A DNA stretch of 39,589 nt from a virus. The first letter of the stretch is position 1; each line of letters begins with the position of its first letter. The notes below the pieces were generated by a model, which made no database searches, was not told the origin of the DNA, and was given only the letters and a program-made list of their open reading frames with translations. The stretch is from positions 1 to 39,589 of IMG/VR virus record IMGVR_UViG_3300010885_008156; one strand, given 5' to 3'. The translations under genes were made by a program, and so were the position numbers. Below, one piece after another: positions 1-39,589 of the stretch.

Positions 1-123
1 ATTCACGACGCAATGCGCGGCAACATCACCGGACAGGCGACCGCAACAGAGATCAGCGTGGCGGAAAGTTCATCTGGTATGCGGATGGCGCACATCAAGC
101 GGCAGTTTCAGGAGTGCGTCAAT
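1..123. repeat. Terminal direct repeat, left copy (contig closure overlap)
   Basis: These 123 bases are identical to 39467-39589. Both copies encode the same stretch of the portal protein in the same frame (an Ile-His-Asp-Ala-Met start, ending Glu-Cys-Val-Asn). The repeat lies inside a gene and has no terminase-site features, so it most likely marks the overlap of a circularly closed assembly and not a physical terminal redundancy. Confidence 0.95.
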
Positions 124-552
124 GAGGTGATGAAGAATGTCGCGTGGTATCTGTTCCATGATCGCAAGGTTGTCTTCCCGCTTGGGGAAGATGGCGCTGA
201 AATCATGGGCGAAGCAGAGCCGATCTTCAGCGCCAGCGCAATGGTCGGCGTGTTCGACGATCTCGACATCGACATCGAGGCCATGAGCATGGAGCGCGTG
301 AGCGACATCGTGCTTCAGAAGCGCTCGATGGAGATGCTTCAGATCATCGCGTCTCTTGCTGGTCAAGTGATCGCAGCGCCCCATGTGAAGTGGGACGAGG
401 TCATGTCCTTGGTCGGAGACTCGCTCAACATCCCAAACTTCGCCGATCTGATCGACAAGCAGAAGATCGCACAGATGCAGCAGGGTGCAGGACAAGCACC
501 ACCCGGTGGAGAGAATGCCCTCGCACAAATCCTCGCACGAAGCAAGGCTTGA
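1..552 (+). CDS. Portal protein, C-terminal part (continues from 38300-39589)
   Basis: This is the 3' part of the portal gene, whose start is at 38300 at the other end of the window. Joined across the circle the protein has 572 residues, within the usual range for podovirus portals. The portal dodecamer sits at one capsid vertex, docks the terminase during DNA packaging and carries the tail. The stretch here contains a TGQATATEIS-type segment followed by a long helix, as in the stem-to-wing region of podovirus portals, and ends in a Gln/Gly/Pro-rich tail. The first ATG in the window (position 13) is internal, not a start. Scaffold and capsid genes follow directly, which supports the assignment. 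Confidence 0.85.
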   Translation: MHDAMRGNITGQATATEISVAESSSGMRMAHIKRQFQECVNEVMKNVAWYLFHDRKVVFPLGEDGAEIMGEAEPIFSASAMVGVFDDLDIDIEAMSMERVSDIVLQKRSMEMLQIIASLAGQVIAAPHVKWDEVMSLVGDSLNIPNFADLIDKQKIAQMQQGAGQAPPGGENALAQILARSKA

Positions 553-557
553 ACTCA

Positions 558-854
558 ATGCCAAGTTACTCTTTTATCAACGAGTCCACGGGTGAGTCTG
601 TCGAACTCTGGTTCGCAATGAAAGACGCACCTTCGATTGGAGCAACCGTTGAAGTTGACGGGAAGCAACTGGTCCGCGTCGTGAACGACTATCAGGTCGA
701 TCCCGGAACGAACAGGTCGCAGTATCCATATGTCTCGCAGGCACTTCCTCGCAATCTCGATGGGTGCAAGACAGACAAGAATGGAAAGCCCGTCATCATG
801 TCAAAGCGCCATGAACGGAATGTAATGGCGCAGCACGGGTACGCAAAGGACTAG
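558..854 (+). CDS. Small conserved-looking phage protein, FmdB-like N-terminus
   Basis: A 98-residue protein between portal and scaffold. The ATG at 558 lies five bases after the portal stop. The opening MPSYSFINESTGESVELWF resembles small FmdB-type phage proteins that start MPxYxFxNxxTGE, but the paired cysteines of a real zinc ribbon are absent (one Cys only). The C-terminus is basic and contains MSKRHERN. The position suggests a head-assembly accessory role, which is inference. No enzymatic motif is visible. Confidence 0.7.
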   Translation: MPSYSFINESTGESVELWFAMKDAPSIGATVEVDGKQLVRVVNDYQVDPGTNRSQYPYVSQALPRNLDGCKTDKNGKPVIMSKRHERNVMAQHGYAKD

Positions 855-861
855 GACACCA

Positions 862-1773
862 ATGAGTGAACCCCAGACCAACGATGAAATCGCAGAGGTC
901 GAAGAGACCGACGCTGTCGCACCCGATGTCAAGGAAGACGCTCCGCGTGATGCGGATGACGATGTCCTTGATCGGCTTTTCGCGGACGATTCCGAAGAGG
1001 AATCCGTTCCTGCAAAGTCGGAGAAGCCCGTTCCTTCATCGAAGGAACGCGAGAAGGCCGTCGCGATTCTCAAGCGCGATGGGGTTCCTGACGAGATCCT
1101 CGCAACCGTTTCCGAAGACACCCTGAAGATGTGGGCCGACAAGGCTTCCAAGCGTCAGAAGGATGTCGATGGATTCGGGAAGAAGATGGCTGATCTTGAG
1201 AAGCAGTTGAATGGCAAGGCAAAGCCGGAGCCGCAGGACGATTCTTCCGATGAATCGGACGATGTCGAAGTCGATGTCGAACCCGAGTCTTCGGATACTG
1301 AATCAGACCAGCAGGAAGACCCGTTTGCTGAAGTCGAGGAACTGCTTGGCGCAGATGCGGCAAAGCCTCTAAAGGAGATGCGTGCCGAACTCGCCGAACT
1401 TCGCAAGCAGCAGTCTGCTGCTGCGGAGCAATCGTTGCTGATTCAGGTCGATGCCGCAGATTCCTATTTCCGTTCGCAATACGGTGAACGATCACCGGAA
1501 CGGGACGCTGTGATTGCGGAAATGAATCGACTTGGAACGGCTAATCCCGGAACCTACAAGACCGTCATGCACCTCGCCGAGGAGGCTTACACCAACCTTG
1601 CTGGCAAGAAGGTCGTGAAGTCCGACGCACGGAAGATCGGACAGCCAACCGCTGTTCGTGGCGTGTCGCGCAATGAGCGCCCACGCACTCCCGCTGATTC
1701 GGAAGACGCGATCCTCGATGCACTCATGGACGGAAAGTCTCGCGACGAAGCCATGCGGCTAATCAGAAAGTGA
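862..1773 (+). CDS. Capsid scaffolding protein
   Basis: A 303-residue, very acidic, helical protein directly upstream of the major capsid gene, the usual place of the scaffold. Residues 1-60 are rich in Asp and Glu. The middle (about 85-200) is a charged coiled-coil-like region with Asp/Ser-rich linkers, and the C-terminus ends in a helix with Lys/Arg that could contact capsid protein. AGGA lies just before the ATG at 862. Scaffolds are poorly conserved in sequence, so the call rests on composition, predicted coiled coil and gene order. In assembly it would template procapsid formation and then leave or be degraded. No protease motif is seen here. Confidence 0.8.
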   Translation: MSEPQTNDEIAEVEETDAVAPDVKEDAPRDADDDVLDRLFADDSEEESVPAKSEKPVPSSKEREKAVAILKRDGVPDEILATVSEDTLKMWADKASKRQKDVDGFGKKMADLEKQLNGKAKPEPQDDSSDESDDVEVDVEPESSDTESDQQEDPFAEVEELLGADAAKPLKEMRAELAELRKQQSAAAEQSLLIQVDAADSYFRSQYGERSPERDAVIAEMNRLGTANPGTYKTVMHLAEEAYTNLAGKKVVKSDARKIGQPTAVRGVSRNERPRTPADSEDAILDALMDGKSRDEAMRLIRK

Positions 1774-1780
1774 GTTAGTC

Positions 1781-3088
1781 ATGGGACAACCCATTCAGAC
1801 GTTCAATGACTTCATGGCATCTACTGGTCCTACCTACCTGACCAGCGCAGATGCAGTCATCAACGAAGCAGTCAAGAACACCTACGCCTTCTCGCGCCTC
1901 CTGAAGGACAAGACTTCGGAAGCAACCGTTCAGGGTGGTAATGAGATCCGTGACGTTGTCATGTTCAATGACAGCAGCACCTACGATCACTACCTCCCGA
2001 ACGACACTTTCAACTGGCGGAACGCACAGGTTCTGTCCACGATCAAGTGTCCGTGGCGCTTCAGCATCGACCATATGGCGTGGACGGACCACGAAGTCGA
2101 ACTGAACAGCGGCGAAGGCGCTGGTCGCGATTACGTCAAGAGCCAGTACAAGCGCCTCAAGCGCCAGAAGGAGCAGCGTCTGTGGACCAGCCTTCTGAAC
2201 GGCTTTGAGAATGACCTGTGGGCCAGCACGTTCGGCAACAGCAACAACATGGAGAACGGCGGCGGTTCGCTCCCGTACTCCCTGCCGTGCTTCATCACGG
2301 AAGTCCCGGACTTCAACAACGCCTACGGCGTTCGTGGTGGCGCTCCGCTTGGCTGGTCGAGCGTGATGAACCTTGGTCTCAATTCCACCGGAACGACTAC
2401 TACTGGCGAGAACCGTTGGACGAACCAGATTTCGTACTACAACGTGGCTTCTGACGGAAATACTGCCCGTACTGTCAAGACTGGTATTGACAACGTCAAG
2501 GACAACACCAGCACTTATCGCTATAGCGCCCCGACTGGCGGTCTCATTACCGCTTTCGACGAAATGTGGCTCAAGTGTTCTTTCACCCCGCCCAGCACGA
2601 AGCAGGAATACTTTGAACGGGCTGAACTGAACCGTCAGATGATCCTTGCTTCGCGCCTCGGCATCAACCAGTACAAGCGTTTCCTTCGCGCTGCGAACGA
2701 TACGCTGGTCAGTTATCAGGATGCTGCTTACGCCAATCCGACGTTTAGCGGCATTGAACTGATGTACTGCGCCAACCTTGATGATGCTGCGATTTTCCCC
2801 GGTGGCGTGACCCGTACGAACACTACGGGCGTTCTGTCGGGCAATGCAAGCACCACCACGGGTTACACCGAAGCGACTGCTACTGACGCTGGCGCTCGTT
2901 ACTACTGGGTCAACGGCAACTACCTGACCCCGATCTATCACTCGCGCCGCTACTTCAGCAAGCACGAAGTGATGAAGCACCCGAACCAGCCGTTCACCTA
3001 CGTTCAGGTGGTCGATTGCTGGTGGAACCTGTTCTGCAATTCCCGTCAGCGTCACGGCATCGTTGCCCCGCTGAACTACACGCCCTGA
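1781..3088 (+). CDS. Major capsid protein
   Basis: A 435-residue protein after the scaffold gene. The N-terminal region (MGQPIQTFNDFMAST) is followed by a segment with a SADAVINEAVKNTYAFSRLL pattern and then long mixed alpha/beta sequence, as in HK97-fold capsid proteins of environmental podoviruses. Asn, Thr, Tyr and Gly are abundant in the C-terminal half. Codon use is strongly biased to C-ending codons, as expected for the most highly expressed gene. A 12-bp GAAA-loop hairpin follows the stop. It would form the icosahedral shell. Fold membership is inferred from length, context and general pattern. Confidence 0.88.
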   Translation: MGQPIQTFNDFMASTGPTYLTSADAVINEAVKNTYAFSRLLKDKTSEATVQGGNEIRDVVMFNDSSTYDHYLPNDTFNWRNAQVLSTIKCPWRFSIDHMAWTDHEVELNSGEGAGRDYVKSQYKRLKRQKEQRLWTSLLNGFENDLWASTFGNSNNMENGGGSLPYSLPCFITEVPDFNNAYGVRGGAPLGWSSVMNLGLNSTGTTTTGENRWTNQISYYNVASDGNTARTVKTGIDNVKDNTSTYRYSAPTGGLITAFDEMWLKCSFTPPSTKQEYFERAELNRQMILASRLGINQYKRFLRAANDTLVSYQDAAYANPTFSGIELMYCANLDDAAIFPGGVTRTNTTGVLSGNASTTTGYTEATATDAGARYYWVNGNYLTPIYHSRRYFSKHEVMKHPNQPFTYVQVVDCWWNLFCNSRQRHGIVAPLNYTP

Positions 3089-3093
3089 TTGAG

Positions 3094-3121
3094 TTGGTGG
3101 CCGGGGAAACCCGGCCACCAA
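3094..3121 (+). terminator. 12-bp stem, GAAA tetraloop hairpin after the capsid gene
   Basis: Perfect inverted repeat TTGGTGGCCGGG / CCCGGCCACCAA with a GAAA (GNRA) loop at 3106-3109, starting five bases after the capsid stop. No T-tract follows, so it may be a partial terminator, an RNase-processing or a 3'-end-stabilising structure for the capsid mRNA. Confidence 0.75.
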
Positions 3122-3146
3122 TCTCCCCAAAGAAAGGAATCAACAC

Positions 3147-3686
3147 ATGATTCTCTCTCCTACTTTCGGACCCGTTGGCATTCAGCCTTGTGGTGCTGTC
3201 GCGTCGATGATCAACAAGCACAGCGCGGCTGTTGCAATTGGTGATGTCGTTATCACTTCGTTCAACCATACCAACGCTGTGTATCCTCCGGCTTCTTCGG
3301 ATCCGCAGAGCATCACCAATCTCCGACTTTCGCCGTTTGCGTGCATCAAGTTGGCAGAAGGTGACGTTGCTACGTCGAACTGCGGTTACATCGGCGCTGT
3401 TGTCGGTCTCGGAAGTGCCGCTGGTGCTTCTGGTACTGAAGTTCTTGTTCAGTTTGGTGGCGTTGTCAAGGCAAATGTGAAGTGTGATACGGCTGACACG
3501 CTTGCTCTTGGCGGCAAACTGTTCTTGAGCGATACCGCTGGCCGACTCGGTACTGCGACCGATTCTGCCAATCCTGATACCACCGTTGCAGTCGCGCTCA
3601 ATTCTGTTACGGCAAACACCAGCGCGATCATTGATGTGCTGCTGTTCAACGGACCGATTGACGGTACTGCCACGGCTCTGTCCTGA
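3147..3686 (+). CDS. Head decoration / DUF2190-like capsid-associated protein
   Basis: A 179-residue protein dominated by Gly, Ala, Val, Thr and Ser in short beta-strand-like runs, with no charged helices. It follows the capsid gene and is bracketed by two strong hairpins, which suggests its dosage is set separately. AAAGGAA stands before the ATG at 3147. Small beta-rich proteins in this position commonly bind the outside of the capsid as decoration or cement proteins, and the GD-V---T---A---G layout resembles that class. Assignment is by composition and place. A minor head or tail protein is possible. Confidence 0.6.
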   Translation: MILSPTFGPVGIQPCGAVASMINKHSAAVAIGDVVITSFNHTNAVYPPASSDPQSITNLRLSPFACIKLAEGDVATSNCGYIGAVVGLGSAAGASGTEVLVQFGGVVKANVKCDTADTLALGGKLFLSDTAGRLGTATDSANPDTTVAVALNSVTANTSAIIDVLLFNGPIDGTATALS

Positions 3687-3703
3687 TCTGAAACAACCAT
3701 TCA

Positions 3704-3731
3704 CCGCTTGGGGGGGAAACCCCCCAAGCGG
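3704..3731 (+). terminator. 12-bp stem, GAAA tetraloop hairpin before the adaptor gene
   Basis: Inverted repeat CCGCTTGGGGGG / CCCCCCAAGCGG with loop GAAA (3716-3719). It has the same stem length and loop as the hairpin at 3094-3121 but different stem sequence. It ends six bases before the ATG at 3738, so it fills the space where a ribosome-binding site would be. It could reduce both read-through and translation of the next gene. Confidence 0.75.
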
Positions 3732-3737
3732 ATTTCC

Positions 3738-4478
3738 ATGCCAACTTTCGCTGAAGCAAAGAATCATGCTGTCCTTGCCGTCGGCGGATATCCGTCGCTG
3801 GCTCCCGGACAGACACGCAATCAGCGCCTCGCCGAGATCGTGAATCAGGCAGGGCAATATCTGTTCTCTCGTCCGTGGCGATTCCGTGAGAGAACGGGCA
3901 AGGTTCTTGCAATGACGGCTAATCAGTCGTACATCGATTTGCCAAGCGATGTCGAGGAGATCCTTTCGATCATCTCCTTGCAGACTCTTGGATATCTGAT
4001 CGAGATGGTCACTCCTGACCACATGGAACAGTTGCGCCGTCTGGGCATCACCATGACTGGACCCGGCATCACCCACGCCGTGTTCACTCGATCAGCGCCG
4101 AATGATGGAAGTTCTCTCCCCGCTGTTCGTCTGGATGTATTTCCAACTCCCACCGCGAACGTGACTGAAGCCATCGCAATTCGGTATCGAGCCAAGTGGG
4201 TGGTGATTGCTGACAGCGCTGCCGATTCTTGGGAAATTCAGATTCCCAAGTATTGCGATGCCTTGTTCATCGCATATTGCCGAGCATTCGCGCAGGCGTA
4301 TGAAGACGAAGGACTGACTGGTCGTCTTCAGGAAATTGATGCTGGTCCGATTCTTTCGACTGCCAGCACCAAGGATGGGCTGCTCCAGCGTGATCTTGGT
4401 CGCATGAGACCGTCGCGTTCTCCAACTTCCGTCAATTGGACACGGCCTGACTATGGCTACGTCCAGAATCCGAACTGA
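3738..4478 (+). CDS. Head-tail adaptor (tail tube protein A-like)
   Basis: A 246-residue protein. The N-terminal part has the pattern of podovirus adaptor proteins: a helix with LAEIVNQAGQYLFSRPWRFR, then a strand segment with ANQSYIDLPSDVEEILSI. T7 gp4/gp11-type connectors share this 'W-F/R ... Q-Y-LP-D' layout. It would bind the portal and start the tail. The ATG at 3738 is chosen because the conserved MPTFAEAKNHA start is there. An upstream TTG would put the hairpin into the protein. No Shine-Dalgarno is seen between the hairpin and the start, which is unusual here. Confidence 0.72.
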   Translation: MPTFAEAKNHAVLAVGGYPSLAPGQTRNQRLAEIVNQAGQYLFSRPWRFRERTGKVLAMTANQSYIDLPSDVEEILSIISLQTLGYLIEMVTPDHMEQLRRLGITMTGPGITHAVFTRSAPNDGSSLPAVRLDVFPTPTANVTEAIAIRYRAKWVVIADSAADSWEIQIPKYCDALFIAYCRAFAQAYEDEGLTGRLQEIDAGPILSTASTKDGLLQRDLGRMRPSRSPTSVNWTRPDYGYVQNPN

Positions 4479-4480
4479 CC

Positions 4481-5275
4481 ATGAACTACAAGGGACAGTA
4501 TTCAGATCAACTCATGTACGTCGTAGGAGACGTTGTCACCATTGGTGGCAGTTCTTATGCGTGCAGGAAGATGACCAGCGGAGAATTTCCCACAGCCTCT
4601 TCGTCATGGACCATGATTGCTGCTGGAGGCGCAACTGGCGCAACTGGCGCTGATGGCCGTCCGGGCAAGGATGGCGAAAATGGCGTTGGCATCCCAGACA
4701 ATGGCGAGGAAGGGGAGATTCTTGTCAAACTCGGGTCTTCTCCATACGAATGCCGCTGGTCTCGCATCAATGCGGCAACGATTGGGGCTGCGAATCGGGC
4801 GCATCTGCACGCCATGTACGACGTTTCTGGACTGGAATCAGCCCTGAACCAGAAGGCAGAATCGTCTCATCAGCACGGGATTGCCGATATCGACACGCTG
4901 AAGCAGCAACTCGATTCCAAGGCAATGATGCAGCACCAGCATCTTGCATCGGACATCGTTTCTGGAACGATTGATGTTGATCAAGTCATCGCTGACTCGG
5001 TGAATGTCGGATCTGTCATCATTTCCGATCAGTCAATCAGCGGATCGGCTCGGATGTCGATCAGTCTGGACGGTGTTGATCGAGTGAGCATGGTCAACGA
5101 CGAGGTTCATATCTCCGGAAATGCCATCATCTCCAGACTTACGGTTACTAGTGGTGCAGACATCAAGTCATCGTCGCAAACTGGTAAGCGTGGCGACATC
5201 GTGATTGGATCCGACTACATCTTCGTGTGTGTTTCCGACAACAAGTGGAAGCGGACTCCGCTTCAGGAGTGGTAA
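4481..5275 (+). CDS. Tail-fibre-like protein with carbohydrate-binding-like and collagen-like segments
   Basis: A 264-residue protein beginning two bases after the adaptor gene. Residues 3-48 (YKGQYSDQLMYVVGDVV...W) look like a small CBM5/12-type chitin-binding fold with spaced aromatic residues. Residues 49-68 form short Gly-X-Y repeats (GATGATGADGRPGKDGENG), typical of trimeric phage fibres. The rest is beta-rich with Asn/Ser/Asp-containing turns and ends in a short domain with Trp and basic residues. It probably belongs to the tail fibre or tail appendage and may touch the cell surface. Domain naming is by motif only. Confidence 0.65.
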   Translation: MNYKGQYSDQLMYVVGDVVTIGGSSYACRKMTSGEFPTASSSWTMIAAGGATGATGADGRPGKDGENGVGIPDNGEEGEILVKLGSSPYECRWSRINAATIGAANRAHLHAMYDVSGLESALNQKAESSHQHGIADIDTLKQQLDSKAMMQHQHLASDIVSGTIDVDQVIADSVNVGSVIISDQSISGSARMSISLDGVDRVSMVNDEVHISGNAIISRLTVTSGADIKSSSQTGKRGDIVIGSDYIFVCVSDNKWKRTPLQEW

Positions 5276-5279
5276 TCGA

Positions 5280-5858
5280 GTGGCACAGCAGGACTTTTAC
5301 GGAACGGCGCATTCTCTGACGCAACAGAAGACGCTGATTCGCGATCTTCAGGTTGCTGCTGGTACTCACGCGACCATTTCCACCAGCAATACCGCTCGCG
5401 TCCCGACTACCACCGCCCCGACTACCACCGGAAGCCAAATTGTGTGGCAGACCGAGGGCATGACGCTGATGAAGGTCATCCCATTTCAGACCGTTTCAAC
5501 GGGCGGGAATCTCTATACCGGGCTATCAGCACGCATGGTTGGATGGAACATAGTTGCGGAAGGTAATACCCGCCTGTATGTGCCGCATCTGATTGCTGAT
5601 TTCACCATCACTCCATCTGCTGCTGCAACATTCTCGCTGACCACTCCGTCTACGGCAGCAACAAGTTTTACGCAGACACAGGCGCTCGGGGTGAATTACG
5701 GTGATGCAAAGGTATTCAACGCTGACTCGACTTCCGGTCTTGAGACTCCAGCATTTGCGCTTGTTGACACCGTCGGATGCGCTCTCATAAGCCTGATTTT
5801 CCGATCAGCAACAGCGTCTGGAACCAATTACGCAAACGCTTTCTGGTCTTCCCTGTGA
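5280..5858 (+). CDS. Tail-associated structural protein, function unknown
   Basis: A 192-residue protein. GTG at 5280 is taken as the start because GGAG lies about ten bases upstream and the reading frame then avoids a long overlap with the preceding gene. It is Thr-, Ser- and Ala-rich with a beta-like profile (PTTTAPTTTGSQIVW near residue 40) and few charges. Its place between two fibre-like genes suggests a tail or fibre component. I do not recognise a family. Confidence 0.6.
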   Translation: MAQQDFYGTAHSLTQQKTLIRDLQVAAGTHATISTSNTARVPTTTAPTTTGSQIVWQTEGMTLMKVIPFQTVSTGGNLYTGLSARMVGWNIVAEGNTRLYVPHLIADFTITPSAAATFSLTTPSTAATSFTQTQALGVNYGDAKVFNADSTSGLETPAFALVDTVGCALISLIFRSATASGTNYANAFWSSL

Positions 5859-5859
5859 T

Positions 5860-7080
5860 ATGAGAACTCGCGACAGAGTTTCAAAGTCGGCATCATTCGC
5901 TCCATATCGGGAGCGGATGGGATTGCTTTCGACTATTGAAACTCCTGTTGCAGATTTCAACGCCGCCGACGGAACCCTTGGCGGATGGTCGTATTCGCGA
6001 ACCGCGCCGACTGGAACCAGCGTTGTTGACGGCTACTACGTCAACTCCGCTGGGTTGCTCTCAATCGCTGGACGAACGACTCCTCGATTTGAGTATGACA
6101 TTTCGACCAAGGCGCTTCTTGGTATGCCGATGTACCCGGCAGTTACGAATCGTGCATTCCAATCAACTTCATTTGGAACTAGCGGACAGACATACAACTG
6201 GGCAAGGACGAATTGCAACATCGCAACTGGCATTGCCGATCCCGCTGGTGGAACGAATGCGATAACTATCAGCACATCATCAGGACAGACAAACGGCACA
6301 TTCTCTCAATCAAGGGGATACACAGCGGCTGCTGCGAAGTTCTTTTCTGTATGGGTAAAGGGTGATGCAAATACACAGACCATTGAGTTGAGCGTCACCG
6401 GAACATTCACAACCGTGACTGTTCAGCAGTATTGGACTCGCGTGTGGGTCAAAGGAATTGCTGGCGCTGCAAACCCTTCAATTCGATTGGTTGAGGCAAA
6501 CAATTCAGTAACGGTATTTGGCCCATCTGTTGATACGTCAACTACCACTACAGATCTTTATCCCGCACAACTTGCACTTGCAAATGATGAAGCGGTGACG
6601 CAGGCTGATCAATTGGTGGCTCGATCAATAAATGTGAAACAGGGATTCACAATTGCTGTTGATCTGAATATGTCGTTTCAGAACAACACTATTGATCGGT
6701 CGATTTTCAATTTCAACACAGCGCAATTTGCTTTTACTCCATCTGTCAGTCTTCAAATTTTGCGAACTACTCCTACAAATCAATCGGTAGTGACAATCAC
6801 GACCTCTGATGGAGAAGAGTTCTATCCAAGCAGCACCTACGTTGATCTTCCAACATCAAGATGCAAGTTTGCAATGTCTATTGGTTTGGATGCTGATGGA
6901 ATTGGCAATTCAACATTCTGGCTCAATGGAACTACTGGTGTTGTAGATGGGTCAGGCGTTTATTACAACGAAATGTCACTCTCTCCAACGGTGACATCGT
7001 CTCGTTGCTTCTATATCAACAGGCTGACACTTTGGCCGAAGGTTCTTCCCTCAATCGTCTTGAGGAATCTAACTAGGTAG
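5860..7080 (+). CDS. Lectin-like tail protein (ConA/galactose-binding-like)
   Basis: A 406-residue beta-rich protein. Residues about 85-210 have the layout of a carbohydrate-binding module (NWARTNCNIA, then FFSVWVKGD). The C-terminal half, with FWLNGTTG and an ending LTLWPKVLPSIVLRNL, resembles phage ConA/LamG-like lectin domains. The 3' two thirds of the gene is visibly richer in A and T (aat, aca, att codons) than the capsid gene, as often found for exchanged host-range modules. It probably recognises surface glycans. It sits directly before the lysis cassette. Confidence 0.65.
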   Translation: MRTRDRVSKSASFAPYRERMGLLSTIETPVADFNAADGTLGGWSYSRTAPTGTSVVDGYYVNSAGLLSIAGRTTPRFEYDISTKALLGMPMYPAVTNRAFQSTSFGTSGQTYNWARTNCNIATGIADPAGGTNAITISTSSGQTNGTFSQSRGYTAAAAKFFSVWVKGDANTQTIELSVTGTFTTVTVQQYWTRVWVKGIAGAANPSIRLVEANNSVTVFGPSVDTSTTTTDLYPAQLALANDEAVTQADQLVARSINVKQGFTIAVDLNMSFQNNTIDRSIFNFNTAQFAFTPSVSLQILRTTPTNQSVVTITTSDGEEFYPSSTYVDLPTSRCKFAMSIGLDADGIGNSTFWLNGTTGVVDGSGVYYNEMSLSPTVTSSRCFYINRLTLWPKVLPSIVLRNLTR

Positions 7081-7084
7081 TTCA

Positions 7085-7291
7085 ATGACAATTGAAAACA
7101 CGAACATCAAGGTCAGCCTGTCTACTGCCAACTGGATTGGCATCGCGGCCATTGCGTTGACCCTGCTCGGGATGCTTATTCCCGCATACATCAATCACGA
7201 CCGTCTGCTCATGCAAGTCGTGACGAATCAAGAGAGCATGAGCAAGCGTCTCGACAAGATCGAGGCCAAACTTGAAAGGACTGACCGATGA
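7085..7291 (+). CDS. Small membrane protein, holin-like, with cytoplasmic coiled coil
   Basis: A 68-residue protein with one hydrophobic segment (about residues 17-35, WIGIAAIALTLLGMLIPAY) followed by a charged heptad-like helix (SMSKRLDKIEAKLERTDR). Its stop overlaps the start of the next membrane protein by four bases (ATGA). Size, topology and pairing fit a phage holin or antiholin, or an inner-membrane lysis accessory protein. There is no sequence signature that decides between them. Confidence 0.6.
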   Translation: MTIENTNIKVSLSTANWIGIAAIALTLLGMLIPAYINHDRLLMQVVTNQESMSKRLDKIEAKLERTDR

Positions 7292-7485
7292 GCGATCTGC
7301 TGAAGAATTCGTCTTGGAAGACCACGGGTGCTGGCATTGCCGCCATTCTGGTGGCTGTCGGCGCTTGCCTGACCGCCCTGACTGACAACAACCCGGTGAC
7401 CGTTCCGGATTGGGGTTCCCTTGCCGCTGCCGTGCTGGCTGGCGTGGGCCTGATCTTCGCCAAGGACAACAAGAAGTCGGAATGA
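7288..7485 (+). CDS. Putative holin (two membrane segments)
   Basis: A 65-residue protein with two hydrophobic stretches (about 13-31, AGIAAILVAVGACLTAL, and 43-58, LAAAVLAGVGLIFA) separated by a short loop NNPVTVPDW, and a charged C-terminal tail KDNKKSE. This hairpin topology is the usual form of small class II holins, which open the inner membrane at the end of infection. It is translationally coupled to the upstream membrane protein. No endolysin follows, which is odd for a lysis cassette. Confidence 0.7.
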   Translation: MSDLLKNSSWKTTGAGIAAILVAVGACLTALTDNNPVTVPDWGSLAAAVLAGVGLIFAKDNKKSE

Positions 7486-7709
7486 TCTATGACTTTGTCC
7501 GAGCAATCGTCATGTCCCTGTTGCAATGGTTGCAGGGGATCGCTGCGGGACGAGGTCAAGGTGCAGATGCTCCTTCTGATCGCCGTCTTCTTGGCCGTGC
7601 TGGCGCTCGTATTCACGACTGGCTGCACAAGGACGGTGCTGGTAAGCGAGTCCAGCCCGATCAGGATGGGGCCGGAAGTGCGCGGGAAGATCTACACCAA
7701 GACCGCTGA
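7482..7709 (+). CDS. Possible 75-residue overlapping ORF (spanin-like layout, uncertain)
   Basis: The start ATG at 7482 overlaps the holin stop (ATGA). The first 22 residues (IYDFVRAIVMSLLQWLQGI) are moderately hydrophobic. The rest is Arg/Asp/Gly-rich. It overlaps the lipoprotein gene at 7567 out of frame, which recalls nested Rz/Rz1 spanin genes, but it lacks a long periplasmic coiled coil and its C-terminal half could simply be a shadow of the lipoprotein frame. It would explain what 7486-7566 encodes. Confidence 0.3.
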   Translation: MIYDFVRAIVMSLLQWLQGIAAGRGQGADAPSDRRLLGRAGARIHDWLHKDGAGKRVQPDQDGAGSAREDLHQDR

Positions 7710-7794
7710 TGGCTGGCAGTTGGGAGACAATGAGGTCAAGATTCCAGAGGGCTGGTACTGCGTGCCGCCGTCGTTCGTAGAGGAGCATAAGTAA
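7567..7794 (+). CDS. Small lipoprotein of the lysis region
   Basis: A 75-residue protein with a signal peptide MLLLIAVFLAVLALVFTTGC. The Cys at residue 20 sits in a lipobox, so it should be lipidated. The mature part ends with KIPEGWYCVPPSFVEE, a pattern seen in small phage lipoproteins beside holins. The ATG at 7567 has AAGG five bases upstream and GAGG further up. An in-frame ATG at 7489 would add 26 odd, Cys-rich residues and is less likely. It may serve as an outer-membrane spanin-like part of lysis. That role is inference. Confidence 0.65.
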   Translation: MLLLIAVFLAVLALVFTTGCTRTVLVSESSPIRMGPEVRGKIYTKTADGWQLGDNEVKIPEGWYCVPPSFVEEHK

Positions 7795-9194
7795 TGTCAA
7801 CCAAGATCCAACTTCGCCGCGACACCGCATCCGCTTGGACAAGCGCCAATCCCGCGCTCGCTGCTGGCGAGATCGGCTACGAGACCGATACCCGGAACAT
7901 CAAGATTGGTGACGGAACGACTCTGTGGAACAGCCTGAAGTATCAGGCTCCGTATTACACGGGAACGAATAGCACCCTTGCTAATGGAACGCTTTCGGTA
8001 GACCAGACCAACAACCGTGTTGGCATCGGAACTACTTCACCATCCACTTTGCTGCATGTGAAAGGATCTTACGCAACCGGACATGTGCGTATTGAAACAA
8101 CAGGAGATATTGGTTCCGGTTCTCCATGTTATGCAGGTTTTTACGGTACAACTGGAAGAGGTGGATATTTTGGATTTGGTGGCTCTTCCAATACGCTGGA
8201 CATGTGGAACGATGCGGCTGGCGTTACTAGATTTGCCACAAATAACACAGAACGTATGCGCATTGATTCTGCTGGTCTTGTTGGAATTGCAACAACTTCT
8301 CCGGCGGGGTATCTCGGCGTTGTTGGCGATGTGATCATTGGCAATCAAGCCACTACTGGCACTACTGGAACCACGCGGTTGGTTGCGTCTGCTGGCATCA
8401 ATTACATTCAGTCTGCTCAAGCCGCAACGGCAGGATCTGCTGCACCATTGGTCATTTCTGCTTATGGAGGAGGTGCTGAATGGATGCGCGTAACTAGTAG
8501 TGGTGTTACGTCAAGCGGCTTGATCACCGCTAATGCCGGACTAACTGTTCCAACTGGTCAGGCTCTGACGGTTGCTGGGAACGGAACTGTATCAGTTCCA
8601 GCAGGATCAATCGCCGGAGCAGCACTTGCAGACAACGGCGTGACCGTTGCAAAACTTTCACAACTGGCAGCAGGAAATTTCCTAGGAAATTCAACTGGAT
8701 CGACCGCAAATGTTGCTGCTGTTACTCAAGCGCAGGCAAGGACCATGCTTGGTCTTGTTGCTCCTGCTTATACAGCCCCCGTGGTTGATACAACTACATG
8801 GGTTGATCTTGCACTCACAGCAACTTCAACAGTCACCAAAAATTTTGATGCAACTACATTGCCAATTGGAGTTCCTGTAGTTGTAGCAATTAGATTTGCA
8901 AGAAGTTCTGGTAATGCTCAAATTGATTGCAATTTGGTTGTTGAGTCTTCTGAAACTGTGGTGATTTCATGCAGCGATCAAGCCACCACAACTACATCAT
9001 GGACTAATCCCGGTAGCGGAAATCTGAATTATTGTTATTGGTATAAGCGGAATGTTGCACAACTTCCTGACCCTGATGTTCCTCCTGTCACCGTTTCTGG
9101 AGCGCAAACTTATTCCGTGTTTACTTGGAGACAATCAACTGGAAATAGCACTAATGGACCGCGTTGCTGGGTGTATATGTTGAGGCTTTCCTAA
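7794..9194 (+). CDS. Tail fibre / receptor-binding protein
   Basis: A 466-residue protein. The first 50 residues (MSTKIQLRRDTASAWTSANP ... IKIGDGTTLWNSL) are the well-known short N-terminal domain of many phage fibres and of major tropism determinants, which attaches the fibre to the tail. Two VGI-TTSP segments (near 80 and 162) are typical of beta-helical fibre shafts. The last 150 residues form a distinct AT-rich beta domain with several Cys and Trp, probably the receptor-binding tip. Its start shares one base with the lipoprotein stop (TAATG). Confidence 0.82.
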   Translation: MSTKIQLRRDTASAWTSANPALAAGEIGYETDTRNIKIGDGTTLWNSLKYQAPYYTGTNSTLANGTLSVDQTNNRVGIGTTSPSTLLHVKGSYATGHVRIETTGDIGSGSPCYAGFYGTTGRGGYFGFGGSSNTLDMWNDAAGVTRFATNNTERMRIDSAGLVGIATTSPAGYLGVVGDVIIGNQATTGTTGTTRLVASAGINYIQSAQAATAGSAAPLVISAYGGGAEWMRVTSSGVTSSGLITANAGLTVPTGQALTVAGNGTVSVPAGSIAGAALADNGVTVAKLSQLAAGNFLGNSTGSTANVAAVTQAQARTMLGLVAPAYTAPVVDTTTWVDLALTATSTVTKNFDATTLPIGVPVVVAIRFARSSGNAQIDCNLVVESSETVVISCSDQATTTTSWTNPGSGNLNYCYWYKRNVAQLPDPDVPPVTVSGAQTYSVFTWRQSTGNSTNGPRCWVYMLRLS

Positions 9195-11353
9195 TGCCAT
9201 ACACGCAAGCGATCATCCCCTTGCGTGGCTGGATTACGGACACCGCGTATAGCGGTGTTCCGGAGGGATATACCCACGACATCCTGAACATGATCCCGGC
9301 GGATCCGTTCCGTCGAAAGATTCGACTTGGAACTCGTCCGGGCTTCAACCGGATGTACCGCTTCGCTACCAACTCGGTGGTCCAATGCCTTGTTCGCACC
9401 ACGGCGTTTAGCGGTGCAACCAATCCCGTGGTCAAGGATCGCGTGCTGGTGGTGAACGCTGGCAAGATCTATTACATCGATCCGGGTAATGATCCAGTTC
9501 AGGTGCTTGAGGATGGAACTAGCAGCACCGCCGCAGCGCTGAATACGACAGGGCGAATTGAAGGAGTGCAGCGAGGTCAGTACTGCTATTTCGTCGATGG
9601 CACGAACTATAAGAAAGTTGATCTGTTTGCCAATCCGCCGCATTGGCAGTCATGGAGCGGCGCGGATGGACCAGAAGACCATGTCAAGAAAGTCATCGGC
9701 GGAACGACTTTCACGGCAACTCTGATTGCGTTGTTTGGTGGACGGTTAGTTCTTGCTGGCGTTCGTCAACTTGAGAACGTCTGGTTCATGTCTCGGATTG
9801 AAAATCCGGATCATTGGGCCGCAAGTACATCAACGGCAGATGATGCTATTGCAGGAAATGATGGTCAATGGGGCGTTCCGGGTGACAACATTGTCTCGCT
9901 AATTCCATTCGGTCAGGGCAGCATCATCTTTGCTGGATCGAAGTCGATGTCCATGCTGACGCAGGATCCGGTCTTTGGCAATGCGTCAATCCAGCAGATG
10001 AGCCGCACCGTTGGCATTGTTGGTCCGCGTGCGTGGTGCAATGGTCCAGAGAAGACCGTGTACGTTCTCGCGCAGGATGGCTTGTATCGGCTGAATCCAA
10101 ACGATTTCAATGTTGATCGTGGCCAATTGGTTTCGTTGAGCAGGCTCGATTCGTTCTTTGACAACGTGAAGTGGGAAGATATCGATGCATCGCTCGTTTA
10201 TGATGTTGAGCGCCGAGGTCTGTGGATTTACCTGACTCGTACCGATCAGCCGACAAGCAGCACGCATCTGTTCTACTCTGATCAGGTTGACGGTTTCTTC
10301 CCGTTCAAGATGTACGATCCGACGTTTGTCGGCGCGTATTCCCATTGCCAGATGCTGACCACCGATGGTCGCAATCAAGTCGCCCTAATGGGAAGTAGCG
10401 ATGGGATGCTCGGCTACTTCGATCAGAAAGTCGTTGCTGGAATTGATGGGTATGTTGCGGCTGGATATCCGGTAGAGCGAAATCCAACTGTCCAGCAATC
10501 AATTGCCCAGCAAATCCCAAGCAGGATTTCGATTGGGCCGATGGTTTCAACGCAACCCGGTCTTGCATTCTGTAGCGAAGTCCAGATTGAACTTGGCGCT
10601 GACGTTTATCTCCCAGACACAAATGTGAAGGGGAGTGCAACCAATCCGCTCGCGCAATTGCTATCGGCTGACACGGCGCAGGAAGCGATTGCGGAGAACA
10701 TCAACTCACTATTGATTTCCGCGTTGGTGTCCATCACCGCAAACGGTGGAAATGCGAATTTGTCAGGGCCATCAGGAGTCGCTGGTAGCGATCCGCAATT
10801 GTCCCCTGATTACAACGGCGGCGGTGCTTCACAGACCGTCACCGAATACCTCGATGGTCAGTTTTCAGCGCCGATTGAAGGAACATATACCACTCAAGAC
10901 ACGTTCGTTGATCCTCTTCGTCGTGTTTACGAGGATAACGACAGCGTCTACGAATTGGTTCGCGGATCGATTGGTGGCGCTACTCGGTGGTACATCCGAT
11001 TCCAGAGCGGCGACTATCAAGACTTCCCGCTGTTTGTTCAGCAACAGGTGAACGGGCAGTACGCAGAAGATCCAAGCGTTGGCGAGTATCGATACACGGT
11101 TACCAACCCATCGGGCGGAATCGTGTCAACGCTTTCTACCGTGACTGATTCGATCTCCATCAACCTCTTTGAAGGCGCGACGGTCACAAGTCTTGGAAAT
11201 CTGGCAGAGGGAGCAAACAACCGGATGCGGTGTCGCGTTCGTGCAAACGCGATGTTCTTGCGTCTATCTTCCTCTGGGTATCCGTTTGCAATTGAACGCA
11301 TCGCCGCCAACCTAGAGCCTGTCGGCCCACGAAGGACGGTCATCGATGTCTGA
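9194..11353 (+). CDS. Tail nozzle (tail tube protein B-like)
   Basis: A 719-residue protein. Start ATG at 9194 overlaps the fibre stop (TAATG). An in-frame ATG 30 bases earlier is less likely. The N-terminal half looks like a beta-propeller: IRLGTRPGFNRMY, then ALFGGRLVLAGV, then NVWFMSRIENPDHW. These match the pattern of T7 gp12 / P22 gp10-like nozzle proteins ('NNRLLLAG...VWFSR-NP-W'). The C-terminal half holds beta-rich insertions. It would form the distal, closed end of the short tail. Together with the adaptor at 3738 it supports podovirus morphology. Confidence 0.7.
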   Translation: MPYTQAIIPLRGWITDTAYSGVPEGYTHDILNMIPADPFRRKIRLGTRPGFNRMYRFATNSVVQCLVRTTAFSGATNPVVKDRVLVVNAGKIYYIDPGNDPVQVLEDGTSSTAAALNTTGRIEGVQRGQYCYFVDGTNYKKVDLFANPPHWQSWSGADGPEDHVKKVIGGTTFTATLIALFGGRLVLAGVRQLENVWFMSRIENPDHWAASTSTADDAIAGNDGQWGVPGDNIVSLIPFGQGSIIFAGSKSMSMLTQDPVFGNASIQQMSRTVGIVGPRAWCNGPEKTVYVLAQDGLYRLNPNDFNVDRGQLVSLSRLDSFFDNVKWEDIDASLVYDVERRGLWIYLTRTDQPTSSTHLFYSDQVDGFFPFKMYDPTFVGAYSHCQMLTTDGRNQVALMGSSDGMLGYFDQKVVAGIDGYVAAGYPVERNPTVQQSIAQQIPSRISIGPMVSTQPGLAFCSEVQIELGADVYLPDTNVKGSATNPLAQLLSADTAQEAIAENINSLLISALVSITANGGNANLSGPSGVAGSDPQLSPDYNGGGASQTVTEYLDGQFSAPIEGTYTTQDTFVDPLRRVYEDNDSVYELVRGSIGGATRWYIRFQSGDYQDFPLFVQQQVNGQYAEDPSVGEYRYTVTNPSGGIVSTLSTVTDSISINLFEGATVTSLGNLAEGANNRMRCRVRANAMFLRLSSSGYPFAIERIAANLEPVGPRRTVIDV

Positions 11354-12167
11354 TCACGCTATCGATCAGTCCGAGTTGGAGCGGATCCGCCGATTTGAGC
11401 AGGCGCTTCTTTCCATGCCCCAAGTGAGCATGGAGACGGCCAGCCTCCTTCACGGCCAGATGTACGCGCGGACCATCTTCATTCCGGCTGGTACTGCGGT
11501 GACCGGGACTCTGACAAATCTGGACAACATCTGCATTGTGTCCGGAGACATCAGCGTCACTACGGACAACGGGATGCAGCGGCTGGTCGGATACCACGTT
11601 CTTCCTGCGTCCAAGGGGTACAAGCGCGTGGGGTACACCCATCGCGACACCTACTGGACCACGCTCATTCACACCAAGTCAGACACCGTTGAGGCGGCGG
11701 AAGACGAGATGACGAGTGAGACGCATCTTCTTCAGACCCGCCGACCCGGCATCGAGTTTGACTGGGCCAGCAAGGCTCGATCTGACTACAACACATTTGT
11801 GCGTGAGTTTGGTCTGCCGCTTGGATTCATCGATGCCGTCATGCGTCGTACCGACGATCTTGTCGAGACCGATGCGTGCTTCCGCAACATGGTCATGTCC
11901 GAGTCTAGGATCCACGGTATTGGCGTTGTCGCCATCCGTGAAATCTCTGCCGGGGAGTGCATCGCCCCTGCCCGTCGGGACCAAATGCGGTGCGTTGCTG
12001 GCCGCTTCACGAACCACTCCCATGAGCCGAACGCAGAATTCCGGGCTACCGGAATTGGCGACCATGTAGACATGATAGCGTTGTGTGATATTGCAGCGGG
12101 AAGTGAGATTACGGTGGATTATCGAACTTCTGGCCGAGTGGCGCACGCCCTAGAGATGGAGATCTGA
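11346..12167 (+). CDS. Cupin-like plus SET-domain protein (putative protein methyltransferase)
   Basis: A 273-residue protein overlapping the nozzle stop by eight bases. Residues 40-110 look like a cupin-type beta barrel (YARTIFIPAGTAVTG ... YKRVGYTHRDTYWTTL). Residues 187-260 carry SET motifs: SRIHGIGVVAIREISAGE, then GRFTNHSHEPNAEF (the NHSxxPN signature), then IAAGSEITVDY (E-x-x-x-DY, catalytic Tyr259). Only 13 residues separate the first strand pair from the NHS motif, so this is a very short SET core without the usual insert. SET proteins transfer methyl groups from S-adenosylmethionine to lysine. The target could be a virion or a host protein. Similar cupin and SET segments occur in other phages. 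Confidence 0.78.
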   Translation: MSDHAIDQSELERIRRFEQALLSMPQVSMETASLLHGQMYARTIFIPAGTAVTGTLTNLDNICIVSGDISVTTDNGMQRLVGYHVLPASKGYKRVGYTHRDTYWTTLIHTKSDTVEAAEDEMTSETHLLQTRRPGIEFDWASKARSDYNTFVREFGLPLGFIDAVMRRTDDLVETDACFRNMVMSESRIHGIGVVAIREISAGECIAPARRDQMRCVAGRFTNHSHEPNAEFRATGIGDHVDMIALCDIAAGSEITVDYRTSGRVAHALEMEI

Positions 12168-12168
12168 A

Positions 12169-13152
12169 ATGTCATTCATCGGAGCAGCAGTCGGAATCAG
12201 CGCTGGTGCAGCAGCCGCAATCGGTACTGGCCTTGCCGTTGGCGGCGTGGTGGCCGGAACGGGCGCTATCGCATCAGGAATCCTCGCCAAGCAAGCCGCC
12301 GATGCCAAGGCGCGTGCATATCGCACCATGACGGAATGGGCTGGAGGTCAGTATCAGGATCTCGGCAAGTACCAGCAAGAGAAGCAAGACAAGATCCTGA
12401 AGTCTTTCCTTGAGAACCGCACAACCAACTTGTCCCAGTACAAGGGTGGATACGAACAACTCATCGGTGATTTCGACAAGCGTTTCAAGGATCTGGAGAA
12501 CGCATACGCCCAGCAATCTTCTGGAATTACCAACCAGTTCCAAGAGGGAATGAGGGGTGTTCGCCAAACTGTCGAGGTTGGGCGAAACAACACGCTTGCA
12601 GCAATTGATCAGGCGACTACCCAAAACCTCGCTCGGATGCAGCAGTCACAGGCATTTACAGGACTTGGAGGAACATCATTCGGTCAATCTGCTCTTGCTG
12701 CCCAGCAGTCACAGGGCGCTCTTCAGAAGGGCGTTGTTCAGGAGCAGTACGCCAGTCAGTTGGCTGGAATCGAACAGGCGATGGTTCAAGGAACTACCAG
12801 TCTTGAACAGCAGCGGCTGGCAAATCTCACGCAGATGGCGCAAGCCCGTACTGGCGGTGGCTTGACACTCCAGCAGCAGTTCTTGCAGCAGCAGTTCGCG
12901 CAGCGTGAGGATGTTGCCCGTCAGCAGACTGCACTTGGCGCTGACTTCCTGAACGCCCAAGTCAACCTTGAGCGCGAACGAGTCGCTCGGGTGATGGGCG
13001 GAAAGCAGGCACAGGCGCAGTACGCCGGATCTGGATATCAGGCGGCGGCGGCAATTGTCGGCGGCGCAACCAGCGGTATCGCGTCTGGAATCATGGGTAT
13101 GTATCAGCCGTACATGGCCGGAGCCGCTTATTCGGCTGGCCTGCGAGCATAA
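12169..13152 (+). CDS. Internal virion / DNA-ejection protein candidate
   Basis: A 327-residue protein with a Gly/Ala-rich hydrophobic N-terminus (about residues 5-42) and a second one at the C-terminus (about 290-320). Between them lies a long helical Gln-rich part (LQQQFLQQQFAQ near 225). This build, two membrane-active ends around a coiled coil, is typical of podovirus ejection proteins that leave the virion and form a channel across the envelope. GGAG precedes the start. The sequence itself is not recognised as a named family. Confidence 0.6.
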   Translation: MSFIGAAVGISAGAAAAIGTGLAVGGVVAGTGAIASGILAKQAADAKARAYRTMTEWAGGQYQDLGKYQQEKQDKILKSFLENRTTNLSQYKGGYEQLIGDFDKRFKDLENAYAQQSSGITNQFQEGMRGVRQTVEVGRNNTLAAIDQATTQNLARMQQSQAFTGLGGTSFGQSALAAQQSQGALQKGVVQEQYASQLAGIEQAMVQGTTSLEQQRLANLTQMAQARTGGGLTLQQQFLQQQFAQREDVARQQTALGADFLNAQVNLERERVARVMGGKQAQAQYAGSGYQAAAAIVGGATSGIASGIMGMYQPYMAGAAYSAGLRA

Positions 13153-13163
13153 GGAGAATCACG

Positions 13164-13706
13164 ATGTCGGCAGGAACACCACAGCAGGACATGGAGCGGC
13201 AGAGCGCCCAGAACGCCACCTATATGGGAAACCTTGGACGGTTCTTCATGTACGCGGGAACCGGGATGGCCCAAGGAATTGGCGCTGGACTTGCCAATAC
13301 GGATCTCAACAACCCGTGGCGGGGTGCGGGAATGGCTATTCAGGGTGGTCTTGGAATGGCAAATGCCGCGCAGCAGACCCAGTTTCAGTACGACACCGAG
13401 CAGGCGCAGATGCCGTTTACGGTCGAGAAGGCCAAAGCGGCGGCAGCGCTTCGGCTGGATGAGTATCAGGCAAAGTTGCAGAAGGATCTTGAAAACGAGA
13501 AGGCGATGCTTGGGACTTTCAAAGCATCAAAGACCGAGTCTCGTCGCAAGACCGAAGAAGAGATGCTTGATACCGGGGAACTCAACATCGGTGCGTCGTA
13601 CCTTTCTCCGGCTGGAAAGGTCTTTCTTGCCCAGCAGGGTCTTGCCGCAAGCCGTGCAGCCCAGTACCTGACCGGAGTGAATTCCGGCGTGAGGGGGATG
13701 GCGTAA
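13164..13706 (+). CDS. Small internal virion protein candidate
   Basis: A 180-residue protein. Residues 20-70 are Gly/Met/Ala-rich (MYAGTGMAQGIGAGLA, then GAGMAIQGGLGMANAA). Residues 80-140 form a charged amphipathic helix with many Lys, Glu and Gln. AAGGAGAATCACG before the ATG is a strong ribosome-binding site. It lies between two candidate ejection proteins and has similar composition, so a role in the internal core or ejection apparatus is likely but not proven. Confidence 0.55.
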   Translation: MSAGTPQQDMERQSAQNATYMGNLGRFFMYAGTGMAQGIGAGLANTDLNNPWRGAGMAIQGGLGMANAAQQTQFQYDTEQAQMPFTVEKAKAAAALRLDEYQAKLQKDLENEKAMLGTFKASKTESRRKTEEEMLDTGELNIGASYLSPAGKVFLAQQGLAASRAAQYLTGVNSGVRGMA

Positions 13707-15172
13707 TGGAACCAGCACTTGATACCGCCATCAATAGACTTGATGGATCCATGAGCAATCCTCGCAAGAATCGCGCCATGTACGCGAACGGGTTCCGCCA
13801 ACAGGAGATGCAGAACAATGTTCCGCGAATTTCCGAACAGGATCTCCCGCCGATTGTCAATCAGGCTGTCGAATACGCGGACCGGGACCGTACTGCGTAC
13901 ATCGGCAATCCGACCAACGTCAAGAATCCGACGTTCATGCAGGCCGTAAGCGGCATTGAGAACGGTGACTTTGAAGGTCTGGAGATGCTGAACTTCGGAG
14001 CGCTCGCCGACGGCACTCCGGCGGCTGCGTTCGTCGATGAAGACGGCCAGCGCCAAGTCATCAAGTTGACCGTGCCGCAATGGATGGCTGCAATCGAACA
14101 TCGTTCGCAGGGCCGTCAGCAACTGGAGCAGCAGCGCATCCTCGATGCCAAGCGTCGCCAGTTCCAGCCGTACTTCAACAACATGGCAAAGAAGGTCTCT
14201 GCAGCCAACGACCCGGATATTGGTGGCTACCTTGCCGCCATGTATCAGAACGATCCGGAAATGGCTGTCAAGCAACTCGGCGAGTTCATGCGGCAGCAGC
14301 AGAAGCAGGACGCGGAGATGATCACTTGGCGCGGCAAGCCAGTCACCAAGGAGTTCGCGCAACAGGCGCTGAACATGGAGTCTGCTGAATACAAGCAAGG
14401 CAACGATTCGTATCGGCAGAGTATGTCTGCATATGCGGACCAGCCGTATGCAGCGCCGCTCATCGAGAACATGATCGCTCTTCGGCGCAAGCCAGAGCAG
14501 TACTCGATGCCAAGCACCATGACCCTTGTGGACAATTTGAATCAGCAGAATGCTGGTCCGCTTCCAATGGTGTCGCTCTTGCACGCCATGACCAAGCCGA
14601 TGATGACCCCGCTTCCGCAGCCGATTACCTTGCCGCATCGTGGCAATGACGGCCAGTACAACCTTGCGGACATCACGAATCTGCTCAACAATTTCAATTC
14701 CGTGAGCCAGCGGCTTGGTTGGAGTCCGGTTCTTGCTGCCGACGAAGTTGGCTTGTCTGCTCTTGTCGATGCCCTAGACATCGCCAACAATTCGCAGGGT
14801 TCCCTGTCGAAGGTCGCAGCGCCGTCCGCCCGTACTGTTCCTGTGTCGATTCAGCGCCAGCAGATGGCGAATGAGGCATACGCGCAGCGCGAGACTCTGA
14901 AGTACGGCGGCGGGATGCCGCAGCAGGATCAGGGAAGTGGCCAGCAGCAGGGCGGCGTTTCAGAGCAGGAAGCACTTGCAATCCTGTCAGAAGCCGTGTC
15001 GATGCTGCAAGTAAATTCGACAGAAAACCGAACGGTTGTGCTTCAGCGAATTGCCAGCCTTGGAAATGATCCGGCTCGCCTAAAGGCTGCGAATCAATAT
15101 AGCGATGAGCAGAAGCAGATGATCATTCAGGCGGCACAGATCATTAGTCAGTATCAGAATCAGCCCAAGTAA
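13706..15172 (+). CDS. Internal virion protein candidate
   Basis: A 488-residue protein, start overlapping the upstream stop by one base (TAATG). It is helical, Gln- and Met-rich, without signal peptide or membrane segment. The C-terminal 80 residues are low-complexity Gln/Gly followed by a helical domain (EQEALAILSEAVSMLQ). No catalytic motif was found. The place between ejection-like genes and the giant polyvalent gene suggests it is packaged in the capsid. Confidence 0.55.
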   Translation: MEPALDTAINRLDGSMSNPRKNRAMYANGFRQQEMQNNVPRISEQDLPPIVNQAVEYADRDRTAYIGNPTNVKNPTFMQAVSGIENGDFEGLEMLNFGALADGTPAAAFVDEDGQRQVIKLTVPQWMAAIEHRSQGRQQLEQQRILDAKRRQFQPYFNNMAKKVSAANDPDIGGYLAAMYQNDPEMAVKQLGEFMRQQQKQDAEMITWRGKPVTKEFAQQALNMESAEYKQGNDSYRQSMSAYADQPYAAPLIENMIALRRKPEQYSMPSTMTLVDNLNQQNAGPLPMVSLLHAMTKPMMTPLPQPITLPHRGNDGQYNLADITNLLNNFNSVSQRLGWSPVLAADEVGLSALVDALDIANNSQGSLSKVAAPSARTVPVSIQRQQMANEAYAQRETLKYGGGMPQQDQGSGQQQGGVSEQEALAILSEAVSMLQVNSTENRTVVLQRIASLGNDPARLKAANQYSDEQKQMIIQAAQIISQYQNQPK

Positions 15173-15183
15173 CAGGGAATCAG

Positions 15184-18100
15184 ATGCCAGACAATAATCA
15201 GCAGTCGTTGCTCGATCTCGTTCGCGAGATGCCTGTCGAGAAGAACTATCTCGATCTTGTGCGCGAAATGGGCATGGAGAAGCGCCAGCAAACTGCGCCC
15301 GGTGGCATGGAAACGCAGGCTGCTGGCGAAACCGCTGGAGCCATGTTGTCTTCCGGTCTTACGCCATTCGGATTTCAGCGTGGCGCAGAAGCCCTGTCGG
15401 TTGTCATGGCGAAGTTGTTCGGCGACGAAGGTACTGGTCAATTGGCAGAGCAGATCTATCGCGCTGATGACAAGACCTTGCAGGCTGGCGGTGGAATCCG
15501 GGATACGGTTGGCCGATCTCTGGCTGGAATGACTGCCGCCACCGTTCGCGGTGCAGCAACAACGATTGAAGCGGTTGTGCCGGATGTGGTTGATCCGATG
15601 GCAAAGGTTGAAGGATTCACTCGCGGTATGGCAAATACTGCAACGGTGACTTCAGATACGTTTACCGACAAGGTCACCGCTGCCGTTACCAATGGCGTTG
15701 CCAACATCGCACTTGGTGTTGCTGCTCCGATGGCTGCTCCAGCGCTGTTCTTCCTTCAGGGTGCTGGCGGCGCTGCAAACGAATACGATCAGGCGTACAT
15801 CGATGGGATGCTTTCCCAGCGGGACGGAATCTATAAGCCGGGTGACAAGTACATTGCTGCGCTCAAGGGCGGTGTCATTGAAGGTGTAACCGAATGGCTT
15901 GGAGCGAAAAGCGCAAAGTATCTTGGCGCTACATTTTGGGGTAAGCAAGCCGCCAAGTCCATTGAGAAGATGAATCCGGCAATGAAGTTTGCCGTCGGTA
16001 CTGGGCTTGCCTATGCGTCGGAAGCGGCTGAAGAAGGCGGCGCTTCTATTGCCTATTCGCTGACCAAGAACTGGCAGGGACAGGAGCGCCCTGAATTCTG
16101 GGATGGCGCGAAGGAAGCATTTGCCGATGCGTTTTACGGCGGATTCGGTGGCGCTGGCGCACACCCGCTTATTGCCGTTGGTGAAGCAGCACAGGCGAAG
16201 CGGATTCGGAACCGCATCAGCGCAGAAATCGCGAGAAGCAACAACGCATTCGCTGACCCCGACTTCTGGGATGCAATGCCGAAGGCGACCGTTGATGCGA
16301 TGCGTGCGATGTCTCCGCAGGAGCGGCAAGCAGAACTTTCATCCGCTCGCGACGCATACCACCAGTCAAACGCAGATCGTCAGGCTGGTGCTGCTGCGTT
16401 GAATTCAGCGGCGAGCGCTCTTGACAACGCGCAGAAGGAACTGTCTCGCGCCAACAAGCGCGGCAAGCAGGACGCAATTGACGTTGCGACCAAGAACGTA
16501 GAGGCTGCACAGGCTGGATTCGATTCGGCATTTGCCAATCAGTCAATTCTTGGTGCTGAACTGTTGGCCGCTCGCACGCGCCTGATGACCATCGCGGCGT
16601 TCAATGGGCGGAATACTCCGACCATCAAACTGAACACCACGGATGTTCTGGCTGCGGAGAAACTATCGGTTGCCGCTCCCACCAGCGATACGGACAGCAA
16701 GGTCCAGTCCGAGATGGAGTCTCTTGGGTACGACGTTCAGTTCTACGATCCCACGGATCCAAACGACACTCGCCCTGCATTCTACAGCCCATCGACTCCC
16801 AACACGGTTTACCTTCGTTCCGGCATGAAGGAATCCGAGTTTGCTGCTGCGATGGGATATGCCTATCACGAAGTCATCCATGTAATTCAGGCGACCGACG
16901 GAGATCTCTACAAGGCTCTACGGCAGTCGTTTGACGAACAATCCACGGTGGAGGCTGGTGTCCAGTACTTCAACGACAAGTTGCGAGCGGATGACAGGCT
17001 GGCCCAGACTGCTGCCGGGACCATCGCAGCGGAAGTCGGTGGTGTCAGCGCTCGTCCCATGATGCAGGGGCAGATGGTTGAGGAGCGTGCCGGACGCGCT
17101 CTGCTTCAGGCTGAAGGCGAAGCGCAGATCACCCAGTCTGCGATGGAAGAATTCTTCAAGACCGGAAAGGCTCCCGGCCTACTCGGTCGCGTCATCATCA
17201 AGTTGGGCCTTCGTGGCAAGCAGGCGGCAACTGCTCTGCGCGTGCGTTCGGTGCTGATGAAGGGGGCGCAGGAGCGCATCGCTCGTAAGGCTGCTCCCGC
17301 CAAGGTCGGAAGCGAAGTAGCGCTGACTGAATTTGGTCGGCAGATGGTTGAAGCAATGGGGGTTGCTGGCGCTGTCCAGATGGCCGAGACTGCCCCAGCG
17401 CCAACCGCCCCATCGACTACGGCTGCTGCCCCTGCCGCCGCTGCGGCTGCGCCGTCTGCCGCTCCCGTCCCACCGTCCGCTTCGGCGGCGGTGCTGACGG
17501 CGAGCGGTATGACACCTGCAGAAGCGGCACGGGCCGAGACTCCGGACTTCAAGGCGATGGTCAACCTTGCCGTGAACAACATCCGAAAGGGCGACAAGAC
17601 GTTCGCGCAGGGCAAGCGCCTGTACCCCATCATGGCTGCAATGGAATCCGATCCGTCAACGCTGTCAGATGATGACAGGCAAATCGGTCGGCAGATGCAG
17701 CAGGAGATGTACGCCGAGTTCGGCCCCAAGTACGCAACGCTGTGGGCGCGTCCGTCCAAGCCGAAGAGCGACGTTGGTCACAAGCGAGAAAAGGCTACTG
17801 GTCGCTACGTTGGCGCTCCTGACTGGATTGGCGGATCCCCTGCCAAACTGAAGCAACTGCGGACCAAGTTGCGCCAACTCGCCTTGGAGGGCGAGGATGG
17901 CAAGATGTGGTATGAGAATTCAAGCAGGGCAATTCTCGACATCGTCAACGGCGACGTTGATGAAGCAGAGAAAATCGTCGCCCTGATTGCCATCTATTCG
18001 CCAAACGCCACCGTTCCGGCAAACATGGCGATGGCGCTCACGGCGTACTACCAATGGAAGGCCGGAGTGGAAATCAAGGCTGGCCTTGGTAGTGGAAACG

Positions 18101-21100
18101 AGAAGGCCACGGATCTTCTTGTCAATGGCAAGGCTTGGAGCGGCATCAAGACCAACTCGTTCTATCAGAACCTGATGGTTGAAATTGCTCCGGAGAAGTT
18201 GGACGAAGGCGTTGCCACGATGGATATGTGGATGGCGCTGGCGTTTGACTACGGAGACAAGGCGCTCGATCAGGGTCCGAAGTACAAGTTCTCTGAACGC
18301 GAGATCCAGCGTCTTGCGGGAGAACTTGGATGGAAGGCGCATCAGGTTCAGGCCGCGATCTGGACGGCAATGAAGGGGCGCATTGACCCGATCCGTGCTG
18401 ATCTGAAAGAGCATGAACTGAAGGTCGGAATCGGAGAGATGGTCAAGAAGGTTGATCAGGAAACCAAGGAGGTTTCTGACGTATATCGCGTGAAGAAAGA
18501 CCGCGAATACGACCATTTCAAGTTGGCTCACAAGATGGGCATGGCACGCGCCATTACCAAGGAAGGTGTTGCTGACAGCAAGTACGACTTCAGCAACGCG
18601 ATCAATGATCGTCTGGCACAGTTGTCGTGGGAAGCCACCCCAAGCACGGCGACTGGCCGATCACTTCCCGGAATCCACACGGCTACGACCGAGCAGAAGT
18701 TTGAGTACCTGAATGCCATTCGCGAAATCCTGTTCAAGGGCGGTCGCGATGTGATCGCCGATATGGCTGGCCTGCCGCAGGGACGAACCTTCACCGGATT
18801 CAGCGCGTGGGGCAGTCAGGTCGGCGCTGGAGCGCAGACTCTTGTCCCGGTTCCGATGGCGAATACTGGCAAGAATCGGGCCATCAAGCCAGAGGCAAAG
18901 AAACTTCTCAATCTTGCATCATTGATCAAGGGGTTTGTGCTTGAGCAGGACTCGGTTGTTTATCACACGCCAATCTGGGAAGAAGCAAAGATTCGCCACA
19001 ACGGCATCAGCCTGATGACTGATCGTGCGCTTGACGAATCTGAAATGAACTTGCTTTATCAGAAGATCTACGACCGATTCGGAATGTGGGATCTTGCGCC
19101 CGGATACCGCGAAGACGGAATCAGAGTGTTGAACTTTGTCGAAGGTCTCAAGGACAAAGATTTCCAGCAGGGGATGAAAGAAGTGCTTTCGTCCTTGCCG
19201 GATGACTTCGGTGGTGGTACTGTCCGTGTGAAGACCTTCCGGTCGGACGGCAATTACCTCGGCAACAATTGGGAGAAGAATCCAAATGGCGAAGATTATC
19301 TATCTGAAATCCAGTCCGACCGACCCGATCTACTCGATGGGGTCAGAGATCTACGCCGCCGTGTCCAAGCCGTCAACCAAGACTTCAATGCCAAGTACGG
19401 ATGGGGATCAACAGCAGTCTATGCCGCCCGACGAAAGGCAACTGTCGATGCATCAGTCATACGAGCAGGCTCTCTCGGAGTGGCTCGGGAATACGGAAAC
19501 GCAGTTGCAGGAGCCTCTCGTTTCACAGGAATCCACTTCTCCGGAGAATCCCGCGCAAGGCTGAATTCAAGGTTCTACGGGACGGGGATGCGCGGAGCCG
19601 AGGCAAGTCGCGTCAACACATCCGAAGATGACCGCCTTCGTCATCGTGTGTACTTCTATGTTGATGATGGAAACGGGGTAGTTCCAGAATCTGGTGTTGG
19701 AGATCAGATTCACGGGGTGATTCTCAACAACATCTACGACGCAAATCGCGATCCGCTGAAATTGCGCGGACGGGTAAAGAACGCAAACGAGTTTGAATCT
19801 GCGGTGGCAGATGCAGGATTCGATGGCGTGTACTTTCCGAAAGCACTTTCCCAGCGCGGCATTGACATGGGCGCTATTGCTCTCATCGGCAAGCGTTCTG
19901 TCCCAGTCGAGCGCAAGGGTTCTTACAACGAGAACGTGCTTCGTCAGATGCAGATTGTTGAACGCGGCGGAACGCTCTCGGCCCGTTTCAAGAAGACCAC
20001 GGGTACGCCGAGCGAAACAACGACATCGACAGAACTTGCCAAGCGGTTTGAGCAGCGGACAACTGGCGTGAGCGAACCGATCAAGAACTTGATCAACACG
20101 CTCAACTCAATCATCACGGGTCGAGATTTTGCGGCGCTTGCGCCGACGGCAAACCAACAGGCGGTCGCAAATGCAGCCGCCGGAAATTACGTCGAAATTT
20201 ACCCAAGCGTCCGCGCCAAGTTCATGTACTTGGACGAGACGATCATGCTGTCCAAGAAAGATGTTGATGGCGACGGTCGGATATTCGCGCATGAATTGAT
20301 GCACGCCGCAACATCGGTCCGGATCGATGATTATGTTCGTCGATTCCTGAACGAAGTAACGAGAGGTCCGAGTGGACTAATTGATCTTTCGTTGGTCGAG
20401 CAATACAAGAAGTACAACTTCACGACGTTGTCTGGCAAGGCGTACATGGATGGCCTTGCGCTGATGTCGAATCATCCAAAGGTTGATCCAGCAATGAAGG
20501 AACTGATTGACTGCTTCCTTGAAGCAGCAAAATCAAGTCCATCGAATTACACGATAATGACGGAAGGTCGGGTGCGCCGTACCGGAAGATTTACTTACAC
20601 CGGAAGCAATCCGATTGAGGTTGTTGAAGAACAGAAGGTACTCAAGAAGTACCGATTCCCTCTTCCGGGTCAAACAGAATCTACTTACGAAGAGGTTCCG
20701 TACACCCAATATCAAGTTGTCATCAAGAATGAAACCGAGAAGGGTGATCTCGTAGTTGGTCATTACAACAACAGACAACAAGCAGATTTTGCGGCAAATG
20801 AACTACGGTCTGGAAAGCCAACTTCCTCTCTCAATTCGTTGTTTCCGCAGACTGGTACTGGCTTGGTTGCAGAAACGAAGATGACTGGTAAGGGCGCTGT
20901 CAATCAGGGCCAAGGTGGAGACGTTGTAGTCAATCGCGGAGGAATGTACGGATTCGGAAATCTGCATGAGTTCATCGCCGAGTGCGCCAACAATGCCGCA
21001 TTCCAAAACGTCCTTCGCAAGTTGCCGTCGAAGGGTCGTGGAGGAACCGTGTTCACTCGCTTGATGAGCGCGATTCGCCAGTTGCTCGGATTGTCTGAAG

Positions 21101-24100
21101 ACAAGCAGACGATGCTTGACGATGTCATGCGATTGACCGAGGAAATCGCAACGGTCGATATGACTGCTGCAACTCAAGGTCGCCGACAGGCTGTCGCTGG
21201 TGAAACTAACGCTCCTGCTATCAAGCCAAGACTGTCATACGGATTGGCTATTGCCAATGGGTTGACGGAAGTTCGGAAGACGGATGATGACACATTCCGG
21301 TTGGTCTACGAAGTTCCCGGCATTGATCTTGTGAGTCGATATGGATCAGATGGTTTGACGATCAGTATTGGCAAGACCGACAAACTTCCGATTTACATGA
21401 CGCTATATCGGGATTCAAATGATGGGAATTGGTACATCGATGAAGCGAAGTACCGATCCCGTTATCTCTACGACCTTGGATATCCCGAGACAACCGGACT
21501 GAATCTTGGGAAAACGAAAACAGCGGCTGCTAAAAAGATTGCGAGCATTGTTTCCGACATGGCTTTGTTGGTGTCGAACTACAACGAAGCAAACTTGGAA
21601 TCGGTACGACTCGACGCAATTGCTCGTAATCCAAATGTCAAGGTAACTGTAAATGACACTCGGGCTGCGTCAAGTAGTGCGTCTTTTGCTGCCCGTCCTT
21701 CCGTGTCTCCGGAAGCAAAGGCTGACGCTGCTGCGGTTGCCATCTTTGATGTTGCCAAGAATCGTCTTGGCACGCTGCTGAATTCTCTTCCCAAGGACAA
21801 GACCAAGTGGTCTGCTTCTGATGTTGCTGCCGTCAAGGCTGCTCGCAAGGAAGTGATGGCGGCTGTCCGTGGCCTGAAGCGCAAACCGAAGGGTGCAGAT
21901 GTCGGAACGATGGCGTATGGCATGGGCCGTCGCGAAGGTCAGGTCGGCGGCATGATCAAGGGGCGCAAGGAAGGTATGCGCGAAGAGCGCGAGCGCCAGC
22001 GTGCCGAAGCAATTGCCAAGCGCAAGGAACTTCGCACCTCATTTGTTGCGCGTGTTGAGAAACTCCGCGCCCAGATCGAAGCCGCCGCCGAGAAGAACGA
22101 TGTGTTGCGGCAGCGCATGGAAATGATGCGGAAGATGGAACGCCTGAATCGCGATGCCGCTGCTGAGCGTGCTGGCAAGCGCGTCATCAAGGCGTGGTTC
22201 GCTGGTCAACAGAAGGGTTCAACCGCTGGGTACAACGAAGCCAAGCGGGAGATGAAGGAGATCCGCAAGGCGGCAGCGGAAGTGATCGGCACGCTGCCGC
22301 GATCCATGCGTGGCAAGTACATCGATGCGGTCGCCCGGATGAAGACCGCCGCTGGCATCGACCAGATCGCTCGTCGCGTGGTTCGCGATCTCGCCATTGC
22401 CGAGGCTGCGGAAACAGTCGGAGATATCAACCGCCTGATCAAGCGGGTGAAGAAGGTTGGGCTGCGTGCCGAAACCCGAACCAATCTCCTGACTGACTTG
22501 ACGGCTGCTCGATCCATGCTCGCGTCCGGAAAGAAGCGCCTGCTCCCGTTCACCAACACGGCTGATCTTGCAAACCGGACGGCTGCTGCCCGGTCGTTGC
22601 AGGAAGGCGTGCTGCATGAGTTCGACATGGAGCGTCAGGAATACCGCGACGCTCGCGACGAACGCGCAATGGAAGCAACGGCTGACGCGATTGCGCTCGG
22701 CAAGACTCTTGCAGCGCTGCCCAAGATTGAGCGCGGCAAGTTGTCATCGGTCGCGCCCAAGCGTGGCATTGTCGCCGACATCCTTGTGTCCAATTCCAAT
22801 GCCGATATGTACACCCTGATGCACGCCATCGAAGGTGGCGCAAACGGGATCCTCGGGAAGATCTGGACTGGCATCAACGCGGCCAAGGGAAGCATGACGC
22901 TTGCTCGCAAGTCGATTGACGAGAAGATCGACAAGGCTCTGCGAGATGCTGGGTACAACGGTTACGACGGATATGCCACTACTGCCGCTGGTCTGTATGG
23001 AGACTCTGCTGCCGAGTCGGTATCCGTGACCATTGGTGGCAAGGCCATGACCATCACGACCGACCAGTTGCTGAACATCGCTGCGATGGACCAGCAGACG
23101 GTCGATCTGCTGACCGACGCTACGAATCCGGCTGGCGACAAGGGCGCTCCGATTGTGTTCTCGACGGATCGAAACGCCAAGCCGATGTATCTGACGAAGC
23201 AGGAGTTTGATGCCATTCGTGCTGGCCTGTCAACCGGACAGCGCAATCTGATCGACACGATGAAGTCGATCCTTGATACGGACATCCGCCCCGCTGCGTT
23301 CGACATTCACTTCCAGATCCACGGGCGACAGCCGAGCATCGTGCCGGGGTACTTCCCGCGCAAGCGTCTCGGCGACGAGATCTCGGAGCAGGGCATCGAT
23401 CCGAATATGCAGCCGGGTGCGGTGGTGAACACCATGCTGTCGAACGCAGGGTTCCTCCAAGAGCGCGTGGCCGCAAAGTCCACGATGGTCATCGGCGGAA
23501 TGATGCGGACGATGGATGACCACATCGAGGAATCCCTGCGACTGATTCACTTGTCGCTGCCATTGCGCCATGCCATGTCGGTGCTGAAGTCCGCTGCTGT
23601 TCGCACCGGAATCGAGGAGACGATGGGCGATGGCGGAAACGACAGCATCAGGAAGTTGGTACTGAACGGAGTCGGCCTGTCCGGCAAGCCGCAGGGTGGA
23701 CTCATCGAGGGGATCAACGCCAACATCAGCGGCGCTCTGATCACCATCAACCCCAAGACTTGGCTGCGTCAGATCGGCGGCGTGTTCCGTCTCGCTTCCG
23801 AAATGCCAGCGGGTGCATGGGCTGCTGGTGTCGGTCGCATGATTGTCATGTCTCCGAGCGAGCGATCCAAGATGGCGCAGTCCATCGAGTCCATCAACGG
23901 GTACTTCTACGACAGGCATCGCCGCAGTCAGGTCGGCATCTTCGCCAACGTGCTTGGCAACGCCAACAATTCCAAGGACCGATGGACTGCTGCGTTGCAG
24001 TCATCTGCGCGTTCATTCCGTGCCATCGGCGAGGATGTTGCGGCTGGTCGATTCACGCAGGCCGCTCGCGATGTGCGCGACGGCGTGCTGCCCATCAGCC

Positions 24101-25005
24101 GAGTGATAAAGAGTGCGGACGGCGTGCTTCGCATCATCGACAGACAGATCATGCTGGCCGCTTTCCTCGGCGCACGGGCCGATGTGATGAAGACCAACCC
24201 GTCGATGAGCGCAGCGGAAGCGGATGTTGCTGCTGCTCGGCTGGCTGAATATGCGTTCCGCAAGACGCAAAACGTCAGCGATCCGATGGATGACACGGTG
24301 TTCGCCGCTCGGCAGAAGTTCTCGCAGGGTGTCGGTCGCCTGATGTTCCCGTTCAGCAGCGACCCGCTGAAGGGTTACAACCAGTTGCGCCGCGCCATCG
24401 CCAGCAGGGATCCGTCTCTCATCGCCCGTACCACCGCCGGGATCACGGGCAATATCGCCACCGCTGCGGCGGTCAACCCCCTGTGGATGACGGCTGGTCT
24501 CGCCATTGCCAACGCGCTGGGCGGAAGCGGAGATGACGAGGATGACGAGATGATCCGGCGCATGGAGATGGAGAAGCAGTACCGCTACCTCGGGCCTACG
24601 ATTGCCGCAGACGCTTCCGCCGTGGCGTTTGGCTATCTGGGCATGGCGGCTGGCGCGATGATCGACGGGGCAATGGGAAGCCCGGAACGGGCAGACGATG
24701 TGCTTGAGCCGCTCGTCGTGCGTTTCCTCGGCGACACCACCCAGTACATCGCCAAGGGTCAGATGTCGATGGGCGCGAAGGCTGCGTTGCAAATGGCTGG
24801 CGTGCCTGTGGTTGCGCCATTCTCCACCGTCGAAAGCGTCTACCGTGCCGCGAACCCCAGCGACTCCAAGTTGCTGGAGTACTACCGAAAGTTGGATAGG
24901 GCTGGACAACTTAACCTCAAGCAGCGCCAGCGCATGAACGTGCTGGCTGCGGCGGAACGGATGAGGCTTGCCCGAGAGAAGCGGGACAAAGTACTGAACC
25001 CCTGA
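15184..25005 (+). CDS. Giant polyvalent protein: two zincin-like domains, ADP-ribosyltransferase-like domain, LPD-type regions
   Basis: A 3273-residue protein, 25 percent of the genome. In order: LDLVREM repeats at 10-16 and 23-29; hydrophobic stretch near 170-200; coiled coil 380-450; metallopeptidase-like HEVIH at 562-566; Ala/Pro linker 733-775; helical domain 860-1160; region ending in SEIQSD near 1373-1380; ADP-ribosyltransferase-like region about 1440-1580 (GIHFS, YGTGMRGAE, RVYFYVDDG, DAGFDGVYF); second metallopeptidase motif HELMH at 1703-1707 with NLHEFIAECANN near 1925; charged helices 2220-2500; large C-terminal domain with hydrophobic patches. This matches the 'polyvalent protein' architecture (Iyer and colleagues, 2017): effectors injected with phage DNA against host defences. 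Its place after ejection proteins fits. Activities are inferred from motifs only. Confidence 0.8.
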   Translation: MPDNNQQSLLDLVREMPVEKNYLDLVREMGMEKRQQTAPGGMETQAAGETAGAMLSSGLTPFGFQRGAEALSVVMAKLFGDEGTGQLAEQIYRADDKTLQAGGGIRDTVGRSLAGMTAATVRGAATTIEAVVPDVVDPMAKVEGFTRGMANTATVTSDTFTDKVTAAVTNGVANIALGVAAPMAAPALFFLQGAGGAANEYDQAYIDGMLSQRDGIYKPGDKYIAALKGGVIEGVTEWLGAKSAKYLGATFWGKQAAKSIEKMNPAMKFAVGTGLAYASEAAEEGGASIAYSLTKNWQGQERPEFWDGAKEAFADAFYGGFGGAGAHPLIAVGEAAQAKRIRNRISAEIARSNNAFADPDFWDAMPKATVDAMRAMSPQERQAELSSARDAYHQSNADRQAGAAALNSAASALDNAQKELSRANKRGKQDAIDVATKNVEAAQAGFDSAFANQSILGAELLAARTRLMTIAAFNGRNTPTIKLNTTDVLAAEKLSVAAPTSDTDSKVQSEMESLGYDVQFYDPTDPNDTRPAFYSPSTPNTVYLRSGMKESEFAAAMGYAYHEVIHVIQATDGDLYKALRQSFDEQSTVEAGVQYFNDKLRADDRLAQTAAGTIAAEVGGVSARPMMQGQMVEERAGRALLQAEGEAQITQSAMEEFFKTGKAPGLLGRVIIKLGLRGKQAATALRVRSVLMKGAQERIARKAAPAKVGSEVALTEFGRQMVEAMGVAGAVQMAETAPAPTAPSTTAAAPAAAAAAPSAAPVPPSASAAVLTASGMTPAEAARAETPDFKAMVNLAVNNIRKGDKTFAQGKRLYPIMAAMESDPSTLSDDDRQIGRQMQQEMYAEFGPKYATLWARPSKPKSDVGHKREKATGRYVGAPDWIGGSPAKLKQLRTKLRQLALEGEDGKMWYENSSRAILDIVNGDVDEAEKIVALIAIYSPNATVPANMAMALTAYYQWKAGVEIKAGLGSGNEKATDLLVNGKAWSGIKTNSFYQNLMVEIAPEKLDEGVATMDMWMALAFDYGDKALDQGPKYKFSEREIQRLAGELGWKAHQVQAAIWTAMKGRIDPIRADLKEHELKVGIGEMVKKVDQETKEVSDVYRVKKDREYDHFKLAHKMGMARAITKEGVADSKYDFSNAINDRLAQLSWEATPSTATGRSLPGIHTATTEQKFEYLNAIREILFKGGRDVIADMAGLPQGRTFTGFSAWGSQVGAGAQTLVPVPMANTGKNRAIKPEAKKLLNLASLIKGFVLEQDSVVYHTPIWEEAKIRHNGISLMTDRALDESEMNLLYQKIYDRFGMWDLAPGYREDGIRVLNFVEGLKDKDFQQGMKEVLSSLPDDFGGGTVRVKTFRSDGNYLGNNWEKNPNGEDYLSEIQSDRPDLLDGVRDLRRRVQAVNQDFNAKYGWGSTAVYAARRKATVDASVIRAGSLGVAREYGNAVAGASRFTGIHFSGESRARLNSRFYGTGMRGAEASRVNTSEDDRLRHRVYFYVDDGNGVVPESGVGDQIHGVILNNIYDANRDPLKLRGRVKNANEFESAVADAGFDGVYFPKALSQRGIDMGAIALIGKRSVPVERKGSYNENVLRQMQIVERGGTLSARFKKTTGTPSETTTSTELAKRFEQRTTGVSEPIKNLINTLNSIITGRDFAALAPTANQQAVANAAAGNYVEIYPSVRAKFMYLDETIMLSKKDVDGDGRIFAHELMHAATSVRIDDYVRRFLNEVTRGPSGLIDLSLVEQYKKYNFTTLSGKAYMDGLALMSNHPKVDPAMKELIDCFLEAAKSSPSNYTIMTEGRVRRTGRFTYTGSNPIEVVEEQKVLKKYRFPLPGQTESTYEEVPYTQYQVVIKNETEKGDLVVGHYNNRQQADFAANELRSGKPTSSLNSLFPQTGTGLVAETKMTGKGAVNQGQGGDVVVNRGGMYGFGNLHEFIAECANNAAFQNVLRKLPSKGRGGTVFTRLMSAIRQLLGLSEDKQTMLDDVMRLTEEIATVDMTAATQGRRQAVAGETNAPAIKPRLSYGLAIANGLTEVRKTDDDTFRLVYEVPGIDLVSRYGSDGLTISIGKTDKLPIYMTLYRDSNDGNWYIDEAKYRSRYLYDLGYPETTGLNLGKTKTAAAKKIASIVSDMALLVSNYNEANLESVRLDAIARNPNVKVTVNDTRAASSSASFAARPSVSPEAKADAAAVAIFDVAKNRLGTLLNSLPKDKTKWSASDVAAVKAARKEVMAAVRGLKRKPKGADVGTMAYGMGRREGQVGGMIKGRKEGMREERERQRAEAIAKRKELRTSFVARVEKLRAQIEAAAEKNDVLRQRMEMMRKMERLNRDAAAERAGKRVIKAWFAGQQKGSTAGYNEAKREMKEIRKAAAEVIGTLPRSMRGKYIDAVARMKTAAGIDQIARRVVRDLAIAEAAETVGDINRLIKRVKKVGLRAETRTNLLTDLTAARSMLASGKKRLLPFTNTADLANRTAAARSLQEGVLHEFDMERQEYRDARDERAMEATADAIALGKTLAALPKIERGKLSSVAPKRGIVADILVSNSNADMYTLMHAIEGGANGILGKIWTGINAAKGSMTLARKSIDEKIDKALRDAGYNGYDGYATTAAGLYGDSAAESVSVTIGGKAMTITTDQLLNIAAMDQQTVDLLTDATNPAGDKGAPIVFSTDRNAKPMYLTKQEFDAIRAGLSTGQRNLIDTMKSILDTDIRPAAFDIHFQIHGRQPSIVPGYFPRKRLGDEISEQGIDPNMQPGAVVNTMLSNAGFLQERVAAKSTMVIGGMMRTMDDHIEESLRLIHLSLPLRHAMSVLKSAAVRTGIEETMGDGGNDSIRKLVLNGVGLSGKPQGGLIEGINANISGALITINPKTWLRQIGGVFRLASEMPAGAWAAGVGRMIVMSPSERSKMAQSIESINGYFYDRHRRSQVGIFANVLGNANNSKDRWTAALQSSARSFRAIGEDVAAGRFTQAARDVRDGVLPISRVIKSADGVLRIIDRQIMLAAFLGARADVMKTNPSMSAAEADVAAARLAEYAFRKTQNVSDPMDDTVFAARQKFSQGVGRLMFPFSSDPLKGYNQLRRAIASRDPSLIARTTAGITGNIATAAAVNPLWMTAGLAIANALGGSGDDEDDEMIRRMEMEKQYRYLGPTIAADASAVAFGYLGMAAGAMIDGAMGSPERADDVLEPLVVRFLGDTTQYIAKGQMSMGAKAALQMAGVPVVAPFSTVESVYRAANPSDSKLLEYYRKLDRAGQLNLKQRQRMNVLAAAERMRLAREKRDKVLNP
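19286..19564 (+). CDS. Candidate overprinted gene inside the polyvalent gene (92 residues)
   Basis: An ATG at 19286 opens 92 codons in a shifted frame inside the polyvalent gene. Upstream lies TTGGGAGA (19269-19276), the same ribosome-binding site used by several early genes at 25309, 29230 and on the minus strand at 31810 and 33493. The shifted frame uses common codons (atc, aag, gcc, cag), while the main frame here uses several less common ones (cta three times, aga, ata, cga). The product is hydrophilic, Ser/Gln/Pro-rich. The main frame carries SEIQSD and the lead-in to GIHFS, so both frames look meaningful. The function is unknown. Confidence 0.35.
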   Translation: MAKIIYLKSSPTDPIYSMGSEIYAAVSKPSTKTSMPSTDGDQQQSMPPDERQLSMHQSYEQALSEWLGNTETQLQEPLVSQESTSPENPAQG

Positions 25006-25034
25006 TTGACAGGACATTGTGGTGTAGTTACCAT
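25006..25034 (+). promoter_or_regulatory. Sigma70-type early promoter
   Basis: TTGACA (25006-25011), a perfect -35, is followed after exactly 17 bases by TACCAT (25029-25034, four of six -10 bases). It begins one base after the polyvalent stop and reads into the early operon. TGGT and ACCA half-sites flank the -10 (25020-25033) and could be an operator for the ribbon-helix-helix protein encoded next, which is weak inference. Confidence 0.75.
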
Positions 25035-25069
25035 GTGTGTGCGGTTCAATCCGCAGAAAGGAGAGACAC

Positions 25070-25261
25070 ATGGAAACACCACACCCCCGTCGCCACGCAA
25101 CGCTGACGATCAAGGCTGCAACGAAGCGCCGAATCGAGCAGTTTGCGGAGGCTGGTCGATGGACGCAATGCGCGTTGATCGATCTGCTGTTGGATCGGTA
25201 TGAGCATGAACTGCCGCAGCGCGTCAGTTCGGAAACGCCTGAAACCCGTTCGTACATTTGA
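25070..25261 (+). CDS. Ribbon-helix-helix (Arc/CopG-like) small protein
   Basis: A 63-residue basic protein, first gene of the early operon. Residues 9-14 (HATLTI) form a plausible beta strand, 16-28 helix one and 31-45 helix two (TQCALIDLLLDRYE), the layout of ribbon-helix-helix DNA-binding proteins, which act as dimers. AAAGGAGAGACAC before the ATG at 25070 is a very strong ribosome-binding site. An upstream in-frame ATG at 25037 lacks one. It may autoregulate the promoter at 25006 or control the late genes. Confidence 0.65.
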   Translation: METPHPRRHATLTIKAATKRRIEQFAEAGRWTQCALIDLLLDRYEHELPQRVSSETPETRSYI

Positions 25262-25267
25262 CAAACG

Positions 25268-25293
25268 CCGTGGGCCACAAGGACCACACGGCG
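25268..25293 (+). terminator. Imperfect hairpin between the regulator and exonuclease genes
   Basis: GCCGTG pairs with CACGGC and inner GG-CC bases can extend the stem with a bulge. GGCGGTTT follows. It lies after the ribbon-helix-helix gene and before the ribosome-binding site of the exonuclease, so it could attenuate transcription. It is weaker than the other hairpins of this genome. Confidence 0.35.
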
Positions 25294-25308
25294 GTTTGGG
25301 AGAGACCA

Positions 25309-26175
25309 ATGACCGTTACCAAGTTTGAAATACCAGCGTTCCCGCACGTTCAGCAGGAACTGCCCGACACAATCTATCACTCGCTTCCGTTGATGTCCGC
25401 TTCGCGCCTCCGAATTCTGGAGCGAAGCACATCTTTGCATCTGGCGCACAGCATGGCGAACCCGTCGGATTCCCCGGCGCTCGCCGTGGGACGCGCCCTG
25501 CATTGCAAGGTGCTGACCCCCAGCCTGTACTTGCGTGACTTTGTGGTAGCACCACAAGTGGATCGACGCACGAAGGAAGGCAAGGCAACGTGGGAATCGT
25601 TCATCGCGACGGCTGGCAATCGGACTGTCCTTACGACGGAGCAGGCCGAAGAAGTCAGCGCGATGGCGGCATCCATCGAGCAGCACCCGGACGCGAAGAT
25701 GATTGTGTCTGGTTTGGCTGGCACGCCCGAGGTGTCCCTGTTCGCGGAGATCGCTGGCGTGAAGGCGAAGTCTCGGTTCGACCGACTGGTTGAAGTCGGC
25801 GATGAACGAATCATCGTCGATGTGAAGACCACCTCGGGCAGCGCTTCGCAGTCGGAGTTTGAGAAGACCATCTGGAATTTCGGCTACGGAATCCAGAGCG
25901 CGTTCTATCTGGAGATGGCGCGTGCGTGCGGCGTACCCGCGCAGCACTTCGTGTTCGTCGTGGTCGAGAAGACAGCACCGTATGCGGTCGCGGTTTATCG
26001 CTTCAACGATGCCATCGCCAGCGCCTTCCGCCCCCGGATGCTTGAACTGGTGTCCCAGTACAAGACGTTCGTCGAGGAAGGACCGAAGGGTTACGAAGGA
26101 GTCACGGAGATCGGCATCCCAGCGTGGGCTGTCGCTCGTATCGCACCGAACTTGGGAGAGTTCAATGAAGTCTGA
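25309..26175 (+). CDS. PD-(D/E)XK exonuclease (RecE/YqaJ-like, DUF3799 type)
   Basis: A 288-residue protein. Nuclease features in order: GRALHCKVL (61-69, with His65), PEVSLFAEIAG (140-150), KSRFDRLV (154-161, Asp158), IIVDVKTT (168-175, Asp171 and Lys173, the D-x-K pair), and GIQSAFYLE with the Q-x-x-x-Y motif (Gln196, Tyr200). These define the RecB-like nuclease family that resects double-strand ends 5' to 3'. The ATG at 25309 follows TTTGGGAGAGACCA. It overlaps the annealase gene by 11 bases, forming the usual exonuclease-annealase pair for recombination-dependent replication. Confidence 0.85.
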   Translation: MTVTKFEIPAFPHVQQELPDTIYHSLPLMSASRLRILERSTSLHLAHSMANPSDSPALAVGRALHCKVLTPSLYLRDFVVAPQVDRRTKEGKATWESFIATAGNRTVLTTEQAEEVSAMAASIEQHPDAKMIVSGLAGTPEVSLFAEIAGVKAKSRFDRLVEVGDERIIVDVKTTSGSASQSEFEKTIWNFGYGIQSAFYLEMARACGVPAQHFVFVVVEKTAPYAVAVYRFNDAIASAFRPRMLELVSQYKTFVEEGPKGYEGVTEIGIPAWAVARIAPNLGEFNEV

Positions 26176-27217
26176 AATCGTGAAGGCTGGCATGACCAGC
26201 GACAAGATTGAGTTGATCGGACGCACCATCGCGAAGGGCTGCTCGCCCGACGAGTTGGCGCTCTTCATCGCCATCTGCGACCGCACCGGGCTGGACCCGT
26301 TCGCTCGTCAGATCTACGCCATTCCGCGCTGGGACAACAAGGCGAAGCGCAATGTGATGCAGCCACAGGTCTCCATCGACGGCGCTCGGCTGGTAGCCCA
26401 GCGGTCGCAAGGCTACTGCGGTCAGGATGGACCGTACTGGTGCGGCGATGACGGCGTGTGGAAAGATGTGTGGCTGTCTTCCAAGCCGCCAGCAGCAGCC
26501 AAGATCGGCGTGATGCGGACCGGGTTCACGCAGCCGCTGTACGCAGTCGCTCTATTCAGCGAGTACGCGCAGCGCTTTGATGACGGCAACCTGTCCGGGC
26601 TGTGGAAGAAAATGCCTGTGAATATGATTGCGAAGTGTGCTGAAATGCTCGCTCTTCGCAAGGCTTTCCCGGCGGAGTTGTCCGGTCTGTACAGCGCCGA
26701 GGAAATGTCACAGGCTGATCCGGTTGTGCAGGAAGCGCCCGTGGTTTCTTCGGAGTTCGCTCCGCTGAAGCGCTTGCAGGCACACACCGCTGCGCCTATG
26801 ATTGAAGCGCCATCCACTCCGGTCGCGGTTGCTGCCGTGACCATTCCGTCCCCCGGAAGGGGCGGGAGCGTCGCTAACGCTGATGCTCCTGCCCTCCCGG
26901 CGGGGGAGGCCAAGGAACAAGTCGATCCCGGCTACGAGGTCTTCGTCATCACGGAGATCGAGTACGCGACCTCGCGTGGAACGAACTCGCAGGAGTTCGT
27001 CCGCGTCACGGCGCACGATGGATCGAAGTACTGCTGCTGGGACAGCAACCTGTTCGCTCGCATCGACGAGTGCCTGAACATGGAGGTCAAGGCTGTGGTG
27101 CAGTTCCCGCCGCCGTCCACCGCCGCCCGTGGCGCGAAGCCGAAGATCGTGGAGATCATCGGATCTAAGGAACCCGTGAAGCGCGAGGAGGTGGACGATG
27201 CGGCCATCCCGTTCTGA
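26165..27217 (+). CDS. bet: Bet/RecT-family single-strand annealing protein with OB-like domain and SSB-like tail
   Basis: A 350-residue protein. Residues 15-182 match the lambda Bet family: DELALFIAICDRTGLDPFAR, QVSIDGARLVAQRSQGY, DVWLSSKPPAAAKIGV, and MIAKCAEMLALRKAFP. A linker rich in Pro/Ala (183-255) leads to a beta-rich domain (256-335, YEVFVITEIEYAT ... KIVEIIG) that looks like an OB fold, and the protein ends EEVDDAAIPF, close to the acidic DDDIPF tip of bacterial SSB. Bet proteins anneal complementary strands. The tail would let this one contact host SSB partners. Lambda Bet is 261 residues, so about 90 residues are extra. Confidence 0.85.
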   Translation: MKSEIVKAGMTSDKIELIGRTIAKGCSPDELALFIAICDRTGLDPFARQIYAIPRWDNKAKRNVMQPQVSIDGARLVAQRSQGYCGQDGPYWCGDDGVWKDVWLSSKPPAAAKIGVMRTGFTQPLYAVALFSEYAQRFDDGNLSGLWKKMPVNMIAKCAEMLALRKAFPAELSGLYSAEEMSQADPVVQEAPVVSSEFAPLKRLQAHTAAPMIEAPSTPVAVAAVTIPSPGRGGSVANADAPALPAGEAKEQVDPGYEVFVITEIEYATSRGTNSQEFVRVTAHDGSKYCCWDSNLFARIDECLNMEVKAVVQFPPPSTAARGAKPKIVEIIGSKEPVKREEVDDAAIPF

Positions 27218-27590
27218 TCACATGAGCATCTATGGGGGCGGCGCAAGCCGCCCCCATACTGGCGCACATCAGATCGCTCGACGATCCGATCCTTCTACGT
27301 CGCACGCTGCTGCCTCTGAAATCGCGCCGAAACTGGGGAAGATCCAGCAGCAGTTGCTGCTGGCGTTTCATTCCCAAGCGGCTCGCAACGGCCTGACTCC
27401 GGACGAAGCAGAGGATGTTGCTGGTTTGCATCCGGGTGCGCGTCGTAGGATCAGCGAACTGCATGAGGCTGGGTTGATTGAACCGACGGGAGAGGTTCGC
27501 CGTGGTCGTTCCGGAAAGGCCCAGCGCGTGTTCGTTCTTGCCAGTCCATCGCATCCTGACACCCTGTTCCCGATGGGGGTGAGCCGATGA
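27198..27590 (+). CDS. Winged-helix-like DNA-binding protein
   Basis: A 130-residue protein. The ATG at 27198 has AGGAGGT five bases upstream, the best ribosome-binding site in the window, and lies inside the end of the annealase gene. Residues 30-120 (DPSTSHAAASEIAP, a helical part, then ARRRISELHEAGLIEPTGEVR and a strand pair GKAQRVFVL) look like a winged helix in which ARRRISELHEAG is the recognition helix. Such proteins are common beside phage replication genes. The first 25 residues are encoded over the hairpin 27231-27258 and appear unstructured. Confidence 0.65.
   Translation: MRPSRSDHMSIYGGGASRPHTGAHQIARRSDPSTSHAAASEIAPKLGKIQQQLLLAFHSQAARNGLTPDEAEDVAGLHPGARRRISELHEAGLIEPTGEVRRGRSGKAQRVFVLASPSHPDTLFPMGVSR
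27231..27258 (+). terminator. 12-bp stem, GCAA tetraloop hairpin inside a coding region
   Basis: TATGGGGGCGGC pairs perfectly with GCCGCCCCCATA around a GCAA (GNRA) loop at 27243-27246. It lies 14 bases after the annealase stop but inside the 5' part of the winged-helix gene. It may stabilise the 3' end of the annealase message or partly stop transcription. Confidence 0.65.
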
Positions 27591-27919
27591 TCGAATGCGC
27601 TCTGACTGTTTCGCACATCCGAAACAACGAGGCTGTCTATGCAGGGGATGCGCTGTTCTCGACCGATGACAATGACCAGTCATCGCTCGCGACGGTCGTG
27701 ATGGAGTGCCTGTCCATGACCATCCTTGGCATGGAGGCGCACGCCACCCGCGATGACTACAAGCGGATCGACCAGAAGGGTATCGATGTGACCATCGCGA
27801 ACGGGGAGAAGACAGCGCGGTTCTGTCTTCGCCACAATCGCGGATCGAATCCGGTTGACGCTGCCGATGCGTTGATGGACTGGCTGCACGGCGACATCGT
27901 GAAGGGAGTCATCGAATGA
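27587..27919 (+). CDS. Hypothetical protein
   Basis: A 110-residue acidic protein, start overlapping the winged-helix stop and end overlapping the next start by four bases each (ATGA), so it is translationally coupled on both sides. It has a mixed alpha/beta profile with no recognisable motif and no membrane segment. The C-terminal part (DAADALMDWLHGDIV) is an amphipathic helix. It belongs to the replication operon by position. Confidence 0.6.
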   Translation: MIECALTVSHIRNNEAVYAGDALFSTDDNDQSSLATVVMECLSMTILGMEAHATRDDYKRIDQKGIDVTIANGEKTARFCLRHNRGSNPVDAADALMDWLHGDIVKGVIE

Positions 27920-28413
27920 GTCTCCCGTGGTTTCCGTTGTACGCAAACGACCTGTCGCTCTCGACGGCAACGATGACGGCATCGTGCCTCGGCTCGTACA
28001 TCCGGCTGCTCTGCTATGCGTGGAGCGCCGGGGGCATCCCGAACGACTACGAGATCTGCTCTCGCATCGCCGTCGGCATGACCCCCACCGAGTGGAACGA
28101 GATCCGGTCGAGGCTGGAACTGGTGGCAGATCCTGATAGCGCTGTCGAGAAGTTGGTCCACCCGCGCATGGAGCGGGAGCGCGAGCGGACCGAGACGATC
28201 CGACAGTCTCGTCGAGAGGCTGCGGCACGCACAAACGCAGCACGTTGGGGTGCTGACCGAGTCGGTGACCGATCCGGTGACCGAGTCGCCGAGCGGTCGT
28301 ATCCACATTCACAGTCACATACACAAGAACAGGACCGAGTCGCTGACCGATTCGGTAAGCGAAAGCATGACGCAGCAGCGCAACTCAAGCGCATTCAGGA
28401 GGACGGCAAGTGA
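27916..28413 (+). CDS. YdaU/DUF1376-family replication-associated protein
   Basis: A 165-residue protein. The N-terminal MSLPWFPLYANDLSLSTATM, then GSYIRLLCYAWSAGGIPND and RMERERERTETIRQSRREAA, follow the DUF1376 pattern (W-F-P-x-Y...D, G-Y-L-L-L...W...G-P-L-P). Family members sit at the place of lambda O in many phages and are thought to act in replication initiation. The C-terminal 50 residues are Arg/Asp-rich low complexity encoded by tandem 12-bp repeats, comparable to the origin inside lambda O. It ends in QEDGK. Confidence 0.75.
   Translation: MSLPWFPLYANDLSLSTATMTASCLGSYIRLLCYAWSAGGIPNDYEICSRIAVGMTPTEWNEIRSRLELVADPDSAVEKLVHPRMERERERTETIRQSRREAAARTNAARWGADRVGDRSGDRVAERSYPHSQSHTQEQDRVADRFGKRKHDAAAQLKRIQEDGK
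28253..28354 (+). repeat. Five 12-bp iteron-like direct repeats (possible replication origin)
   Basis: Three tandem units at 28253-28264 (CTGACCGAGTCG), 28265-28276 (GTGACCGATCCG) and 28277-28288 (GTGACCGAGTCG) and two at 28331-28342 (AGGACCGAGTCG) and 28343-28354 (CTGACCGATTCG). The 42 bases between hold a relatively A-rich, CA-rich stretch. All lie in the 3' part of the DUF1376 gene. Evenly spaced direct repeats in an initiator-like gene are the classical form of a phage origin. Confidence 0.6.
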
Positions 28414-28415
28414 GC
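28397..28415 (+). repeat. 19-base repeat, first copy
   Basis: AGGAGGACGGCAAGTGAGC occurs here and again, identical, at 28588-28606. Each copy encodes the end of one gene (EDGK-stop), its ribosome-binding site and the overlapping GTG start of the next gene. It looks like a recombination linker at gene borders. Confidence 0.85.
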
Positions 28416-28604
28416 AAGAAGAAGCGCAAGACCAAGATCACGAAGACTCAGCGAATCGAACAGCAAATCAAGTTGCTGTACAGGACAATGAAGGAGTATT
28501 GGGACATGGAACACAAACTGATCGCAACTGGTGATCAGATGTTCCACCGCATCTACCAACTTGAACAGATCATGCGTGGCGAGTACGAGGAGGACGGCAA
28601 GTGA
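28410..28604 (+). CDS. Small basic helical protein
   Basis: A 64-residue protein starting with GTG at 28410 inside the preceding stop (GTGA) after AGGAGGACGGCAA. The first 15 residues are Lys-rich (SKKKRKTKITKTQRIEQQI) and the rest is one long amphipathic helix, so nucleic-acid contact or a coiled coil is plausible. No family is recognised. Both gene ends lie in the 19-base repeat pair. Confidence 0.6.
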   Translation: MSKKKRKTKITKTQRIEQQIKLLYRTMKEYWDMEHKLIATGDQMFHRIYQLEQIMRGEYEEDGK

Positions 28605-28606
28605 GC
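28588..28606 (+). repeat. 19-base repeat, second copy
   Basis: Identical to 28397-28415. It holds the end of the 64-residue gene and the GTG start of the next. Confidence 0.85.
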
Positions 28607-28966
28607 GACTTCGACCCCATCCCCCGGCTTCAGCACATCGCCGCAACCCTTGACGACGGAGGACACTTCGACGCCCCCGCCACCGCAGCGCACTACATCA
28701 ACTGTGCGATCAAGGAGATCGAACGGCTGCGGCGGGAGTCTGGCGAGGCACGGCGGGAAATCGGCGATTCGCTTCAAACGCTGATTCACTTTCGGCAGGA
28801 GCGGGACGCGCTCCGCGCCGAGCGCGACGAGGCAGTCAGGGAATGCAACAGGCTGGCACAGCGAAACACCATGCTGGTGAACGAACTGTCCGAGCGCGGT
28901 CGCGTCTTTACTCCGGAACAGTTGAAGGCTGCAATCGTGAAGGCACTTTATGAGGGAGAAGGATGA
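28601..28966 (+). CDS. Coiled-coil protein, function unknown
   Basis: A 121-residue protein. GTG at 28601 overlaps the previous stop (GTGA) with AGGAGG upstream. Residues 35-100 form a long heptad-like helix (KEIERLRRESGEARREIG, then RDALRAERDEAVRECNRLA), so it is probably a dimeric coiled coil. A short terminal helix follows (PEQLKAAIVKALYEG). It overlaps the next gene by four bases. No catalytic residues are suggested. Confidence 0.6.
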   Translation: MSDFDPIPRLQHIAATLDDGGHFDAPATAAHYINCAIKEIERLRRESGEARREIGDSLQTLIHFRQERDALRAERDEAVRECNRLAQRNTMLVNELSERGRVFTPEQLKAAIVKALYEGEG

Positions 28967-29211
28967 ACGACGAACAGGACGTTGTGCTGCTGGCCGAGGG
29001 ATTCCACCGTGGATTCCTCGGCCTCACGCAGGAGTGGAATGGGCGCACGCGCTCGGTCTATGACTACGAGCGCTGCGTTCGCATCCTGACCAAGCGTGAC
29101 AAGATGACCGAAGAGGAAGCGCGGGAGTTCATGGACTTCAACGTGGTTGGCTCGTATGTCGGAGAGGCAACCCCGTTGTTCGTGAGACGCATGACCATCA
29201 AACAGATGTAG
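28963..29211 (+). CDS. Small conserved-looking phage protein
   Basis: An 82-residue acidic protein starting in an ATGA overlap. The sequence has a pattern seen in small phage early proteins: YDYERCVRILTKRDKMTEEE followed by AREFMDFNVVGSYVGE and TPLFV. It appears to be a compact helical domain. No function is known to me. It is the last gene before a fresh ribosome-binding site at 29220. Confidence 0.6.
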   Translation: MNDEQDVVLLAEGFHRGFLGLTQEWNGRTRSVYDYERCVRILTKRDKMTEEEAREFMDFNVVGSYVGEATPLFVRRMTIKQM

Positions 29212-29229
29212 GAAGATTGGGAGAGACAA

Positions 29230-29694
29230 TTGGACAAGCCGACATATCTACAAACGTGGTCGCTGATCACAAGCCTGTGGCCTGACTGGTGTCCGAACGA
29301 TGCGACGGCGCGACTGTGCGCCGAGCGCTGGGGGGATATCCATCAGGACAAGTTGCAGGAGGCTGCGAAACTCCACAAGATGGAAGCCAGCGGCCAGTAC
29401 AAGGAGCCGAAGGTTCATCGCATCATGGAGATCTACGCGCAGCGAACGTCGCAGGCGTGGAACGTGAGCGATCCAGTCAAGCAGGAGTGGAAGGGCGTTG
29501 GCCCGACCACATCGGAGTACGCCGAGTGGGACCGCTGGGCAGAGGATGTTCTGTCCAACGTGACCGACGAGGAACTTGAACAGGCCAATCAGATCTACGC
29601 CGCGTCATCCACCCGAGTGCTGGCGTGCGCCGTGGACTACGTCCGCAAGCGCAAGGCTGGCATCCGCATTCCAATGGGGAGGGATATCAGATGA
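29230..29694 (+). CDS. Hypothetical protein, possible helicase-loader position
   Basis: A 154-residue protein. TTG at 29230 is used as start because ATTGGGAGAGACAA, the ribosome-binding sequence of other early genes, precedes it. It is helical with several Trp (LITSLWPDWCPND, then CAERWGDIHQDKLQEA), a layout reminiscent of small phage proteins that bind helicase (W...W...L...A...P). The location downstream of the DUF1376 gene parallels the O-P gene order of lambda, so a helicase-loading role is possible but not shown. It overlaps the next gene by four bases. Confidence 0.6.
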   Translation: MDKPTYLQTWSLITSLWPDWCPNDATARLCAERWGDIHQDKLQEAAKLHKMEASGQYKEPKVHRIMEIYAQRTSQAWNVSDPVKQEWKGVGPTTSEYAEWDRWAEDVLSNVTDEELEQANQIYAASSTRVLACAVDYVRKRKAGIRIPMGRDIR

Positions 29695-30002
29695 AGATCT
29701 ACGAGACATCGTTCATCCACAAGATGGACATGACTCCGAGGGAGCGCGTGCAGCACGCAGAGAATGAACTTGCTCGCGCCATCGAGCGCGAGAGGATCCG
29801 TGCGTGTGCTGCCGCCTCGATGGATGACATGATCAGGGAGATGGTGTTCTCGCTCCGTCAGATGTTGCCGATGACATCGCTCGGTCTGCCAGCGAAGAAG
29901 AGATTGACAGGGATCATCCTGCGTGCAGAGAAGGACCGACTTCATATCGCGGACGGAGGTGAGTATGCCTGTCGATTCAAGTTCGATACCGAGGACGATT
30001 GA
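29691..30002 (+). CDS. Hypothetical helical protein
   Basis: A 103-residue protein. Start at 29691 in an ATGA overlap with the previous gene. Residues 15-75 are charged helices (RERVQHAENELARAIERERI). The C-terminus has a short strand-rich part (RLHIADGGEYACRFKFDTED) that could be a zinc-free beta hairpin. It overlaps the resolvase start by 38 bases. No known family. Confidence 0.55.
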   Translation: MKIYETSFIHKMDMTPRERVQHAENELARAIERERIRACAAASMDDMIREMVFSLRQMLPMTSLGLPAKKRLTGIILRAEKDRLHIADGGEYACRFKFDTEDD

Positions 30003-30345
30003 ACTACCGCTGCCAAAGGTTCAGGGGTCCAACGCACGCAGCCATTGGACGGTGCGCTCGCGGACCGCGAAGTCGGATCGATACGTCGCTTTCGGAATCG
30101 CCGGAGGCCGACTTCTTCGGAAGCCTATGGAGTCTGCCCATGTGTTCATCGACTGGCATTGCCTGACCAAGCGGCTGATCGATTGCGACAATGCGCTATC
30201 CCGGTGTAAGTCGTACCTCGATGGGCTGACCGACGCTGGCTGGTGGGTGGATGACCGGGCAATCCGGGTGGTGACCATCGCCGTCCACCCAGCAGCGCCG
30301 GATCGCAAGGGCATCGTGAGGATCCGGGCGACCCCCGTGGAATGA
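29965..30345 (+). CDS. rusA: RusA-like Holliday junction resolvase
   Basis: A 126-residue protein, the typical RusA length. Start ATG at 29965 follows GGAGGTGAGT. It has the family pattern: ELPLPKVQGSNARSHW near the N-terminus, the DxDN motif at 73-76 (IDCDN), KSYLDGLTDAGWWVDD at 82-97. In E. coli RusA the catalytic residues are three Asp and one Lys. Here Asp73, Asp75 and Asp96/97 fit, but the Lys is at 82 where the usual spacing would put it nearer 79. It would resolve branched DNA before packaging. Confidence 0.82.
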   Translation: MPVDSSSIPRTIELPLPKVQGSNARSHWTVRSRTAKSDRYVAFGIAGGRLLRKPMESAHVFIDWHCLTKRLIDCDNALSRCKSYLDGLTDAGWWVDDRAIRVVTIAVHPAAPDRKGIVRIRATPVE

Positions 30346-30376
30346 CAAGCCCCGCGCCAATGGCGCGGGGCTTGTC
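30344..30376. terminator. 15-bp hairpin between convergent operons
   Basis: GACAAGCCCCGCGCC and GGCGCGGGGCTTGTC pair perfectly around a three-base loop. The RusA stop lies in the left arm and the leftward gene ends at 30391 on the other side. It can act on both strands. No T-tract is seen. Confidence 0.75.
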
Positions 30377-30390
30377 GTTGACCGGGCTGG

Positions 30391-30705
30391 TCAGTACGGC
30401 CACGGCGTGACCGGGGGCGTGACGGGCCACACATCCGGTTGCCAGCGCCGGGGCTTGCCGTCGCAGCCGGGGTACTTCGGCTGGGGCTGCAAGCCCCACG
30501 GGTTCACCGGGTTCAGCCCGGGGAGACGGTCGAAGCCGTAGCCGTTCCAGCCACCGCCGGGGAGCGGGAGCGCGTAGCCGTCGCGCCACGCCCACGCGCC
30601 GCCGGGGAGCGGCTGGACCCAGTTGTCGCCCGTGTACCAGCCACCACCGGGCAGCGGCACGACGAAGTCAGAGGCGAGGATCGAGAGCAGGATCAGAGTG
30701 TGCAT
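30391..30705 (-). CDS. Exported protein with three 15-residue PLPGGGW repeats
   Basis: A 104-residue protein. A hydrophobic start (MHTLILLSILAS) looks like a short signal peptide. Three repeats, PLPGGGW at 17-23, PLPGGAW at 32-38 and PLPGGGW at 47-53, are exactly 15 residues apart. The C-terminal part is Pro/Trp-rich. Such sequence resembles cell-surface or wall-binding repeats, but I recognise no family. AGGAG before the ATG supports translation. It follows the DUF932 terminator, so it is expressed by read-through or from an unseen promoter. Confidence 0.55.
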   Translation of the reverse strand: MHTLILLSILASDFVVPLPGGGWYTGDNWVQPLPGGAWAWRDGYALPLPGGGWNGYGFDRLPGLNPVNPWGLQPQPKYPGCDGKPRRWQPDVWPVTPPVTPWPY

Positions 30706-30748
30706 CGGAATCTCCTAGCGTTGTGAGAAGTGAAGTGAGGAAACGAAA

Positions 30749-30773
30749 GCCCCCCGGCGACGGGCCGGGGGGC
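30749..30773 (-). terminator. Rho-independent terminator after the DUF932 gene
   Basis: On the minus strand GCCCCCCGGC and GCCGGGGGGC form a 10-bp stem with a 5-base loop, followed by TTTCGTTTCC. It lies 21 bases after the stop of the DUF932 gene and in front of the 104-residue gene. Confidence 0.75.
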
Positions 30774-30793
30774 GGGGTTAGGCAGGGGTCAGG

Positions 30794-31810
30794 TCACGCG
30801 ACCAGTTCCGCCGCCGCGTCGAGCGCGGTGGAGACATCGTCGGCCACCGTGCCGTCCCATGCGGCGTAGGTGCGGACCGCCGCTTCCTTGGTGCGGACGC
30901 TCTCCTCGGCGCGAGCGTGCTGGATCCAGTTGGTGATGGCGTTCGCTGCCACCCACAGGTTGGTCCCGTAGTCGCGCTTCTCGGTGTCGAACACCCGGGC
31001 GGCGTGCGCCAGTCCGGCCACCGCACGCTCGCGGCGGCGCTCCTCCCAGCCGTTCTTGGGCTGGGTCGGAACAGGCCCGTCGATGCGCTGAATGACATCC
31101 AACCACAGGGACTGGACCTCCGCGACGCTGACCGGGGTACGCGCCATCTTGCGTGCGACCTCCGCGCCCTTCTCGATGGTGTTGTCCCAGTTCTTGATGC
31201 ACCGGGCCAGTTCCTCGACACGGGTGTTGAGGTTCAGCGTGTGCCGGAAGGACATGGCGTTCCGGCGAGCGCCGAGCGCGAGGTGGAACGTGTTGCTGCA
31301 CACGACCCGGATGCCCGTGGGGATGGCCTTCAGCGCCAGCGAGCCGTCGTGGCCGTTGGCGATGAACAGGTACGGGATGGTCTCGTCGCCGGGAGCGCCG
31401 AACTCCACCGACTTCCCACGGAGGAGCATCCACACGCGGCGACCGCCCCGGATGGATCCCGCCGTCTCGACTTCGGCGTTGCCGTCAGCCGTCGAGCGCA
31501 GCGCGTAGGCCAGTTCGGCCAACTGCTGGTTCTGAAACGGAACGTAGTCCGGGCCGACCACGCCGAGGACCGACTTGTCATCGGAGCGCACCAGCACCTT
31601 CGCGGTGTCGGTCGAGATCCGGTACTCGCCCTGCTCGCCGGGGTTGAAGATGCCCGTGATGGTGTCCGACTCCTCGACCGTCCACTCCAGCCCCGCCACC
31701 TTGAGCGCGGCGAACGGGTTCATCGCGCCCTTGACCACGGTCCCCAGCCCGTGCCATGCGCTGGTGTCGGCGAGAGCGAGTCCGTCATTCTGCTTCAGTT
31801 CGTGTGCCAT
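30794..31810 (-). CDS. DUF932 family protein (phage/plasmid-like, TIGR03299 type)
   Basis: A 338-residue protein. The pattern matches the DUF932 family: TSAWHGLGTVV near the start, VLGVVGPDYVPFQNQQLAE at about 80-99, RVWMLLRGKS, IPTGIRVVCSNTFHLAL near 170, then a helical C-terminal half. The start at 31810 is chosen because TTGGGAGACAGACAC precedes it. The longer frame upstream would be Arg-rich noise. It has its own promoter (31878-31886) and terminator (30749-30773), so it is a separate unit. The biochemical role of the family is unknown. It is widespread in plasmids and phages. Confidence 0.8.
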   Translation of the reverse strand: MAHELKQNDGLALADTSAWHGLGTVVKGAMNPFAALKVAGLEWTVEESDTITGIFNPGEQGEYRISTDTAKVLVRSDDKSVLGVVGPDYVPFQNQQLAELAYALRSTADGNAEVETAGSIRGGRRVWMLLRGKSVEFGAPGDETIPYLFIANGHDGSLALKAIPTGIRVVCSNTFHLALGARRNAMSFRHTLNLNTRVEELARCIKNWDNTIEKGAEVARKMARTPVSVAEVQSLWLDVIQRIDGPVPTQPKNGWEERRRERAVAGLAHAARVFDTEKRDYGTNLWVAANAITNWIQHARAEESVRTKEAAVRTYAAWDGTVADDVSTALDAAAELVA

Positions 31811-31877
31811 GTGTCTGTCTCCCAATCTTGAGCGCCTCGCGACGCGCACCACGCGGTGCGTGTGTTGAGGTGCAGGA

Positions 31878-31886
31878 ACTATAGCA
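31878..31886 (-). promoter_or_regulatory. Extended -10 promoter for DUF932 gene
   Basis: The minus strand reads TGCTATAGT, an extended -10 (TGN plus TATAGT, five of six consensus bases). No good -35 is present, which is usual for extended -10 promoters. Transcription would start near 31871, about 60 bases before the start codon at 31810. Confidence 0.55.
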
Positions 31887-31952
31887 CAAAGTCAGACAGC
31901 GCGGAATCAATTCGGCGGCTTCTTCGGAAGTTTGTGTTCCCGGGAATGGAAA

Positions 31953-31976
31953 GCCCCGCCGGGGTCGGCAGGGCTG
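31953..31976 (-). terminator. Terminator of the leftward small-gene operon
   Basis: On the minus strand AGCCCTGCCG and CGGCGGGGCT form a 10-bp stem (one GU pair) with loop ACCC, followed by TTTCC. It lies 27 bases downstream of the stop at 32003. Confidence 0.65.
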
Positions 31977-32002
31977 GGGGAGCGATCCAAAGTTTCGCAG
32001 TC

Positions 32003-32215
32003 TTATCTGCGTTCCAAGACCAGCGTCAGGCGGGTGTCCAGTTCGCCCTGCTCGGGCGCGGTCAGCATCCGCAGGACCGTCGCCCGGTGGATCTTGGCGC
32101 GGATGCTGGAGGCCCGGAGGCTGGCCGTGCGCTGGTCGAGCGCGGCGGCAAACAGGTCGGTCTCCAGCGAGCCGATCTGCCCGTGGAGGGCATCGTAGGT
32201 GGGGTTCCGGCGCAT
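32003..32215 (-). CDS. Small helical protein, last of the leftward operon
   Basis: A 70-residue protein (72 if the ATG at 32221 is used). The start at 32215 shares one base with the stop of the upstream gene (TGATG) and AGGGGGA stands six bases ahead. Charged helices, e.g. GSLETDLFAAALDQRTASLR, then RAKIHRATVLRMLT. No family recognised. A terminator follows. Confidence 0.6.
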   Translation of the reverse strand: MRRNPTYDALHGQIGSLETDLFAAALDQRTASLRASSIRAKIHRATVLRMLTAPEQGELDTRLTLVLERR

Positions 32216-32664
32216 CACCATTCCCCCTGCCAGCGCTCGCCGTGGCGGTCCTCCCAGCACGCGATCCCGTACTGGCGGTCGGACCACGCCGCGCAGTCGG
32301 CGGCGCTCCTGCCGTCTCGGGTTCCGTACTCCTCGGAGACGGTCTCCAGCGCCGCGTCCAGCGCCTCGGCTCGACGCAGGATCCGCGCCAGCCGCAGCCC
32401 GAATGCGCCGCCCATGATCAGAGCGCGGAACTGGAGCCACTCCAAGCCCCAGCAAGCCTTGCCGACGTACTCCAACGTGTAGACGAAGCCTCCGCAGCGG
32501 GTGTCCCGGTGCATGGCCCGGTGCGCGGCGTAAACGTCGCGAGAGATCAAACGGTGGAGTTCGGCGAAGGCGCGGTCCAGCAGGCGCTGCTGGGCGCGAG
32601 TCGCGTAGCGCTCGATGCGGTCGAGGCGTGCGAATGAGGTCGTGCGCGTGATTGTGATGTTCAT
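32215..32664 (-). CDS. Hypothetical protein
   Basis: A 149-residue, Arg-rich helical protein with four Cys. CACAGGAGAGACACC before the ATG at 32664 is the cassette-type ribosome-binding site. Residues 15-60 are helix (RIERYATRAQQRLLDRAFAE), then AYVYTLEY-like beta segment with Gly and Cys. The end (DRHGERWQGEW) is Trp-rich. No motif of known function. Confidence 0.6.
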   Translation of the reverse strand: MNITITRTTSFARLDRIERYATRAQQRLLDRAFAELHRLISRDVYAAHRAMHRDTRCGGFVYTLEYVGKACWGLEWLQFRALIMGGAFGLRLARILRRAEALDAALETVSEEYGTRDGRSAADCAAWSDRQYGIACWEDRHGERWQGEW

Positions 32665-32687
32665 GGTGTCTCTCCTGTGGTGTGGTG

Positions 32688-32999
32688 TTAGGCGTTGGTG
32701 TCTTCGGGGCGCTTCGCGGTGTCGAACGTGCTGACGAGCAGCACAATCATTCCGCCGACGTTGCCGTCGCGGCCACCGATGGGCTGGTAGTACGCGCCGT
32801 GCCTGTCCAGCCCAGTTCGCTGCATGAATGCATGGAGGTTGGCAAGCGTTCGCCGTGCGCGTCCTTCCCCGTCACCCTTGCCGGATCTTCCGTAGTAGTG
32901 CAATTCAAATGCGCCAAGGTGGTAGATGACCTTGTCGGGCTTCGCGCCCATTCGTCCAATGATGTGCTGCATCGTGGTCTCTTCGGTGGCGGTCTTCAT
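32688..32999 (-). CDS. Hypothetical protein
   Basis: A 103-residue protein. The start at 32999 (MKTATEETT) is set by ACAGGAGACACCACC. The centre holds KVIYHLGAFELHYYGR and a basic stretch RARRTLANLHAF, which suggests a small alpha/beta fold. The C-terminus TAKRPEDTNA resembles the C-terminus of the next upstream product (TVKRPEDGKTA) and the starts are alike (MKT), so ends of these genes seem shared. Function unknown. Confidence 0.6.
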   Translation of the reverse strand: MKTATEETTMQHIIGRMGAKPDKVIYHLGAFELHYYGRSGKGDGEGRARRTLANLHAFMQRTGLDRHGAYYQPIGGRDGNVGGMIVLLVSTFDTAKRPEDTNA

Positions 33000-33028
33000 G
33001 GTGGTGTCTCCTGTGGTGTGGTGTGGTG

Positions 33029-33493
33029 TCAGGCGGTCTTCCCGTCCTCGGGGCGCTTGACGGTCTTGAGGTGCGCCAGCAGCGCGAGCCGCGTGACCTT
33101 GGTGACGAGCGCGTCGAGGCGGCAAGCCGTGGTCGGCTTGCGACCATCGCACAGGGCATTGCCGTACACCAGCACGCTCCGCAGCGTCGTGCATTCCTTC
33201 GGGGTGAGATCGGCGAAGTCCTCGATGATGCCGATGCCCTCGGCGTACCAGTCGGACAGCACTCCGTCGTGGCTGTGGCGGTCGCGAGCGTTCCAGCCGC
33301 CGTTGTTGTACGCCTCGTGGTAGATGCGGTTGATCCAGCGCAGCGCGTCGCCGTGCGCGGTTGGAGCCGAGCCGTTCTCGGGGACCAGCGCGTCGTACAG
33401 CGCGTCGTGAATCTCTTGCAGTTCGCCCTCGTCGTTCAAGTAGGTCGGCGAGTAGGTGCGCTTGGCGGTCTTGATGGTCTTGTCGGTCTTCAT
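33029..33493 (-). CDS. Hypothetical protein
   Basis: A 154-residue protein. Start at 33493 behind TTTGGGAGACACAGCC. Acidic N-terminal half with Tyr and His (NRIYHEAYNNGGWNARDRHS), then a helical C-terminal half with ALVTKVTRLALLAHLKT. It has four His near residues 60-75 and two Cys later, so metal binding is conceivable but not a recognised site. A terminator-like hairpin lies on its upstream side (33547-33570). Confidence 0.6.
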   Translation of the reverse strand: MKTDKTIKTAKRTYSPTYLNDEGELQEIHDALYDALVPENGSAPTAHGDALRWINRIYHEAYNNGGWNARDRHSHDGVLSDWYAEGIGIIEDFADLTPKECTTLRSVLVYGNALCDGRKPTTACRLDALVTKVTRLALLAHLKTVKRPEDGKTA

Positions 33494-33546
33494 GGCTGTG
33501 TCTCCCAAACTGTGGTGCGTTGTGCGTGCCACGGTGGCAAGCCCAA

Positions 33547-33570
33547 GCCCCCCGGCGCGAGCCGGGAGGC
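33547..33570 (-). terminator. Hairpin after the zinc-ribbon gene
   Basis: On the minus strand GCCTCCCGGC and GCCGGGGGGC pair over ten positions (one GU) with loop TCGC. It lies between the gene at 33586-34110 and the next leftward gene. No T-tract follows, so read-through is likely. Confidence 0.55.
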
Positions 33571-33585
33571 GAGGGCGAGTCACAG

Positions 33586-34110
33586 TCAGGCTTGCGTGCC
33601 GTACTCGGTTCCCGTGGCTGGGCAGGAGTCTGCGCGAGCGCACGCCTCGCACAGGCCGGAGAGGCTTTCCAATTCCGAGATCGGCTCCTCTAGGAACGTC
33701 TCGCATCGGTCGCAGACGGACGGCTTGCGGGTCAGCGTGTTCTTGCAGATGTACCGGGCGGAGATGCCGTTGTACGGCGCTGCGTCGGCGCGGCTGGGCC
33801 TCGGGATGTGCAACAGCGCGTGCTGCACGCCGTCGGCGTAGGCGTTGACGCGGTCCAGCATCGCACGCTTGCCCGTGACGTAGAACACCAACTCGGTGTC
33901 CTTCACGTTGCCGTGCAGGATCACGCGGTGCAGCGCGTAGCACGTTCGGCCAATCGGGCGAAGGATGAACGACCCGACGAGGTCGGTTTCGTGCAGTTGC
34001 GTGGTCCACCCAGCCACCTCGGGCTGGTTGTTGACGAGGTGCGGATGCACGATGGAGTTGAGGCGGCGGACGGCGAGCGAGAGGTCGTGGAAGGTGATGC
34101 GGGTAGTCAT
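33586..34110 (-). CDS. Protein with C-terminal zinc-ribbon-like motif
   Basis: A 174-residue protein. The start at 34110 follows CCCAGGAGCAACACC. The C-terminal 45 residues contain CDRC (133-136) and CEAC (154-157), a spacing that suits a zinc ribbon or treble clef. A fifth Cys is at 163. The N-terminal 120 residues look alpha/beta (LAVRRLNSIVHPH, then VSFIL-type strands) and have no known motif. Zinc binding hints at contact with nucleic acid or a host protein. That is inference. Confidence 0.65.
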   Translation of the reverse strand: MTTRITFHDLSLAVRRLNSIVHPHLVNNQPEVAGWTTQLHETDLVGSFILRPIGRTCYALHRVILHGNVKDTELVFYVTGKRAMLDRVNAYADGVQHALLHIPRPSRADAAPYNGISARYICKNTLTRKPSVCDRCETFLEEPISELESLSGLCEACARADSCPATGTEYGTQA

Positions 34111-34142
34111 GGTGTTGCTCCTGGGTGGTGCGTTGTGGTGTG

Positions 34143-34574
34143 TCAGTCGTTGGTGGTGGTGACGATGAGATCGGTGACGATGCCGCCAGCCAGCCCCTGC
34201 GCCGCGTCGTGCTGGTTGAGGTAGGCGTGGCCGGGGAAGCGATGCAGCAGCGCGGCGATGCCCTCGCGGATGGTCTCGCAGATGGCCTCGTAGTCGGCGG
34301 TGGTGTGGCCGTCGGTCATGCCGTTGTCCACGCGGTGGTTGGTGCGCTCCCACAGCAGCGCGGCGTTGCGGACCGCGTTGATGACTGCACGCTCCATGCA
34401 GTCGGTGCGGTGGTAGAGGTTGATGTCGAAGCAGCGCACGGTGTCCGCGAAGCGCTTGGAGGGAACCGATCCCTCGATGTTGATCTCGGAAACGGTGTTG
34501 CCGTCGCAAACGAGCGCAGCGCAGACGAGGATCTTGGTGTCGGTCTTGATCTTGATGGTGTGAGTCGTGGTCAT
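34143..34574 (-). CDS. Hypothetical protein
   Basis: A 143-residue protein. ATG at 34574 with AAGGAA upstream, after a CA-rich stretch. N-terminal strand-like part (HTIKIKTDTKILVCAALVCD) and a helical region (ERAVINAVRNAALLWERT) with RVDNGMTDGHTTADYE. The C-terminus is threonine-rich (TDLIVTTTND). Not recognised. One of the tandem leftward early-type genes. Confidence 0.58.
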   Translation of the reverse strand: MTTTHTIKIKTDTKILVCAALVCDGNTVSEINIEGSVPSKRFADTVRCFDINLYHRTDCMERAVINAVRNAALLWERTNHRVDNGMTDGHTTADYEAICETIREGIAALLHRFPGHAYLNQHDAAQGLAGGIVTDLIVTTTND

Positions 34575-34608
34575 TGTGTGGTTCCTTGTGTGAGTGTGTG
34601 GTGTCTGA

Positions 34609-34977
34609 TCAGGCGCGAAGGACAGAGAGGACGGTGGCAACGTGAGCGGCGCACGCTGCGACGCTGTGGGACTGGAGGTGCGCGTAGTGCTTGGCGCGTT
34701 CGCCGTCGGCAACGGGAAGGCGAGCGCACTTGATGAGCGAGCCGCTGACGTTGTGGATGCTGGTGGTGGCCGCATGGCATTGGAGCGACTCGCTGAACGT
34801 GATCGCGCCGATCTGCTGCGCGAAGTCGATGATGCCAGCGTGCCTCGCATGGGCTTGCTTGACGCTGGCGAGAGTGTCGCGTCCGTTGATGTACTGGACG
34901 TTCCGGTGGTGGCGCTCGATCCAATTGGCGAGGGCGTTGCGAGTGGTCGTGCGGACGGTTGCTTCGACGATGTTCAT
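34609..34977 (-). CDS. First gene of the leftward operon, function unknown
   Basis: A 122-residue protein. The ATG at 34977 follows GATGGAGAGACCC. An alternative in-frame ATG at 34989 has no such site. Small helical protein with several His and Cys (RDTLASVKQAHARHAGII, then LIKCARLPVADGERAKHYAH). Being first after the divergent control region it should be the earliest leftward product, a place often used for host-takeover proteins, which is inference. Confidence 0.6.
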   Translation of the reverse strand: MNIVEATVRTTTRNALANWIERHHRNVQYINGRDTLASVKQAHARHAGIIDFAQQIGAITFSESLQCHAATTSIHNVSGSLIKCARLPVADGERAKHYAHLQSHSVAACAAHVATVLSVLRA

Positions 34978-35005
34978 GGGTCTCTCCATCTAGGTTGCGT
35001 CGTGC

Positions 35006-35023
35006 TGTGGGAACACTCCCACA
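35006..35023. promoter_or_regulatory. 18-base palindrome, possible operator or leader hairpin
   Basis: TGTGGGA-ACAC-TCCCACA is a perfect 7-bp inverted repeat in the divergent region between the leftward operon (34977) and the small terminase (35123). It lies just downstream of the candidate leftward -10, where a repressor could block transcription. As RNA it would be a short leader hairpin. Confidence 0.45.
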
Positions 35024-35035
35024 ATGCACCACATA

Positions 35036-35063
35036 AGAGTATCAGCATCTGCGTTGCGTGCAA
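35036..35063 (-). promoter_or_regulatory. Weak candidate leftward promoter
   Basis: On the minus strand TTGCAC (35063-35058) is followed after 16 bases by TACTCT (35041-35036). Each matches only three consensus bases. Some promoter is needed here for the leftward operon, and this is the best I see. I found no clear rightward promoter for the terminase genes. Confidence 0.25.
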
Positions 35064-35122
35064 GCCAGTAAATCCAGCGGATTTCGTGACTTTCGTCGCA
35101 AGGGGTGGTAATCAGGTGGGGC

Positions 35123-35593
35123 ATGGCAAACCAGCACAGCCCAGCCCCCAAGCGTCGTGGACCCGGCAGACCGCCCAAGAGCGCAGCCGGGGATATCGAA
35201 GCCGCAAAGAAGGCGTGGCTGGCCGCGTTCCCTGATCACGGCTGGGACGGCGCGTGCGGCATCGCTGGCGTTGCCATAAGCACGCCATCGTCGTGGCGGC
35301 GCATCGATCCCGAGTTCCACGCAGCGCTGGAGCAGTTGGACATCGAGATCGCAGACCGCTACGAGAAGATCGCCGACGAGGCCATCGCTGGCAAGCGTCA
35401 GATGGATCGCAGCGCTGCGACGTTGCTGATCTTCCGGCTGAAGGCGCTGCGACCGAAGAAGTACCGCGAGCGCATGAACATCGAACATACGGGCGCTGAC
35501 GGCGGCTCGATCAAGGTCGAGAACGGCGACGCGAGTACTGGCGCGAAGATGCTGCGCGAGTGGGGAGCGCGGATCGGTGTCGAACGAAACTGA
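35123..35593 (+). CDS. terS: Terminase small subunit
   Basis: A 156-residue protein directly before the large subunit, overlapping it by 17 bases. The ATG at 35123 has AGGTGGGG upstream. A GTG at 35105 is possible. The N-terminus (KRRGPGRPPKSA) carries an AT-hook-like GRP core, followed by a helix-turn-helix-like segment (GIAGVAISTPSSWRRIDPEF) and an oligomerisation helix pair. It would recognise the packaging site and feed DNA to the motor. Confidence 0.75.
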   Translation: MANQHSPAPKRRGPGRPPKSAAGDIEAAKKAWLAAFPDHGWDGACGIAGVAISTPSSWRRIDPEFHAALEQLDIEIADRYEKIADEAIAGKRQMDRSAATLLIFRLKALRPKKYRERMNIEHTGADGGSIKVENGDASTGAKMLREWGARIGVERN

Positions 35594-37298
35594 TCGCATC
35601 GTCGCGCTGCGCGAGCGCGTGATTCGCGCAAGCCCATCTGATCAGGCGCACCTTCACGCAGCGCTGCGCGAAGACTTCGCAGCGTGGTGTGAATGCTGCG
35701 CGTGGACGTACCGCGTGAAGGAGATCGATGCAACCGGACGCGAGCGCCCTGTCATCACGCCGCACACGCCGTTCGTCCTGTGGGACTGTCAGCGCGTCGC
35801 GGCGAGCGAGATCGTCGCTGGCGTGCGCGATGGTCGCGACGTTGTGGTGCGGAAGACTCGCGACATGGGAGCGTCGTGGCTGCTGTGCGCCGTCGCCGTG
35901 TGGGGCTGGATGTTCCACGGCTGGCAGTCGCTGCTCGTCAGTCGCGTCGAGGATCTTGTTGACCGCACGGGCGACCCCGACAGCCTGTTCTGGAAAGTGG
36001 ACTACCTGATCGCATCGCAGCCCGAGTGGCTGCTGCCAGCGAAGCCCGAGCGCTTCGCCAAGGGCGGCGAGTGGCGGCAGCACATGATGCTGCGGCATCC
36101 CGACAGCGGCGCGACGATTGCGGGTCAGGCCAGCACCGAACACATCGGACGCGGTGGCCGTCGCACGCTGATCCTGTTCGACGAGTTCGCGGCGCTCGAC
36201 CACGCCGACGCTGCGTGGCGCTCGGCTGCTGACTGCTCGTCGTGTCGCATCGCGTGCAGCACGCCCATCGGCGCGGGAACCGAGTACGCGAGGCTGGTGA
36301 GTGTGGCACGCACCACGGGCGAGCCGAGGCTGGTCGAGTTGATGTACTGGCAGCACCCCGAGAAGGGACGCGGCGCTGTGCAGCGCGTTGACGAGGACGG
36401 CAGCGTCACCGGGTTCGCTGGTGCGACGTACACATGGACACCGTGGCTGGCCGACCAGTTGCGTCGCCGTGATCGCATCGACCTCGCGCAGAACGTGTTC
36501 GCCGAGAGCGTGGGCAGCGGCGCGTCGTTCTTTGCGTCGCACATCGTCACGCAGCACCGCGAGGAGTTCGGCAAGACACCGCGACGCTGCGAGGTGGTCA
36601 ACGGGAAACTGGATCAGCAGCCGCAAGGTCGTTGGCGTGTGTGGGCTGCACCACAGCGCACCACCGAGTACGTCGTGTTCATCGATCCGTCGTACGGCAC
36701 GGGCAGCGCGAACGCGGCGGTTTGCATCATGGATGCCAACAAGCGCGAGGTGGTCGCCGAGTTCGCCGATCCGAACATCCCGCCCTACGACCTCGCGCTG
36801 GAAGTCGCACAGGCTTGTCGGCGCGTGTGGCGTGGACGGCGCGATCCGCTGATCGGCTGGGAGACCAACGGTCCCGGCGCGTCGATGCAGCACGACTTTG
36901 AGCGAGCGTCGTGGCACAACGTCTACCGCCAGCGTCAGGAAGGCACGGTCGCCGAGCAGCGCACCATGCGCGTCGGCTGGACCAGCAGCAAGCGTGCCAA
37001 GCGCACGCTGCTTGGCAACCTCGCAAGGCAACTGGCGCAGGGCGAGTGCATCGTCCGCAGCGAAGAGTGCCTCGACGAGATGTTGGAGTATGTGGTGCTT
37101 GACGATGGCAGCATCGAGGCTGGGTCTCGGCGCGACGAAGCAACTGGTGCGCGTGAGTCACACGGTGACCGAGTCATCGCCTTGGCTGGTGCGCTCATGT
37201 TGTGTGATGAAGTGGGGCAGCCGATCCCCGAGAAGCCCGAGTTCGGCACAGACACACTCGGGTCGATACTCAAGCATGAGGAGGTGCTTCGTGGCTAG
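35577..37298 (+). CDS. terL: Terminase large subunit (DNA packaging ATPase/nuclease)
   Basis: A 573-residue protein. Its GTG at 35577 lies inside the small-subunit gene. ATPase part: Walker A-type VVVRKTRDMGASW (90-101) and Walker B TLILFDEF (197-204), with a coupling segment STPIGAGTEY after it. Nuclease part of RNase H fold: VFIDPSYGTG with Asp370, IGWETNGPGA with Glu429, and ESHGDRVIALA with Asp531, the three acidic residues that bind metal. It drives genome translocation into the procapsid and cuts concatemers. All key residues are present, so it should be active. Confidence 0.9.
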   Translation: MSNETDRIVALRERVIRASPSDQAHLHAALREDFAAWCECCAWTYRVKEIDATGRERPVITPHTPFVLWDCQRVAASEIVAGVRDGRDVVVRKTRDMGASWLLCAVAVWGWMFHGWQSLLVSRVEDLVDRTGDPDSLFWKVDYLIASQPEWLLPAKPERFAKGGEWRQHMMLRHPDSGATIAGQASTEHIGRGGRRTLILFDEFAALDHADAAWRSAADCSSCRIACSTPIGAGTEYARLVSVARTTGEPRLVELMYWQHPEKGRGAVQRVDEDGSVTGFAGATYTWTPWLADQLRRRDRIDLAQNVFAESVGSGASFFASHIVTQHREEFGKTPRRCEVVNGKLDQQPQGRWRVWAAPQRTTEYVVFIDPSYGTGSANAAVCIMDANKREVVAEFADPNIPPYDLALEVAQACRRVWRGRRDPLIGWETNGPGASMQHDFERASWHNVYRQRQEGTVAEQRTMRVGWTSSKRAKRTLLGNLARQLAQGECIVRSEECLDEMLEYVVLDDGSIEAGSRRDEATGARESHGDRVIALAGALMLCDEVGQPIPEKPEFGTDTLGSILKHEEVLRG

Positions 37299-37524
37299 GA
37301 AGCGTGGACCATCGCTGGCGGTCGGTCGTGGTGAGAAGTTGCCCGTCTCAAGGGGCGCTGGGCTGACTGCAAAGGGCAGGGCGAAGTACAACAAGGCAAC
37401 GGGCAGCAAACTGCAAGCCCCCACAACCGAGAAAGACAACCCGCGCCACAAGTCGTTCTGCGCTCGGTCGAGATCGTGGACAGGCGAGCGCGGCAAGGCT
37501 GCGCGAAAGCGATGGGGATGCTGA
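37291..37524 (+). CDS. Small basic phage protein (DUF6321-like)
   Basis: A 77-residue protein with GTG start at 37291, overlapping the terminase stop by eight bases after GAGGAGG. The pattern GRGEKLPVSRGAGLTAKGRA, then KYNKATGSKL and SFCARSRS, is one I know from small basic proteins next to terminase/portal in podovirus genomes (DUF6321 type). It is rich in Lys and Arg. A role in DNA packaging or in the head is likely but unproven. Confidence 0.75.
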   Translation: MARKRGPSLAVGRGEKLPVSRGAGLTAKGRAKYNKATGSKLQAPTTEKDNPRHKSFCARSRSWTGERGKAARKRWGC

Positions 37525-37526
37525 TC

Positions 37527-37652
37527 ATGGCAAAGAACTCGCTCGTCGGCAACATCAACAAGCGTCGCAAACTCGGGATCTCGCGCCCCAAGTCTGCCAA
37601 GTCTGTCAGCGCGAAGTCATACGCCGACATGAAGCGCGGCTGGAAGAAGTGA
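37527..37652 (+). CDS. Very small basic protein
   Basis: A 41-residue protein (MAKNSLVGNINKRRKLGISR, then PKSAKSVSAKSYADMKRGWKK). The pattern MAKN-LV-NIN-RRK-G-SR-KS...YADMK-GW is shared by tiny proteins of many podophages in this interval. It is Lys/Arg-rich and may bind DNA or a packaging component. The start ATG at 37527 is two bases after the previous stop. Confidence 0.65.
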   Translation: MAKNSLVGNINKRRKLGISRPKSAKSVSAKSYADMKRGWKK

Positions 37653-37654
37653 CC

Positions 37655-37777
37655 GTGAAGAAGAAGAAGATGATGAAGAAGGAGACATACAAGTCTCCGA
37701 TGGCGAAGAAGATGCATGAGAAGCGCGAGTCTCCGATGAAGAAGATGCGCGAGCGCAAGATGGGATACTCGTCCTAA
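37655..37777 (+). CDS. Very small Lys/Met-rich protein
   Basis: A 40-residue protein starting with GTG at 37655 (ATG at 37670 is an alternative). Two SPM(A/K)KKM segments repeat (YKSPMAKKMHEKR, ESPMKKMRERK). Strongly basic and Met-rich. The stop shares one base with the next start (TAATG), which supports real translation. No family known to me. Confidence 0.5.
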   Translation: MKKKKMMKKETYKSPMAKKMHEKRESPMKKMRERKMGYSS

Positions 37778-37920
37778 TGCCGTTCAAGAGCAAGGCACAG
37801 GTCGGCAAGATGTTCGCGACGCATCCGAAGATTGCTCGCGAGATGGCGCACAAGACCAAGAACATGAAGGCTCTTCCGGCTCGCGTCGCGAAGAAGGCAA
37901 GCAAGAAGGGAGGCCGATGA
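37777..37920 (+). CDS. Very small basic protein, MPFKSxAQ type
   Basis: A 47-residue protein starting MPFKSKAQVGKMFATHPKIA. Proteins with the MPFKSEAQR-like start followed by 'P-x-A-x-E/M' are common short phage proteins of unknown function. The C-terminus is Lys/Arg/Ala-rich. It is coupled to its upstream neighbour by a one-base overlap. A potential 12-residue frame (37917-37955) overlaps its end, too short to call. Confidence 0.65.
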   Translation: MPFKSKAQVGKMFATHPKIAREMAHKTKNMKALPARVAKKASKKGGR

Positions 37921-37948
37921 TGAAGAGCAAGAAGAAGGGCGGCAAGAA

Positions 37949-38200
37949 GTGCTGATCCGCTGCAACGGCAACGTGCTGATCCCGCTGGTTCGCATTGACA
38001 AGTGCGAGGACAAGGGAGACTGCATCATCGTTTGGGTTGGCGATGAGCGCCATTTCGCTCATGGCGAAGATGCGGAAACCATCCGCTCGCTCGTCGCTCG
38101 CAAGGCAACGCAGCCCGAGGCTGCAAAGGAACCGATCAATGGCAAAGAACAAGGTCTCAAGTCCATCCCCCACTTCCCGACCAAAGGGAACCGCAACTGA
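37949..38200 (+). CDS. Hypothetical protein
   Basis: An 83-residue protein with GTG start at 37949 after GGCGGCAAGAA. N-terminal beta-strand-like segments (MLIRCNGNVLIPLVRIDK, then DCIIVWVGDERHF) and a helix (GEDAETIRSLVARKA). The last 62 bases overlap the next gene out of frame. No known family. It differs from its basic neighbours by an acidic, folded-looking core. Confidence 0.6.
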   Translation: MLIRCNGNVLIPLVRIDKCEDKGDCIIVWVGDERHFAHGEDAETIRSLVARKATQPEAAKEPINGKEQGLKSIPHFPTKGNRN

Positions 38201-38297
38201 TCGTCGCGGATCCGGAGGCGCTATGGGCGGTGGGTTCGGTGGTGGAATGGGCGGCGCGAAGGGTCGCGGAGTCAAGAACGGAAAGCCGGGTCGCTGA
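38139..38297 (+). CDS. Very small Gly-rich basic protein
   Basis: A 52-residue protein. AAAGGAACCGATCA precedes the ATG at 38139. Ser/Pro/Lys N-terminus, then a Gly-rich centre (GGAMGGGFGGGMGGAKGRGV) and a basic end KNGKPGR. It is disordered-looking and may act as a small virion or packaging component. It ends two bases before the portal start. Confidence 0.65.
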   Translation: MAKNKVSSPSPTSRPKGTATDRRGSGGAMGGGFGGGMGGAKGRGVKNGKPGR

Positions 38298-38299
38298 CC

Positions 38300-39589
38300 A
38301 TGCTCAAACTGGATCTCCAATCGCTGCGACGGGAACTGGAGGCTGCGGAAGACTTCCGCGACCAGCACCTGACTGAATGGCGAAGGCTGATCGAGCGGTT
38401 CCACGGTCCTGCGTATCGAGCAATCGACACGCAGAACGATGATCCGGAGAACTTCGTCCATGAGTACATCGCGTTGCTGCTTCCGCGCATCGTGCATGAC
38501 TCTCCGAAGGTTCGGATCAAGACGGCTCGCCCGGTCTCGCAGTCGATGACTGCCGGGATCCTTGAGACTGGCATCAATCGTTGGTGCAAGATGACCAAGG
38601 TGCGAACCACCTTGGAGCGAATCACCACAGATATGTTGCTCGGATTCGGTGTTGCGATGGTCGTGAACGAACCTCGCAAGGGGTACAGGACGTTCGACGA
38701 GAACGAACCGTACCTTCCGCGCCTGTATCGCATCAGTCCGGATCGCTTCTTCATGGATCCGGCTGCGACGAACGTCGAGGACGCTCGATACATGGGTCAT
38801 TGCTGGGTCATCGACCGCGATGATCTGTTGGCACAGGCCGAGCGCGAGGATGGCTGGGATTCCGAGGTCATCAATCGTGTCGCCGACAACAGCGGCATCG
38901 ATGAGATCCGAGATCAGTACCCGGGCAAGCGCGACGTTCCAGACCGCAAGGAGATGGTCGTGTACGAAGTGTTCGTCCCCGAGGTTGTCGATGAGGCAAT
39001 CGAGGAGATCGACGAGGCAACTGGCCTTCAGATCTTCAGCGGAACCATCTACACGATGCTGAAGGGTCAGAGCGCTGACGGAAAGACCACCGATTCGGGG
39101 TTTGTCCGCAAACCACGACCGTACTACGGGCCGCGCACGGGGCCATACACGGTGTTTGGCGTGTACACGGTCCCGGATGATCCGTATCCGCTGTCGCCCA
39201 TCGTGGCGATCATCCCGCAGATCGACGATGTCAACAACCATCTGCGTTCCATGCGGTACAGCGCCAGCGCTTACAAGCGCCTAATCGCCGTGGACAGCCG
39301 CAACGCAAAGATGGCGCAGGACATTCGCGACCGTGATGATCTGTATGTCGTGCTTGCTGACGGCATCGATCCGACGCAAGTCGTTCCAATTGAGATTGGC
39401 GGCATCACCCCGCAGCAAGTCCAGTACTCGTCGATGGCGCAAGACAGGCTTGACCGTGTTTCGGGCATTCACGACGCAATGCGCGGCAACATCACCGGAC
39501 AGGCGACCGCAACAGAGATCAGCGTGGCGGAAAGTTCATCTGGTATGCGGATGGCGCACATCAAGCGGCAGTTTCAGGAGTGCGTCAAT
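38300..39589 (+). CDS. Portal protein, N-terminal part (continues at 1-552)
   Basis: These 430 codons are open to the window edge and continue at position 1 in the same frame. Joined across the circle, with the 41 duplicated codons counted once, the protein has 572 residues. It has podovirus portal traits: a helical N-terminus (LRRELEAAEDFRDQHLTEWR), PYYGPRTGPYTVFGVY in the middle, PLSPIVAIIPQIDDVNNHLR before the stem helices, and VSGIHDAMRGN at the join. The position after terminase and before scaffold is canonical. It forms the ring through which DNA is packaged. Confidence 0.87.
   Translation, partial: MLKLDLQSLRRELEAAEDFRDQHLTEWRRLIERFHGPAYRAIDTQNDDPENFVHEYIALLLPRIVHDSPKVRIKTARPVSQSMTAGILETGINRWCKMTKVRTTLERITTDMLLGFGVAMVVNEPRKGYRTFDENEPYLPRLYRISPDRFFMDPAATNVEDARYMGHCWVIDRDDLLAQAEREDGWDSEVINRVADNSGIDEIRDQYPGKRDVPDRKEMVVYEVFVPEVVDEAIEEIDEATGLQIFSGTIYTMLKGQSADGKTTDSGFVRKPRPYYGPRTGPYTVFGVYTVPDDPYPLSPIVAIIPQIDDVNNHLRSMRYSASAYKRLIAVDSRNAKMAQDIRDRDDLYVVLADGIDPTQVVPIEIGGITPQQVQYSSMAQDRLDRVSGIHDAMRGNITGQATATEISVAESSSGMRMAHIKRQFQECVN
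39467..39589. repeat. Terminal direct repeat, right copy
   Basis: Identical to 1-123 (see there). Removing one copy gives a circular genome of 39466 bp with an uninterrupted portal gene. Confidence 0.95.

Follow-up and report, generated by a model that had tools for sequence, protein, structure and literature searches.

INTRODUCTION

SET enzymes are familiar chiefly from their work on chromatin. Most SET domains, though not all, carry a SET-I insert, which in general helps to define substrate specificity. Among viral relatives of the protein described here, the closest one with a solved structure is vSET of PBCV-1 (A612L; PDB 1n3j and 3kma), which acts on a host histone. Both are viral minimal SET domains with GxG, NHS..PN and a final tyrosine, but vSET is a stand-alone protein of 119 aa from an algal virus, whereas the SET domain analyzed here is fused to a cupin domain, has about 20 fewer core residues, and belongs to bacterial phages. 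The best structural match and the best profile match are both MLL-type (KMT2) SET domains, in comparison with which the phage domain is without the SET-I insert and the cysteine-rich post-SET region and has a cupin partner instead.

With respect to gene position, the closest described systems are found in the short-tailed phages P22 and BPP-1. In P22, gene 14 lies directly upstream of gene 7, and its product, a member of Pfam DUF2824 (PF11039), is annotated only as a head morphogenesis or virion stability factor. Relatives of the cupin-SET gene take this same position, directly upstream of a gp7-like gene, but gp14 is unrelated to them in sequence, has a predicted GNAT fold, and contains neither a cupin nor a SET domain. 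In BPP-1, Bbp23, recorded as a "short tail fiber" (PHROG 12032), belongs to the same cupin family (43.8% identity over residues 1-137) and, like most cupin-SET genes, is followed by a gene that is gp7-like, if weakly so. Bbp23 is without a SET domain; what it has instead is a neighboring GNAT gene, Bbp24, with which it shares 4 nt, an arrangement of GNAT and same-family cupin genes that recurs in relatives of BPP-1. P22 gp7 itself has been described as the counterpart of the outer-membrane ejection protein gp14 of T7 (PMC8954989).

Automatic SET labels in phages are already known, and the fusion is present in PHROGs, where the family of the cupin-SET protein (PHROG 34170) is listed without an assigned function. 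We found no paper on the phage cupin-SET family in literature that excluded most subscription journals. A SET domain protein is among the listed open reading frames of phage Ps15, with nothing further reported (PMC9025141); a second candidate report of a phage SET protein (PMC9022992) was rejected, as it refers to I-set domains.

RESULTS AND DISCUSSION

A predicted cupin barrel joined to a minimal SET domain

The window is a stretch of viral DNA of 39,589 nucleotides (IMG/VR record IMGVR_UViG_3300010885_008156), in which a check of open frames delimited the cupin-SET gene exactly, from ATG to TGA, at the coordinates given in Table 1.

Table 1. Features of the window around the cupin-SET gene
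Feature	Coordinates	Strand	Basis
Tail fibre, Mtd-type N-terminal domain	7794..9194	+	Pfam Mtd_N 1.3e-15
Upstream tail gene	9164..11353	+	Weak match to PHROG 8094 tail appendage, E 1.3e-4
Cupin-SET protein, 273 aa	11346..12167	+	Open frame; Pfam SET 1.6e-10; PHROG 34170; AlphaFold model
Cupin jelly-roll domain, residues 27-111	11424..11678	+	Structure match; PHROG 12032 / 24280
Minimal SET domain, residues 175-263	11868..12134	+	MLL3 Z 11.0; vSET Z 9.8
GxG motif, residues 191-193	11916..11924	+	G191 in 63/64 and G193 in 64/64 relatives
RFTNHSHEPN motif, residues 220-229	12003..12032	+	R220, N223, H224, N229 invariant in 64
EITVDY motif, residues 254-259, with presumed catalytic Tyr259	12105..12122	+	E254, Y259 invariant in 64
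Next gene, putative ejection protein, 327 aa	12169..13152	+	Position; hydrophobic Gly/Ala-rich N-terminus
Two genes, putative internal virion proteins	13164-13706, 13706-15172	+	Position alone
Giant 3273-aa protein, end of block	15184..25005	+	Pfam DUF7178 at 904-1066, E 1.9e-10; PHROG 3842

Pfam recognized a SET domain (PF00856) at residues 213-259, where the score of 41.8 bits (E 1.6e-10) is well over the curated cut-off of 22.4, and matched SET in 11 of the 11 members of our first full-length alignment; chance does not account for the match. The best profile match was of the MLL type (KMT2; E 1.3e-10). The motifs named in an earlier, sequence-only reading of this DNA are all present (GIG, RFTNHSHEPN, and EITVDY). 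An AlphaFold model built from 64 aligned relatives has a mean pLDDT of 86 and two well-formed domains, whose relative orientation is uncertain (pTM 0.51) and whose linker is weak. Across both active-site halves, residues 175-263 of this model superpose on the SET domain of MLL3 (Z 11.0, 1.7 A over 82 residues) and on vSET (Z 9.8, 2.2 A over 82 residues, 28% identity). The fold, with the two motif-bearing halves that make up the pseudoknot, was judged by superposition alone. On the strength of the model, the C-terminal domain almost certainly has the SET fold, as the sequence-only reading had proposed; the lack of such a fold, which that reading had named as grounds for its rejection, is not what the model showed. 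That reading had also called the core very short, and it is: only 30 residues lead from G193 to N223, and the 82 residues of the model compare with about 104 in vSET and about 123 in MLL1. The SET-I insert between the two SET halves is absent, leaving a core smaller than that of vSET by about 20 residues and smaller than that of MLL1 by about 40.

Nine positions of the SET domain (S187, G193, G219, R220, N223, H224, N229, E254, and Y259) are invariant in 64 diverse cupin-SET relatives. HMMER aligned the EITVDY motif to that of NSD2, and we take its Y259 to be the catalytic tyrosine position of known SET enzymes. The invariance of these nine residues argues that catalysis has been retained in life, and from sequence and model together, the cupin-SET protein is probably an active methyltransferase. 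The same residues bear on another scenario, in which the protein is a catalytically silent chaperone whose cupin and SET folds keep ejection proteins or tail parts soluble and in which methylation is irrelevant. This would be in line with the loss of the insert that usually shapes substrate specificity, with the hydrophobic and lysine-poor nature of the gp7-like proteins, and with the fact that about half of the gene slots surveyed below hold a cupin alone. However, binding alone would not demand that N223, H224, and Y259, which are positions of SAM contact and catalysis, be invariant in all 64 relatives, and we consider a silent chaperone unlikely.

The N-terminal part had been read as cupin-like, in agreement with the model, whose residues 27-111 superpose on HP0902 (Z 10.3, 2.3 A over 85 residues) and match KdgF and REUT_B4087 too. 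Pfam gave no significant cupin match for the window protein. The HxH...E metal-binding motif of enzymatic cupins is absent, the window having GTLTNLDNICIVSG at this place and the relatives varying. Since the metal motif is not retained, the barrel is probably not a cupin enzyme and more likely serves for binding than for catalysis. Relatives that consist of the cupin domain alone exist, Bbp23 of BPP-1 among them.

PHROG 12032 and PHROG 24280, which match the N-terminal part, carry the labels "short tail fiber" and "tail fiber adhesin." These labels raise the question of whether the cupin part is a virion component, a short tail fibre or similar, with the SET domain riding in the particle and modifying tail or receptor-binding proteins, and the tail genes upstream, which include the Mtd_N fibre, point in the same direction. 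On the other hand, the source of the "short tail fibre" label for this cupin family is PHROG and record names alone, with no experiment behind it found in the literature searched, and an ejection gene is a more consistent neighbor of cupin-SET than tail genes are. A role as part of a fibre thus seems improbable to us.

Position upstream of putative ejection genes

In the window, the cupin-SET gene is tightly packed between its neighbors, the upstream tail gene overlapping its start by 8 nt and the next gene beginning 1 nt past its stop. The fibre further upstream carries the N-terminal domain of the major tropism determinant, which is another tie to BPP-1-like phages. Family profile searches gave no significant match for either of the two putative internal virion proteins. 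The giant open reading frame that follows has one small recognized region, the DUF7178 domain, and VvAW1 carries a giant gene at a similar place. Exonuclease VIII-like and RecT-like annealing genes stand after the structural block (25258-27217). A DNA search of cultured phages found no match to positions 9000-14000 of the window.

In 78 of 84 loci, the next gene lies on the same strand at a distance of 60 nt or less, and in 59 loci it belongs to a single family that is homologous to P22 gp7 (E 1.3e-15). The gene two before cupin-SET is commonly of the P22 gp10 family. With a gp7-like gene next to it and a gp10-like gene two before it, cupin-SET stands at the place of P22 gene 14. The product of the next gene in the window has a strongly hydrophobic N-terminus, and it was rejected as a gp7 homolog, having no detectable homology, so that its putative role in ejection follows from its position. 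Only by analogy with the relatives, then, would the cupin-SET gene of the window be said to lie directly upstream of a gp7-like gene. The earlier assignment of the gene to the tail gene block calls for refinement: a tail gene precedes it and putative ejection (internal virion) genes follow it, and the P22 gene 14 position, upstream of ejection genes, describes this context better than a tail block does.

The suggestion that the enzyme may methylate a virion protein fits this conserved place adjoining the ejection genes. It had been suggested as well that the protein is packaged, which would allow it to be injected along with the ejection proteins and to methylate a host protein early in infection. 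The gene does adjoin ejection genes and a giant protein of a kind that may be delivered, and vSET provides a family precedent for action on a host histone, but the closest positional analog, P22 gp14, carries the annotation of a morphogenesis protein rather than of an ejected one. We regard an injected enzyme as very unlikely.

When gp7-like proteins were inspected for a SET-specific substrate lysine, none was found to be conserved or enriched beside SET genes; if anything, these proteins have fewer lysines beside SET genes than beside cupin-only genes.

A gene slot shared by SET and GNAT-fold proteins

To survey the slot upstream of gp7, loci were collected through the gp7-like gene alone, so that slot content did not choose the loci; our first gp7 alignment was too diverse to serve as a search query. 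Among 97 scorable loci, the slot held a cupin in 47, a cupin-SET fusion in 25, a GNAT in 11, a gp14-type protein in 1, and an unrecognised protein in 13; overall, a cupin, cupin-SET, or GNAT stood at this position in 84 of the 97. Nearly half of the surveyed slots thus contain a cupin without a recognized enzyme, implying that the enzyme is dispensable in many phages. One of the unrecognised slot proteins is weakly DUF2824-like. Four of them (L386, L396, L397, and L435) appeared GNAT-like by eye, of which Pfam and hhalign backed only L435, and weakly. One more of the 13, encoded upstream of the gp7-like gene at L427:2307-2939, is a DUF6445 protein; by eye its sequence resembles that of a 2-oxoglutarate oxygenase, and it may be a protein-modifying enzyme of a further type in the slot.

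P22 gp14 was rejected as a sequence homolog of the cupin-SET protein (hhalign probability 0.5%). A model of its family (pLDDT 87) has a GNAT fold, with a Z of 16.8 over 145 of 151 residues. Sequence profiles did not link P22 gp14 to the GNATs of the Bbp24 type, and predicted fold alone connected them. None of the few papers that we found, in literature that excluded most subscription journals, reported a GNAT fold for P22 gp14 or DUF2824. One locus (L322:2917-3369) encodes a member of the gp14 family, which is annotated as head morphogenesis and has the predicted fold of a GNAT acetyltransferase.

We propose a model for the cupin-SET protein. In this model, the gene product would be a phage protein-lysine methyltransferase, with lysine as the presumed target. 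The minimal SET domain would be its catalytic module, and the cupin barrel fused to it would provide docking or a scaffold. Presumably made together with the ejection proteins, it would most likely methylate at least one of them, or else a tail or portal protein next to them, while virions are being assembled in the producing cell. In other short-tailed phages, the place that it seems to take is that of GNAT-fold proteins (P22 gp14 and, beside Bbp23, Bbp24). That the cupin-SET protein methylates an ejection or neighboring virion protein during assembly is a reading to which we give slightly less than even credence; against it count the lack of a SET-specific lysine in gp7-like proteins, the next gene of the window, which is not detectably gp7-like, and the many phages with a cupin but no recognized enzyme. 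A wider hypothesis is that short-tailed phages, P22 with its gene 14 included, reserve a slot just upstream of the gene for their outer-membrane ejection protein for interchangeable protein-modifying enzymes (methylation by SET, acetylation by GNAT, and perhaps others), which would control assembly or delivery by modifying ejection proteins covalently; we offer this as a speculation that is, on present evidence, rather doubtful.

The presence of a conserved, catalysis-ready SET domain joined to a cupin across hundreds of phage sequences would be a sign that phages methylate proteins of their own particles. The GNAT fold at the same place provides a concrete hypothesis for P22 gene 14, and it makes a classic laboratory phage a place to test what covalent modification does in genome ejection.

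The two types of enzyme seldom occur together. A GNAT gene was found near the cupin gene in 36 of 74 cupin-only loci (directly upstream in about 30, mostly with a 4-nt overlap) and near cupin-SET in 2 of 80, counts that are inflated by related sequences and are not independent, since SET and GNAT loci are confined to few clades. Strict exclusion was rejected, as two loci carry both nearby; their GNAT genes are L038:2397-2847 and L037:7141-7585. On a tree of 124 cupin domains, made from a short alignment of 125 columns and with many forks left open, the three states (SET, GNAT, or cupin alone) need eight changes, and the well-supported branches require the SET state to have changed three times or more. 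The window's own group comprises six cupin-SET sequences and lies, together with 32 GNAT-partnered cupins, in a clade with a support of 99.

Distribution of the fusion

PHROG 34170 matches residues 11-261 of the window protein (E 3.4e-38), spanning most of the fusion. A profile scan found cupin-SET relatives encoded in 462 IMG/VR stretches, the best 80 of which were analyzed. Among the matches listed from about 85,000 bacterial and archaeal genomes, seven are near full-length fusions, all on metagenome-assembled contigs; the remaining listed matches cover the SET part only and come mostly from Burkholderiales. The full fusion is found in public phage records of Pseudoalteromonas PH1, Rhodoferax P26218, and zth2-2 and in assembled podovirus genomes from Manatee Spring. 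In one record, MW202557, the cupin-SET gene (4356-5240, plus strand) carries no CDS annotation, and a CDS named contryphan-vn-tryptophan is annotated antisense to it (3809-4375, minus strand).
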